A stretch of 64,000 bases of DNA, from NCBI GenBank assembly GCA_022925895.1, contig JAKSYS010000043.1, forward strand, positions 62,001-126,000, in the 5' to 3' direction. The notes under the pieces are model-generated. The model did no database searches and was not told where the DNA came from. It was given only the letters and a program-made list of their open reading frames with translations. The translations under genes and the position numbers were made by a program. Origin of the DNA: Fragilaria crotonensis (lineage: Eukaryota; Bacillariophyta; Fragilariophyceae; Fragilariales; Fragilariaceae). Every line of letters starts with the position of its first letter. The stretch's first letter is position 1. Of the stretch, positions 1-64,000 are shown piece after piece.

Positions 1-1270
1 ACGATGACGACGACTCTGGCAAGGGAAAGGGCAAGGGAGGAAAGAAGGGTGACGACGACGATGACGACCATGGTGACGACGACGATGACTGCGGTGATGA
101 CGACGATGATGACGACTCTGGGAAGGGCAAAGGCAAGGGAGGAAAGAAGGGTGACGATGACGACGACTCTGGCAAGGGAAAGGGCAAGGGAGGAAAGAAG
201 GGCGACGACGACGACGACTCTGGCAAGGGAAAGGGCAAGGGAGGAAAGAAGGGCGATGATGATGACGACGATCATGGTGATGATGATGACTGTGAAGACC
301 ATTGTGGTGATGACGATGACGATGACCACGGTGATGATGATGACTCAGGCAAGGGTAAGGGAGGAAAGAAGGGAGGTAAGGGTAAGGGAGGAAAGAAGGG
401 AGGCAAGGGCAAGGGGGGAAAGAAGGGAGGAAAGAAGGGTGACGATGACGACGACCACGGTGATGACGACGACGATGATTGCGGGGACGACGACGACGAT
501 GACGACTCTGGAAAGGGCAAGGGAAAGGGAGGAAAGAAGGGCGACGATGATGACGACTCTGGCGGGAAAAGGCAAGGGAGGAAAGAAGGGTGACGATGAT
601 GACGACTCTGGCAAGGGAAAGGAAAGGGAGGAAAGAAGGCGACGATGACGACGACTCTGGCAAGGGAAAGGGCAAGGGAGGAAAGAAGGGTGACGACGAC
701 GATGACGACCATGGTGACGACGACGATGACTGCGGTGATGACGACGATGATGACGACTCTGGGAAGGGCAAAGGCAAGGGAGGAAAGAAGGGTGACGATG
801 ACGACGACTCTGGCAAGGGAAAGGGCAAGGGAGGAAAGAAGGGCGACGACGACGACGACTCTGGCAAGGGAAAGGGCAAGGGAGGAAAGAAGGGCGACGA
901 CGACGACGACTCTGGCAAGGGAAAGGGCAAGGGAGGAAAGAAGGGAGATGATGACGACGACGATCATGGTGATGATGATGACTGTGAAGACCACTGTGGT
1001 GATGACGATGACGATGACGATGACCACGGTGATGATGACGACTCAGGCAAGGGTAAGGGAGGAAAGAAGGGAGGCAAGGGTAAGGGAGGCAAAGGAAAGG
1101 GAGGCAAGGGAAAGGGCAAGGGAGGAAAGAAAGGCGACGATGACGACGATCATGGTGATGACTACGTTGGTGATGATTACCACGGCGATGATGACGACGA
1201 TTGCGGTGATGATTGCGGCGATGATGATGACTCTGGTAAGGGCAAAGGCAAGGGAGGAAAGAAGGGTGAC
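1..1270. repeat. Higher-order tandem repeat in the Asp/Lys-Gly ORF, period about 641 nt
   Basis: The sequence from about 4 reappears nearly unchanged from about 645, including the internal order of acidic blocks (the ones ending in His-Gly and Cys-Gly) and basic blocks. The second copy holds one extra short unit. Inside each copy the basic unit is about 50-60 nt. A period of 641 rather than 642 nt reflects the small indels that also shift the frame. Confidence 0.8.
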
Positions 1271-1420
1271 GACGATGACAGTGGAAAGGGCAAGGGAGGA
1301 AAGAAGGGCGACGACGATGACAGTGGTTGCGACTGCTCGGCTTGCGATTGCCATGGAGAAGATGACTGCTATTGCACATGTGAGTGTGGAGAAAGTTCTG
1401 GAAAGGGCTCATCATCATAA
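1..1420 (+). CDS. Asp-rich / Lys-Gly repeat protein, 5' end outside window
   Basis: The frame alternates runs of 4-7 aspartates with a basic block of the form SGKGKGKGGKKG, repeated across the whole stretch. It ends in a cysteine-rich tail (CDCSACDCHGEDDCYCTCEC, then a Ser-Gly-Lys end) and stops at 1418-1420. The repeat frame is open from position 3 to about 590 and resumes in another frame from about 638 to 1420. Near 560-640 three small length differences from the repeat consensus break the frame, one after the other. This could be a real lesion, an assembly error in repeat DNA, or splicing. No folded domain is visible. Alternating polyanion and polycation blocks recall biomineral-associated or silaffin-like proteins of diatoms, but that is inference only. 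The Cys tail could bind metal or form disulfides. The start codon and any signal peptide lie outside the window. Confidence 0.6.
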
Positions 1421-1748
1421 GCTGGGTTACTTCAATCTCCTGTTCGTTTGAGTAAGACTTCCGGATTGGTTCATGCTCCCCCCGCCATCTGAGGGTTGGT
1501 CTGACGACTTCTGGGCAAGGCGTTTAAAGCACCTTGCTGTTACCAGAGGCGATCAAGGCCAGCTGTTACCACTAGTGAGCGGACGGCTAAGCGGACCACA
1601 TCCTTGTGTATTATACCTCGATGTGAGCCCATTCATAGATAGCATTAAGTTAGCGCCTTAAGTGAAGTACTTGGGCGTTAGAGTCGACCATGATATTACT
1701 TATGATGTATAAATATCACGCCCAGCATCTTGGACCCCAGCTGAGACA
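1421..1748. other. Intergenic region, no supported gene
   Basis: It holds a 62-codon ATG ORF (1473-1661, +) with no recognisable motif. The stretch is bounded by two convergent 3' ends, so 3' UTRs probably fill most of it. Confidence 0.5.
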
Positions 1749-2826
1749 TCAGTAAAACCAACCTGCCACCCCCACAAGGAAACTCTCAACACCCTTTTCT
1801 AACTCACCGACTTCGTTGTTTTCGTAGGCCTTGCGACATTGTTCTGATGTCGGACACGTCGTTTGAGTTAGAAGTACCTTCGGACGTCCTACCTTGGGTT
1901 TGCGGGCCAGGAGCCAATCACTTGGATAAGATCGATGCAATAAACATCCAGGCGCTTCTTGTTGAGGTGCAGCTCTCAAATGAAAGACAGGCTCAAATTC
2001 ATCCAAAAAGAGAGATTTTGCCTTGTCAGTCCCAAAGTTTTCACTGCTTGACAAACGAGCATTCAGGAGTACTACCAAGGTTCCCATTCCGACCTCGCGG
2101 CATATTTTATCAATAACTACCAACTCTTTCGGACCTGGCGCCACGAAGAGAGCAACTTCCGTCCCTTCCGGCAGTTTGAATGACCCACTACTTCCACCGC
2201 CCATTCCGTCGTCTTCTATTTCCGCTGCAAGTTTCGAGGCAAAACCCATAGGCTTCTGCTTTTGCTTCGCCGCACCAGCTTTCGTTCTTCTTCGATTCAT
2301 CGATAGGATACACGACGAAGCTGATGGATCACCTTGCCACTTTGCCTTTGCTACGTCGGCCAAATTCCCGTCGTTGAATACGACGGAAATGTGATTTCCT
2401 CCCAACGGTTGGAACATCTCGACAAAGAGACGAGCTAACTCTCGATCGGATGCCTGGAGCTGGTCCAAGGTGGGAAGTCCACCATCCTTGTCATCAGCAA
2501 CCATACGTCCCTTCTTTTTCGCTGCCTTCTCGACACCAAACTTGGTTCCTACCGGCATTTCAATGTCCATTCGAGACAATCGGGCCTTGAGCGCTTCTTG
2601 GACAGCGGCTCGACACTTGAGACCGCCTCCTGACATCGCGAGGCATGGACGGAGTGGGAGTTTGTGTATTGCCGGTCAACATTCTCAAGACGGACGAGGT
2701 ATCTCCTCGTCGTTGCCACGACGAAGCGAAAGCATCCGATTGAGGAAGTAGGAAGAGGAGTATGGAGACTGTTGCAAAAACGTGACGCAACACAAGTAAC
2801 AGCATAGTTTTCTTCCGCTCAGACAT
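1749..2826 (-). CDS. DUF1995-domain protein, probably plastid-targeted
   Basis: The main frame (2636 down to 1749) has the layout of DUF1995 / LPA3-like proteins: an N-terminal helix with ARLSRMDIEMPVG, a middle part with the nucleotide-binding-like stretch ALFVAPGPKELVVIDKI, then VVLLNARL and a C-terminal FHLRAAP...GCLLHRSYPSDW. Family members in algae and plants act in the chloroplast and some are linked to photosystem assembly. Upstream in another frame (ATG at 2826) lies a hydrophobic signal sequence ending PQSDAFASSW, which resembles the diatom bipartite plastid signal with Phe after the cleavage site. A 76-nt GT-AG intron at 2616-2691 would join the two in frame (GDTSS then CRAAVQE). 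That join is my inference; the alternative is a start at the internal ATG at 2636 with no targeting signal. Confidence 0.65.
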
Positions 2827-2975
2827 ATGGTTCAATTCACACCAGATTAACAGACTAAGGTCATGTACGAGTCTGCTCCAGAACCAGAACAGCGTTCGTC
2901 CTACAATTTGGAAGAAAAATTAGAAGCGTTCGAGTGTCAACAAGGGTTAATAATGACGGAGGTTTCGTTAGCCTT
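2827..2975. promoter_or_regulatory. Upstream region of the DUF1995 gene
   Basis: Short stretch between the proposed start of the minus-strand gene and the 280-bp tandem repeat. It probably holds the promoter; no motif is recognisable. Confidence 0.3.
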
Positions 2976-3491
2976 GACACTCGCCTACCCACTGTTGGTT
3001 CCGTCGGTTTTCCGCGTGGAAATTGGATCGCACTTTCTCCCCGAGGGACGAATAGACAATAGACCAGGAGGTTTCGGAATATCTTCTTTTCGACGCTTAT
3101 GTCGACCGACATGAAAATAAGTGAAAACGGTTACGACGACTTTAGTGATTTCCTACGGAATTTCGCATTTGACATACAAACTAAATATTTTTATTCAATA
3201 GATGGTAAACCTATCTAAATTCGCAGTAAGCATGGAATAGTAGAAATGTACGTACGACACTCGCCTACCCACTGTTGGTTCCGTCGGTTTTCCGCGTGGA
3301 AATTGGATCGCACTTTCTCCCCGAGGGACGAATAGACAATAGACCAGGAGGTTTCGGAATATCTTCTTTTCGACGCTTATGTCGACCGACATGAAAATAA
3401 GTGAAAACGGTTACGACGACTTTAGTGATTTCCTACGGAATTTCGCATTTGACATACAAACTAAATATTTTTATTCAATAGATGGTAAACC
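2976..3491. repeat. 280-bp tandem duplication, second copy split by the retroelement
   Basis: Copy 1 is 2976-3255. Copy 2 starts at 3256, is interrupted after 3491 by the retroelement, and finishes at 13264-13310. Both begin GACACTCGCC. The junction GGTAAACCTATCTAAATTC is intact in copy 1 (about 3204-3222). In copy 2 its left half lies at the element's left end and its right half just after the element's right end. Small ORFs on both strands show no protein signature. Confidence 0.9.
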
Positions 3492-3925
3492 TCCGCGTAC
3501 CTACAGGTCAAGATGGATACTGGGGCACAAGAGACAGTACACCGGTAACTTATAATATATGTTGATTCGATTCACTCCTTTTCTACTACGTCTGACACAT
3601 GCACCGCTTTGCAAAAAAGGTTCTATCATGACGTAGTAGTGGCCATCGGTGGTCCACAGATCATGTGCCAACAATACTTCTGTTGCTGGACTACAGAAAA
3701 GGAACAAGACAGATTTTGTCCGTGAGTTACACACCAAGCCATCAGGTTACGTGAAGGCTGCCTTTACCGATGGAAACCAGTTACTGAGAAGTGATCAGTT
3801 ACCAGTTACTCATCAAAAGGGCAGCAGGACGACACACCGTTCACTCTTTTTGGCTCTAGCCTTTATCTTCGGACCGTACATCCAAGGCCTATCGCTAGCG
3901 AAGCCATCAAGCAGTTTTTATTTTC
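3490..3925 (+). repeat. A1 terminal repeat of the retroelement
   Basis: Nearly identical to 12289-12722 (A2), differing by a two-base length change in a T run. It begins CCTCCGCGTACC and ends in a TTTTTATTTTC tract. It should hold the element's promoter and leader. Confidence 0.88.
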
Positions 3926-3942
3926 AAGCAGTTTCATTGACC

Positions 3943-6552
3943 ATGTCTGACGCCGATTCCGTGTTGGACTCACTCATGGATGACGCCACTGGCGTCTCTT
4001 TTGTGGTTGTAGCGGGTGAGCGTGATTCTCTCCCTCCCTCGCCTTCCTTGGCGGCGGCTCGTGTGGCGGGGGTTGTGAGTGGTGTTCAAGGTACGAAGTC
4101 GGGGGGGAAATTGTATTCTGTTGTTAGCGTCACGGGTTCCGATCGTTCGCTTTGTTTTGGTGTTATTGGTTCCGGCGGAGCTTCGTTTTGCATCAAGAAA
4201 GGATGTGCCATAAGGTCGCATGATGATATGAAGATTTCGTTCCAAGGCAAGGAAGTGACGTGCATGTTTATCTGCCGCGGGGGAAGTGGAAACACCAATA
4301 TCTACTCGGATCCATGTGTAGAGGAGGAACGAGTTCCAGAGTCTGTCAGGAGAGGATGGTTGACGCAGCAGAAGACGCTTGGAGAATGGGGGCGAGCGTT
4401 TAGAGCCGTAGAAAATGCGGATGATGCCAAGGCATCTATGGAAGAGATAAAGAAAGAAGTCTCTTTCCTGAATGATACATCAAACTTCCGAACGCCTTCT
4501 AAGAAGCGCAAAGAAGGGATGATGAGCGGTGAAGGAAGGGGGTCGTTGGGAAACATCGAATTTGTGGGACATGTTCGAACCCTCCCGGAGGATTTGTCAA
4601 AGGAGCTGGACGAGGTCATTGGTAGCGCCATGGCCAAAGGGCTATTGACCAGGATTGTGGCGCGATTGGAGTCAAGCATGGTAATGCAAGGATCAGCGTT
4701 AGAGGCGGTGGCAGAGTCGGCGTATAAGCGATTCTTAACCAACGAGAAAGACTTGCGAGCCGTGTCGGGAGCGGTGCAGAATGTCCAGACTACGGTGGGA
4801 CAGCCCATAGAGTTGGACTCCAGATTTGATGCACCCACACTCTGGAGTTCTACGTCATTCGTGGCGGAAGAAGTCATTAGAGTGACATCTAACTTGGCAT
4901 CATTGGAAAACGACTTGATGCCTATGAAAGCCACGCTGCGTGCAGTCAACGAAGAGTGCAGTCGATTGGGTAAGTCAGGACAATCTGACAAGATGCTAAA
5001 GGTGCTGGTGATGGTCTCTACCAAGGTCAAAGAAGCGTCAAACGAGATTGTGATGTTGAAGGCCAAGGTATCAGAACTGGAATCAGGGATGGTGGCTGCA
5101 AATCTGATCGAAGGGAGAGGATCTCGGGGAAGGAGAGCATCTTCTAGAAAGGTGGGAGATGAAATGGACGAGCTCATGGACATGTTTGACTCAAGTTACG
5201 TGGAGAAAGAAGATAGAGAGTTTGTGACACTGGAGAAGGAGGCTGAACCAGGTCGAGCAGGTTCCAGGGAAGTTGAGTCAATGCTCAGGAAGCTCGCGTC
5301 TGATTTAAAGTTGCTCACGTCAGATGTTGGGTTGCTTAAGGCCGGTGCAGAAGACAAGTCGGTGAAGTTTGCCGGACTTGGATGGCGCTCAATTCTGGAT
5401 TGTCAGGAGTGGATCAAGGGAAATTTCCCGAGCTATAGATACGGGTTGATTATGGACCCGTTGTTGATGCTGGATCGGGTTTTCGGATCAGACGATGCAG
5501 AGGCTGACAGTCAATTCAAGACTCTGGAGTCACGCGTGAAGTTGAAGATTGCAACTGGTGCGGAGGCGGCGGCAATTAAGGCTTTATACTTCAAACGCCC
5601 ACGACTATTTCACAAGGGACAGGTGTCCATGTCGACAGATCGCCACAAGTCCAAGTTGAACAAGCTCACAGACCACAAGGTGTGGAAAGCAGGAGGGGAG
5701 GGTGTCCACAATTACATCGTTCAGCGAATGAACTTGTTGCTTTCTACAATCTCCCAGGATATTGGTCACGTCTTTGGTGGCGATCCAAAAGCACAATTAT
5801 TGGCGACAATGTGTTTGAATGCAACTATCACATTCGTGACTCAGCTGCTCGCATTTGTGGATACCATTTACGACAAGTTGGTGGTATCCTCGAAGTTCAC
5901 GGCAGAACAAGGGTGGTCTTTGACGATGAAGATCCTCGACAGAATCTGCGAAGACTTGTTTGGCCCGAAGGAAGGGGTGGCTGTAGCCATGAACGTGGAA
6001 GACCCAGCTTCGATTTGCGCCCATATGCTGTGGTCGTGTTTCAAAACGCATGATATCATGACCACTTATATGGAGTTCAACTTCGAGAATCATCCGGCAA
6101 TCTCAGCGGAATACGTAAAATTTCTGGCTACTAACTCTGGATTCGACAAGGTGGAACGTTTGGAAGGTGTGGTCTCGGGAATGAAAACCCAGGTGGATAA
6201 AGCAGGGTCAGAAGCGACAAAGGCTCGGACCATCGCTGACGGGGCAGCAAGTGCTGGGTCTGCGGCGGCGAAGGCTGTCGCGGAATTGGCTAAACGAGTT
6301 GGAAAGTTGGAGGATAGGGGAACAGGTGACAAGGAGGAGCACACCGGAAACATGACTGAACACAAATCAGACAGGAGTGGCAGGGTTGAGAGTAATGTTA
6401 GTAGCAGCAGGATTGACGCTACTACTAGATCTACGACTGTGAAGCTCCCTCTGGTGTTTTTGAGTCATGAACAAAGTACAGGAGGGCTCTCTACTAGCAG
6501 TGCTGGTACCTTGGAAGATGCAACTTATCAGCGTCTGAAGGTCTGCAAATGA
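3943..6552 (+). CDS. Retroelement ORF1, gag-like structural protein
   Basis: The frame is about 870 codons from the ATG at 3943, just after the A1 repeat; it is open further upstream through A1, but this ATG begins the non-repeat part. The start is acidic (MSDADSVLDSLMDDATG). The middle is rich in predicted coiled-coil heptads, with a compact region near the centre of the frame that carries a basic SKLNKLTDHKVWKAG stretch. A second coiled coil near the C-terminus holds alanine-rich heptads (ATKARTIADGAASAGSAAAK). No zinc knuckle is seen. Position and size fit the first ORF of DIRS-order elements, which probably packages the RNA. The role is inferred from position, not from homology. Confidence 0.65.
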   Translation: MSDADSVLDSLMDDATGVSFVVVAGERDSLPPSPSLAAARVAGVVSGVQGTKSGGKLYSVVSVTGSDRSLCFGVIGSGGASFCIKKGCAIRSHDDMKISFQGKEVTCMFICRGGSGNTNIYSDPCVEEERVPESVRRGWLTQQKTLGEWGRAFRAVENADDAKASMEEIKKEVSFLNDTSNFRTPSKKRKEGMMSGEGRGSLGNIEFVGHVRTLPEDLSKELDEVIGSAMAKGLLTRIVARLESSMVMQGSALEAVAESAYKRFLTNEKDLRAVSGAVQNVQTTVGQPIELDSRFDAPTLWSSTSFVAEEVIRVTSNLASLENDLMPMKATLRAVNEECSRLGKSGQSDKMLKVLVMVSTKVKEASNEIVMLKAKVSELESGMVAANLIEGRGSRGRRASSRKVGDEMDELMDMFDSSYVEKEDREFVTLEKEAEPGRAGSREVESMLRKLASDLKLLTSDVGLLKAGAEDKSVKFAGLGWRSILDCQEWIKGNFPSYRYGLIMDPLLMLDRVFGSDDAEADSQFKTLESRVKLKIATGAEAAAIKALYFKRPRLFHKGQVSMSTDRHKSKLNKLTDHKVWKAGGEGVHNYIVQRMNLLLSTISQDIGHVFGGDPKAQLLATMCLNATITFVTQLLAFVDTIYDKLVVSSKFTAEQGWSLTMKILDRICEDLFGPKEGVAVAMNVEDPASICAHMLWSCFKTHDIMTTYMEFNFENHPAISAEYVKFLATNSGFDKVERLEGVVSGMKTQVDKAGSEATKARTIADGAASAGSAAAKAVAELAKRVGKLEDRGTGDKEEHTGNMTEHKSDRSGRVESNVSSSRIDATTRSTTVKLPLVFLSHEQSTGGLSTSSAGTLEDATYQRLKVCK

Positions 6553-6579
6553 GGACACAGAGAAGCTTTTGTAGAGAAA

Positions 6580-8883
6580 GTGTGTGGTGTGAGCTTTGAA
6601 GGGCTCCCGGTGTGGTTGTGGAGCATGAGGCTTGCTGAATGGTCAACCATTTACATTACTGATACGGACGACCTCAAGCTTCGACAGCATCACCTGACGA
6701 CGTGGGAGTTTGCACGATCAAAAGTGGCAATAGTGGATGCGAAGGCGGTGGGAACACTGCTAATGGATATGTGGCTGGTAAGTGGTTCACTGGCGTTCGT
6801 GACGAGTGCGATCGGACCACTGGGGACACCCAAACTGGCATGGATGTCGGAAGGCGGACGCCGGAAGCCATCATTGGCGGACGGCTGGGAATGGATGCAC
6901 GTATCGCACGCAATGGTCGGGGGGGTCACCAAGGCAACTGGGATATTTGGGTCGGTCGGGATGGCGCCGATAGAGATTCTCAAAGATCCAATTCGTCGAA
7001 CAATTGGCCATGTGATTAAGTACTCCGAACGCCCAACACCGTGTGAGTTGCCGGTGTCTGGGCTACGGCACTACACAATTGAGGACCGGTTGTCGCTTCA
7101 TCATCTTCATCTGCCTGTTGTTTTTGCCAGTGGATTTTCGCGGACCGGATGGGGACACCGTCGGCTTGTGAACGCGGAGCTGGAACACGCGTTTGATTTG
7201 CCTAGTTTCGTCTCGTGGGAGTCCCTCAAGGGTGCAAAGGTTGTCCCCATTCACCTCTGTCGCGTAGTTATGGATGGCGCGTTAAAAACGTTGGGGGGGG
7301 CGGTTCAGGGGCGGGGAGCAGCACGAGCAAGGAAGACGAAGGTCGTTACCCCGACAGCAGAAGTCGGGCCTGTCGTCTCTCCACTCCCATTGGATGAGCC
7401 CTGCTGGTTGCCCCAGATGAAGAAATGGCTTCCGGGAACATGGACCGACACTTCCATTGCAGATAAAGCCGTCAAGTCGGACAATGCGGCGGTGGATTTC
7501 CATCCATGGAATCAGCGTATCATGTTGATTCTCCCGTGTACCTCGGCAACTATTGTGTCAATGGAGGAATTGGCTTTGAGAATGTGGCGTCGCCGTTTGA
7601 CCATGTCGTTTTTACAGTACCTGACACGGCGACATGGAGCTAGCTGGGCCCTTAATGTGGTGGGCGCCACCGATTCTGGCAAGCGTAAGAGGGTTCTTGC
7701 CCTATCAGGGCACGGGCCGGCGAACAAGGCGGGGGGTATTAGGGATATCGACCTATCGGAGTTAGGCCGGGATCTTAAAAGGGGGCGATTGATATTAAGG
7801 CAGGTGTTGCGGAGCAAGTGGTGGGAGTGGTCATATGGATCATCCCTTTTCTTTTGGCGATGGAACGGTGCTGAGCAAGTCGCAGCGGCTCGCGACGGGA
7901 TGCGGATGTACGTTCAGAGTCAGTTGCCTGTCGGACGAAAGCGTCAAAAAGTTAGGCTCAAACCGGAGGTGCAAGCTTTAGTGGCTGAAAAAATTGAAGC
8001 GATGTGCAAGCGATACTACTTGGAATCATCAGGGCATGTGGCTAATTCTCTCGACTACTTCGCAGTGCCAAAAGGCGATGACGATATCCGGGTGGTCTTT
8101 GACGGTTCATCTTGTGGTTTAAATAAAACACTTTGGGCGCCAAATTTCTTTTTGCCGACAGCTAATTCGGCTTTAATGTTGATGACGTTCGGGACATGGA
8201 TGGCGGACATGGACTTTGGGGAAATGTTTCATAACTTTCCTATGGAAGAGAGGATGCGGCGCTGCTCTGGGGTTGAGTTTGATACAAACACTCCGGGAGG
8301 CGGGAGGATGACAAAATTATTCAGGTGGACACGATTGTTCATGGGTATGCGACCAAGCCCATATAATGCCGTTCGGTATTATTATTGGGGAGAGGAATTC
8401 GCGCGAGGGGATCCATCGCTGCTCAAGAATCCAATGGGCTACGATTGTGTCCGACTGAACCTACCTGGAATGAATGACTATGATCCTATGCTGCCAAAAG
8501 TGATGAAATGGCGGTCAGACTTAAACGTGGTGGCAGGGGATGTGCTGACATTTGTTGACGATGTGCGAATCACGGGGTACTCAAAAGAGAACTGCCATGA
8601 GGTGCATCGCCAGTTTGCGAGCAGAGTCCAGTACCTAGGGATGCAGGATGCACCCAGAAAGTTTCGACCTCCATCACAGGCGCAAGCGGGAGCTTGGACC
8701 GGCACCATTTTTAAGATCACGCCGGACTCTATCTCCAAGTCGGTGTCACAGGAAAAATGGGAAAAAGGAAAACTCATATTAGCACAGTTGCGGGTTATGT
8801 TGGAGGCAGAGAAGGGCGGTCGTCGACCGAAAGCGTCTGGAAAAGGAGACGGGGTTCTTAAACCATCTTGCCATGACATTTGA
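6580..8883 (+). CDS. Retroelement ORF2, reverse transcriptase
   Basis: The second half of this frame has the reverse transcriptase core: VVFDGSSCGLNKTLWAPNFF, then the palm A motif WMADMDFGEMFHNFPM, an aromatic-rich FRWTRLFMGMRPSPYNAVRY, and the catalytic LTFVDDVRITG. The FVDD form and the following KENCHEVHRQFASRVQYLGMQ stretch are typical of DIRS-order enzymes. The first half (about 350 codons) is not recognised. It overlaps the next ORF by 11 nt, and such short overlaps are usual between ORFs of these elements. Confidence 0.82.
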   Translation: MCGVSFEGLPVWLWSMRLAEWSTIYITDTDDLKLRQHHLTTWEFARSKVAIVDAKAVGTLLMDMWLVSGSLAFVTSAIGPLGTPKLAWMSEGGRRKPSLADGWEWMHVSHAMVGGVTKATGIFGSVGMAPIEILKDPIRRTIGHVIKYSERPTPCELPVSGLRHYTIEDRLSLHHLHLPVVFASGFSRTGWGHRRLVNAELEHAFDLPSFVSWESLKGAKVVPIHLCRVVMDGALKTLGGAVQGRGAARARKTKVVTPTAEVGPVVSPLPLDEPCWLPQMKKWLPGTWTDTSIADKAVKSDNAAVDFHPWNQRIMLILPCTSATIVSMEELALRMWRRRLTMSFLQYLTRRHGASWALNVVGATDSGKRKRVLALSGHGPANKAGGIRDIDLSELGRDLKRGRLILRQVLRSKWWEWSYGSSLFFWRWNGAEQVAAARDGMRMYVQSQLPVGRKRQKVRLKPEVQALVAEKIEAMCKRYYLESSGHVANSLDYFAVPKGDDDIRVVFDGSSCGLNKTLWAPNFFLPTANSALMLMTFGTWMADMDFGEMFHNFPMEERMRRCSGVEFDTNTPGGGRMTKLFRWTRLFMGMRPSPYNAVRYYYWGEEFARGDPSLLKNPMGYDCVRLNLPGMNDYDPMLPKVMKWRSDLNVVAGDVLTFVDDVRITGYSKENCHEVHRQFASRVQYLGMQDAPRKFRPPSQAQAGAWTGTIFKITPDSISKSVSQEKWEKGKLILAQLRVMLEAEKGGRRPKASGKGDGVLKPSCHDI

Positions 8884-10219
8884 GGTGGTAACACCATACC
8901 TGAAGGGGTTTTACTTGACGTTAAATTCTTGGAGGTCTAAACGTGACGAGGGTGACTGGAGAATGTCAGACAAAAGGTGGAAGCGCATGCTGTTCGCACA
9001 ATTTGAAAGAGGGGAAATATCGGAAACGGAGTTGGACATCGAATTGTTTGGAAAGGAGGAGAGGTCTGTTCCTCAAACTGTGACGGCAAGCATAAGTTTG
9101 GTTGAGGATGTGAAAGCGCTGGAGCTGATTTTTAATCCTCAGCGGGTGTCGGTAGTCGGAGTCAGGTCCAAACAAATAATAACTGTCATTTATGGGTTTG
9201 GCGATGCGTCAGGAACCGGACTTGGAGCTACATTTACATGCGGGTCGGGACTGAATTTTCGCGTTGGAGTGTGGGGATCCAGGGAAGATCCGGAGTCGTC
9301 AAATTGGAAGGAATTCACTAACGTGGTGGAGTCGTTGGAAGAGGAAGGGGCGGAGGGCAATCTGGACCGCGCAGAAGTGTTTATGTTCACGGACAATTCC
9401 ACTGTTGAGTCCTGCGTGTCACGAGGGTCGTCATCATCTCCAAAGCTCCTGGAGTTGGTGGTCCGGATTCAAGCGCTGTCAATGAGAGTGGGGATAAAGA
9501 TCCACGTATTCCATATCGCCGGAACCAGGATGATAGCGCAAGGTACTGATGGCGTTTCTAGAGGCTTTTTGGGACAAGGGGTTATGGATGGCGCAATGAT
9601 GAGCGCTTTCGTGCCGATACATTTATCTGCGATGGAAAGATCGCCACTGGATCTAGTCCCATGGATTAGATCATGGGCGGGAAAGGAGACAACCATTCTG
9701 ACCGAGATGGGCTGGTTCCAAGAAGGGCACGATGTGGAAGGGTGGAAGATTGGGGAGGATGGGTTCTCCCGCCCTGAGATAGCGAGGGATGGAAAGACAT
9801 ACGTGTGGGCGCCGGCTCCAATGGCAGCAGAGGTGGCGTTAGCCGAGATGAGAAAAGCAAGAATCAAGCGTCAGAAATCAGCCCACGTATTCGTTTGTCC
9901 TCGTTTGTGTACTGGTCAATGGGTGCGGCACTTGTACAAAGCGGCTGATTTTGTGTTTGAAGTCCCGGTGGGCTCAGAGATGTGGTCCAGCTCCATGCAT
10001 GAACCATTGCTAATCGGTATTCTTTTTCCGTTCATCAGGGTCAAGCCATGGCAATTGCGAGGAAGTCCTAAGATGTACGCAGTGGGAAGGCAATTGCGTC
10101 AAGTGTTCAAAGAAACGCCAGTGGACGCAAGCAATCTTTTGCGCGAATTTTGGGCATGCTGTATCAACCTCAAAGATATGTCAGAACTTGTGGTGCGGAA
10201 GTTGTTATACTTCAAGTAG
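8873..10219 (+). CDS. Retroelement ORF3, RNase H domain and C-terminal region
   Basis: The stretch YGFGDASGTGLGATFTCG, the acidic MFTDNSTVES, and the histidine-bearing KIHVFHIAGTRMIAQGTDG have the order of a DIRS-type RNase H, whose role is removal of the RNA template during element copying. The C-terminal third is not recognised; it is rich in aromatic and basic residues and may be a linker to the recombinase part. The frame overlaps both neighbours slightly, so expression is probably coupled. Confidence 0.75.
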   Translation: MTFEVVTPYLKGFYLTLNSWRSKRDEGDWRMSDKRWKRMLFAQFERGEISETELDIELFGKEERSVPQTVTASISLVEDVKALELIFNPQRVSVVGVRSKQIITVIYGFGDASGTGLGATFTCGSGLNFRVGVWGSREDPESSNWKEFTNVVESLEEEGAEGNLDRAEVFMFTDNSTVESCVSRGSSSSPKLLELVVRIQALSMRVGIKIHVFHIAGTRMIAQGTDGVSRGFLGQGVMDGAMMSAFVPIHLSAMERSPLDLVPWIRSWAGKETTILTEMGWFQEGHDVEGWKIGEDGFSRPEIARDGKTYVWAPAPMAAEVALAEMRKARIKRQKSAHVFVCPRLCTGQWVRHLYKAADFVFEVPVGSEMWSSSMHEPLLIGILFPFIRVKPWQLRGSPKMYAVGRQLRQVFKETPVDASNLLREFWACCINLKDMSELVVRKLLYFK

Positions 10220-10235
10220 TTTGCCACCTTTCTAC

Positions 10236-11588
10236 ATGGCAGCTGGAGATCAACCGATTGCAGATAAGGATGACGAGGACAGGATCTTATCAGGGTGGGC
10301 ACCCAGGAAGTCAGATTTGGGTCGGTTCACCTCGGCGCGAAACGGTGACAACCTGATGGTCCCGTTCGAGTGCGATTTTTGTGTGTTTGGAAAATTGTTC
10401 GATCATACTCCTGACCCGGCAAATGAAAAGGATATCTTTGCGTTAGCTTGTATTCGAAGAGTTATACTGGATGCCTTTTGGAGTCGAGCTCGGTCCACGG
10501 TCGATTCGAACACGGCTAAGGTTCGGGAGGGGTTAGCGTTATCAAGGGACATGGGTATGCGAGGCCCCGCTGAACCCCCAGGTCCATTGCCAAAGACTGA
10601 CCACTGCGGTTATGAGGTGGCAATCCAGATTGTGGTGTCCTCGTTGGGAGCAGGACGGTACTCAGAAACCCACAAACAATGGGACACGGTTAGGCGCTTC
10701 AGATCCGCGTACTCCAACCAGGTTAGAGCGGCGCGGGACGCAAATGCAAACCCCATTGTGTTGACGGACGCCGAAGGAAAGTCGTACCAGCGTATTGGGC
10801 GAGACGCATGTGGGTCCTTGTGGTTTTATAGATTCACTCTGGGATGTCGCAAGAGGATGGGCCAGGACTGGCGGCCCAATCAGGCCATCAGCGTAACTTT
10901 GATCCACGAAGTCCTCAAGAAGACTGAGGAACGGGCGAAAAGAGAACAGGATCTAGAAGGGCGTCAGAAATGGGTTCTAGCTGGTGGATATTTTTGCATC
11001 TGTTTCGTGCTTTCCCTGAGAAGTCCGGAGGGACTTATGGCGGATCTCGAGGGTTTGATCAGGTACCACGACGAAGGTAGCACCGAAGTAGTGATCCCAT
11101 TGCTTGGCCGATTCAAAGGAGAGCATCATGCGAAGCAGCATCTTCTGACTTCGAAGGGTACGACTGGTTCCGGAATAAGGATGAAGCAATGGGTGCGACG
11201 TGTGTTGGCGGTTCACAAAGCAAGTAGAAGAACAACGGGACCGGTGTTTGTCAATCCTGAAGGTTATCAGTCCTCCACAGCAGAAATGAACGAACTGTTC
11301 TTGCAGGTGCTCAGTGAAATCTACGAAGAACAACCCGACATGTTTGGGATCGATGTCAATGGAGCAAGTGACTTACCGGACAAGTTTAATGTATTCAGAT
11401 CTTTCCGCCGGGGATCCGAGTCAAGAGCAGTCGCTATGAAAGTGTCCGAGGCCGACAGATACGTTGTGAATCGGTGGAAGAAGAAGGAGGCAGCAGGAGC
11501 AAACAAGACCTCGCACGCTATTGACCAGCATTACGTCGACATAACGTTGGTCAAGGAGGCGTTTCTGAGGTATACGGAGGCCATGTGA
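10236..11588 (+). CDS. Retroelement ORF4, tyrosine recombinase
   Basis: The frame carries an N-terminal helical part and a C-terminal catalytic region with the spaced Arg / His-x-x-Arg / Tyr-like pattern of DIRS-order recombinases: TSKGTTGSGIRMKQWVRRVL, FNVFRSFRRGSESRAVAMKV, then NRWKKKEAAG and a final IDQHYVDITL. This enzyme class joins a circular DNA copy to the target without target duplication, which is what the flanks show. The ATG at 10236 is chosen as the start; the frame is open somewhat upstream, overlapping the previous ORF. Confidence 0.82.
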   Translation: MAAGDQPIADKDDEDRILSGWAPRKSDLGRFTSARNGDNLMVPFECDFCVFGKLFDHTPDPANEKDIFALACIRRVILDAFWSRARSTVDSNTAKVREGLALSRDMGMRGPAEPPGPLPKTDHCGYEVAIQIVVSSLGAGRYSETHKQWDTVRRFRSAYSNQVRAARDANANPIVLTDAEGKSYQRIGRDACGSLWFYRFTLGCRKRMGQDWRPNQAISVTLIHEVLKKTEERAKREQDLEGRQKWVLAGGYFCICFVLSLRSPEGLMADLEGLIRYHDEGSTEVVIPLLGRFKGEHHAKQHLLTSKGTTGSGIRMKQWVRRVLAVHKASRRTTGPVFVNPEGYQSSTAEMNELFLQVLSEIYEEQPDMFGIDVNGASDLPDKFNVFRSFRRGSESRAVAMKVSEADRYVVNRWKKKEAAGANKTSHAIDQHYVDITLVKEAFLRYTEAM

Positions 11589-11796
11589 TTGAGTAACTGG
11601 GAGATCATGCTTGCAACTCCAGCAACGTTTGCTGGGTGCCGGCGGTTCTTGTGGTTAGGAAGGTGACGCTGCGTCACGCTTCTCGGAGGCAAAGTTGGTT
11701 GAGAGCTAACCTCCGCTTTGATGTCGATTACAGGGGCCATTATTTATGCAATGCCTTCCCCGCCGGTCAAGGGAAGGTCTGGTGGTTCTCGTGGTG
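11589..11796. other. Retroelement spacer between ORF4 and B1
   Basis: About 200 bases of non-coding DNA that probably hold the 3' untranslated part of the ORFs. No structure beyond short GT-rich runs is visible. Confidence 0.5.
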
Positions 11797-12291
11797 GGGG
11801 GTTTCGAGTTCAAAGTCCGAGTTATAAGTTCGAGCGATATAACTCGGACTTGGAAGTCACTATTTTGGACCGATCGATCGAGCGTGACGCTTCTGGGAAG
11901 CAACTCACTCGAGCAGGTACATTTCCTCCCGACATCATTCCCGCTCGGCCGTTGACTTAGGTCCGACGAGATGGAATGGAAGTGGGACTCAAGGAGAACA
12001 ACCCTTTCGGCTCAGGACAAGAACTTTCGCGAACCCATGCGTCGATGCATGCCCTGAGGAGGGATAGATACAGAACGGTACTTGGGTACTGTGCTACTGT
12101 TCCCCCATTACACTGGTTGATTCATACTACCTATATGAATTGACCTATGAGATATCATCAACGACAACCGCAAGGTCAGCCATCAAGCAGTGATTGGTTT
12201 GATCTTGCAGGTGGCTAGGTTACTACTAACTAGCCGAATCAATATATATTTGTGAGACCAGTTTATTGTCGAAACGTGAAAGCAGAATCCT
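11797..12291 (+). repeat. B1 repeat of the retroelement
   Basis: Matches 12770-13263 (B2) with a single-base length difference. It contains TCGAGTTCAAAGTCCGAG and ends AAGCAGAATCCT, overlapping the first bases of A2. Confidence 0.88.
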
Positions 12292-12722
12292 CCGCGTACC
12301 TACAGGTCAAGATGGATACTGGGGCACAAGAGACAGTACACCGGTAACTTATAATATATGTTGATTCGATTCACTCCTTTTCTACTACGTCTGACACATG
12401 CACCGCTTTGCAAAAAAGGTTCTATCATGACGTAGTAGTGGCCATCGGTGGTCCACAGATCATGTGCCAACAATACTTCTGTTGCTGGACTACAGAAAAG
12501 GAACAAGACAGATTTTGTCCGTGAGTTACACACCAAGCCATCAGGTTACGTGAAGGCTGCCTTTACCGATGGAAACCAGTTACTGAGAAGTGATCAGTTA
12601 CCAGTTACTCATCAAAAGGGCAGCAGGACGACACACCGTTCACTCTTTGGCTCTAGCCTTTATCTTCGGACCGTACATCCAAGGCCTATCGCTAGCGAAG
12701 CCATCAAGCAGTTTTTATTTTC
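12289..12722 (+). repeat. A2 repeat of the retroelement
   Basis: Second copy of the A1 terminal repeat. It lies between B1 and B2, as expected for a split-direct-repeat element. Confidence 0.88.
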
Positions 12723-12769
12723 CCCACCCACCATCCCTTTCTTTCCTCCGCGAGTGGTGCTTTCCCGGA

Positions 12770-13263
12770 GGGGGTTTCGAGTTCAAAGTCCGAGTTATAA
12801 GTTCGAGCGATATAACTCGGACTTGGAAGTCACTATTTTGACCGATCGATCGAGCGTGACGCTTCTGGGAAGCAACTCACTCGAGCAGGTACATTTCCTC
12901 CCGACATCATTCCCGCTCGGCCGTTGACTTAGGTCCGACGAGATGGAATGGAAGTGGGACTCAAGGAGAACAACCCTTTCGGCTCAGGACAAGAACTTTC
13001 GCGAACCCATGCGTCGATGCATGCCCTGAGGAGGGATAGATACAGAACGGTACTTGGGTACTGTGCTACTGTTCCCCCATTACACTGGTTGATTCATACT
13101 ACCTATATGAATTGACCTATGAGATATCATCAACGACAACCGCAAGGTCAGCCATCAAGCAGTGATTGGTTTGATCTTGCAGGTGGCTAGGTTACTACTA
13201 ACTAGCCGAATCAATATATATTTGTGAGACCAGTTTATTGTCGAAACGTGAAAGCAGAATCCT
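12770..13263 (+). repeat. B2 terminal repeat of the retroelement
   Basis: Right end of the element, a copy of B1. A 47-bp spacer separates it from A2. Its end runs directly into ATCTAAATTCGCAG, the right half of the empty-site sequence. Confidence 0.88.
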
Positions 13264-13310
13264 ATCTAAATTCGCAGTAAGCATGGAATAGTAGAAATGT
13301 ACGTACGACA

Positions 13311-13548
13311 AATTCGGCTAGAAAAAAATGAAAGAAGGCTTGGAAAAATGCACTGGTATCGACTGGTATGACAATCCGATGGGAATGAATTCTTCACGTT
13401 TGATTCTTATGGAATTACTTGAGATACTCCGTCGCATTCGAATGGAATCTTCTCATTAGGAATCGTCAAGATACATATGTTTTCGAGCTGTTTCTTAAAT
13501 TTTCTTAAGTTTTCTCAAACTTTCTTAAGAAACTTTAAGAAGATTTGA
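13311..13548. other. Intergenic, CTTAA/CTCA-rich tract
   Basis: From about 13490 the DNA is a loose repeat of TTTCTTAA and TTTCTCAA words. The same words resume on the far side of the MITE (about 14015-14115), so the MITE landed inside this tract. Confidence 0.6.
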
Positions 13549-13959
13549 GGGCGTGTCCATTCGGGTTTTTTTCACATCCAAGTTTCCAAGTTTCCAAGTG
13601 ATCGAACAAGTCGAATTTGGGTTCGATTTGCTTGGTCGATGTAGTGTCCATTCAAAAGGAGAATCGAGTTCCGAACTCCCAAGTTTTACTTCCGAGTAGA
13701 GTTGAATGCTTGGGAGTAGAGTCATTTCAAAATTTTCTGGCATTGCGAACATGAGTGTCGTATCCACCGGATTAGCTGGTACAGGCAACAGGTTATGAAA
13801 CTTGATTTCTGAACTTAAAATCTCGTTAACTTGGATGTCCAAGTTAACGAAAGACGAGTCCCACGAAACACAAAATCCAAGTTGAATCACGAGTCGACTA
13901 GTTCGATCACTTCGAAACTTGGAAACTTGGATGTGAAAAAAACCCGAATGGACACGCCC
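13549..13959. mobile_element. Harbinger/Tourist-like MITE, 411 bp
   Basis: The ends are long inverted repeats that begin GGGCGTGTCCATTCGGG and continue through TTTTTTTCACATCCAAG for roughly 60 bp. The flanks show a 3-bp direct repeat TGA (13546-13548 and 13960-13962). GGGCGTGT-type ends with a 3-bp duplication fit PIF/Harbinger non-autonomous elements. A 121-codon minus-strand frame runs through it but has no protein signature and is best read as chance. Confidence 0.78.
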
Positions 13960-13962
13960 TGA

Positions 13963-14642
13963 GTTGCTTATAAAATCTCAAATAATCTACGTGAACCTGG
14001 TAATAAAATCGCACCTTCTTAAATTTTCTTAAATAATCTCAAACTTTCTCAATCGGACGTGAGAAAAAAGAAGTTTCTCATATTTTCTTAAACTTTCTCA
14101 TTCTTTCTCAACTTTACTTAACGCAAGATTCCTATCTGTAACTCTTGTTCGAAAACAATTTGTCCGAACGATAGTCTGCCAACGAGGACAAAATGAATTT
14201 ACCGTATTGTAGAACAAGCTCGTGTGTAGGAAGGTGAAGTTGATATTGGTATGACACAAATACTTAATAGACAAACATATTATACATAATCATTCAGGAT
14301 TTTTACATAGAAGTCTCTGAGGTGCGTCACGTTTTGACATGAGATCTGATCGTAAATTAAAGAATTTCGTGGTTGAGACATTTTCAATATGCACTGACAA
14401 ATTCTACCAATCCTGTACGGAGTACGATGCACTATGTCGCAGGAATTCCGGAACCTCCAGGTACTTGTACTGTACACACATCACATGCATAAACAAAACA
14501 TGCACAAATGAAACATACCTACCGTAGTACACGACACACGACCATCAATGTTCAACTACGAGTACAGAATACTAAAATACAGTACGTTCGAGTACAGTAC
14601 AAGTACAAAGTCCTTGTCACGCCCTATGTATATTTATTGATA
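13963..14642. other. Intergenic AT-rich DNA, no gene seen
   Basis: It holds the rest of the CTTAA/CTCA-rich tract, then AT-rich unique DNA, then a stretch rich in GTAC words (about 14465-14610). Confidence 0.5.
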
Positions 14643-14942
14643 TATCCTACTACAGTATATTATAAATTAATTGTGTGCGTGCGTGCGTCTGTTACGGAGT
14701 ATGACCACTCTGGGGTACTGGATCAAATCATACATGCATACTGGAGTACCAATACTCCGTAAGCGATGTCGGTAAGATTTGCATATACGTAGTTGCGTCA
14801 GTGCGTGCGTCTGTTACGGAGTATGACCAATGACCACTCTGGGGTACTCCGAGTACTGCACTACTTGCGTATAGTACACACAACCGTGCACAACCCATAC
14901 CGTACACGTATTCCAAAAGTCCGACCAATTGGGAATTGGGAG
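14643..14942. repeat. Dispersed repeat, copy A
   Basis: About 300 bp that recurs at 25761-26091 with scattered indels. Each copy holds two internal copies of a motif with GTTACGGAGTATGACCACTC, and each ends ACGTATTCCAAAAGTCCGAC then CAATTGGGA. There is no coding capacity and no clear terminal inverted repeat. A partial third copy lies near 21640-21705. It could be a short non-autonomous element of unknown type. Confidence 0.8.
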
Positions 14943-15280
14943 GCACCAATTACTGTCTTACTGTAGTATTGTATGTCAGTAGGTTGAACGTGAAGACATC
15001 AGTACTGTGACGTGGGCGCTGACGTCAAATTGGTGAAACCTAATCGGACCCCATGTATTCGATACAGCACTACTCCGGTTTCCGGTAGAAATATAGTATT
15101 CGACGATTGTGTTTTGCATGGCCGGTTATCAGGTGGCGGATGGCGGGACAGCACAATAACAAATCACAACAAACCCACAGCCAACAACAGCTCAACAGCG
15201 GTATCGAGAACTCCGAGGCATCATTTTTGTTTCTATCATCGGACACCAAACCAACCAGTCTCACACAATTCTGCGACACG
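14943..15280. promoter_or_regulatory. Region upstream of EMC10
   Basis: About 340 bases before the EMC10 start. The frame is open upstream of the chosen ATG, but the signal peptide begins at 15281, so the rest is probably 5' UTR and promoter. No TATA-like motif stands out. Confidence 0.4.
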
Positions 15281-16169
15281 ATGAGTATAGCTATCCGTGT
15301 TATTGTTGCTGTTCTCCAGCTCTCCTTTTGTGCGGCAAACAAATCGTGGCAACTCCTGCATTCCCTTGACTCCGGAAAGTCCTTCTCGTCACGAGGAACG
15401 GTGTCGTTGGCCTTGAACGACGCAGGCGAAGTTGAGATAAGTGTGGCAAATGCTGACAGTTGCCTGGATTTGCAGACAGTCAACTCTCTTGCAGGAGGTC
15501 TTTATCAAATCAAGCTCATAAAGGACAATGACGAGTCGACGGCTGTTTTGACTAGCGTACCGGCTTGTCAAGTTCGTCGCGCCAACTTTCGGTACGTGGA
15601 TGTACTTCATTTCATCTTCTTCCTCGATGAAAATACAGATGTAGAAACGGCCACATGTACCTCTTTACACACCATACTCACAAATCTCGTTCTCTAGCGA
15701 TGAAATGACAGTGACACTCAATTCTCAAGCCGATGCCGTTTCGGTCTCTTACACTCCTCTGGTGTCCCCGTTGGCACCAAAATGTCAGGAATTGTCTCCC
15801 CTAGATGAGGTTCCAACTTTCAAGTCGACAATCACGTTTGAAACTGCCACACCTGGAATGTTGATCCCTACTCTGTTGCCTCCAACGAAACCTCCCGTGG
15901 GGCTCAAATTCTTTGCTCGCTCGCAAGGTGCTGCAGACATTCCCGGCATCACCAAACCAGCCACCGACACGGGACCCAAGGGAATATTGATGAAGTACTG
16001 GTACATTATTTTGCCGATCTTCATCATGATGATGACTGCAGGTGGGGAAGAACCACCACGAGGCGCAGCAGGTCCAGGGGGCACCGCGACTCCAGTGGCT
16101 GCTGTGGCGGCATCCGCGGGAGAAGCAGCACCATCCAACGGAAAATCGAGACGAGGTAAGAGAGGGTAA
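15281..16169 (+). CDS. EMC10: ER membrane protein complex subunit 10 (EMC10)
   Basis: Two exons (15281-15591 and 15698-16169) join across a 106-nt GT-AG intron, giving ...RRANFRDEMTVTLNS. The protein starts with a signal peptide (MSIAIRVIVAVLQLSFCAA). A lumenal beta-rich domain follows, with SLDSGKSFSSRGTVSLAL, LAGGLYQIKLI and TSVPACQV, all in the positions of animal EMC10. Near the end comes KYWYIILPIFIMMMTAG, the family's single transmembrane segment, then a Gly/Ala-rich basic tail. EMC10 is a lumenal-facing subunit of the complex that inserts tail-anchored and polytopic membrane proteins into the ER. Length (about 260 residues) fits the family. The ATG at 15281 places the signal peptide at the N-terminus. 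Confidence 0.9.
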
Positions 16170-16505
16170 GGTAAACAGCTTCTACTAGAGTGCTCCAATG
16201 CTCCATACTCGTCAAGGAGCCTTATTATGACTGAATTAGCTGCAGCACTGCCATCATGGGCTCCAACTGCAAGGTGCATGTTTATATGGCGGGACTTCCC
16301 TCCTAAACCGACAACAACCGGAAGGAAGCCTATGCAAAACCTCCAAGTATATTGGCGTAGACACAGCCCAGAAAACAGAAGCACTTCAATGGGTATCGTA
16401 GAAACAGAAATAAAGAATTTTGGATAAGAGCTACACGTGCTCGAAATTCTTCATCACCGTGGCATGCACCAGCCCGGCAAGCTCCTCCTACGGCCGCAAA
16501 CATTT

Positions 16506-17186
16506 CTAACAGAACAATGAATTAAGGGACCTCCTCGGCAACATTTCGCCGTCGGATTCGGGATCTTCCGAGAGCCCCTCCTCCCACAAAGGCAATTCGG
16601 AGGCTTTTCGGGAGAACGGAACTGTATCTGCACTGGACGACGAGGAGCTTGAAGAAGATTTTGAATCTTTGCTCGACGAGGCAATGTTGCTCGAAGATTT
16701 GAGGTCTGCACTTAGCGAAGTGGCATCGTCGCTGGATGACTTGGAGTCTGCACTTAGCAAAGTGGAATCTTCGCTGAATGACTTGGATTCTGCACTTGAT
16801 GAAGCGGGAACATTGCTAGACGATGATCCACTGAACGAGTGCATCAAATGATGCGTTTTGAGGCCAAACATACTTATGATCAAACCATTGTGAGGACCAG
16901 CAGGTTCTCCACCAGCACGCGAGCTGCCATCGTGGTGCTTGTCTGATTCATCATGAAGGTCCATTGGTGGAGGACCCCAGGGGTGACGGTGCTTTCCTGG
17001 ACCATTAGGACCCCACGGATGGTGATGGTGCTTACCTGGACCAGGCAGGCCCCACAGATGGTGATGGTCTTTACCTGGACCAGGAGGGCCCCACGGATGG
17101 TGATGAGGATGGTGCATGCCGGGGTTGTGATTGTGATTATGGTGGTGGACAGGAGGGTGCACGGAAGATCCCGAATTCGACGGCAA
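16506..17186 (-). CDS. His-Trp-Gly-Pro repeat / Ser-rich protein, function unknown
   Basis: The N-terminal half is His/Pro-rich with about four 12-13-residue units of the form HHHPWGPPGPGK, preceded by HHHNHNHN. The second half is Ser-rich with repeats of SADSKSSSDDA type and a run of serines, then a charged end (SEDPESDGEMLPRR). The frame's first codon at 17186 is not ATG; the first in-frame ATG is at 17117, so either translation starts there or an upstream exon is missing. Histidine-tryptophan-glycine units recall copper-binding octarepeats, so metal binding is a plausible but untested role. Both ends of the ORF lie inside a pair of 47-bp inverted repeats. Confidence 0.5.
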   Translation of the reverse strand: MPSNSGSSVHPPVHHHNHNHNPGMHHPHHHPWGPPGPGKDHHHLWGLPGPGKHHHHPWGPNGPGKHRHPWGPPPMDLHDESDKHHDGSSRAGGEPAGPHNGLIISMFGLKTHHLMHSFSGSSSSNVPASSSAESKSFSEDSTLLSADSKSSSDDATSLSADLKSSSNIASSSKDSKSSSSSSSSSADTVPFSRKASELPLWEEGLSEDPESDGEMLPRRSLNSLFC

Positions 17187-17208
17187 AATGTTGCCGAGGA
17201 GGTCCCTT
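16524..17208. repeat. 47-bp inverted repeats bounding the His/Ser-rich ORF
   Basis: Left arm 16524-16570 and right arm 17162-17208 are inverted copies with about two mismatches, starting AAGGGACCTCCTCGGCAACA. They flank 685 bp in total. No obvious target duplication lies outside. They could be terminal repeats of a small element or the product of a local inversion-duplication. Confidence 0.8.
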
Positions 17209-17222
17209 GGAACTACAATTGA

Positions 17223-18140
17223 GCAGTTTAGATATGTTCCTGTTCAGGAATCATATAACAAAAAATCTGGACTCCTTACCGACTTCGTTGCTATTTCACA
17301 TTGTACTCCGATGTGTGGGCACTTATTTAAAACTCGTGGCGGAGTTTGAGGGCATGAAAAATGAAAACATTTCTCTGGAACTATGACGACCTGAATGCTT
17401 CACAATTTCGTTTCAGTTGAGGGGTATTGGTGCATATTGATATCATTACACAGCTTCTTGGTGAGTGCGTTCCATCAACAGTGTACTTGTACCGACCCGA
17501 CCGCCGCAACACTACCAGTACTTCTCTGACCACAACATAAACGAGTACATAGGTCTACTTGTACGGAGCTGTGGAGTACATGTACTAGTACCTGGTACAA
17601 CGTACGTACTAGTAGACTGCCTATCATCCGCGCAGCGCACGACTCAATTGGTACAGACTCCGAGTACAAGTGTTCTGTACTACGAAGCCGCATATTTTAG
17701 TACAGTTATGAACATGTTTCATGGGTACAAGTACACAGTACTCGTACGGCGTACAAGTCTCTCTCTATTATTTTAGTAGTACTGTAGTCATACGAAAAGG
17801 CTTCTGCGAACCGTCAGATGCGCTTTCAGATTCCACTCGCACAGGGGCACAGGGGGGGAGGGGTTCGAAATGTCCGCCGCTTCCAAAATTTGACCAGATT
17901 CGGTGTCGTTGAATCGTACACGAACGACATACGAAACTCGAGTAGCATAGTTGTACGCCAAGTACTGTAGGCCTTCACATACTCAACGAAGCAACCCCTT
18001 CCAAGTTCCAAGGCCATCTCCGATTCTCCAGTCGAAATCCACCCTCATCACTCATCGTGGTGTGGTAGTTGCAATCTCATACACAATTTCGTTTCGCATT
18101 TGCGCTCGAGAGATAGTGCAAACGCTAGTAGCTATACTCC
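17223..18140. other. Intergenic, GTAC-rich core
   Basis: About 17480-17770 is dense in GTAC-centred words (AGTACT, GTACTTGTAC, GGTACA). The last 300 bases before 18141 probably hold the promoter of the next gene. No gene is seen. Confidence 0.5.
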
Positions 18141-18914
18141 ATGGACAGTCACGTAGTATACCAAGCTGTCCCCATTGACTTGAATGAATACTTTTCGTCT
18201 TCCGGACAGTCGTCGTTGCTGCCGACATTCGGTGGGAATAGGAACAATCGCGACGACGATGACAACCGCAAGAAACTTTACCTTTTAGGAGGTCTCGTTG
18301 TTGCCTTGATTCTTTTGCTCGTGATTGTTCTTCCTATAGTGCACCACCATCACAAGTCAGAACACCTTCATCTCTTCATGATGGACGTGACGAACGGGGG
18401 TGGTGGAAACGACCAGCAGGGTGAACCCCGAGTGTTATTGAAGCCAAGTGTGGAAAACCACGCGATCAATCAGGAGGATCACAGCAGCAACAAGTTCGTT
18501 GTTCCAATAAACGTTGACAATGTTGTCAATGATGACGAGGCAATGTTGTGGAGATTCGACTACCTCGATGACGACGAAGGCAGATTCGAGCAAAGAGACT
18601 ACATTCAGGAGGAGGAAGGAGAACGGGATGATGAGATCTTCCCGGAATACTATGAAATGGTGCCATTGGATGAGGACGAAGACGAAGAATTCGAAGCACA
18701 CCGTGATGCATTGGCTTTCGGAATCAAGGGCGGCGCCTCACCTAAGCTCTATGAAGGTGAAAACTATGACACCGACTTGGAAGTTTACAATCAGGAATTG
18801 GGAGCAGGAGTCTCTCCTGACCACAATAGAGTTGACGGCTTGTATCAAGGTAGTCACATCGACGGGAACCTCCTGTTCGATGACGAAGCAGAGCAGCAAG
18901 CGATGGCATACTGA
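18141..18914 (+). CDS. Single-pass membrane protein with acidic ectodomain, unknown
   Basis: The protein has 257 residues and starts at ATG 18141. A hydrophilic N-terminal part of about 45 residues with an acidic/basic RDDDDNRKK stretch comes first. One strong transmembrane segment follows (about residues 46-66, KLYLLGGLVVALILLLVIVL), then HHHHK, then a long acidic region with EEEGERDDE and DEDEDEEFE blocks. The lack of a signal peptide and the position of the basic residues suggest type II orientation (N-terminus in the cytosol), but the following HHHHK makes this uncertain. No known domain is recognised. Confidence 0.65.
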   Translation: MDSHVVYQAVPIDLNEYFSSSGQSSLLPTFGGNRNNRDDDDNRKKLYLLGGLVVALILLLVIVLPIVHHHHKSEHLHLFMMDVTNGGGGNDQQGEPRVLLKPSVENHAINQEDHSSNKFVVPINVDNVVNDDEAMLWRFDYLDDDEGRFEQRDYIQEEEGERDDEIFPEYYEMVPLDEDEDEEFEAHRDALAFGIKGGASPKLYEGENYDTDLEVYNQELGAGVSPDHNRVDGLYQGSHIDGNLLFDDEAEQQAMAY

Positions 18915-19496
18915 TAGACAAGGTATTGTTCAAGTGATATTCGGAGTAACAAGTCCAACGCAACATATTTTTGATCCTGGACTTGAAAAGTAGGACTTCA
19001 TAGTTTGTTGAAAGCAGAATACGTCGTATACCAAGTGCTGTCACCTGAAACTAGCCCGACGGTATCATTCCAGAACGATGTAGAATTGCATTTGAAGCGA
19101 AATTTCTGTGATCTTGTGAGAGATGGACACGCCCGAATGGCGTACTGGACGTGTTTTGGCCAATGCGAGGCGTATCCAGAATTTGTTGCGACAAAATGAT
19201 CTACAGTACCTCAGTTCCTCAGCGACTCTCCGCATTGTTGCAACAGTGAATTTACTAGCTGCTACAACAGATGAACGCATGTGCATTCTATCAGCATTAA
19301 AATAAATTGAAGTGGACTATTTCTCGCACAACTATTTAGGACGTACGGAGTACTCCAATATTTCTGACGGCACCATAAATCTGTCATAACTCTCTGATTC
19401 CTCTGTTGACATTCTGCCTACAACCAATCACATGATAAAGCTTGTGCGGTTCTTGATATTGTGTGAAACATGCATTGAATAACTGCTTCTTCGTTC
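18915..19496. other. Intergenic between convergent 3' ends
   Basis: Short frames only, none with protein signature. Probably 3' UTRs. Confidence 0.5.
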
Positions 19497-20276
19497 TTAA
19501 GAGTCCTTCTTGGCCTCGACAACAGAAGCAACGGATTCCCGAACTGCGGCACTTGCATCGGCTGCTACTTGGCTCGCGCTTTTCTTCGCGTCAGCCAGGG
19601 CGGCGTCAATCTTGGACTCGTTTTGCTTGAGAAAGTCTTTCAAAAAGGAGTCATACAAGAATTTCGCGCCCTTGGTTTGTGGCAACATGGCCCAAAGCAA
19701 AAAGGCAAGCTTGAATGCATAGTAGAATGGAATCCAATAGACGAGGAAGTCAATGAAGACCTCCATAATGGAGAAAAAGGCATAGACAACCCAGTAAATC
19801 AACCACTGTGTGTCCTCCCCTCTGTTTTTCGATTCAATAGCCTCGAATGACTTGTATGCAGGATACAAAAATCCAACGATACTACAAAGACTACCAGCAC
19901 CAATTCCCATGAAAATGAGCGTGCAAAAGATCAATACGCCACCGATCACGAGAAACTCCTTGGGAACTTTGACAACGTCCTATGAAAACAGAGAAAGGTA
20001 GAAAAATGAGATGAACTGAGCCACTCACGGGCGACGATTGGAGACGGTCGCCGTCGAGGCGACATCGTGAAAACGTTCAAAAGGAACAAATTCAGCACCA
20101 GCTACGTAGAACCAATACTACCTCAGACGCGGACACAGATTTTTTTTTGCCCTAACCATTCTCCTATTCCACAGGGGTGGTCGGCTTACCTCAGCGTTTT
20201 GTAGGATGGGTATTTGGTCCAACTTTGATCGGAAGGTGGACAGCTTGTCTTTGATCATCGCAACTGCAGAGTCCAT
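19497..20276 (-). CDS. REEP5 / TB2-DP1-HVA22 family ER-shaping protein
   Basis: Two exons (20190-20276 and 19497-19979) are joined over a 210-nt GT-AG intron in phase 0, giving ...PILQNAEDVVKVPKEF. The second exon holds the family core: hydrophobic hairpins VIGGVLIFCTLIFMGIG, then GFLYPAYKSFEAIESKN, DTQWLIYWVVYAFFS and WIPFYYAFKLAFLLWAMLPQ. An amphipathic Ala/Lys-rich tail follows, ending VVEAKKDS. This matches REEP5-type proteins in order and length (about 190 residues). They wedge into the ER membrane and keep tubules curved. In plants and yeast, HVA22 and Yop1 have the same role. Confidence 0.9.
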
Positions 20277-22171
20277 GATTGCTGATTGTTTTGGGTACGA
20301 AGGTAAAACAAGAACGAACACACGTGATAGTTGTCAATCGAATTTGTTCACGTGTCCCGTAACGTGATGCATGTGTTCTGCAAGTTCGAATCCTTTTTGA
20401 ACGCACAGCCGGAGAACCCAGAACAACAGAATTCTTCTGTTTAAAAAAGAATCTTAGTATGCATATCATACGTGCTGGAGGCACTGTACACTGCAGTACC
20501 GATACTACTGGTACCGGTACAAGTAGAAGGTCGTTGAAAGATAGTCCAGAGTCCAGAGAACTGGAGTACTCGGAGTACTAGTACCAGGTACTCAACGAGT
20601 ACTCGAGACCAGAGTATGATTCCAGTATACCAGTATTCCAATGCATACCGTAGATGCGAGTCGGAGTTGGGAGATGGGACTTTGGGACTTCGGACTGTTC
20701 AAGAATCGACAAGCGAATCATGTGTCGTGTGAGTCGTGTGTCCTGCGAGATTGTGTGATACTGGTATTCGAGTACTGTACGAGGGTTCAGCGAGAACTAC
20801 TGTTTACTGTGTCCATGAATGAGACAACTACCTTGTCTTCTTCTTTCTACTTATCCAACATGTACTTATCCAACATGTCCCAAGTCTATTCTCTTGGGGA
20901 AAGGAGGTAACCCAGCCTTCACTTTCGTATCTAATTAAACCCACCATTGTTGCTGTTGTGGAAAGACATTCCGTGTCAAGCCAAGTATTTCTAATACATC
21001 CCATGCCACAATACGGCATGGTTGACAGCTCAGCACACGAATGTTTTGATGCTACTGGTGCTGAGGCATGAAGACAGCAATCAAACTAGAAGTCCTGAAG
21101 ATTTACTCTTGTCCTTTCTGCATATACCAGTGGCTTCAAGCATGGGCATCACTCGGATTGAGATTTAAACTTGCCGAACGGAACATTTTATTCATGCATG
21201 CCTATGACAAATGCAACTTTGTGAGGAGTGGTGCAACAAATTCGGCACTCAGTTAAAGATTGGCATGCCAATAATCTCAAGTTAGCAATTGATGAAATGT
21301 TGGCCTACAATTATCTCATTGAAGGTGCTATACTGAACTTGAATGAGAGACTCTCGACTCTCGATGCTGCCACTAGACATGGGACATCACTAGCTGACTT
21401 TCATTTTTGCAGCAAAGTTAGCTACCGGTAGATTCGAAGATGGTGTCAAATTGAAGGAGCATGAATCACGTCACCATGATACAGCATGCAGACGGAGATT
21501 TGAAGCAATCAAGGAAAATGTTATGTTATTTTAATTTAGTGGCATGACGACACACACTTCCGGTAGTAGCCAGTAAAACATCAGTGCGTCTCATTATCCT
21601 ACAGCCATACTCCGTATTAAATTGCTTTTTGTGTATGCGTCCGTGTATGTGTTAGTGTATTACGGAGTATGACCACTGACCACTCTGGGCTCTGGGGTAC
21701 TGTCGTATTGTCACGACAGCGTCCTACGTTACTGAAGTACAATACTGTAGAGATTCAATGTTACTACCGGTAGATCTGGAATAATAATGTAAGAATTTGC
21801 AGTAAACAGGTTGCTTCAGTAATGCTACTTGTACTTCGTACTAGTACCCTGGTACGAGTACAAGTACTGTAAAACCTAACGTGCGCCAATAGGCATAGTA
21901 CTCCAGTACTACAGTAGAGATGATGAACGCCGAATAATTCAAAGAATACGGTACTAGTACTAGAGTACACGGTATGCATACAAGTTTTTCCAATTCGAAG
22001 TAGTACTTTACACGAATTTACTGGAGTACAGCACCACTACACCGGAGTGTCGTAGTTCGTAGGCGAGTTGAACTGAGGGGGACGGGTCCATCTTAGCATA
22101 ATAAAATCATTCAACCGACTCACGACGGCTGCGTGTGATTGCGTGGGGAACAAACCTGCATACCTCCCGTC
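20277..22171. other. Intergenic, GTAC-rich tracts and possible coding fossil
   Basis: 20470-20640 and 21830-22030 are dense in GTAC words. 20990-21540 is AT-rich with two frames (21068-21256 and 21228-21431, +) that read like degraded protein (one with CPFCIY and HAYDKCNF), but I cannot name a family. A partial copy of the dispersed repeat lies near 21640-21705. The last 100 bases before 22172 are the probable promoter of the Rab gene. Confidence 0.45.
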
Positions 22172-23103
22172 ATGGCTGCTCCTCCTCCGCAAGGTTTCCC
22201 GTATGACAACTTGTTCAAGATTCTAATCATCGGCGACGCCGCAACGGGAAAGGTAAGAATCTGTCTCTCTTGCGTGTCCTGTAGTGTGTGACTTCCTGCT
22301 GCGCCCTCTACCTTCCACGCTCCACACACCAGCTACTCATTTCGTATTTGATGCTGGAGTACAAGTGCTTCAGCATTCGTACTTATTGTCCTGATTTATG
22401 AAGTCGTTTCTCGATGACTCGATTGATTTGATCATTCGATTGCTGGGTTTTACCATGGTCAATGACAATCAAACACGCTCTATCTCACTTTTCTTTAACG
22501 GGATCTGTTCTGACCAATAACAACCTACGCCTATGCCGGTAGTCATCAATGCTCCTGAGGTTCACGGACGATTCCTTCGATGAGCACATTCAATCAACTA
22601 TTGGGGTCGATTTCAAGGTAAAGCACTTAGATATTGGTGGCAAGAGAGTTAAGCTGACCATCTGGGACACTGCAGGACAAGAGCGTTTCAGAACGCTGAC
22701 GTCATCGTATTATCGAGGTGCTCATGGCGTATGTTTCGTCTACGATGTTACGAGAACCGATACTTTTGAGAATTTGGATCAATGGCTCAAAGAAGTGCAT
22801 CTGTACGCTCCGAACAACGGAGAATCTGTAGTTAAACTCTTGGTGGGAAACAAGATTGATTTGGATAGGAAGGTACCAAGGGAAGAGGCTGAAGCGTGGG
22901 CGAGGGCGCATGGAATGCTGTTTTTGGAGGCGTCTGCGAAGACAAAGCTGGGCATTCGACAGTGTTTCATGGAGTTGGTGCAAAAAATTCTAGAGGATCC
23001 GGAGTTACTTGCTACCACTGCTCCAGGACAGAAACCGAAGGTTCAGATCAGACCGCAGGTCGGTCGACCCAATCAAACTTCTTTTGACGATGGGTGCTGC
23101 TAG
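22172..23103 (+). CDS. Rab GTPase, Rab18/RabC-like
   Basis: Two exons (22172-22252 and 22543-23103) join over a 290-nt intron exactly inside the P-loop: IIGDAATGK then [12 protein letters not shown]. Other G motifs are visible: switch [29 protein letters not shown] and EASAKTK. The protein ends FDDGCC, a prenylation signal. The switch I sequence and [22 protein letters not shown] are closest to Rab18 / plant RabC. Rab18 acts at the ER and lipid droplets, which would suit the neighbouring ER genes, but the subfamily is my reading by eye. Length (about 213 residues) is normal. Confidence 0.88.
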
Positions 23104-23161
23104 CCTTGCATCCATGACAGGGAACATGGTGCCGCATTAATTTACAAAATAGCGACGCAAC

Positions 23162-24276
23162 TTAGATTTCAGGTTCGTCGTCATCGCCCTCGTCCTCGTC
23201 TTCATCATCTTCGAAATCTAAATCATCCAAGTCGTCGTCATCTTCAAGGTCGAAAAGCTCTTCATCAATATCAAGTTCGTCGGCAGCCTTCTCCATTTCC
23301 TCCAAATTCTTGCCTTTTGCCGCTGAAGTGCATAAACCCGGTGATACGTCCACTCTTATCTTCCTTCTTTTCACCCTTGTGTTTCTTCCCAACATCTGTC
23401 TGTGCTTCTTCCTCTGCAGCCTTTTCGGCCATCTCTTTTTCGAAGGCAGCGCGCCAAGCGTCAAAATTTTCCTTTGTGCAAGGCGTTCCTTCTGTCCGTC
23501 GTTTTCGCACGAGCTGTTCTTCAGCCTCAGCCTGACTGATCTCTTCTTCTTTTTTCTGGGCTTCAAACTCGCGCTCCGACAGTTTCTAAACAAAGATAGG
23601 TACCATGGGTTAGAAAAGAAATGTAGCTCCAGATATTATACCACCCTCTCAGGTCGTCACTATGACCGCCTTGACGGCGACCAAGCGAACGAAGATAACA
23701 AGGACAGTATCTTGTCCACGCAGTAACTCTAGCAAGCAATGAAGTAGCTGTCATCATACAGAGAGAAAAAGCCTTCGCATAAAGCAGATATTGCTTGCCG
23801 TTAAAAAAACAATCACATCAACAGCGTCTGCTTACCTTCTTTTGCTCGTCCTCTTTAGCTCTGCGCATCATTTGGGCATGCATCGACGCGTCGTCTAGTC
23901 CCTTGACGTTGTTATCTGCTAGCCATTCACGCAGCACTTCGCAGATGGTAAAGATGGCGGGCATGCCCTCATTATTTCTTGATTCTTCCATCGCCAAATC
24001 CAACAATTGCAATCTGTGCTCATCGCCCAAACCTTTCACAAGTTCAATGTCGAGGTCTGGCAGGCTTTCAGGATACTCCAGCGGTATCGTAGCAATCAGT
24101 CTTATTCCAACGAAATTCTGAGAGTCTTCCTCATCTTCATCTCCACCGCAATCGACCGGTAGCAGCTTCACGGCCCATTTAAATGGCTGTTCTCCGCATA
24201 GCACTTCGAACGCCTGGTCAAAAATCGCTTGCAAGGCCTCCGCCTCCATCTCTTGCTCCTCTCGGTGTTCTGACAT
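23162..24276 (-). CDS. RWD-domain protein, RWDD1/GIR2 (DFRP2)-like
   Basis: Exon 1 (23836-24276) encodes an RWD domain: EAEALQAIFDQAFEVL near the start, then IPLEYPESLPDLDIE and MPAIFTICEVLREWLADN. Exon 2 begins at 23585 (intron 23586-23835, 250 nt) with KLSEREFEAQKKEEE, an alpha-helical charged linker with GTPCTKENFDAWRAAFEKEM. The acidic C-terminus (NLEEMEKAADELDIDEELFD then Asp/Glu runs) lies in another frame. A 52-nt GT-AG intron at 23323-23374 restores the frame; this is inferred. In other eukaryotes RWDD1/GIR2 proteins bind DRG GTPases or Gcn1 and tune translation. Alternatively the frame change is a sequence error. Confidence 0.8.
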
Positions 24277-24737
24277 TATTTTCTACTAGGTGTAACTTTG
24301 TAGTATATTGAGATAGAGATGTAGTTTGAGGTTGGCCTCTTGATTGCTTTGCTTGTTTTAGTATCGTTCTCCTTGGCCGTTGCTGTGTCCACAAGTCATG
24401 ATTTGTGGGCTGCACTGTGGTTCCTGATTAAGTTGCTCTCTCTATCATAGAGACTCTGGACAGCTGGAGTACTGTATGCTAGCTAGTACTGAGTAGTACA
24501 TCGAGTACTGGTACTAGTGCTCGGAGACTCGGAGTATTGTACTGGATATACTCTGCTACTGGTTCGTTGTCCACTGTTCCACCTTCCACCACTGTACTAC
24601 CGGGTACCGGGTACTGGAGTACTAAGTATTTGTAGTTGTAGTACCAGGTAGTACAATACGAAGGACTCCGAGTATAGGCATTTACCTGCACGAGAGTATT
24701 AGGCTTTCCCATAAATTGAACTTTGAACTATCACCAG
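24277..24737. other. Intergenic, GTAC-rich
   Basis: 24470-24680 is dense in GTAC words. The region serves as upstream DNA for the RWD gene and as 3' flank of the RlmH gene. No gene seen. Confidence 0.5.
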
Positions 24738-25310
24738 CTACTTGTGATAACCAGAGCCTTTGCGTATCTCCGACGCCCTATAGATTTGTTCCATCAGGAT
24801 TGTTCGTGCAAACTGGTGTGTGAATGTCATAGGGCTCAACGAAATCAGCATGCCATTTGAAACACTATCCTTGAGTTCAGGTGGCAACCCAGGAGCACCC
24901 CCAATAACGAACACCACGCGACTTCCTCCTTCCTCCATCCAAGAGAAAAGGTCGTCGCTGAACTGTTCACTTGACCTCATTTTCCCAATTGGGTCCATCA
25001 GTATGATCGTATGACCCTTCTCCTTGTCTGACAGCACCCCCTTGATCAATTCCGAATCGTTCTTGTGCCACAACGTTTCAATGTCGAGATTAGAAGGCCG
25101 TAACCTCGTTTCGTACATGGAATAGGCATCCTCAAGCCATTTTTCGCTCCCGTTCTTTCGACCCACAATTCGAATCTTCACAGACATACCCATTGTCAGC
25201 CGAGGAAAATGAACGGACGCCCTCTCGCTCGGAATCTTGACACCAGTGAACATCGATGTCATCCAGGCATCACAGCCCAGAAAGAATAGACATGATATCA
25301 ACAATCTCAT
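24738..25310 (-). CDS. rlmH: 23S rRNA pseudouridine methyltransferase RlmH-like (SPOUT), plastid-targeted
   Basis: Starts at ATG 25310 with a signal-like MRLLISCLFFLGCDAW, followed by a Ser/Arg-rich stretch. The mature part starts near MSVKIRIVGRKNG and shows the SPOUT-class RlmH signature: TIILMDPIGK, VVFVIGGAPGLPPE, then SLSPMTFTHQFARTILMEQI and YRASEIRKGSGYHK. In bacteria RlmH methylates pseudouridine 1915 of 23S rRNA. The N-terminal leader points to an organelle ribosome, probably the plastid. Total length of 190 residues equals the bacterial enzyme (about 155) plus a leader. Confidence 0.9.
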   Translation of the reverse strand: MRLLISCLFFLGCDAWMTSMFTGVKIPSERASVHFPRLTMGMSVKIRIVGRKNGSEKWLEDAYSMYETRLRPSNLDIETLWHKNDSELIKGVLSDKEKGHTIILMDPIGKMRSSEQFSDDLFSWMEEGGSRVVFVIGGAPGLPPELKDSVSNGMLISLSPMTFTHQFARTILMEQIYRASEIRKGSGYHK

Positions 25311-25760
25311 CGTAAATGAGGTCCCAAGGCTATGATCATGCTGGCTAGTGCACCGGACAGTGATGTACTCAGTACTCCCGTTCTATGCTTCAGACTTCTG
25401 ACTGTGATGTGCTTGACGTCGGCATCAGTTGGGAATGCGGAGATAAAGGAGCTCTACTACCAGTAGGAAGTAGGAACTGATGAGGAAGTTTGTTTACATG
25501 TTCGTACAGTACCAGGTACCTGGTACAGGTGCGAGTACTTTTTCCGGAGTACTTGTACTGTATGTACAATGTACAATGTACATCCACTGGATGTACCCAT
25601 TACCCATGTCCCATGTCCCATGTCCCATGTCCCATGGGTCATGGGTCCCATGTCCCATGTGCCATGTGGCCATGTGACATCCCATGTGCCCATGTGGCTT
25701 GTGCCTGTACGCCAGTGCGACATGACGTATATTTTATGCTCGAACTCGAGCGTAGGGAAT
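25311..25760. other. Intergenic with CCCATGT minisatellite
   Basis: About 25600-25700 is a 7-bp repeat, CCCATGT with small variants, roughly 10 units long. GTAC words are dense at 25490-25580. No gene is seen. Confidence 0.6.
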
Positions 25761-26091
25761 TATCCTACTATATTATAAATTAATTGTGTGCGTGTGTGCG
25801 TGCGTGCGTCCGTCTGTTACGGAGTATGACCACTCTGGGGTACTGGATCAAATGAATACTGTCTCATACTCGGAGTATGATATATGTCATACATGCATAC
25901 TGGAGTACTCCGTAAGCGATGTCGGTAAGATTTGCATATACGTAGTTGCGTCAGTGCGTGCGTCTGTTACGGAGTATGACCACTCTGGGGTACTGCACTA
26001 CTTGCGTATAGTACTGAACTGTACAAACAGTACACACAACCGTGCACAACCCATACCGTACACGTATTCCAAAAGTCCGACCAATTGGGAG
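25761..26091. repeat. Dispersed repeat, copy B
   Basis: About 330 bp matching 14643-14942. It carries two insertions relative to that copy (near 25850-25885 and 26010-26030). It ends about 14 bases before the pogo element. Confidence 0.8.
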
Positions 26092-26357
26092 GTACTGTAC
26101 CCACTACCGTAATTACCGGCAGTTACACTCCACCGGGAGATAAACTCCAAGGACGGAATTTTTGGAACATCCTATGGTACGCAGACTGCTTGGAGTTAAG
26201 CTCCACGTAAAACTTATACTATGGCATCGTAAGGCATTTCGGTTTTAGATACGTTTTGTGCGTTGCAGTTCCACGACGTTGCGCAGCACTTGATTGAGAG
26301 CACACATCATCAAACATATTGTTGATTCAATCTACATTACATACATTGTCGTTCTCC

Positions 26358-27116
26358 ATGTCTTACCACCCAAGTGGAATCACCATTGAAATTGTAGGCA
26401 CTGAAGCCAGTGGCAATGGTAGAACATGTGATGCTCACGATGTTTGTGGAAATATCTTGTCGGATGACGTCGTTGTGAGGCTCCGCAAGGTGCAGATTTT
26501 GAGTGACAGAGGAGTGGAGGAAACTGCGATTGCGGCATACTTGGTGTCAGACGGCATTGATCAATGTCGGGTTGGCTTCCTTCAGCGGCACTTAGTGCCG
26601 CACGCAAAGAACTATGATGGCGTATTGGCTCAGATAACAGAGGTTTACGGAAGCGATAGTGAGAGCCCCAGCAAACGAAAAAGGTATCATCATAATCGTG
26701 GGTGTTGTCTTGCTGCAATCATCTCATACATTCCACCAACACCAACAGGTTCTGCTACATCATCTGCTCCTAACCTTGATCTGGCTCCAGCGGCCAAACG
26801 CAGCAGCAACTACAATGCTCAAGATGAAGCACAAAAAAGAAGTAGTATGGCAGGAGAGACCTCGGAAGACGAGGATGTGTCAATGGCATCATTGTCTACC
26901 ACCACGGGTAACAGCAGCAACGCACAGAGAAAGAAGAAAGCCACAGATGCTGGTGATACAAAAACTGTACCAGCACCAGCAACAAAGAAGACCAAGAATG
27001 TATTGCCGACAGTCATCACAACACCACAAGTGCTTCACCCAAAGACTCGGTCATGGTTCAGCGACAATAGCAGGGATGAAGACTATGTTCCAGGAGAAGA
27101 GAGCTCTTGTAGTTAG
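26358..27116 (+). CDS. Second ORF of the pogo element, unknown accessory protein
   Basis: 252 residues from ATG 26358. The N-terminal third looks folded, with VCGNILSDDVVVRLRKVQIL, GVEETAIAAYLVSDGIDQC and RVGFLQRHLVPHAKNYDGVL. The rest is low-complexity, with an Arg/Lys patch (SPSKRKRYHHNRG), Thr/Ala/Ser/Pro stretches, an acidic SEDEDVSM block and a second Lys-rich patch (RKKKATDAG). This suggests a nuclear, possibly DNA-binding protein. It overlaps no other frame of note and lies wholly inside the terminal repeats. I do not recognise the family. It could be a transposition cofactor or a captured host sequence. Confidence 0.65.
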   Translation: MSYHPSGITIEIVGTEASGNGRTCDAHDVCGNILSDDVVVRLRKVQILSDRGVEETAIAAYLVSDGIDQCRVGFLQRHLVPHAKNYDGVLAQITEVYGSDSESPSKRKRYHHNRGCCLAAIISYIPPTPTGSATSSAPNLDLAPAAKRSSNYNAQDEAQKRSSMAGETSEDEDVSMASLSTTTGNSSNAQRKKKATDAGDTKTVPAPATKKTKNVLPTVITTPQVLHPKTRSWFSDNSRDEDYVPGEESSCS

Positions 27117-27318
27117 AATTAAACACGTAGCTAATTTACAACATGGCAGCGGTAGTTAAATTCGTATCATCATTCGTATGAAATCATCATTAGTTTCGCT
27201 CGAATAGGCCAAAGTCTCTGATGATCATCATTGTAGTAGGGTACTACTCGAATGACCAATTGATTGTCCTTGCTACTATACTAATATGCAAAAAACTATT
27301 AGTCCAGCATGATGCTGT

Positions 27319-28644
27319 TTAGTTGCCTGCAGCTGCGGCCGCAGCAGGCGGGGCAGTCTCCCGGAACCATGTGTAGTTTCCATGTCGCCATGAATTGAAA
27401 ACTATGTTTTGCGTTAAGTCATTTGCTGCATTCAGAGTCCACTGAACAATATCAGCCCTTGAAGGCGGTGACGTTGTTCCAGAAAGGGTACCTTCGTTAA
27501 TCATCCACGCTTCCCACTGTCTTCGAATACGGTCTTTAAAAGGCTTATTCACCCCGATGTCAACTGGTTGACATAAAGGTGTGCAGCCGCCAGGGATATG
27601 CTCCACTTCAACACCCAAATCTTGGATTCTTGCAACAACCGATGCCATCATGTGGCATCGGTAAGAATCAAGAAAAAGGATTGGGACAATTCCCTCCGGA
27701 GCCGTTGCAATGTACGGTTGTAGCACCTTCGAAACCCACATCATCATCACTTCTTCATCCATCCACGCGTTTCCCTGACATGCATAAACCATGTCGCTTG
27801 TATAACCAGGAAATTCATTTCGTACAATCCGACCATTTGGAGTTCCTTTGAAAACCAGTAGTGGCTTCAGAATCTTACCGGATGCTGTCACTGTCATAGC
27901 AAACGTTGCACGCTTCGTATCGTTTGTTGATTTCCGAATGTGCACGGTTCGACGACCGACAACCTCCAATGTCTTGTTGTTATTGTAGGTAAATGGGATC
28001 GGCGTTTGATCCATATTCAAGATGTAATCTTGATGCCGGGAAGGCTGATCCGCAACTTTTGGTCGAGCAACTGATATCATGTAATCCAAAGCCTCTGCGG
28101 CAGTTTCCGTGGGGGAGCGCTGAGATTCACGAGTTCCAAGTCTAAATACAAGACCGTGTGTTCGTACAAACCTCCTTGCAGCACTGTACTGTGCTGTTCT
28201 TGACTTTTGGCTGAATGCTGGACTGAGTTGCGCCGCTTTCATCATAACAATTGAAATTGAAACAGGCATTCCCTGTTCACGAAGTTCAAAAATATATCGC
28301 AGGAGCTCATCTTGTATTGGACCCAGCACAGTTGAACACGGGCCAGGACAAAGGCTTCTTGCCTTGCTGTTCTTTGCCTGTTGCATGGCATCTGCCTGTT
28401 TCGCCCATACACCGTACATGGTGTGATGGATGTTTAAATCCTCGCAAGCAGCCCGTTGACTCATCCCCATGTCGATCTTCCTTCGTACATTGCGTACGAT
28501 TGCAAGCTTTTCCAGTAATGAGAAGCGCCGTCGCCCCCTACTTACTGGTGGCGGAGGTGGGCGTGCCTCCGACCGTGATGGATGGATGGGCGTGGATTCC
28601 CCGATTGGTGTTGTTCTTGCAATGGCAGTACTGCTGCTGTCCAT
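27319..28644 (-). CDS. pogo-type transposase, DD35D
   Basis: 441 residues from ATG 28644. The N-terminal part is Pro/Ser/Arg-rich, then a psq-like helix-turn-helix (RRRFSLLEKLAIVRNVRRKI, with SQRAACEDLNIHHTMYGVWA) and a CENP-B-like DNA-binding region. The catalytic core has D1 in YILNMDQTPIPF, D2 in PILFLDSYRCHM, and D3 in CTPLCQPVDIGVNKPFK. There are 35 residues between the second and third aspartates, so DD35D. The enzyme cuts and pastes the element at TA sites. It ends at 27319-27321, next to the 3' end of the plus-strand ORF. Confidence 0.9.
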   Translation of the reverse strand: MDSSSTAIARTTPIGESTPIHPSRSEARPPPPPVSRGRRRFSLLEKLAIVRNVRRKIDMGMSQRAACEDLNIHHTMYGVWAKQADAMQQAKNSKARSLCPGPCSTVLGPIQDELLRYIFELREQGMPVSISIVMMKAAQLSPAFSQKSRTAQYSAARRFVRTHGLVFRLGTRESQRSPTETAAEALDYMISVARPKVADQPSRHQDYILNMDQTPIPFTYNNNKTLEVVGRRTVHIRKSTNDTKRATFAMTVTASGKILKPLLVFKGTPNGRIVRNEFPGYTSDMVYACQGNAWMDEEVMMMWVSKVLQPYIATAPEGIVPILFLDSYRCHMMASVVARIQDLGVEVEHIPGGCTPLCQPVDIGVNKPFKDRIRRQWEAWMINEGTLSGTTSPPSRADIVQWTLNAANDLTQNIVFNSWRHGNYTWFRETAPPAAAAAAGN

Positions 28645-28897
28645 TTGTTATTTTTATAATCATTGCAGCAGCTTGAGTGCCATCACGCCATCACTCGTTG
28701 GTCTTGGCGCGTATTTCTGTCTGTGGCGCGCCGCATGGTTTCAACTTTGGTGTTCAAACAAACCACGTTTTTTAGTGCTGTTTAACAAATTGGAATCTTG
28801 CATTTGACACATCGAGACTCTAAATAATTTCGGGACTTTAGCTCCATTTCACTAATTTTGTGCACAATTCCCGGTGCTTAACTGCCGGTAATTACGG

Positions 28898-30848
28898 TAG
28901 TAGGGTTTAACCAGTTTTGGACTTCTCCATATATGCATATTCTTGCTGAATAGATGTATGATCCCAGGTATGTACTGTTGTACCTTGTATGAATAGAGAG
29001 ATCCTCTTTTGAATTTTTACACTACAAATTTACAGAACTCCGGACCCAGTACCGGTTCTGGGTCCTCAGCTTCGTAAAATTGAGATTCAATTTTCCCTTA
29101 ACTTCATGAATTTTGGGGTCCTTTGGTAAATTTGAAGCCCGAATTTCCCTTCGACTTGACACTGAGCAAATTCCGTTCCACGTGTTTACTTTGGTCAGAA
29201 ATTACTTCCACGTGGAAAATGATTTGTGTACATCAGCATACGGCCTACTACTAGAGTTTGTTGACTTTTCATCTTGCTGCGCTACAGTACCGGTACAAGT
29301 ACTTGACATGAGGCGGCGCGGTTTGCATGTCACCGGGAGTTCGCTACACACAAAAATTGTATCTCGTATTTAGTCCTCATCGGAACTCGACGATGTCGTT
29401 CGCTATTGCGATGTGGTTGTTCTAAGAGCAACCACATCGCTATGTAGGTCATTCGATTGCCCTTGTTTCGAGTGATTCAACGGAAGAAACGACATCTATC
29501 TGCGGTGGCGTGGACACAAGAAATTTGACATCTTGTACTGAAGGCAGATGGATGTCGCTGGCTACGCATCGGCCACTGTATGTGGCTTAGCTCTGAAAGC
29601 AACACGGAGGATACCAATGCCCAAGTACTTCGGTGACAGTCAAGCTTGAAAAGTGACGTTTTGATCCAATGAAAGGAAACGATGCAAGAGGTCGGTCTTG
29701 TGGATGATTTCTACTTCCATAGAAACAGGCGAAACCTATCGCAGGCACTGGTGATTTCTTTGCTGGTTAAATCGACGATGACAACTGTGAAGTGGAATGC
29801 CAGTTGGACGCAACCTCACTCACTCCAGATTGCATGGACCAAACATCTTCAAATGAAGGATGTTCAACAGGACAGGCTGATCAAATTGAAAAGCAGGAAA
29901 TGAAGCTGCAAAAGCCGACACGTTCAAAAATTTTCAGCAGCATTTGTCAAAGGGCAGAAAACAGCGAAGGAACTAGAGTAGCAGTTGTGATAAATAGTCA
30001 ATCAAGATCCTACTTTTTATACTACGTACGAAGAGATTGCACAACACCGATGGACGGAGTGATGGAGTCGATGTATGTCATACTTGCTGTTGTATGATCT
30101 CAAAGACTCAAAGTAAGTGCGAGTCCGAGAGTCCAAGTGTTGTGAAAAAAACGGAATCTTGTTGAATGATACGAGAAATTTCGAAGGAATCTGAGTAGTG
30201 AAATTCATCTTGTATTTTCTAAAAAGAGGACATGAATTTACAATGTAAATTACTGCAACAAAAAGACGCCAAATCTTCGTAAGGTTACGGGTTCCATTCT
30301 GTAAACAATAAAAAGAGGATCTCTCTAATACCTTTTATGTACTGTTCATATCATCTTCTGCGCATGATATGCACACCAATATAGTATGATAGTATGTCAT
30401 ATTTCCAGTACTTGTACTGTATGTCGGATGCGTTACTCGGAACTCGGAACTCGGAACTCGGAGTACTGTATGCGGCATATGTACAGTATCACAGTTTGTA
30501 CTTTGTATTTGTACTCGAGTATTACGTTTAGTACTCGAGTATGACAGTACGGTACCCTGATCTGACCAACACAACACGTGGAACGAAAGGAATCATCCTC
30601 GTAGAATCACCCGTCCCTTTCCAACGATTTCCAGGCACATTATGTACTGAATGTGAAAAGATACTAAAATGAAGACTCCTTCGAGTTAGGAGAACACCCG
30701 GAAGTTGATGTGGAACTCACACCTGGCACTACCTGACCCTGCAGTATCCTTCCTCACGTAGAAGTTGAAGTTGGTGTCCCCCAACCCCCCAACTGCGTCG
30801 GTCGAAGTTTGAACACTCTCCGACGTATCATATGCACAAGAAGAAAAG
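28898..30848. other. Intergenic region, no supported gene
   Basis: AT-rich non-coding DNA with small frames only (29113-29373, 29682-29903, 29792-30097), none with protein signature. It includes a strong hairpin (29408-29440) and GTAC-rich tracts near 30400-30560. The last 150 bases are probably the HMBS promoter. Confidence 0.5.
29408..29440. other. Perfect 12-bp hairpin
   Basis: GCGATGTGGTTG (29408-29419), a 9-base loop, then its exact reverse complement to 29440. It could be a small RNA precursor, a terminator-like structure, or a remnant of an inverted repeat. No flanking gene explains it. Confidence 0.5.
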
Positions 30849-32028
30849 ATGATGTTCAACACCGCCGTCGCTGTTTTGTTTATCGGTTCTGCCGCTGCCT
30901 TTGCACCATCACCAAATGCTGTTAAGGGACAGAATACGGTGAGTTGATGCGAAAGCTATTTGGCCATTTTTGGTTGGATCTGTATTGGCTTACACGCACA
31001 TGATATTCTTGTCGTTCGTTTTCTATTAGGCACTGTTTATGGCTGATGGTGACGTCGTTCCTCTTCGCATTGGAACTCGTGGTTCCCCCCTTGCCCTTGC
31101 GCAGGCATATGAGACACGTGAACGTCTGATCGCAAACTTTCCTGAGCTTGATGCCGACGGTGCCATTGAGATCTGCGTACTCAAGACGCAAGGCGACATG
31201 ATCCTTGACAAGTCACTGATGGAACTTGGTGGAAAGGGTCTGTTCACTAAGGAACTCGACACAGCTCTCCTTGGAAATGAAGTTGACATCTGTGTTCACT
31301 CGATGAAGGATGTCCCAACCTGGTTGCCTGACGGCACAATTCTTCCGTGCACGCTTCCTCGAGAGGACACCAATGATGCTTTCATCTATAAGGATGGCAG
31401 TGTCAAGTCGATCAGCGAGCTTCCAGATCATTCTGTCATCGGTACTGCGTCCCTTCGTCGTCAAGCACAACTCATGGCCAAGAACCCAACACTCAAGTGC
31501 GTCAACTTCCGTGGTAATGTTCAAACTCGTCTTCGTAAACTTGACGACGGTGTCGTGGATGCCACCCTTTTGGCAATCGCCGGTTTGAAACGAATGGACA
31601 TGGCGGACTGTGCTACATCAGTCTTGGATTGGGACGAGATGCTTCCTGCTGTTGCCCAGGGTGCTATTGGAATCCAATGTCGATCGGACGACGAACGAAG
31701 CCTCAAGTACATTTCGGCCTTGAACCATCCAGAAACGTTGGCGTGCGTCACTTGTGAGCGTGGATTCCTTGAGGCGCTTGATGGAAACTGTAAAACTCCA
31801 ATTGCTGGACAAGCTCGAATTGTCGACGGAAAAATCAAGTTCCGCGGCTTGATCGCCATGCCTGACGGATCTCAGAAGTTCGAAACTGAGTCCGAAGGAG
31901 CCATCGAAGAAGCCCATGATATCGGACGTAAGGCTGGGGAAAAGCTGAAGGCACAGGCAGGCGAGAAGTTTTTTGAAATGATGGTGGAGATGTCACCCCA
32001 ACAAGTTCTTGGACAAATTACCAAATAA
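30849..32028 (+). CDS. HMBS: Hydroxymethylbilane synthase (porphobilinogen deaminase), plastid
   Basis: Two exons (30849-30938 and 31030-32028) joined over a 91-nt GT-AG intron. Exon 1 is a textbook bipartite plastid leader: signal peptide MMFNTAVAVLFIGSAAAFAP with an AAAFAP cleavage motif, then SPNAVKGQNT. The mature enzyme starts near VVPLRIGTRGSPLALAQA and shows VCVLKTQGD-like and GGKGLFTKELDTALL motifs, then HSMKDVPTWLPDG, SLRRQAQLM and NFRGNVQTRLRKLDDG. The dipyrromethane-cofactor cysteine lies in ALDGNCKTPIAGQARI. The enzyme joins four porphobilinogen units in tetrapyrrole synthesis. It is about 363 residues with the leader. Confidence 0.95.
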
Positions 32029-32300
32029 ATATGTGTCTGGATATCAATAACATTTTTTCATTGTACTCGGGATCGGTGGCCTATGACTACCCGTACCACT
32101 CCGAGACTCCGAGTGTATTGTAGCCACAATTCACAATTGAGGACCCGAGATGTGCGACTTAGCAAACGAATATGTCTCACTGCTGCACAGTCAAGTAGAC
32201 TAAGGAGACATTATACGCTTACGATGACGATTGAGTAGTACGCTTGGTTCAACAGGGGCAGGTCGATCAATGATCAATACAGACAGACATTTCGGCACGT
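32029..32300. terminator. Intergenic 3' flanks of convergent genes
   Basis: About 270 bases between the 3' ends of HMBS and the mucin-like gene. No sharp poly(A) signal can be assigned. Confidence 0.3.
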
Positions 32301-32977
32301 CTACGTATCTCCCATTAAGAGACCCTCAGTAAGGTCGTTGTCAAAAATAATTTCATTGAGGGAGCCACTTGCTGCAGCTCCTCCTCCTCCATCACGGCTG
32401 CGCACATTCAGTTTTTCCATGAGCCATCGAGTGCACGCATTCAGTTTCGTCATGACCCTTCGCGTGCACTGCATTTGTAGAAGTGTATACCACACACCCC
32501 GCAATGCGTAGTAGATTTGGTATCGGTTGGACATGGCAGCCCCGAAGAGTAAGACTGAAAGTGCAATAAGGATAAGCCATCCTAGCGTCTTTGCTATAAT
32601 CTTTCCGATTGAAGCCTTATGGGATGGTGAAGCATTTTCGAAGGAGCTGCGCTTGGGCTGTGGAGAGTGGCCGTTGGTGGTTCGGTGAAGTGGATGGACG
32701 GCTGCGCAGAAGGTGGATCGCTGGAATTCGTAGGAGCTGGAGTTGGAACTACGGTTTCATTAGCTGTCGGCGCTTGAGTTGGTTGTGTTGAGTTCGAAAC
32801 CTCTGAAGGCGACAAGCCAGGAGAAACAGACGAGTTTGTTGCAATAGTTGGCGCAGGTGTTGAGGGACTATCTGTCGTCGTGTTGGCTGCAGCAGGCGAC
32901 AGAGTGGGAACGCTCGTCTCAGCTTGACCCAATGCAAATGCAGCAAGGACCCCGATAACGATAACTCTCATCTTCAT
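32301..32977 (-). CDS. Mucin-like type I membrane protein, unknown
   Basis: Starts at ATG 32977 with a signal peptide (MKMRVIVIGVLAAFALGQAE), then a Thr/Ser/Pro-rich region with many N-glycosylation-type NTT, NSS and NST sites. A transmembrane segment, TLGWLILIALSVLLFGAAM, lies in a different frame, followed by a tail with NRYQIYYALRG and a Cys-bearing, Arg/Lys-rich segment, ending LLMGDT. A 95-nt intron at 32658-32752 would put the two halves in frame, but its donor (GTAGTT) is weak, so the join is tentative; a sequence error is equally possible. The plan resembles a heavily glycosylated cell-surface protein. No known domain is seen. Confidence 0.5.
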
Positions 32978-33399
32978 TCTTGCAATCCTTTTTCAACGAA
33001 GTCGACTATCGACCATCGCAAGGGGCACAATGCGCGCTGCGTGTTCGTAACAGGAGAAGGAGCACAGCGGCACAGTTCGGGATCTTTTCGATTTAATTCT
33101 TCGAATTGATCGTGTAAAACTGTAAACAGCTCTCCTGTACACTGTACTCGCACTCAACTAGTAGCACAGTGCTGTGGAACTGTGGAGCAGTAGCCTCCGA
33201 GTACATCTGGTACTGGAGTTGTCGAACAGAGTGGCGCGACGTAGTAGCGCACACGTACCAGGACGCCGAGTACAAACGCAGCGTAATCGGAGATCGGAGT
33301 AACTTGTACATGTACGAATGCTACTACAAGGCTCTACTATGTCATACTCCTACCGGTACTAGCCTCCCGCAGCCTAGTAGGGGTTAAAAATCGTTAAAT
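32978..33399. other. Intergenic, GTAC-rich, upstream of mucin-like gene
   Basis: Contains the mucin-like gene's likely promoter and a GTAC-rich core (33120-33370). No gene seen. Confidence 0.5.
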
Positions 33400-35900
33400 C
33401 ACCCCAGCCAATTCTTTCGAGAATGATTGGAGGAAATACTGATCCCTACTCAAAAGCAGAGCTGGCTGACCATGACAGTCAATATGATGATGTTGACACA
33501 AATGAAAGATGATTGAAACATTGACACTATGCTTAATACTCATCAAGGTCTGCATGATGGGTGTGAGCAGCCAATGTGGTCCAAAGTCCAAATAGCACCA
33601 TTTTCCATTTTTTGGGCTCAAAGGAATACGGTGTTATCGCTTTCATTGCAGTCACTGCAATGCCAAGCAAGTTGTCTTCTTTTGGTACTCTTTACATTGG
33701 CCTTGGTATCGAAAGCTTTCCCTCTCAACTTTTGTGTTCTTGACTTGCTTTAGAGGAGTTAAATGGGTGAGGACACTTGCATGTGCACATCCACTTTCCA
33801 CAGCCCTGGTGCCTGACACAGGCATCTTAACATGATGCCCCATTTGGCTACAACCTTGGTCATCAGGTACCTTGTCCAGGATCATTGTAGCTGTTGTCAA
33901 TCATTTCTTCTGCAAGGATGGAGTTGAATTTCTTCTGTAGACACCTCCTTGTTTGTGTTTGTGAATTCTTGCTTGAATGCGTTGTAGACCAGCCACAAAA
34001 TGACAACAGTCATGGCAAAGATAGAAAGACTGTTCACACAAACCAACCAATTTTTTGTTTCAATTTTCTTTTCAATTTGGAGATTAGTATCTTCATAGTA
34101 TCAAGAATTCAACCTGAAAATAGCACCACAAGTTGTTTAGTAGACTTAATTTGAGGGTGATTGATTGTCATTGTGATCTTCTCTGGAGGTGCATTTGGAT
34201 CATGGCTCACTAGCTGCCAGCAGCAGCAAGTATATGGTGTTCCCTCCAAGAGAAACCCTGCTGTTGAAGTGAAGTACCTGCAGTTGCAATCCATCCACAC
34301 AATTTGCAGCCATAGCAGTGTCCAAGTTGTCCGTGGCTCTTAAGCAAGGCAAGGAAATTGCCACATTTATGTAATTCAACAGCCACTCATCAGATAGTTG
34401 TTTGGAAAGCCCTTCGTGGCTTGTGGATGTCTTGACGACGCCAATGAATCAAAGCCGTTCCTACAAAGCTCTCTTGCTGCTCCGACCAAAGTTAGGTAGG
34501 AGTCTGCGCATACAATTTGATCGGAAACAAACTAGGGTGAGACAACATTTTTCAATATTGTGTACCATGCAACAGACTTGCTTCATTTTAATAATCATCA
34601 TCACCATCATCATCCTTACAAATGAGGTCAACCCCCTTGACCAACCTCCAATGGCTGTATCATGATGCCATCATTTTGTTTGGGCTTGCGATCAATTGGA
34701 GCGTATTGTGGAACGCTGTGGTCAATCCAATGGCCTCCTTATCCATACCAATCACTTGTGGACTCAGTGACACATGTAGCCTTGGACGGATTGAAGAAAT
34801 TAGCTCTGTGTTCATTGAAGTTGGTGACAAAGTTGTTCACCAACTTCCATCTGTAGCCTACCGCTCAGTAGATTCATTGTCTGTGCATTCTGGAGGTTTC
34901 TTGCTCCACCTAACTGTCCAAAATAGATCATTGAGTCTGTATTTTGACATTCTAGTGAGACCGAAGTGAGGTGCCCATCAATACTTCATTGGTGCCACAG
35001 ACAACCACAAACTTGCCCTGGGAAGTAAACTCAAACAACCAAAGAATCCAAGCATTTCAAGCGGTACATTGCATACAGCTCCTACTTTAGCAGTTCAGCA
35101 TTTGTCAAATCAACCATATTGATGAGCTACTTTGGAAGAAACATGAGAAGGAAAAAATCATGTGCTGTCATATCGTTTATTGTTGCCAAGTTGCTGGTCC
35201 TGCTGGAAGCAAGACATCGCTTACAGCCAACATTGCTTCCTCACACTCCAAAGACAAGGAGGAGCAAAAATACCATTCGCTCAATGGCGGTTCAGTGCTG
35301 GATGACCCATGCCATAGGGATCCATTCTTCTGGCACAGCAACTGTTGCAGCAACTGGTGCTACTGAATGATTTGTTCCTACGCATCTCATCTGAATGGTG
35401 AAGCATTGCAAGCATTTTGTTTTGCTCGCTCCAGCATTAGGAGGTGCTCTGACCTCAATCATTTCATTGATAGTAGGTTCAGAGTTTCCAGTCCTGAGTG
35501 CAGTCACTGATTCAATAGCTATAGTCTCATCTCTCATTGATTCTGCCTCAGCCAACTTGACCCCTCTGGAATTCAACTTGCACCTCTTGATAGTTCCACC
35601 ACCAAGCGCACAATCTGCCATGATTAGAGTCACTGTGCACATATTGCTGCTTGATGGAGCTAAATCAAATGAAATGACAGTCCCATTCATGTGCTTTGTT
35701 TTGGTTTTGGCTCCATTGCTGGTGCTACGCAGCCAGCTGTACTGTTATGTGGTGAGCTTTTGCCTGCACCATTGTTCAATCACCATATGACAAGGATTCT
35801 GGGCATTTGGAGCTCAGTTGGATGATCTGATGGAGGTGCAGCACTTTGAAGTTCATGGGCAAGCGACTCCAAAACGACTACAATTTGACGATAACAAAAT
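33400..35900 (-). pseudogene. Decayed piggyBac-type DNA transposon
   Basis: Several separated minus-strand pieces read like the common stramenopile piggyBac transposase. The core piece (about 34429-34450) gives FIGVVKT. About 50 codons later (34109-34300) come WMDCNCRYF, STAGFLLEGTPY and DPNAPPEKITMTINHPQ, in the family's order and spacing. Further toward 33900 comes ILAEEMIDN, the family's C-terminal type. No frame is longer than about 130 codons and stops are numerous, so it is inactive. The DNA is poor in CpG and rich in TG/CA, as expected after long methylation-driven decay. Terminal repeats were not found. Confidence 0.65.
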
Positions 35901-36317
35901 ATTTGCGGCAAAATTTTAAGAAACTCTACTACAATGAAGATTGAGGCATGTAATTTGCATGTGTTACGCATCACAAGGCGGCGGCTTTTACATGGACTCC
36001 TACATAGTACATTATTTTACAAATTATGTCCAAACTTTTTACAATTTGTACCTTTATGTATTTTACATTAATATGGAATTTTCGACCAAAACCATTCAAA
36101 ATAAGTGTACCACCTATGGTACGCCAATTTTGTATTTCAAACATATCCATGCATATAGTGAACACCTCTATGTATGAAGTGTTCTGTTTCTTTTTTTGTA
36201 TTCGCAACTTTCTTGGTATCGGAGTACCACTTCATTTGTGTCATTCTCAACCTACATGCAAGGGGTTTCTGTTTAAGTCGCTCGTCCTTGTCTGTTGTTC
36301 ATTTTGATGCCACCACC

Positions 36318-38985
36318 ATGAGCCTCCAGGCCAGGCTTTCACGTCGGATCGAAAATTCACGCAGGAGAAATGCCAAGAAAGTCCTCATGTTATCCCCAGA
36401 GAAAGACCAATGTATTTCATGTGGTCGATTTGTTGTTGCTGGCCCAATGGGTCTGTCCCGTCATCTCTCAACGCATCCTCAGTGTTCCTTGGATTATTCA
36501 AAAGAACCTTCCATTCATGGTGGCATAATGGACGCACCCCTTCATCACCAACAAACCAATGCGAGCTTTCATGCTGCCTTGTCATCTGTTACTGGTGCCC
36601 ATGCAAACAACGATCACATATCTTTACTACCCTTGCACGTTGAGGATGATTTTGTTGGTACCTCGTCATTTGCTGATGTTGATGAAAATGACCCTTTACT
36701 ATCCATCGCTGAGGACTCCACCACCTTTGCATCCAACCATCCCAACAGCAGTGTCCCTATGTCTGCTGCTGAGATTGGCGATGCCTTCTTTTTGATACAT
36801 TCAAGGATCCATGGTCAAATGATCACGATGATGGCCTTGAACTGTCGTTGTTTTCTGTTGAAGAAAAGGTTCAGATTGATCTCCTTCAGACCCTGAAGAG
36901 ACTCAAAGCTCCAATGATTGCTTATGACGAGGTTATGAAGTGGGCTGTTAGATCCTGCTCAGAAGGACACATTTTTCGCGACATGCCGATCACTTCACGT
37001 AAGACGGTTATGGACAAGCTGCGTGGACGTGTTGGCCTCGATTCTTTGACTCCCATTGTGAAAGAGCTCTACCTCCCTTATTCAAACTGCCACATTGAGG
37101 TTGTTTATTTTAGTGCCCATGCCGTATTCAGTTCTCTTCTTTCTTGTCGGACCTTAACCAGGACGAGAACTATATATTTCACGACCCCAACAATCACCAC
37201 CTTGACCCATTTGCAAAACCGTCCGGGTCAGTTTTGGGTGATATCACTGGCATGTCCTACCTGAAAACCTACGACAAGCTTATCAAGAATCCTGAGGATA
37301 TGTTACTTCCATGCACACTTGCAATTGATAAGACAACATGCGACATTGGTGGCGGTGGTAGGTTGAGTTTGGAACCCATTGTTCTTTCCTATGGACTGAT
37401 GAAGCATGACATTCGCAAGACACCCGCCGCAATGAGGGTGTTGGGTTTCATCAACACAACTCCTGTGAAGGAACGTGATTCCTCTCCTGGTGTTCCAAAA
37501 GCCAATACGCCACTCCCAATTGTATCATCTTCACTTGTTTCTGATGCTTGCTACCGCGTAAATGAATATCACCTTCAAATTGACTTCATTCTTCGTGAGT
37601 CAGGATATCTTCAACTCAAGAAACAGGTATGAAATGGAACCTTTGTTATCGCGGTAAATCTTTCCCTGTTGTCTTGCACCCTTACGTTCCATTCATTGTT
37701 GGAGACACTGAGGGACATGACACTCTCTGTGGTCATTACCGATCTCGCACAGCAGGTGTTGCACAGCTATGTCGTGCTTGCGAGTGTCCAACTGGGAAAT
37801 CAGGTTATTCCAAGGCACGTGCCTATCCAAAACGCACACCCAAGTCCGTCAATGAAATGGTCACCAAGCGACAGTTTGACTTGTTGAAGTCCAATTCTCA
37901 ACAGTTTCTGATCAATGCGTTCGATTCTGTCCGATTTGGCGCCCACAACGATCGCGGCATTTTTGGTGCCTGCCCTGGCGAGATCCTTCACTTGGTTCTT
38001 TTAGGCTGGTTCAAAAATGTTCTTGACTCGTTCTTTAAGCAAATTGAAAGACATCCGAATTTGCAAGGAGGTATAATAATCTGTTATTGGACATCAACCA
38101 GCAAGTACGCCGGCAAAGTGATCGTCAGATTCCCAAGACAAATGTCACAAAGGGTTTTCCTCCACCGCTAACATTCCTGGACATGAATATGCGGGATGCC
38201 TGTTCATCATGCTGATTTCATTGTACACCACTCAATTCTCAGAAATATTTCAATCAAAAAAGGCATCGTCTCATCAGCCCGATGTTGACATGAACCTGAG
38301 CAACCCTGATTTTGTCAACGACTGGAAGCTTTTACTCAGTTCTTTGCTTGAATGGCACGCCTGGCTGAAGCAACCTCATATCCCACGTCTATCCGCATTG
38401 AGATCTGGCTATGCAACATCGTCGCTGATGCGAACCCTGAAGTTTGTTGCCCCCAGACTTGCCGGTGCCATGGGCAATGCAACAATCAAAACACATCTTG
38501 TGTTGCATATTGCAGACGACATCCTCAATTTTGGTGTCCCCGAGGTTATGAATAGTTCCTATGCAGAGTCTGCTCACATCACCATCTCCAAAGATACCAC
38601 GGAATACCAAAAGCGTCAAGAAACATTTACAGTCCAGGCTGCTATGCGTTATGTTGAGAACCTTGCAATTAGGAAGTCTGTTTCCAGTGTCAGCAATTCC
38701 TCTCCAAGCACCAACTTGCCTCCCACCACTCATAGCTTGCAAGGCAAGAGGTATTCCATGGAGAGGGATGCTCATGGTAATGTAAAGTGCCGCCGTTTTG
38801 CATCAAAGAAGAAAGTTGACGACTCCATTCCTGAGGAGTACCACCTGAATTCACATGTTACCAACACCCTGGCATCGTATTGCCTCCCTCACTTGACTAC
38901 GTCAATTCTTCACTGTCACACTGAATACAAATCTGCCGATGGACAGATCTATCGTGCCCATCCCAACTATCACCAAAAACCATAG
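36318..38985 (+). pseudogene. Decayed tnp2/Plavaka-like DNA transposase
   Basis: The N-terminal frame (from ATG 36318) has a C2H2 zinc finger, CISCGRFVVAGPMGLSRHLS, typical of transposase N-termini. Further frames give, in order, VEEKVQIDLLQTLKRLKAPM; LPCTLAIDKTTCDIGGGGRL with PAAMRVLGFINTTP (37144-37632); FIVGDTEGHDTLCGHYRSRT with QLCRACECPTGKSG (37629-38171); and HLVLLGWFKNVLDSFF. A last frame (38209-38985) has a His/Ser-rich C-terminus. The order resembles CACTA/Plavaka (tnp2) transposases. The gene shifts frame at least three times (near 36840, 37140 and 38170). Some joins may be introns; I could not settle which, so I call it broken. Confidence 0.5.
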
Positions 38986-39539
38986 CACAAAGTACCAATC
39001 TGTTGTGGTACCAGGCTCATCTTCAGTCCAGATGCTGAACCCTTGCGACGCGTCGTTAACGTCATAGTGGGAGGAGTTTGCCAAATCAACACTAACATCC
39101 ATTGTATGGGACACACGACAAGATGCACCATCACCCCTCATGCCACCCGAAGGTTTCAGGTCGGCATCATCTTCCATGTCCTGCATGACCCTTAGCACAG
39201 CAGGAACCGATTCCGAGGCCAGCTGGGCTGCAGCTCAAACACACGCCCCAAGAACCGGACGGTCCAAAAGAGTAGAAGATGCAACATGTTGTGTTCTAGT
39301 CACAAGATCCCTTTCAATTCGAGTCCCCACCGGGTGCATAGACCCAAGATCACCCTGGTTTGCCCTACCCCCGAAGCACCACGACTTCGACGAACACTGG
39401 CAGCATGGTCACGAACAAGTCCAGATCAAGGGCACCCTGCCAAGTGCAGGAAGGTACCTTACATGTATCACAGAATCGCGAAATAGGGCAACCATATTGT
39501 TCCCCTGATGGTGACGAATATGAACGGAAACATTGACAT
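38986..39539. other. Region with minus-strand coding-like pieces
   Basis: Between the plus-strand transposase fragment and the next minus-strand frame. Reading the minus strand gives pieces such as AVLRVMQDMEDDADLKPSGG that look coding but are broken up by stops. They may be downstream exons of the next gene. Confidence 0.35.
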
Positions 39540-40798
39540 TCACATCGCCTTCTTTTCAGGATCAATGATCCAAACCGAATCTGGATTTATATGGTGATGG
39601 AGGTATCCCGCAACATAATGACGGCAGCCTCTTCTTGCCGATGTTGACTGTAAATACTTTTCAAGGTAGTCTCGCCGAAGCTCTTGTGTATTCCTTGTGG
39701 AATGAAAGTCCGCCCCAAATATAGTCCGGTGGTAAGCGGGAGAATCCTCGTCGGCACATTGCTGTACATGATACACAGACTTGGGTGGAGATTTGTCGAA
39801 AGTGATTCCGACAGCATTACCAGTGAGACGGTCGGGAATGACAAGTTTCGGCGAACCCCGATGGATCCTCCATCTCCAGACACAGTCAGGATCACCACCC
39901 CACAGACGTGTCACATAACCACCTTCCCAAATCTCCTCTCCTTCTTCCTGTTCTTGACAACCCGAAGCCAGTTAATGTCAAGTGGTACATGCGTATTTGG
40001 CACGCCAACACATACCTTCCTCCTCTCCCGGTGGCAGTAAAACACACCCGCCTCCGGAAGCACAGCGACCAACGCCCTGAAACGGTGGTCGACAGGGCTC
40101 CTTCAGGAAATGTCATCAATACGCATCTTGACGGGAGTATCAACCGTAGCGCGGGTGGAAGACAATGGCCTCGGAACTTTCTTGGAACGCGCCAAGACAG
40201 CATCGAGAACAATGATCTCAAGAACGTGAGGAACAGCCACACCACACGTCTTGTCGCGATCACACTTCATGAATTGGCACTGTTCCACGGAAACATTACC
40301 AACACCAAAGGTATCCACTAGTGCTTCGTGAATACTGGAAACGAAGGTTTTGCAAACCTGTGCTCCAGGCGGGATGGCATCATGCACCCACTTTGAACCG
40401 GCTGTGGGCAATCCCTGATGATGGAGAAAGCGCTTGGTGAAAGACTCCGACAGATGACGTGGAATGCATTTCGACAACACCGCCGCAGCCTGCACTTGAC
40501 TAGGGCAGAATGTCTTGCGGCGCGCGGGATCCGAAAAATGCGACTCATCTCCAGACGGAAGACCGCGAAAGACACGAGGATTTTTGTACCCGGCAATGAT
40601 ATAACGCGAAAGCTCTCCAGGAAACGTTCGGCCCCCAACCACATGGGAAGCCACCAATACACGACGACGTACCGGCGAGGCGAGATCCTGAACATCCAAG
40701 ACATCAGAGTCCGCCTTGCGTTTGCGGTTCTCACAAGGAGAGGAGCCACATTCCCGAGTATGATTGCAAGAGCGTCTCCCAAATGGTGAAGTTGACAT
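39540..40798 (-). CDS. Unrecognised gene, convergent with the transposase, probably spliced
   Basis: Frame 1 starts at ATG 40798 and runs to 40103: MSTSPFGRRSCNHTRECGSS, a Cys/Arg-rich start, then RRVLVASHVVGGRTFPGEL and a stretch with CKTFVSSIHEALVDTFGVGN. A second frame (39540-39914) carries GITFDKSPPKSVYHVQQCAD and FHSTRNTQELRRDYLEKYLQ, followed by CRHYVAGYLHHHINPDSVWI. The two must be joined by splicing, or the gene is broken; a GTATGTG donor-like sequence lies near 40024. I do not recognise the family. It faces the tnp2-like transposase end to end, so it may be a second gene of the same element. Confidence 0.35.
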
Positions 40799-40804
40799 AA
40801 TTGC

Positions 40805-41770
40805 AAGAACAACAAGCACCGCGTCACTGGATGGCAACGACGATCCTCTTCGCAACGTCAGGTACCGCGGCGTCAACAAACAATCGAGCGTCACTGGATG
40901 GCAACGACGATTCGTTTCTTCGCAACGTCAAGCGATGGCGACAACAATTCTCTTCGCAACGTCAAGTTCCGCGTCACTGGATGGCAACGACGATTCTCCT
41001 CGCAACGTCAAGCGATGGCGACAACAATTCTCTTCGCAACGTCAAGCACCGCGTCACTGGATGGCAACGACGATCCTCTTCGCAACGTCAAGTACCGCGG
41101 CGTCAACAAACAATCGAGCGTCACTGGATGGCAACGACGATTCGTTTCTTCGCAACGTCAAAGCGATGGCGACGACAATTCTCTTCGCAACGTCAAGCAC
41201 CTCGTCACTGGATGGCAACGACGATCCTTTCGCAACGTCAAGTACCGCGGCGTCAACAAACAATCGAGCGTCACTGGATGGCAACGACGATTTGTTTCTT
41301 CGCAACGTCAAGCACCGCGTCACTGGATGGCAACGACGATTCTCTTCGCAACGTCAAGTACCGCGGCGTCAACAAATAATCGAGCGTCACTGGATGGCAA
41401 CGACGATTTGTTTCTTTGCAACGTCAAAGCGATGGCGATGACAATTCTCTTCGCAACGTCAAGCACCGCGTCACTGGATTGCAACGACGATCCTCTTCGC
41501 AACGTCAAGAACTGCGGCGTCAACACACAATCGAGCGTCACTGGATGGCAACGACGATTTGTTTCTTTGCGACGTTAAGTTTCCTTTCTTTGCAGCGATG
41601 CGAACCGCGTCACTGGATGGCAGCGACGATTCACTTTGAAACCTTAAGTACAACGTCGGTAAGGGCGACGAAGATTCCTTTCGCACCGTTAAGCGGCACC
41701 GCGTCAGCGAGCGACGGGAACGACAATTCCTCTCGCAACGTTAAGCACCGTGTCACTGGATGGAAGCGAC
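40805..41770. repeat. Minisatellite, about 46-83 bp units, open in three plus frames
   Basis: About a dozen copies of the core CGTCACTGGATGGCAACGAC lie at spacings of about 46 to 83 bp. They combine with TTCGCAACGTCAAG, CGGCGTCAACAAACAATCGA and GCGATGGCGACAACAATTC in a higher-order pattern. Each of the three plus frames stays open for 190-226 codons because the unit has no stop in any frame. No protein signature is recognisable (repeats of the type HWMATTILFATSS). I treat it as a minisatellite, not a gene. Confidence 0.85.
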
Positions 41771-42039
41771 GATTTGATCTTGATTGTTACTGGATGGCAA
41801 CAAAAGATCGTATTCGTCAAACCTTGTGAACGTGTGTTAATTGCTACAAATTGCGGGAAAGAAACTAAAAAAGCAGAGCGGTGAAAAAAGTACTAGAGGA
41901 CTACGTACAGGAAGGTCCGGCACTTACGTATTGAATCGTGAATGAAGATGAAACGCGCCGGCCGGTGGAGAAATCGGTTCCGTTCAATGTCTGGCTGGTG
42001 TAAAACTGGATATGCCGGCGTGATAATCATGCAGCTGAC

Positions 42040-42510
42040 GTCTGCAAAAAAATTTGCTTACAGGAAGACAAATTTGCTGACAGAATAAAATTGCTTAAAC
42101 AATTTGCTTACGAAAAGCAACTTTGCTTACTGAAAAGCAAATTTGCTGAATCAGCAAAATTTTTACTGACGGAGAATCGAATTTGCTGATTCAGCAAAAA
42201 AATTGCTTTGGGTGAATCGAATTTGCTTCGTCAGCAAAAATAATTGTTTACAGAATTGGCTTTCATAGTAGAACGTTAGTTTATGTTGCCGTGGACATGG
42301 GAATCCTACACTCACGTTTTTCTTTTAAGGAGAAATTTGCTGAATTGCTGATACAATTTGCTTACGACAATGAAATTTGCTGATTTGCTTACAAAATTTG
42401 CTGACGACAATCTGATTTGCTGACAGCAAAAATTTGCTGACAAAATTTGCTGACACTTTGATTTTGCTTACAGAATTTGCTGACAGACTGAAAAATTTGC
42501 TGACAAAGAA
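42040..42510. repeat. AATTTGCTGA-type degenerate satellite
   Basis: A short motif, AATTTGCTGA or AATTTGCTTAC, recurs at least 20 times in about 470 bp, mostly with CAGAAT or CAAAAT spacers. Spacing is irregular. No ORF and no flanking duplication is seen. Confidence 0.85.
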
Positions 42511-42727
42511 AGACCTTGCCGGCTCGGTTGGATCAACAAAATCGCTAAAATTGTCGCATCACGCCATTCGGAGGACGGCTGGCGTCAGCGCTCATCGATG
42601 TCACAAATAACGGCTGGAACGTGCTTGGGCTGGACCTTCCAGGCTAGTTCGCAACATATGTTGCACAAACAACAAGACTGCAATGTGGGACTTCATTTTG
42701 CCGCTTAAAAACCACAAATTTGCGCTG

Positions 42728-42875
42728 TACAAGCATACATACAAAGAAGGTATCTACATATATGCCATATATGTAGAAACTTAGTTACATAGGGAATTTG
42801 CCATGTACACGCATACATGCAAAGAAGGTATCTAGGTATATGCCATGTATGAAGAAACTTAGTTACATAGGGAAT
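42728..42875. repeat. 78-bp tandem duplication
   Basis: Two copies beginning TACAAGCATACAT / TACACGCATACAT, each holding AAAGAAGGTATCTA and ending TTAGTTACATAGGGAAT. Confidence 0.75.
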
Positions 42876-43173
42876 AAGTTGAAACTTGGAAACCATTTGA
42901 TAACTGTAGCTTACACTGGCAATACGTGCAAAACGACGTATCATAACCGTCGTGGCACTGACATGTTTGCAGCACGTATCAACCTGTGCTAAGTATCAAA
43001 GATATGCATACTACAACTTGCTCATAATGGGAGCATATGCGCATATGCACGCAAAATTTCGTTCGAAATACTACATACGTGACTATATATCTTTGCATTG
43101 AGAAAATGCGTTGCAAACCGGTGTAGAATTGAATTCAGGTACTATGCCTCAAAGTACCCGGCACAGACATCTA

Positions 43174-43620
43174 CATCATGCTGGTACAAACAAAATTCAA
43201 ATACCATGCGAGGTACTAAACGTACTACAGTAACATAGCAATTCGTACGTGGAGACATATGTATATGTACACCACGTAATAGAACACAAACGTAGTAAAT
43301 ATAGCTGTACATACAGCATGTACAGGGAGTAATAGTATGCATACGGTGATTTGAAATCAAATGTACGACCGGTTGTCCTCGCATTCGCCCAACGAAAACA
43401 TCATGCTGGTACCTGGTACAAACAAAATTCAAATACCATGCGTGGTACTAAACGTACTACAGTAACATAGCAATGCGTACGTGGAGACATATGTATACAC
43501 CATGTATACAATAGAACATAAACGTAGTAAATATAGCTGTACATACAGCATGTACAAGGAGTACTAGTACGGTGATTTGAAATCAAATGTACGACCGGTT
43601 GTCCTCGCATCCGCCCAACA
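43174..43620. repeat. About 225-bp tandem duplication
   Basis: Two copies begin near 43174 and 43399 with CATCATGCTGGTAC and end GACCGGTTGTCCTCGCAT. The second ends about 20 bp before the start codon of the next gene, so it may form part of its upstream region. Confidence 0.8.
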
Positions 43621-43638
43621 AAAAGGAGCGCACAAAAC

Positions 43639-45257
43639 ATGAAAAGAAACACAAACTCCAACACATTGTCTGAAACATTGTACGACCAGGTAAGAGGAAA
43701 CAAGCAATTAAGACGAACAGGAATGCCGCCAAAGAGGGTTTGGAATGATGAAAACATAGACCCAGAATCAGGAGGTAGGTCAAAAGATGTGCAGGGAAGG
43801 AGAGTACAGCAGAGGAGGAGTCTGCGCAACTTGAATCAAAATTTGGAACGGCATTTGAACGCAAATGGCAACGAGAGTAGAGGAAGCTCACCATCTAAGT
43901 CTGTATTGGAGGAACTAGACACCCTTTCACAAGATAACTGCTCTAGTAGTGAGGATGACTCTCATGCAGTAGGAGAAGGTCACCATGAGCGGGATCGCCA
44001 GCAACAGGAGGGAGGACCCCATTTTTCTGGTGATGTGCAAGTCGACGGCATGCCTCCATCCAGAGACATTCCAGGTGACACTTCATATCACCTGAACAAT
44101 GGGAATATGCTGCAGGGTGGAAGCAACAGTACTGCAAATATGCAAGTCGGTGGCAGGCCGCCATCTACCGGAGGCAGACCTCCATTCGGAGACAGACCCA
44201 TCCAAACTGCACGTGACCAGAACAGGACACAAGCTCCACTCAATCATTGGACAAGCACACAGTCAGACAACCATGTTCGTCAGAATGGACGATTGCCTCC
44301 ATCCAGAGGAAACGACTTCAATGATGACTTGTTGGTCTCTCGACAGCAGCAACCTCCAATGAATCAGGAAATGCACCAGAGACACCACGTGCAGAACCAG
44401 CAGGAGTCCATTTGGGAACATCACGAAGGTGTTGGACAAGATATCAGGTACAGGGCAGGAGATCGGACACTACTACATGAAGCCGGAAGACGAGCCATGT
44501 CCTACAGAGCCGCAAAAGCAATGCAGCAGAAACATGTTGCCGATCGCATACAGATTGTGGTGAAAACGAAAGTCTTCCGGAAATGCAAGTTCATTACAAG
44601 CGGGGAACACTTTGACAAGGTAATGCAGGTGGTTGTGGATTCGAGAAACCAGCTGATGCTTCCAAATTTGTGAGGATCTACAAAACATGTGTCGTTGGAA
44701 GCCTGAATACTAAACGTAGCACATGTGGGCAAGCTGCTACTGAAGCAGTGATGAAACTGCTGAAGATTAAAAACCATGTTGATGAAGTGGAGCCACCGCC
44801 CTATTCAATGGATATCCTTTGCAAGCTACGGCAGTCACAGTCTGATCTGGAGAGAGAGGCCTTTCTGTGGTTTGCTGGTGAATTGCTGGAATGTGTCAGT
44901 GGAAAGAGGGCATGGGGGGCGAGGACAAAGTATAAGGCAATGATATCAGAAGCAACATCAAACGATACCGGAGAACTGATTGTGACGGTTTCGGACGAAG
45001 CATTTGCGTTGCTTCTATATGAAAATTATATTGACAAGTGGATCAAGAGGTACCACGAGGATCGAAAGGGAGAAGAGAGGTCAAAACGGATTGCTGGGAG
45101 GTACACAAGAAGTAGCGTTGGGTACTGTGAATATGGAGGCTGGAGCGAGGACGGTGTGCTGCGATTCAATGAATTGTGCCAAATGGTGCAAGAGGACAGG
45201 GCCAGTCGAAATGCAAGGGAGGCTGAGGGTAGGCTAATGGCAAGTCTTCGGCAATAA
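43639..45257 (+). CDS. Unrecognised two-exon gene in the repeat-rich region
   Basis: Exons 43639-44669 and 44720-45257 join over a 50-nt intron (GTGAGG...CGTAG, with a TACTAAAC branch-like motif), giving ...LMLPNFTCGQAATEA. The N-terminal part, about 260 residues, is polar and repetitive, with MPPSRDIPGDTSYHLNNGN, GGRPPSTGGRPPFGD and GRLPPSRGNDFND. The C-terminal part, about 260 residues, looks folded, with RIQIVVKTKVFRKCKFITSG, EAVMKLLKIKNHVDEVEPPP, FALLLYENYIDKWIKRYHED and GYCEYGGWSEDGVLRFNELC. No zinc finger or catalytic motif is seen. Its setting among repeats and this plan fit a multicopy element-linked family, but I cannot name it. Confidence 0.55.
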
Positions 45258-46159
45258 GCAGGACAGGGAGTGGAGAGGAGCAATGAGAGGGAGGTGGATT
45301 ACAGTGATTCGCAAAGGAGTTTGGACCGGAATGAACAAGTAGTCAATGCATTTATTGAGTTGTAACTAGCAACAATTGAACGCAGCGACCCAGTACTATG
45401 AAAAGCAGTATTATTATACAGGGAATGGTACTGTGACAAGATGATACATTGTAACAAAGAATGGACATCCAAAGCATGCGTGGTGCAGTGACAAAAAGGT
45501 GATTGGTGTAGAATGAATGTTACAACGCTGTACTGGACTAAAAAAAACATTGTACAAAGACAAACAAATTACGGACAGTAAGCAGGCAATGGTACAATAA
45601 AAAAAATGTTACATGTAACATGCACGTCGGGACGATGTACTGGACTCAAAAAATATTGGTACATGCACAAAAAAATAAACAGGAAAAACAATATGGTACA
45701 TTGTAATAAGATATTTCGAAGTGTACCGGACTCAAAAAAAAACAGTCTATGTAACAAATATGTTACATGTACCACCCGCCACCTTGTGATGCGACATGAT
45801 AGTTCTATCTTGGAGCTCAATGGAAGTTGTCAGAGAATAGGGAAAGCATATCCAAGGTAGGCAACCCCATTGACAGGCTAGACACTAGTAGTACAATTTT
45901 GAGTATCATAGTATAGTCCACGTACAAGATGCATTCGGAGTGCAGAGAAAACCATGTCATTGCATGGCATCATAGTACCAGGCCAGTACTGATGACTTCA
46001 CGTACTACCCAAGGTGATACAGTATGACAGCACAACAATGGTGCTGATCAAATGCAGAGAGCATCCTACTAGTAGTTGGTTTGACTGTCTGTCAAATCAG
46101 AGAGCATCCTAGTAGTTGGTTTGACTGTCTGTCAAATCACTGCATTATAATCGGGTCTA
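45258..46159. other. Intergenic, degenerate repeats
   Basis: 45420-45800 holds three loosely repeated blocks of the type CTGGACTCAAAAAA with GTTACATGTAC words. 46064-46140 is a tandem pair of a 42-bp unit with TAGTTGGTTTGACTGTCTGT. No gene is seen. Confidence 0.5.
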
Positions 46160-48720
46160 GCATTGTCATCACAAGTCACAACTAATCAAGAGGCCTCCAC
46201 TATTGAGGAACCTGCCTTAATTTCCTCTATAACCTTAACCTTGCTGTGCAGCTCAGAATATAATGTAGGCTTATCTCAGTCAGACCCGACAGTTTATGTG
46301 TCCAATCAAATGCACCCAAAAAAGTGTACGGTTTGTACCAATGCAGGCAGGATTGATTCTCAAGTTGCACCCAACCAAGTGTGCTGTTAACAGTGCAGGC
46401 AGGGTTGATTTGTCTAGTGAGAAGTTCATCATAGCTTTTGCATCAGGATCCTTATGCCAATTGACTATTGAGAAATCAGCCTCAAGAACAGAACTGGTGC
46501 CAGGCAAGACTGTTGCAACAGCTCCTGTGCATAATTTGAGCTCTTTACACTCACATTAAGCAGGCTTTAGCAATTGTTAAGTGAATTGGTGTCTTTGTTT
46601 GCATCTATTGGTGCACCTGCTGCAAAAATTTGCTCTGCCTCACAAGCAATTGTTGAGTGAATTGGTGTCCTTGTTTGCCTCTATTGCACCTGGTGTTAAA
46701 GTTTGCTCTGCCTCACAATAAGAACAATTCATTGTCCAAAGCAACACATCACCAGTATTCTCATTCACATTGTTTCTATGCTGGCTGCTCTGAAAGTTTC
46801 CAAGCTCATCATCTGGCTGAGCTGTAACCCAGCCAGCATCTTGATTGGGGAGGAAGGTCATCTGTAGCATTAATTTTGCATGTCTCAGGTGACAACAGTA
46901 TTTGATATGCCACATACCAGGGTAGCTGCAGAATTGGTCTATGGTGAAATAACAATAGCTTACTTGTGGTACCATCAAATGATTCCTCACCATCTTGATG
47001 GTGAAATTGCATCCTCTTCATCAGGAGCAAAGTGGTCTTGTTGCACAGATATCTTTCGTCTAATCTCTAATATGACAAACCTCAATCCCAGCTTTTCTGT
47101 ACCAGTAAAGGGGGTTTTCATTGTTTTTTGTTATTCACAGATTGTGTGCAACAAGTCTTGCAGTATACTATTCTTGTACACAAGGACTTTGTTAAGGTAC
47201 TCATGATTTTCTTGAATTGTTTCAGTGATTTGTCGTCAAGAGAGATCATCAAGTTTCAGTTATCATTCATCAATTTGTTCTGTTGACCTTGAAGATGAAA
47301 CACATCAAGCAGCTTAGCAACTATCCCACATGTGGTAACTAGGCTCCACCAGAGTGTGTGGTTGTGCTGTTGTTTTGTGGACATTTGTTGAAAGTTCTTC
47401 CATTCAGATTCGATTTAATGTGAATGTCAAGAATGCATGAAAACAGCATTATACCCAGCACCTCAAGACCAATTGAGGTTGTGGCAACATTTGCACGGAT
47501 GTCTTTGAATGTTCGGTGGAGTTAATATTGAATGTTAACATTAAGTACTGCTTACAACAACCCAACATTAATGAAAGCGTTGAGATGGATTGGAAAGTCC
47601 ATTCTTGGGATGGAGGTTTTTGATTGTTCTTCAAGATAATATTGAATCCATACACCAAAAAGGTACGCAGAACTAGCATTACTATTACCCGCATCTAGAC
47701 CAATTGAGAAGGCCATTGTATTGCATTGACGTCATCCAAATATAACAGATTTGTTGTAGCACAGACACTTAGGCAAATCAAGGGTAATTGAACATGAATT
47801 AAATGCTGACAAGTCCAAGCACTCCCATTCCCATATTTAGTACTCTGGCTGAATACAAGGAAACACCAGTGTCATTTGAGAAATACTAGTCATGAATATC
47901 ATACTTTTCAACAAGATAAATCTGAGTGTCATATTATTCAATACTATCCACTTCAACTTGATTGATGCTTGCCTTGCAGCATGTACTATGTGTTAAATGC
48001 TGACAAGTCCAAGCACTCCCATTCCCATATTTAGTACTCTGGCTGAATACAAGGAAACACCAGTGTCATTTGAGAAATACTAGTCATGAATATCATACTT
48101 TTCAACAAGATAAATCTGAGTGTCATATTCTTCAATACTATCCACTTCAACTTGATTGTTGTTTGCTTTGCATGTATGTGCCTTCATTGTCTGTTCTGCC
48201 ATCCACATCAAAGCTGACACTGTATTTTTCTTGCTTGGCAACCACCCCCTCCTAGCTAGGGGACAATTGCAAGCTCAGGCAGCTGCAGACCAGTTGTCAA
48301 AGTTGTCAACATTGCTGCTTCATAAAATTAAATGACTGCTGTTTGCAAGGCTCAGCTGCAACAGCAAATTTGCAGGTACTCTGAAGCTTGGATTTGTTCA
48401 TGCTCTTCCTCACTGCATGCATGTGCTCCATGGGAAGAAGTAGATTTGTGTCTAGTAGGTCTCCTTATCTAGCTACCGCATATCCTCCTTGAGGGCAAAT
48501 TAATGGGGAGTTCTCAGAGCAAACCTTGTTGTTCAAACTTCATCAAATTCAAATGGATGACTTTTCTGCACTGAGAGAAATGCCAAATGTTGTGCAAACA
48601 TCTTTTGATTTACTGCATTTCCTCTTCATTTTTGAAGAATGTTCCATTTCTTGAATGCTACTGTACAATTACAATTGAGTTATCCTACTAAACTTAACTT
48701 ACACAGCACATCATGCATAA
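46160..48720. other. CpG-poor decayed DNA, origin unknown
   Basis: Rich in TG and CA and poor in CpG, with only small broken frames. It has an 83-bp-type tandem pair near 46573-46725. The 194-bp pair at 47801-47994 and 47995-48180 starts AAATGCTGACAAGTCCAAGC. Composition is like the decayed piggyBac region, so it is probably an old element, but no family can be named. Confidence 0.5.
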
Positions 48721-48999
48721 AAGCCTACCTCAGAATCCTGCGATGCCCATTGAATTCCTCATCTTTGGCAGGCATCCTTTATCACCGAAAGGGTCGAAAA
48801 GCTGTAAACGCCCCATGACTATGTGGCATGTCCAACACCTAGTTTTGAGCGTTTTCCAGACCTCATCATCAAGAAAGACCACGGCAAGAAAGACCACACG
48901 GCAGGGTCCAACAGTCTTGAGGGTTTCCAGATCTCATTTTGGATGGGAACAACACCGGTAATGATGGTGAATCCAGTATCTTTTGCTGTCTTTCACGTT

Positions 49000-49275
49000 A
49001 AAGGCACCTTGAGCGCTTCCAACTTTGCACTTCTTGGGCACCATAGCTTGGAAGAGAAGCGACTCCCACGTTCCGGTACTGTAGTGAAGCGTTTTGAGCC
49101 CTCACAATTTCGCACTTCTTGGACTCCATGGTTTTAAAAGAAGCGACTCGCACCGTACCGGTATTGTAATGAAGCGTTATGAACGCTTCCAACCTTGCAC
49201 TCGCACCGTACCGGTACTCTATTGAAGCGTTTTGAGCGCTTCCGACCTTGCACCGCAACGGTAATGTAGTGAAAA
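49000..49275. repeat. Degenerate minisatellite, GAAGCGTTTTGAGC type
   Basis: About four loose copies of a unit with ACCGTACCGGTACT, GAAGCGTTTTGAGC and CTTCCAACCTTGCAC, spaced about 65-95 bp. Confidence 0.65.
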
Positions 49276-51175
49276 TAACACGCACCGATAGGTGAAAAGG
49301 GGAAACCCTGTGCTGACAACCGAATGAGCTCTCCGTATGCAGAAATCAACCAGGGCTTGTCCAGGTTTTATATATTGCCACGCTGCATATCATTCTCGAC
49401 CACTCAAAACCACGGTCTTCTAGATCAACCCTCAAACCCATTTTCCGGATCCAGAAACCAAAACCTGAAAGTGTACCACGCATAAATTATGCAACGAAGC
49501 ATTTGCCTTTCGCGGCCACACGAAATAACATTCAAGAGCAAATCCCATCACAATAATGAAAAAATTAAACTAACTTCGTTAAAAAATTCCTACAATTGTC
49601 AGAGGAATAAGTTAATGTGAAAGAAACAGCTTGAAAAGAAATAAGGAAAGGCAACCAAAAGAAAAAAACGTCAAAAAAATTCAGAAGCCACAGATGGTGA
49701 AATCAACAAGATTGAAAAGATTTGTAATACGAACCCTTCATATCGAACCAGAAGAAAGAAAAATCTCTAGCCACAAAGAAACTCTGGATAATCATGGAAA
49801 TCTAATAGTTCAGGAACAAGAATATTTTCAAACCGATTTGATCGACGAAAATAATTTCTATTAAGCAAATATTACTGAAGAAACTGAGATCCAGAATTGA
49901 CTCTCATTTCTCTTCAGTCATTTTAAAACTTAAAAAGGTGAGTAGGATGAAATCAATTGAAAATCAGGAATTATTTCCCAGGTACTACAGTAGGACTCAG
50001 TAGGAACATGCTCATCACGAAAATCACTGTCACAAAAAGTTTGTAGATAATAAGCCCCTATCAAATCCTGCATCTTACACACATTAACCTGAGATGTCGA
50101 TTTATTCATTGTGTTTCTATTTTATTGGTGTTGCTTTTCGTTTGATTCAACCACTTGAATCATAACCATATTCCGCTTTTTCATTGTGTTTTTCCTTCAT
50201 GTCTGTTTGAAGGGAGATCAACAAGGTTTCCGATGTACGAGAGAATGAACTTCTACAGCTACGTCCTATTCTATTAGACCTTGTGATGCCTTGTTACTCA
50301 GGTATGTTATTCAATTTTATATCCGTATTCATCACTTCCATTGTGAATTGCCATAATTGTCGTGTTTCGAGATGTGACTTTTTGTTTTTTCCCTTAAAAC
50401 TAAGGTGATACCAATAGTAAGATCTGGCATATTCGCTTTCTTCAAAGTGATTTGGAAAGTCTTCCAACACGTTGTTCCAAGCTTGAGCAGGGAATGGCTT
50501 TGTTATGCGCAAGGCCCTTCCCGCTACTAAATCGCCTCTGCCACTATGACAAGGTATTTTTTGATTGGTTTGGCCGGTACGACGTGTGCCTCGAGTTTCC
50601 CACTGACAAAGGAACTTCCATAAAGTTGACGGGGTGCCAGTTCTCCTTCGTGATTATTGCTTGAATATGGAAAACATCGATTCGTGGGCTATGACAGGTA
50701 TTTTTCTATGCAAATTGACAAGGTCTAGGTTGTTTCTTCAAATGCAATTCTTGTGGAAAATCAATTCTTCTTGCAGTTAGCCATCTCTTGATTGTTGAAA
50801 TTGTTCTATTTCGCATATTTTCTCGACATGAGCCATGAATCGTAACATCTAAATGGACAAATATAGATCCTAATACTCCCACTTCGTAACATAAAGAACA
50901 TCTGCCATGCGAACCAGTCTATTTTCTGATGGATTCATAGGATGTCCCATCATTGAAGTGCACACCAGCATCTTGGTATCATTTGCATTTGGCGCTGTAT
51001 TCACGGTCTGCAACTTAAGGAGGCACTCGCACGTTTGAACTTGCCTACCGCCTTTGAAACCATGATTGGATCGAGAATGATGCTTATATATTTGATCAAA
51101 GAACATGCAATGCCCTTTGTGATAGCTTGGAACATGGTAGAATCAGAATGAGTCCTCCAAAGGACGGTACAGTCT
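49276..51175. other. Intergenic AT-rich DNA, no supported gene
   Basis: Contains a 77-codon Lys/Arg-rich frame (49631-49864, +) without known motif and several shorter ones. Nothing else is supported. Confidence 0.45.
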
Positions 51176-51179
51176 GGCA

Positions 51180-52520
51180 CAATATCTGTCGAGCACACCG
51201 GATATTCATCTGTTGGGGCATCTGTCGAGCACACCGGATATTCTATCTGTTGGGGCATCTGTCGAGCACGTCCGATATTGAACCCGTTGGGATGCATGTT
51301 GAGATCCAGATAGTTATCGAATTCGCCGTTTGTAATGCCTTCACATTTGTCACAAAGTAGACTACCTCTGACGTAAACGTACTTCAGTACGTACTCTAGG
51401 TACAGTACCTGGTACCTTTCGAACAGAGATGCTCAATGCATATACGCAACAGTACCGTTCGAAGTTCGAACAGAGCCATGCTCAATGAACGTATGCGCAA
51501 TATTACCTGCACGTTGCAATCTCTGCGTCGTCGGATGTTCGACATGATCAATGCGTACGGTGACATCATTAGGTAGCCTGGCATCCTTGGGTTGCACAAT
51601 TTTGTCGCGTCAGTTTTTGGCGTCAGATGCGTCCCTATTCACAATATGCACTACTAAGACCTGCACAATTTTCTTGTACCTGGGGTCATGAATGAAGCTT
51701 TTCACTCAGGTTTCGACATGATCAATGCACAGGATGACATCATTAGGTGACCTGCACTATTTTCTTGTACCTGGCGTCATGAATGAAGCTTTTAACTCAG
51801 GTTTCGACATAATCACTGCATATGATGACATCATTAGGTAGGTAGCCTGGCATCCGAGGTTGAAAAATTCTGTCGCGTCAAGGTAGCCTGGCATCCTTAG
51901 GTTGCGCAATTCTGTCAAGTCGGTATAGAAACCATATGAACTTGGAAAGGACCACAGAATCCGACCGCGGATACGCCAGTGCTCCGAGCGTCACTACGTG
52001 TGCTGTCGGCGCACACTAACACACCGACCACCGGGTTGCCTGGCATCCTAAAGTTATACAATTCTGCCGCATCAGATCTTGACGTAGATGCGTCGGGTTC
52101 ACAACATGCATTGTGTACCTACACAATTTTCTTGAGCCTGGCGTTATGAATTAATGAATTTGGAAAGGACCACAGAATCCGACCGCGGATACGCCAGTGC
52201 TCCGAGTGTCACTACGTGTGCTGTCGGCGCACACTAACACACCGACCACCGGGTTGCCTGGCATCCTAAAGTTATACAATTCTGCCGCATCAGATCTTGA
52301 CGTAGATGCGTCGGGTTCACGACATGCATTGTGTACCTACACAATTTTCTTGAGCCTGGCGTTATGAATTAAGCTGTTAGGCCGAGTTAAAGGTCGTTAT
52401 AGAAATCATATGACTTGAAATCACCACAGAATCCGACCGCGGATATGCCAGAACTCCGATTTTCTCACTACGTATGCTGTTGGCCCACACTAACACACCA
52501 ACCGCCGCCTCGCGGTTGGC
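51180..52520. repeat. Satellite-like complex of tandem repeats
   Basis: 51186-51285 has three copies of a 36-37-bp unit with CTGTCGAGCACACCGGATAT. From about 51430 on, loose repeats with TTCGACATGATCAATGC and GATGACATCATTAGG lead to a 218-bp unit: copies near 51942 and 52160 and a partial third near 52420, sharing CACAGAATCCGACCGCGGAT and AGATGCGTCGGGTTCAC. The pattern fits repeated unequal crossing-over. No gene is seen. Confidence 0.8.
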
Positions 52521-52698
52521 AGCATCCGATTGAACCAGTCCATTTCTCTGCGACTAATTCTCAGGCGTGTATGTCTGCTTCCATGAATTATATCTCTATT
52601 CTAGATCTGCTCGGGTGGATACATGGAAATGCTATAATAGAAAATGCTTCCTTTAAATAAACCTACTTCAATTTCACATGCCGGACTCGATATATGAG

Positions 52699-54634
52699 CT
52701 ATCTTTCTTTCAATCGGTTTTGCATGATCGTAAGGCCAAGCTCGTAAATTGTCGACGACAGAAGTCTCTCCTCTCGCTTCTGAGCCGTTTTCTCGGAAGC
52801 GCTTCTGCCTTCGAGCGCTTCGATTTTATCTTGTTTTTCCTTGAGCTTCGCTTTGCACTCTTGCAACGCAACTAGATACTTCTCTTGAAACTTGGCCAAA
52901 GTTCTCTTCGTATATGCCTCGAGCTTCTCCTTGTCGGCTCCGATTTTGGCCTTCTCGGCCTCCTTCTTCGTGAGCTCATCCTTGAGCCTGTTAATCTCAT
53001 CATTCAGAGCGCCTTCGGTTGCGGTGGAAGCAGCAATCGACGCAGCCGAAGCTGCAGCGGTGGCTGCCTGCGCTGAAGCCTTGAGCTTTCCAATTTCGTC
53101 GCTCAGACGTTGGTTCTCGATCTCCATTCGCATTATTTTTTCCTTTGTGGCTGCGCTATCTTGGTTGGCCACAAGCGACAGTCCTGCCACCGGGACTTCA
53201 TCGTCTGCAGCCAAGCCTTGCTGGGCCCTCAACCCCTCCAGCTCCTCCTCATAAATTTTCTTGGCACGCTCGGCTGCAAGAAGCTTGCTCTTCAAGTCTG
53301 CAATTTCTGACGCCGATCCCTTGGCGGCACCAGCAGCGTCACCACTCTCCCGTTGCGTTGCAACTAGCTGCTCTCGCAAGTCATCAATAGTTTTCTGCAT
53401 TGAAGGGATCTTCTTCGTTTCACTTTCCATTTCGACAATCTGTTTTAAGTAACTTGAGGCTTGGTCCTCGAGATCAGCCAACTGCTGAGTCATGACGCTA
53501 AAACCTTCTAACTTTTTTCGATACGACGCGACCGTGGCCTCGGCCTTACGTAGTTGCTCTGCTTTTGCAGAGGCAACATCCAAATCATCTGCAAGTTGAG
53601 AGTTTTTCTCTTCAAGGTCTGCCACCTTTGATTTTGCGTCCTCAAGCTCGATGGATGTCATTTTGTACTGAAGTTCAAGGTCTGCTAATTCTTCCTGGCG
53701 CTTCTCAAGACGATCTTGCAGATCACCTACAAGTGCTTTGAGTTTCTTGTGTGCATTGTCTGTATCCTCATTCATGAGGGACGCTTGTGATTTATGTGCA
53801 GCTAGTTCTCGTCTTGCATCCATGAGTGCCTTTTCCAAGTCCTCTTGGCCAGCATGTTTCGCCCTGCTATGAGAGAACAATGCATCATGGTCGTCGTCAT
53901 CTAGAGAGGCGGCAGCATTGAGATCCTGACCAAAAACTAGCTCCCGTTCTTCCTCTTCTTCGCGTCCATCAGCAGCATCGTAATCCGAGAGTCTCGCCAG
54001 ACTACTTTCAATGATCCCTTTCATTTGCATCTGGTTTTGTGGGGCCATGGTCATGATCCTGCCAACAAATTCCGTTCTGTTTTCGCAAGTGACCGCAGCG
54101 GCTGCCACAAGCTCAAACAATTCAGCAATCGCTTCTTTATCCGAGCTTCTCGCAATTGAAGGAACTTTGGAAGTCGACGCTCCAAAGGCAGCATCCTTAC
54201 CTAGTTGTTCATGATAGAACTCTTCCAGGTTTCTCAATAGTTTCCTCAAATTTGAAGACTTAAGTGCCCAATTATCACCTAGATGACGAGCGATGGTGGT
54301 TGGATCGAAGTAGTCAGGCGCTCTGCGTTTGAATTTTCATTTTCAATTGTTTAATGGTTTAGTGTAGAGTTTGGTTTACAAAGGTGTTTAGAGAAGAGCA
54401 GTCGCATGATAGCAAGTCACAACAGGATGTCATACAATATGAACATCATCATCAACAACATGAACAAAATCCACAGCATTAACCACAAGTAAAAACTCAC
54501 ATTTCAGAAAGCGCTTCAAAGAGTGCTACACCGTCTCCAAGGTCTTCAATAGTCGATGGCAGTGTTCCCGAAATTGTGGGGAAGCACGCCAGAAACTCGA
54601 CCATGGCACCGTAACGAGCGTCATTGTTCGCCAT
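52699..54634 (-). CDS. HOOK-type coiled-coil adaptor protein
   Basis: Two exons (54501-54634 and 52699-54322) join over a 178-nt GT-AG intron in phase 2: ...FEALSE then I-APDYFDPTTIARHLGDNW. The N-terminal 150 residues have the HOOK calponin-homology plan: MVEFLACFPTISGTLPSTIE, DLGDGVALFEAL, and NWALKSSNLRKLLRNLEEFY. After an acidic linker, about 400 residues are heptad coiled coil (LEKALMDARRELAAHKSQ onward), with a C-terminal Lys/Arg-rich helix ending ELGLTIMQNRLKER. HOOK proteins link cargo such as endosomes to dynein or kinesin in animals and fungi; here the role is inferred from family. It is about 585 residues, shorter than animal HOOK (about 720). Confidence 0.8.
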
Positions 54635-55563
54635 GATATACTCCTTGTTTTTCTTAAAAATGCTGTTTCAAAGCGCTTCTTACTTGTTCCAACAAGTTAC
54701 TGTTGTACAAGAACGGAAGGAAGGATGGAACCGTGATCAATAATGTGGCCTTCAGGCTGCCTTCGTTTGCGTTCCACCCTCTATTTGTCGTAGAGAGAGT
54801 GGTTGATGCGTGATGCTGTGTGCTGAGTGCACGAGCAAGCTGCAATGCTGTTCGAGCTGTAGGAACTATGAACCGTACCCCGTACCCATACTCAATACGC
54901 AGACTCGCATGCGTGTGGTGAATTCATACAAAGGGGCCGCCGGACAACCCAACTCAAACCTCCAAGTCTCAACAGACAGGAAACGAGAGTTTGTCTCGTT
55001 TCTCGTGGCCAAGTACCAGCTACTTGTACCGTTACTTTGTCAACGGACACCAGGTACATTACCTGGTACTAATACTGTAGTACGCGTATTCGAAACCTTT
55101 TGGCTGCTATGCATACGTAGTACTCCAATACCATACAACCGCAACACCACGACTCCAGTGGTACTGGCATTCTGGCATACTCCGTCAATCCAGTACCAGT
55201 GTATGCAAACATAACATACGCGCACCATAGTATCGTCGGTCAATTTACTTGCACTCTGGTACTAGTATCGGAGATCGCAATTCATGGTACAGTATCATAC
55301 ATCATACATACCTGGTACAGCTGGTTTTTCGTTGAAGCGTCCGAACGTAGGTTGTGTACAATTCGTACCATGCACGCATATTATTTCCATATCCTTTATC
55401 AAGTTTTAGTAGCAGCTGTCTCCTGCGACCATAAAAATCCATCTCTGTCGACATGATGATCACACCTCGTCCTCCTCGTTTCTTGTCTTTGCTTCTTTGA
55501 GTGCACTGTTGACGAAGCCACGATCGAAGTCCAATGCACACCTGTGAGACTTGAACAATTTCA
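54635..55563. other. Intergenic, GTAC-rich
   Basis: Upstream DNA of the HOOK gene (first 150 bases), then a GTAC-rich tract (54990-55330). No gene is seen. Confidence 0.5.
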
Positions 55564-58453
55564 TCAGGCGTTGATTTCGGAGTACAGAAGTCCTTGATCT
55601 TCTGTTATACTTGTGGCGATGAAGTTGTGGGTACGACCTTGCTGCCTCATTCTCTGCTGACTCTCAAAAGATGATGGTAAGTACAAATATATGCGCGTGC
55701 TCGAAGCAAACTTTCCCATCCTTTCTTTGGTCAACTCCTTGATTGAACACGTTGAATCTCTCACAAGTTGTTTGAAATTCTCTCGTCCCCTCTTTTGAGA
55801 TACAGGAACCCGTCGGTAGAAAGCCTTTGCGTGACCCCAGCAAAATTCAATGCCTTCCCTGCTAATTCGGCATGGAACTTTGGTGTTAGAAGTACCGTGA
55901 TGCCCAGCTGAGATCCAAGGTACTGAAGTGCCGTTTCCTCATCCTTGAAATCAGCACACTCTGCGATGAGATGGCGTAGGGAATACCGTAAGTCAATCTT
56001 CCTGAAATTGTGTCTTTCTTTCCGTCGACAGTGTATTTATCTAACTCACTTGGATCAATCAGTCCTCTTCCCACAGAACTTGTAGCATGCCTTTAGATTT
56101 TCCTTCCCATCCAGATAGGATTTTGTCGACTTCTTTGTGAGTTTCGATTGAATTGTTTCTTGCCAATTCTGAAGTTCGGCTTTAGTGTACCCGCGTTTTT
56201 GTTGGAGCGTCACACCCTTTTCGTTGAGCTCTTCAAGAAGGGTCTTCTTTGTTTTTTCAATTGGCTTGCTTCTTTTCCCCATTATTCGATCATGACGTTG
56301 TAAGTCACGTTGCTCTGGTGTCAAATACCATGGGCCACAGTCGTCAGTATTGAATACCATTGACTGTGTGTCTCCGATGCCCAGGGTTGGTGAGTGTGTG
56401 CCCAGATAACCCTCTTGTGACATTATGACTGTGTCTCTCATCTGCTGTTTTGATCCTCCAAAGTTCTTTTGCATGTTGATCGCACTGAGTGCACCATCAC
56501 GTTTGCGAGCGTGTCCCTGAGAATGATCGAACAAAAATACAAAATCGAAGCTTGGATATAGGATTCGTAGGCAATCAACCACATCCTCAAGCTGAAGACT
56601 CATGTGGTATGAATTCCAATAACCCTGATTATTGATTCCGATGAACAAGTATTTTACGAAGGGGGATTCCAACAAAATCGGCTTCCTCGTTGTTCCCAAG
56701 ATTTCCATCGCAGCTGTTGTATCGAGGTAATTTCCACCGCCGAGAGCTGCTGTTTGCCTTGCCATATTCACTCTTTGTAACTCATCCTCTGTCATCTGCC
56801 TGCCAAAGCCGAATTCGCGTGACACGAACGCAGAAAGCATATACCCATCGCCCTCCGACTTGGGCAGAAGTGGCACTTGTCCTTTGGCCCAACCCATTGT
56901 TTGGAGGACAGTAGATACTGCGCGAAGACAGACTCATCTTGACCAATAATCATCAAGGGCCTGACTGATGATGACACTCGTATGCTTGTTTTTGCTTCAA
57001 CATCTCGCGCTGCCTCTTCTCCCCTTTGATTCTTGATATGCAATTCTTCCAATAGTCAACGTGAAACTCAACCCGAGTCTCATCAGATATAATATCATAG
57101 TAATGATGTCCGAAATCTGTGTCTAAGGTCTTGATCGTAGCAGCTTCACTGAGTGGAAGCTGAATCCAACGCCGACAACGTGGCTCAAGCACGGTAAGGT
57201 AGTTCTTGCAGAATGCATTTCGATGTGCGACAACATCTTCACGTTCATGGCCATCGACGTAGAAGCTCTTCCTTCTCGTATCATACTTGAATCCGAGTAA
57301 TCGCATCCAGCGCCATGCTGTTGTGAAGCTCATGTTTTTAAGTCTATGTGCGCGAAGGAATAGCGCAATATCATCCTCATCTTGATCGACATCGACAGGA
57401 TTGCTAGTAGGATTAATGGCTGTAGTACTTGTACTCAATGTTGACGTTTCTGCAGTATCTTCGTCTACTACCGATTCACGTTTCCACAACGCAGCCAGCC
57501 TTGGGATTACAGACGAATGAACGAATTGATAGACTGCTTCAATTGAAAGATGTGACAAGTTCTCGACGCCAAATGCAACAATCTGCTCCTTTGCGCATGG
57601 AAACACTTCGAGAACTCGAGGAAGAGGTCGTTTCCACACTGAACAGACAAGTTTGGGTTTGGGAAGCATTCAAAATTACGGAACACAATGTTCCAATTTG
57701 CGATGGTTTTATAGAAGGTTGCTTGCGTCATACCAACAGTGTTCAATACCTTACAAGATTCAGTGCAACAGTCTTGCCACGTCCATTCATTCATTTTTGC
57801 AAGAGCCAATCGGTACGCATAACAAAGAAACGTCGCCCTTTGCCTGACAGCGCATATCTCAGCTTTGGTACACACGTTGTCGATATCTCTACCTTGCACA
57901 ACATTCCTCCAATTATTTTCTTCCTCATGAACGCTTTGAAGCAGTACAATCCTTCTCTGAAGTGCTTCCATTGAGTTTCAGAATCGAAATCAGTATCATT
58001 CCCATCCTCGCAATTCGTTGTCCCATGTTTCTTTGGTGGTTTGAACACTCGGTATGCCTCTGGGCTACATGGCCAGTAACTTGAGCTAGAAGCATCAGCA
58101 GCAATCATTACAGCGGCCGCACCAGTATCTCCTATCCTTGCTCGTTTGCTCGGTGATTGCTCAACAATGTCTCCGATCCTTCCTCCCGTTGTAGCCTCCG
58201 TGTTGACAGGTGTAGTTATCATTGTGTCGAGAGCGGGTCTTGATCTTGTGCTTGGAATGACTAGCACATTTGCGGCTGCTTCCATTACTTTTTCGTTCCA
58301 TGCACTGTTAAGTGGACATGGGTACCGTATCTGCCTTGATTTCTCTGTGAAGTAGTAATAGAATGTGTTCTTGTATGTGACTCTGAACACTCCTGTTGTG
58401 TTTGATCCATCAAATCGGTGCATCAATTCTCCGAAAGAAGCCGACTTGGACAT
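55564..58453 (-). pseudogene. Decayed large DDE-type DNA transposase
   Basis: Frames on the minus strand follow each other in order. 58453-57791 begins MSKSASFGELMHRFDGSNTT. 57971-57507 has GMTQATFYKTIANWNIVF. 57669-56953 has AWRWMRLLGFKYDTRRKSFY, VDGHEREDVVAHRNAF and ATIKTLDTDFGHHYYD. About 56990-56900 has IIGQDESVFAQYL. 56897-56055 has PLLPKSEGDGYMLSAFVSRE and FVFLFDHSQGHARKRDGAL. 56074-55886 has MGRGLIDPSELDKYTVDGKK. 55764-55564 is the C-terminal piece. GQDESVF, the SEGDGYMLSAFVSREFGFG-type loop and FDHSQGHA mark a large DDE transposase found in fungi and stramenopiles. It shifts frame at least five times (near 57800, 57520, 56930, 56060 and 55830), so it is broken. Confidence 0.7.
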
Positions 58454-59276
58454 CCCTGTATTGAACCTTCTTACATCAATGACGCCAAGGGACGCATTGA
58501 CATCAAATCTCCTAAAGCTTCAGCCCAAGTTGATGCAGGAAGCCAGCAATTTGACAATCTCGGACCATACGTGATGTCTGTTCGAAGTAGCATGACGGCA
58601 TCAGTCAAAATAGCATATTTACCTTTGTCAACCATTGTATCTATAGATTTATCACCAACAGTAGGTTCACTGAGTTACATAGGAAGGTGACTGCAGGAGG
58701 TAAATCTATAGATTAGAATGGAAATGTTGCAAACGACGGCTTGAAAATCTCATTGTGGAAGCCTTGCTTCCAACACGACAAAGTCCCGCCCTCGTGACGT
58801 CATATTGGCAGTGAAATCGGTCTAGCGTAGAATTAATACTGGGACGTGCGCCCGGATTTTAGAACAGAAAACCAGCTGTACTCGCCAGTCCCGATATGTA
58901 GAATGTCGTATGATGACGAAATTAGAGTGCCAGTTAATCGGATCACCGTCAACTGCCATCATTCATCGTCACGCCTTTGTCAACTCGCTGTACTGGAGCT
59001 GTTCTACCGGTTGTGAACCATGCTGTTCTCGTACAACGTACAAGTACTATTCTACGGTAGGTAGCCAAGGACAATGACACTGGACACACCATGGTGCCAT
59101 GGATAAATGCATCTACTGCACACTGCACACTACAAACATCACGAATCACGAGTCATATACCGCAATACCGATACAAAAGCTCGGAGTCGATGTTGAGATG
59201 TTCGTTCTGTATACAGCTCCTCTTCGTATTGAAAGCATCGATTTTGATCTGAACGCTTTGTGAAACCATTCTTACC
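58454..59276. other. Intergenic, upstream of JmjC gene
   Basis: Contains coding-like debris beyond the transposase start and a GTAC-bearing region near 59020-59050. The last 150 bases are the probable JmjC promoter. Confidence 0.45.
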
Positions 59277-60953
59277 ATGAGCACTAACGATTTCGCCTCA
59301 GAGGTGAGTTGCAGTGGGGGAATTTGATCGAATACAATGCCGGAAATGTTATGATGGTGAGCTTACCTTTCTACGCGTCACCATTTTCGTTACATGTAGT
59401 CATCAACGGCTCCGAAGGAGCACAAATACGCCAATCGTCACATTCCCCGCTTTTTAGATCTTTCGCCTCTGCCATCCGATGACCTTCAAGTTATTACCAA
59501 TGGCACTGAATTGACGGCACTATCCTTATGCAACGAAACATTGAACCCCTCAAAGCCCATTTGGATTACAGATACGCCCGCTTCGATTGGCATGGTCGTT
59601 CCAAAGAATCTAACCATGCAAAAATTGGCTGATATCATTGGACCTGGTTATCCTTTATCTGTCATTGACGTACAACATCAAGAAGAGTTGGAGGGCTGGA
59701 CTTTAGGAGACTTGGTCGAACACTTTGAGGACGAAGAACGCTTGCTCCGCGTACGACAGCTTATTCAGGCCACAGCGGCACCATCAGCGAATCGACGCAA
59801 ACGAAAGACCGTCACCGCCGCTGTGGAAGCTATGCCAAAAGTTTTAAATCAAATTTCCTTGGAATTTAGAGATACACCTTTGGCCGCCATGGTGAAATCG
59901 CCAACGTTTGTACGGGACCTGGATTGGATTGATCACGCATGGCGATCCGAAGAGGAATCCAGACCTCAGACACAATACTATTGCCTGACTTCTACAGCAG
60001 GGTGCTATACAGACTTTCATGTTGATTTTGGGGGAACCTCGGTCTGGTACCACGTCCTTACGGGGACTAAGCATTTTCTGTTGATTCCGCCCACGAATGA
60101 AAATCTGAGAATCTATGAAGACTGGCTCTGCCGTTCCGATCAATCTCTAGTCTTCCTCCCTGATCTTGTTTCAGATAGTGTTCAGAAGGTGGTGCTGCAG
60201 CAATCACAGACCCTCTATATTCCATGCGGATGGATTCATGCCGTGTATACGCCGACCGATTCCTTGGTGATAGGTGGGAACTTTTTGCATGGCCTGGACA
60301 TTCCAAAGCAGATAGACGTGCACTCCCTCGAGACCAGAACCCGAGTTCCCGCAAAATTTCGTTTTCCAAAGTATCTCGCGCTTGCCATGTACGCGGGAGT
60401 CTGGTATCTCGGCAAACTCCGTCGAGGAAAGGTGTGTCGGCTAGAGGTGGAAGGTTTGCCAGTTTTCATAGATGCACTTCAGCAATGGAGTAGAGTTAAA
60501 TCGGATCCCTTTATGGTCAAGGCGATGGCAGAAATTGGAGACATTGAAATAATCCTGAAGGATTTGCAAGCGGAGCTGGAACGCACGCAACGCGACGGTA
60601 TCGCACCCAACCCTGAGTTTGCTATCGCAGACGACACAAAGCTCAAACTTCGTCTCAAACTATCCGATTCAGCTGCAAGTACTCCTTCGTCCCCTCCTTC
60701 TTTCCAAATCAAGTTATCGTCCGGGTCGCTGTTCACTAGCATTCCAGCACAGATACAGAAGAAGCGCCCTCGAGAAGACTTGGACTTCGCCACCGCTACG
60801 GGTGACGAAGAATGGAAGCCGAATAGGGTTGCAAGTGCAACCACGATTGCACCGGCCAAGACCAAAAAGAAATCAAATCCCAAAAGTGTGGCGGAGCCCA
60901 AGCTTAAAAAAGCAGCTTCGGCACGTGAACGGCTGCTGAAACGGTTGAGATAA
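59277..60953 (+). CDS. JmjC-domain protein, KDM2/KDM7-like histone demethylase
   Basis: Two exons (59277-59303 and 59400-60953) join over a 96-nt intron: MSTNDFASE then SSTAPKEHKYANRHIP. The JmjC region includes VRDLDWIDHAW, YTDFHVDFGGTSVWYHVLTG, KHFLLIPPTNENLRIYEDW and YIPCGWIHAVYTPTDSLV. The His-x-Asp (FHVD) and distal His (GWIHAV) that bind Fe(II) are present, and the KTHFLLIPPT-type strand fits 2-oxoglutarate binding. The order is that of KDM2/KDM7 enzymes, which demethylate histone H3. No PHD finger, CXXC or F-box is seen in the 526 residues. The C-terminus is basic (KTKKKSNPKSVAEPKLKK) and probably contacts nucleic acid. Confidence 0.88.
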
Positions 60954-61131
60954 GAATTGATGCGTTCCAACGATTTGAATTTCAGTTCAAGTCAATTCGT
61001 GAGTTGTTTTGCGGTATCAACGGAAAACACATACATACAAAAAGTCAATACATATCATCCATATGCTCACAATTTTCATTTTGCATCAGCACGCCAGCTC
61101 ATCTCCGATATCTATTTGCGTTATCGCCACC

Positions 61132-61515
61132 ATGAAGGCCGGTTTCTTTCGCCGTTACTTGTGCGGATCTGGTGGTGCGTTGATGGACTTCAAAGATGCC
61201 GTCCTGGATGGCGCCGCCGTGTGGCGAAGTGCGACTCGCGATGCGTTGAGAATGGAGAAGGCGGCGCCACCGGTTCCTAGATGGATCACCATTCCACATA
61301 ACGACGACGGTGAATCTACGGATTCCCAGGCTGGAAGTGATTGCGATGAGGACGAATGGCGGCTGTGGTTCGTTCCCAAATTTATTTTGGAAAAGGAATT
61401 TTGGAAAGACGAGTCGTCGGCGGAAGACGACGGACTTTTCATCAGCGACCGCAGCGACAGCGAATCATCGTATGCACCGTCACCAAGGATATCCTGGCAG
61501 CAGGCAAGTTACTAA
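61132..61515 (+). CDS. Small acidic protein, unknown
   Basis: 127 residues from ATG 61132 (MKAGFFRRYLCGSGGALMDF). A Trp/Arg-bearing N-terminal half (DGAAVWRSATRDALRMEKAA) is followed by an acidic Ser-rich half (DSQAGSDCDEDEWRLWF, SDRSDSESSYAPSPR). The frame is open upstream to about 61009, but the Kozak-like CACCATGAAG favours 61132. No known domain; moderately convincing because codon use is even and the frame is not a shadow of another gene. Confidence 0.5.
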   Translation: MKAGFFRRYLCGSGGALMDFKDAVLDGAAVWRSATRDALRMEKAAPPVPRWITIPHNDDGESTDSQAGSDCDEDEWRLWFVPKFILEKEFWKDESSAEDDGLFISDRSDSESSYAPSPRISWQQASY

Positions 61516-61788
61516 CGATGGTGATTCCAGTCAGTCGTAGCCTATTCGGCGGCTGTGCTTGCCACCGCTCCCGTTCTCTGTTGGAAGTTGTTTAAGATGA
61601 ATGCACGTACGATTGTAACATTAACACAAAAAGGTAAATGTTGATAACTGCAAAGCAATAGTGTTGACCATCAACCGTTGTCAAGTAGCGCGAACACTAG
61701 TAGATCGATCCAGCTGGTGAACTTTGGGCGAGAGGCAAGAAAATTTGCACCAAATGGTAGTTTCCTTCGACACGGCACATCATCCCGA
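61516..61788. other. Intergenic between convergent genes
   Basis: 3' flanks; nothing else seen. Confidence 0.4.
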
Positions 61789-62635
61789 TCATACATCTAG
61801 AAAATCTCGACCTCGGCCGGCTGGATCCATCGATGGTGGTTGGGTCCTCGCACCGTGGCTACCAGTGCTGCTTCTCATTTCATTCTCGACTTGTCGAATG
61901 AAGTTCAGCCCCCCTCCCGCCGGTGAAAACACAATTGTCAGCCGTGGGCACTGGAGAATTCCGAAGCAACAGACACGATCGGGCTTTCCCGCCGACCGTG
62001 GCCACATCCAAAAGGGAGTCGATGGCACAGTAGTAACGATGCAAACTCCATCCGTTGGTTCCGACAAGAAACCACGATGTGGACGGCAGGAAACAACAGA
62101 GCACGGTGTTTCGAGAGCGACACGCCGCAGTGAAATGATTTTGTCGAAAGGAACATCGATTTCAATGTTTCCTATCCAGAAGCGCAATGCGTTGTCGGTT
62201 GTAATTTCTACCGATCGAACCAAATTGTACCAGAACCAAGCCACTAGCAAGAGATTGACGAGCGACACAGCAACAACAGTCCCATGTGCACCGATCGGCA
62301 CAGCAGCTACCATTAAGACAACGAAAATCACTTCCAAGAGGATGAATCGAATCTTAAATCCTGCGGACAAAAAAATTCAAAAAAACGGATGAGTCCAGTA
62401 TGTTTCTACACGGCGTCCACCTAGAAAAGTGTTCCCCAATGCTTTGAGACGTACCAAGCGAAAATGGAGCAGATTGAAAGGAAAGGACAACGCTGCCATC
62501 GTCTGTCACGTAAGTCAACGTCTGAGCAATCAGAAGGGGATCTTCATCCGGCTCAATGGAGTGAAGCATTGGCTGCGAACTGTTTTCGTTGTTGGGAGCT
62601 GCTGCTGGTTTCGATTCTTCTGTCGCGACCATCAT
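61789..62635 (-). CDS. Two-transmembrane protein with PH-like cytosolic part, unknown
   Basis: Two exons (62455-62635 and 61789-62360) join over a 94-nt GT-AG intron: ...FQSAPFSLG then FKIRFILLEVIFVV. The N-terminus is acidic with ESKPAAAPNNENSSQ, no signal peptide. Two adjacent transmembrane segments follow (IRFILLEVIFVVLMVAAVPI and VAVSLVNLLLVAWFWYNLV). The soluble part, with VEITTDNALRFWIGNIEIDV and FDKIISLRRV, is beta-rich and resembles a small PH-like fold of the type found in bacterial and plastid DUF proteins; this is a guess from pattern. It then has a Ser/Thr-Pro-rich end. 250 residues. Confidence 0.65.
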
Positions 62636-63120
62636 TGTTGTGCACCATTTCGTGGTGTTGGATTTTCTGCCCGTGCAACGTACAACTCATAGGAAACTGG
62701 TCACCGCCTTTCTGGGGGTGCACAGACAACGATACCTTATGTCATAGTGTCATACATATGTAGTGATAAATGATAAATGATAGTCAGCGCAGATATCACA
62801 GTACTGCAGTAGCTAGTGTTCGGCGTTCTCCACTACCGTAGAGCCATGTACATATGCACTCAAATACGGAGTACCAGTACTGTAGTTTGTGGCGCGTTGT
62901 ATGCATACTTCCAGATTCCAGTGATGCGTATGGTACGGCCGATGTCAAGCTCTCCACTCTCCACCGGACACAAGGAAGAAGTATTGTCGTAGACCTAGCT
63001 AACAGCTACAGTGGCACTCGGTAACTTTGCAAACTAGGAGTACTATTATACCACACAAGACCAAGGAAGCGACAAACAAAATAGACGACTAGACGACAGC
63101 ATCGACAATGCGTTAGTAAA
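62636..63120. other. Intergenic, GTAC-rich
   Basis: Upstream region of the preceding gene, with a GTAC-rich stretch (62800-62900). No gene seen. Confidence 0.5.
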
Positions 63121-64000
63121 TTAGGCAAATGGGTCGAATTGTGAAACGGGCGGTCGTTGTGGCTGAGGTGGCGCTTGTTGATACTGCTGTGGAGGTGCTG
63201 CGAACAAGTTAGGCGATGCCTGTTGGGGAGGATGACCAGGGTATCCTTGGGGTGCGCCAGGAACAACTTGACCTGGGTACATTTGTCCAGGCGGAGGACC
63301 TTGTGCTGGAGAAGTAAAACCCAAAGGGGGAGGATATCCAAGCGGTGCATGTCCAGCTTGTCCGGGTTGTTGATATTGCTGGCCGAATTGCGGGGACGGC
63401 TGAGGTGTTCCCTGCGGATGCACATGGGGAGGAGGCGATCCGAATGGAAGGTTTCCATGGTATGGCTGCTGTGGTGGGATTTGTGCGATTGTGGGCTGGA
63501 TTGAAATCTGAGCGAGGGGTGCCTGAGGTGGAACCTGGACAATTGTTGGCTGCAGTGGAGGCCGCATCTGAGTCGGTGTGATGCCAAGTTGCATTGCGCC
63601 AAAGACGTCAACTAGCTGCTGCGGCTGTGGTTGTGAAGATCCAACATCGAGCAAGTCCACAAACGTTTGTTGCGGGGGAGGTGCACGTGGTGCATTTTGA
63701 ACAGCGCTTTGAGCTGGCATTCGTTGCTGCTGCTGTGGAGGCATCCCACGAGGTAGAGCCTGGTTCTGAGACTGTGAAGGAGCCTGAGGTGGCATTTGTT
63801 GGTGCTGAGGTGGGGGATATACCTGCGGATTCGTTACCAAAGGCTTGAAAGGGATGTTGGCGGGGGGGACCTGTCGATTGTTTTGTGGGTGTAAGTAAGG
63901 ATGCAGCGCTTTGAAGGAGAGACTGAGAGACAAATTTCGATCGGGTTGGTAGTTGGGATAGAGTCTTTCCCTAATCTCACGACGCCGATTGACGCAAAAG
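63121..64000 (-). CDS. Pro/Gln-rich C-terminal part of a protein ending DPFA, 5' end outside window
   Basis: The frame is open from the right edge of the window (FCVNRRREIRERLYPNYQPD) to a stop at 63121. It is about 290 residues, mostly Pro/Gln-rich, with PPQHQQMPPQAPSQSQNQ, a TFVDLLDVGSS insert and repeats of PPPGQMYPGQ, ending PVSQFDPFA. The acidic-leucine motif VDLLDVG and the DPF motif are of the type bound by clathrin adaptors (AP2/GGA) in ENTH/ANTH proteins. The N-terminal domain that would prove this lies outside the window, so the family stays open. Confidence 0.6.
   Translation of the reverse strand, partial: FCVNRRREIRERLYPNYQPDRNLSLSLSFKALHPYLHPQNNRQVPPANIPFKPLVTNPQVYPPPQHQQMPPQAPSQSQNQALPRGMPPQQQQRMPAQSAVQNAPRAPPPQQTFVDLLDVGSSQPQPQQLVDVFGAMQLGITPTQMRPPLQPTIVQVPPQAPLAQISIQPTIAQIPPQQPYHGNLPFGSPPPHVHPQGTPQPSPQFGQQYQQPGQAGHAPLGYPPPLGFTSPAQGPPPGQMYPGQVVPGAPQGYPGHPPQQASPNLFAAPPQQYQQAPPQPQRPPVSQFDPFA

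Follow-up and report, generated by a model that had tools for sequence, protein, structure and literature searches.

The window that we analyzed, a 64,000-nucleotide stretch of DNA from Fragilaria crotonensis, contains a direct duplication of 280 bp, one copy of which is interrupted by a retroelement. All features described here are on the forward (+) strand. The duplication is perfect: TRF reported a period of 280 with 100% matches, and a script comparison found that positions 2976-3211 are the same as 3256-3491 and positions 3212-3255 the same as 13263-13306. That is, all 280 bases agree, as the original prediction had held, and a match of this length far exceeds chance. Tandem copy 1 (2976-3255) is an unbroken unit with no retroelement; it reads straight through the insertion point, as had also been predicted, and represents an empty site. 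Copy 2 is split by the retroelement into a left part (3256-3491) and, after a CC dinucleotide at 13261-13262, the remaining 44 bp (together 13261-13306). The sequence GACA directly follows each 280-bp copy. It is found at 2976, 3256, and 13307, and is a 4-bp microhomology at the tandem junction.

We found that the target of the insertion belongs to a host repeat that is dispersed in the genome. In each 280-bp copy, ~190 bp correspond to the left end of this repeat, an element with terminal inverted repeats that starts near 3067. Copy 1 holds a truncated left end of this element (3067-3259), the last 4 bases of which are common to the start of copy 2. The dispersed element that carries the insertion (3347-14458) is broken twice, once by an inverted-repeat element of 410 bp and once by the retroelement; its left part runs to 3491 and its right part occupies 13263-13549 and 13960 to ~14458. 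We fetched 8 of the 39 matches to the host repeat outside of the window locus (40 of 51 candidates were scored), and all 8 run through the insertion point without a retroelement. We rejected the notion that no empty site exists besides copy 1: the target repeat is dispersed and has other empty copies. Because those eight copies are also empty, the conclusion about the insertion point is independent of copy 1.

The body of the retroelement spans 9,769 bp (3492-13260) and is of the tyrosine recombinase (YR) type, with the Ngaro-like layout A1-ORFs-B1A2B2. The split direct repeat A1 (3492-3925) forms the left end and is identical to A2 (12291-12722) at 432 of 434 positions, with zero mismatches and a difference of 2 nt of indel within a T run. 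B1 (11797-12288) and B2 (12770-13260, the right end) have no mismatch and one 1-nt indel. That is, substitutions are absent from both pairs and indels are confined to homopolymer runs. Since the split repeats are free of substitutions, the insertion is recent. The internal junction between B1 and A2 reads AAT-CC-TCC (12286-12293, CC at 12289-12290) and copies the junction that the circle is presumed to have. The element has direct, not inverted, terminal repeats, and a search of 1500-15000 for inverted pairs of at least 25 nt found a single pair, outside the element. The B repeat contains an imperfect 53-nt palindrome. Insertion at an exact point in copy 2 had been predicted, and there is indeed a single exact point, but the predicted end at 13310 is too far to the right, because it includes GACA and the last 44 bp of copy 2.

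Four ORFs lie between A1 and B1. ORF1 (3943-6552), which starts with the ATG at 3943 in a frame that is open from 3649, is in the gag position, and its function is assigned by position only. It terminates in TGA, and ORF2 (6580-8883) then continues in the same frame. ORF2 is a reverse transcriptase (RT), with MDF and FVDD motifs and a weak match to RVT_1 (E = 0.0024 for the whole ORF and 0.00038 for the RT part, both under the curated bit cut-off). Seven of nine proteins match RVT_1, and residues D151/D153 and D268/D269 are invariant; a PDB search with the RT gave nothing significant. ORF3 (8873-10219) has no Pfam match and contains the motifs GDAS, TDN, and GTDGVSRG, which we take to be RNase H-like. 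Domain scans found no DDE integrase family in any of the four ORFs and no methyltransferase, and PF05869 had no match in the element. The sole PF05869 match in the genome, on contig C38, was sub-threshold.

ORF4 (10188-11588) is likely to encode a tyrosine recombinase-like protein, as judged from conserved residues and the outcome of integration. R278, K310, R404xxR407, W430, and Y449 do not vary among the 13 proteins aligned (ORF4 and 12 relatives from the genome). W430 and Y449 are 19 residues apart, compared to 9 for H333 and Y342 in lambda Int. A tyrosine recombinase had been part of the original prediction. The conserved residues and the integration outcome agree with it, but no library model, solved chain, or structure confirms the fold. 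The YR proteins had no tyrosine recombinase match in Pfam, NCBIfam, PHROGs, or PDB, and the few database matches obtained were weak ones that had nothing to do with this enzyme family. Using hhalign, there was no alignment to lambda integrase, and AlphaFold, given a single sequence, produced no usable structure (pLDDT 33). One of the 13 ORF4 relatives touched rve_3, the DDE integrase core (E = 0.071), a match that we take as chance. Relatives were also sought among viral contigs, and none was confirmed.

We compared the element to known classes. An LTR retrotransposon was rejected: an LTR pair is absent and split direct repeats are present. Cryptons have a tyrosine recombinase and insert by short-core recombination, as is proposed for the window element. 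To our knowledge, Cryptons lack a reverse transcriptase, and this class was rejected because the window element has one. The element is Ngaro-like by structure, since no methyltransferase family was found; in addition, B1A2B2 split direct repeats lie downstream of the YR gene, as in Ngaro. Ngaro elements, including those of Cafeteria burkhardae (PMC8547959, section 11), share with the window element the layout A1-[ORFs]-B1A2B2 of the split direct repeats, the gag, RT-RH, YR order, isolated AB units, and insertion within another mobile element. The passages on Ngaro in PMC9210276 and PMC4157794 use the lack of a methyltransferase as a criterion, and this too is shared. In contrast, the window element is 9.8 kb rather than ~6 kb, has four ORFs as we read them, and has a YR that Pfam does not recognize.

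Two other groups are similar in part. In the model for DIRS1-like elements outlined in PMC3266345, the circle junction, 3 bp long, undergoes recombination with a genomic sequence identical to it, and the target is not duplicated. The window element is similar in having an internal circle junction and in inserting at a short sequence identical to it, again with no duplication of the target. However, DIRS1-like elements are described there as carrying a methyltransferase and as having terminal repeats that are inverted and a terminus that is mostly NTT, whereas the window element has direct split repeats, CC, and no methyltransferase match. Neither inverted terminal repeats nor internal complementary regions of the DIRS1 type were found in the window element. 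PAT/TOC3/Kangaroo elements, some of them in algae, have split direct repeats (A1-B1-A2-B2) like those of the window element, but according to the section on them in PMC4157794 they normally have a methyltransferase domain, and none was detected here. This difference does not exclude the group, because a Pat1-like lineage that has lost the methyltransferase is reported in the same section, which also warns that structural features are homoplasious.

We think it highly probable that this DIRS-order, Ngaro-like retroelement integrated via a tyrosine recombinase at a short core shared with the target. RNA from the element would be reverse transcribed, and the DNA would form a circle in which the right and left ends join at AAT-CC-T, the sequence copied at B1|A2. 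The recombinase would then catalyze strand exchange between the circle and a CC in the left arm of the host repeat. With that arm lying within one of two identical 280-bp tandem units, the other unit would persist as an empty site. The mechanism itself is not new; it is a known one that is neatly illustrated by this locus, and the element belongs to a type that is known, if not common.

This explanation assumes that the duplication came before the insertion. The original prediction spoke of before and after. Empty and filled copies do adjoin, but their order was presumed: duplication and insertion cannot be ordered because the tandem copies and the element repeats are all undiverged. It is possible, although we consider it unlikely, that the element inserted first into a single 280-bp region and that an empty and a filled homologue or sister afterwards generated the tandem, through unequal exchange or a template switch at GACA. 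The mode of integration would be unchanged. The same end structure is predicted, the lack of divergence is compatible with this order, and the GACA microhomology is in its favor; by our own arithmetic, at least 4 bp would occur by chance ~1.6% of the time. On the other hand, filled and empty chromosomes would have to recombine at 4 bp of homology, and a second contig for the locus was not seen (a single candidate in one search; in another, none full-length among the 40 of 609 candidates scored), so that an empty allele is not documented.

It is rather improbable that the tandem is an assembly artefact, in which sequences of an empty allele and a filled allele were joined. The copies are identical, and a single contig was seen for the locus. 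However, the join rests on only 4 bp of homology, and assemblers normally require far more than that. The window holds two further tandem duplications of two copies each, with 4/180 and 3/219 mismatches, which indicates that such duplications occur here, and the insertion point stands without copy 1. We regard as quite improbable the notion that the tandem was made during integration, by a switch at GACA from the unfilled to the filled sister that stored the empty copy alongside. A fork or repair event at an unresolved recombination junction would drive such a switch. Using 250 bases per flank (40 of 108 candidates scored), no empty copy was found beside the insertions on C67, C353, C223, C98, and C10; the matches were the flanks themselves, except for two partial right-flank matches ~90 kb away on C98.

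Across the insertion point, copy 1 reads ...ATGGTAAA-CC-TATCTAAATT..., with CC at 3210-3211. In copy 2, the left junction reads ...ATGGTAAA-CC (3490-3491)-TCCGCG... and the right junction reads ...CAGAAT-CC (13261-13262)-TATCTAAATT. That is, CC is on both flanks of the element but is present once in copy 1; a naive count gives CCT, because the target happens to go on with T. Taken alone, the window locus would look identical after a 2- or 3-bp target duplication, with CC flanking both sides. Because the same CC is found once at the internal B1|A2 junction, CC is best read as a recombination core common to the circle and the target. The original prediction had stated that no bases were duplicated and that a target duplication at the flanks would refute it. 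Taken literally the statement does not hold, and a naive application of that test would misfire on the CC or CCT present on both sides.

We read the ends of other insertions of the family in the genome. The internal junction was AATCC|T in all nine elements read, and the right end was AATCC at 13 of 13 distinct targets. The left flank had a final C at nine of nine distinct targets and a final CC at six of the nine. Among the eight two-sided sites, five had CC on both flanks and three lacked it on the left (AC at C414 and C680, TC at C596). Because of these three sites, the core common to element and target may be a single C. For the counts, C496, which has the same right flank as C596 and has lost bases at its left end, was merged with C596, and C98, C10, and C360 (same left flank) were merged as one target. 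The right end of C360 is truncated, C560 is left-only, and C58, C133, C456, C350, and C64 are right-only. Three contigs with left ends that fail to align at the first bases (C700, C658, and C389) were omitted before counting, and six contigs that matched B but had no locus (C9, C307, C218, C244, C60, and C30) do not enter the end counts.

A clean empty site with the core present once was found for five of the eight two-sided sites, in agreement with the predicted integration without target duplication. The insertion on C67 has an empty site on C57 (98% identity, CC once), that on C353 has one on C829 (93%, CC once), and the C98/C10/C360 unit has one on C300 (98%, CC once, with a right-flank match of only 30 bases). 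The insertion on C414 has AC on the left and CC on the right, and its empty site, on C829, has AC once. There the left flank keeps the first base of the target, and the right flank carries the element's own. For C596, the nearest empty site (on C676) has 8 differing bases within a stretch rich in GAGTAC; it is ambiguous and suits neither reading cleanly. No empty site was found for C223 (40 of 108 candidates scored), nor was one found for C680.

Cut-and-fill integration by a DDE-type integrase, with a target site duplication of CC or CCT, would account for the bases at both window flanks and for the five sites with CC on both sides, and the single weak rve_3 match would be in keeping with it. 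We consider it very improbable. The internal B1|A2 junction of every element read has CC as well, the flanking dinucleotide is not freely variable, unlike a random duplication, and the element's ORFs lack a DDE integrase family. In addition, barring later mutation, the differing flanks at C414 argue against a 2-bp duplication. From C414 and the internal junction, we rejected a target duplication of 2 or 3 bp. The junctions suit recombination at a very small core common to element and target better than a staggered cut with fill-in. It is extremely improbable that element and target were duplicated together and that the element later left copy 1 by precise excision. In principle, excision across CC by a tyrosine recombinase could restore a clean site, but one more event and the duplication of 10 kb would be required, and nothing in the sequence calls for either.

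The family supplies several filled and empty pairs within one genome. From these pairs, of which C414 is the informative one, both the absence of target duplication and the minimal core, a single shared C that is usually part of CC, can be read. In annotating such elements, the internal B1|A2 junction should be inspected, lest a shared core pass for a target site duplication. Among eight fetched copies of the repeat targeted on C67, six (L087-L092) were too diverged, one (L086) was without 10 bases at the junction, and the junction was matched only in the copy on C57 (L084).

We found that the window carries two identical tandem copies of a 280-bp unit. Copy 1 (2976-3255) is continuous, and copy 2 (3256-3491 and 13263-13306) is broken directly after CC by 9,769 bp (3492-13260). 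That is, the tandem duplication, the unbroken first copy and the element at one point of the second, as in the original prediction, are all seen in the sequence. There are two further two-copy tandem duplications in the window, at 47799-48172 (period 194, 97% matches, 4/180 mismatches) and 51936-52372 (period 218, 98% matches, 3/219 mismatches). Such events are therefore not unique, and their coincidence with an insertion is not extraordinary.

The inserted retroelement has split direct repeats in the order A1-[ORFs]-B1A2B2: A1 (3492-3925), B1 (11797-12288), A2 (12291-12722) and B2 (12770-13260). Neither pair has a mismatch: A1 and A2 differ by 2 nt of indel, B1 and B2 by a 1-nt indel. Between A1 and B1 there are four long ORFs. 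ORF1 and ORF2 share one frame with a TGA between them (6550-6580), which suggests readthrough or reinitiation. ORF2 has reverse transcriptase (RT) motifs and a weak match to RVT_1, which was matched in 7/9 RT proteins scanned. ORF3 has putative RNase H-like motifs, assigned by eye, and no Pfam match. The methyltransferase family PF05869 was searched for and is absent from the retroelement. Based on the split direct repeats and the absence of PF05869, the layout is, by sequence, Ngaro-like.

ORF4 is a candidate tyrosine recombinase (YR). Residues R278, K310, R404xxR407, W430 and Y449 are each invariant in 13/13 aligned proteins. Neither ORF4 nor its relatives were identified as tyrosine recombinases by any library model or PDB chain, no alignment to lambda Int was obtained, and fold prediction from the single sequence failed. 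A match to rve_3 in 1/13 ORF4-type proteins (E 0.071) was taken as chance. The YR frame opens with a WCGxCY stretch (10188-10234), which precedes the ATG at about 10234 and shares sequence with the 3' end of ORF3. Its W, G, C and Y are kept in 13/13, and this conserved overlap suggests that RT-RH and YR are fused by a frameshift.

The left junction of the insertion is AAA-CC-TCCGCG, the right AAT-CC-TATC, the internal B1|A2 junction AAT-CC-TCCGCG, and the empty copy AAA-CC-TATC. CC is thus at both flanks and single in the empty copy (CCT by coincidence of the following target base). Taken at face value, this would be a target duplication of 2 or 3 bp. It need not be, because CC is also found where the retroelement's own ends meet.

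We searched the genome (62.1 Mb, 881 contigs; the window is C383:62001-126000) for relatives and empty sites. PF00504, chlorophyll a/b-binding protein, gave 61 match rows, and on this basis the host is taken as a photosynthetic eukaryote, an alga. All elements read (9/9) have AATCC|T at the internal junction, and all distinct targets read (13/13) have AATCC at the right end. Left flanks at nine distinct targets are CC (6/9), AC (2/9; contigs C414 and C680) or TC (1/9; C596, with C496). CC is on both flanks in 5/8 two-sided targets. CC at that many of eight targets is unlikely by chance (computed as ~1e-5, given that 4.6% of window positions hold CC). An empty site was looked for at each of the eight, and five were clean: the window, C67 (on C57), C353 (on C829), C98 (on C300, right flank matching over 30 bases only) and C414 (on C829). 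For C596 the nearest, on C676, is ambiguous, with 8 bases differing within repetitive sequence; none was found for C223 (40 of 108 candidates scored) or C680. The family gives a useful set of empty-site controls.

C414 bears on target duplication. The insertion has AC on its left flank and CC on its right, and AC is present once in the empty site. A 2-bp target duplication predicts AC on both sides, which is not the pattern there. The target's first base is kept on the left, the retroelement's own C is on the right, and one C is common to both, a pattern that agrees with recombination across a core of one or two bases. The only escape we saw is later mutation of the right end, and all targets read have AATCC there. 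The C414 copy is old, and its YR frame is broken. Along its upstream flank, the match to C829 begins only at position 1093 of 1270, a few hundred bases short of the insertion, so as far as seen the empty site lies in a shared repeat and is not an allele. The original prediction that no bases were duplicated is thus qualified: CC flanks both sides and occurs once in copy 1, but it also occurs at B1|A2, and C414 has AC/CC against AC in its empty site.

Divergence cannot order duplication and insertion, because the tandem copies and the retroelement repeats are all undiverged. A filled and an empty chromosome joined by unequal exchange or template switching would give an identical end structure. 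The tandem junction has GACA microhomology, which fits such joining. No second contig over the locus flanks was seen (one candidate in one search; 40 of 609 candidates scored in another, where the rest of the query hit nothing but repeats). Misassembly of the tandem through the 4-bp overlap appears unlikely.

Insertion by recombination at a short core agrees with the known mechanism. The 3-bp circle junction of DIRS1-like elements recombines with identical genomic sequence with no target duplication, and termini are mostly NTT (PMC3266345), in contrast to CC in our retroelement. Ngaro elements have split direct repeats and no methyltransferase (PMC9210276). Ngaros of C. burkhardae are described with the order A1-[ORFs]-B1A2B2 and with AB units standing alone (PMC8547959), and our family shares both: AB units are on C98 and C10, and a third, with a shortened 3' end, is on C360. 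Two other reports list DIRS-class elements from a diatom (PMC5859163) and DIRS/Ngaro-like elements from a brown alga (PMC3145265). The retroelement's own traits are CC and a putative YR protein missed by the models tried. One element on C456 (22466-27567; loci L054-L056) is B1-A2-B2-A3-B3, and each of its two internal junctions reads AATCC|T; the additional AB unit is as if from unequal exchange or from the element integrating into its own junction.

The target lies ~145 bp inside a dispersed host repeat (3067-3259; 3347-14458) with ends GGAGGTTYCGGAAT...GGAATTCCGGAACCTCC, which looks like a ~1-kb non-autonomous terminal-inverted-repeat transposon. Its left part has at least 41 genome matches (40 of 51 candidates scored), two at the window locus and 39 elsewhere, which may include several pieces of one copy. 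The best 8 of these 39 all read through the insertion point without the retroelement (8/8), one of them (L068) with CCC-ATC. Nested in the same repeat is a 410-bp element (13550-13959) with inverted ends (GGCGTGTCC...GGACACGCC), arms computed at 13529-13630 and 13878-13979, and TGAG on each side. It is missing in 8/8 other host-repeat copies read, and L065 also lacks 3 bases at that point. Elsewhere in the window, a 441-aa minus-strand ORF (27319-28644) has a match to DDE_1, a transposase family, at E 4.9e-22.
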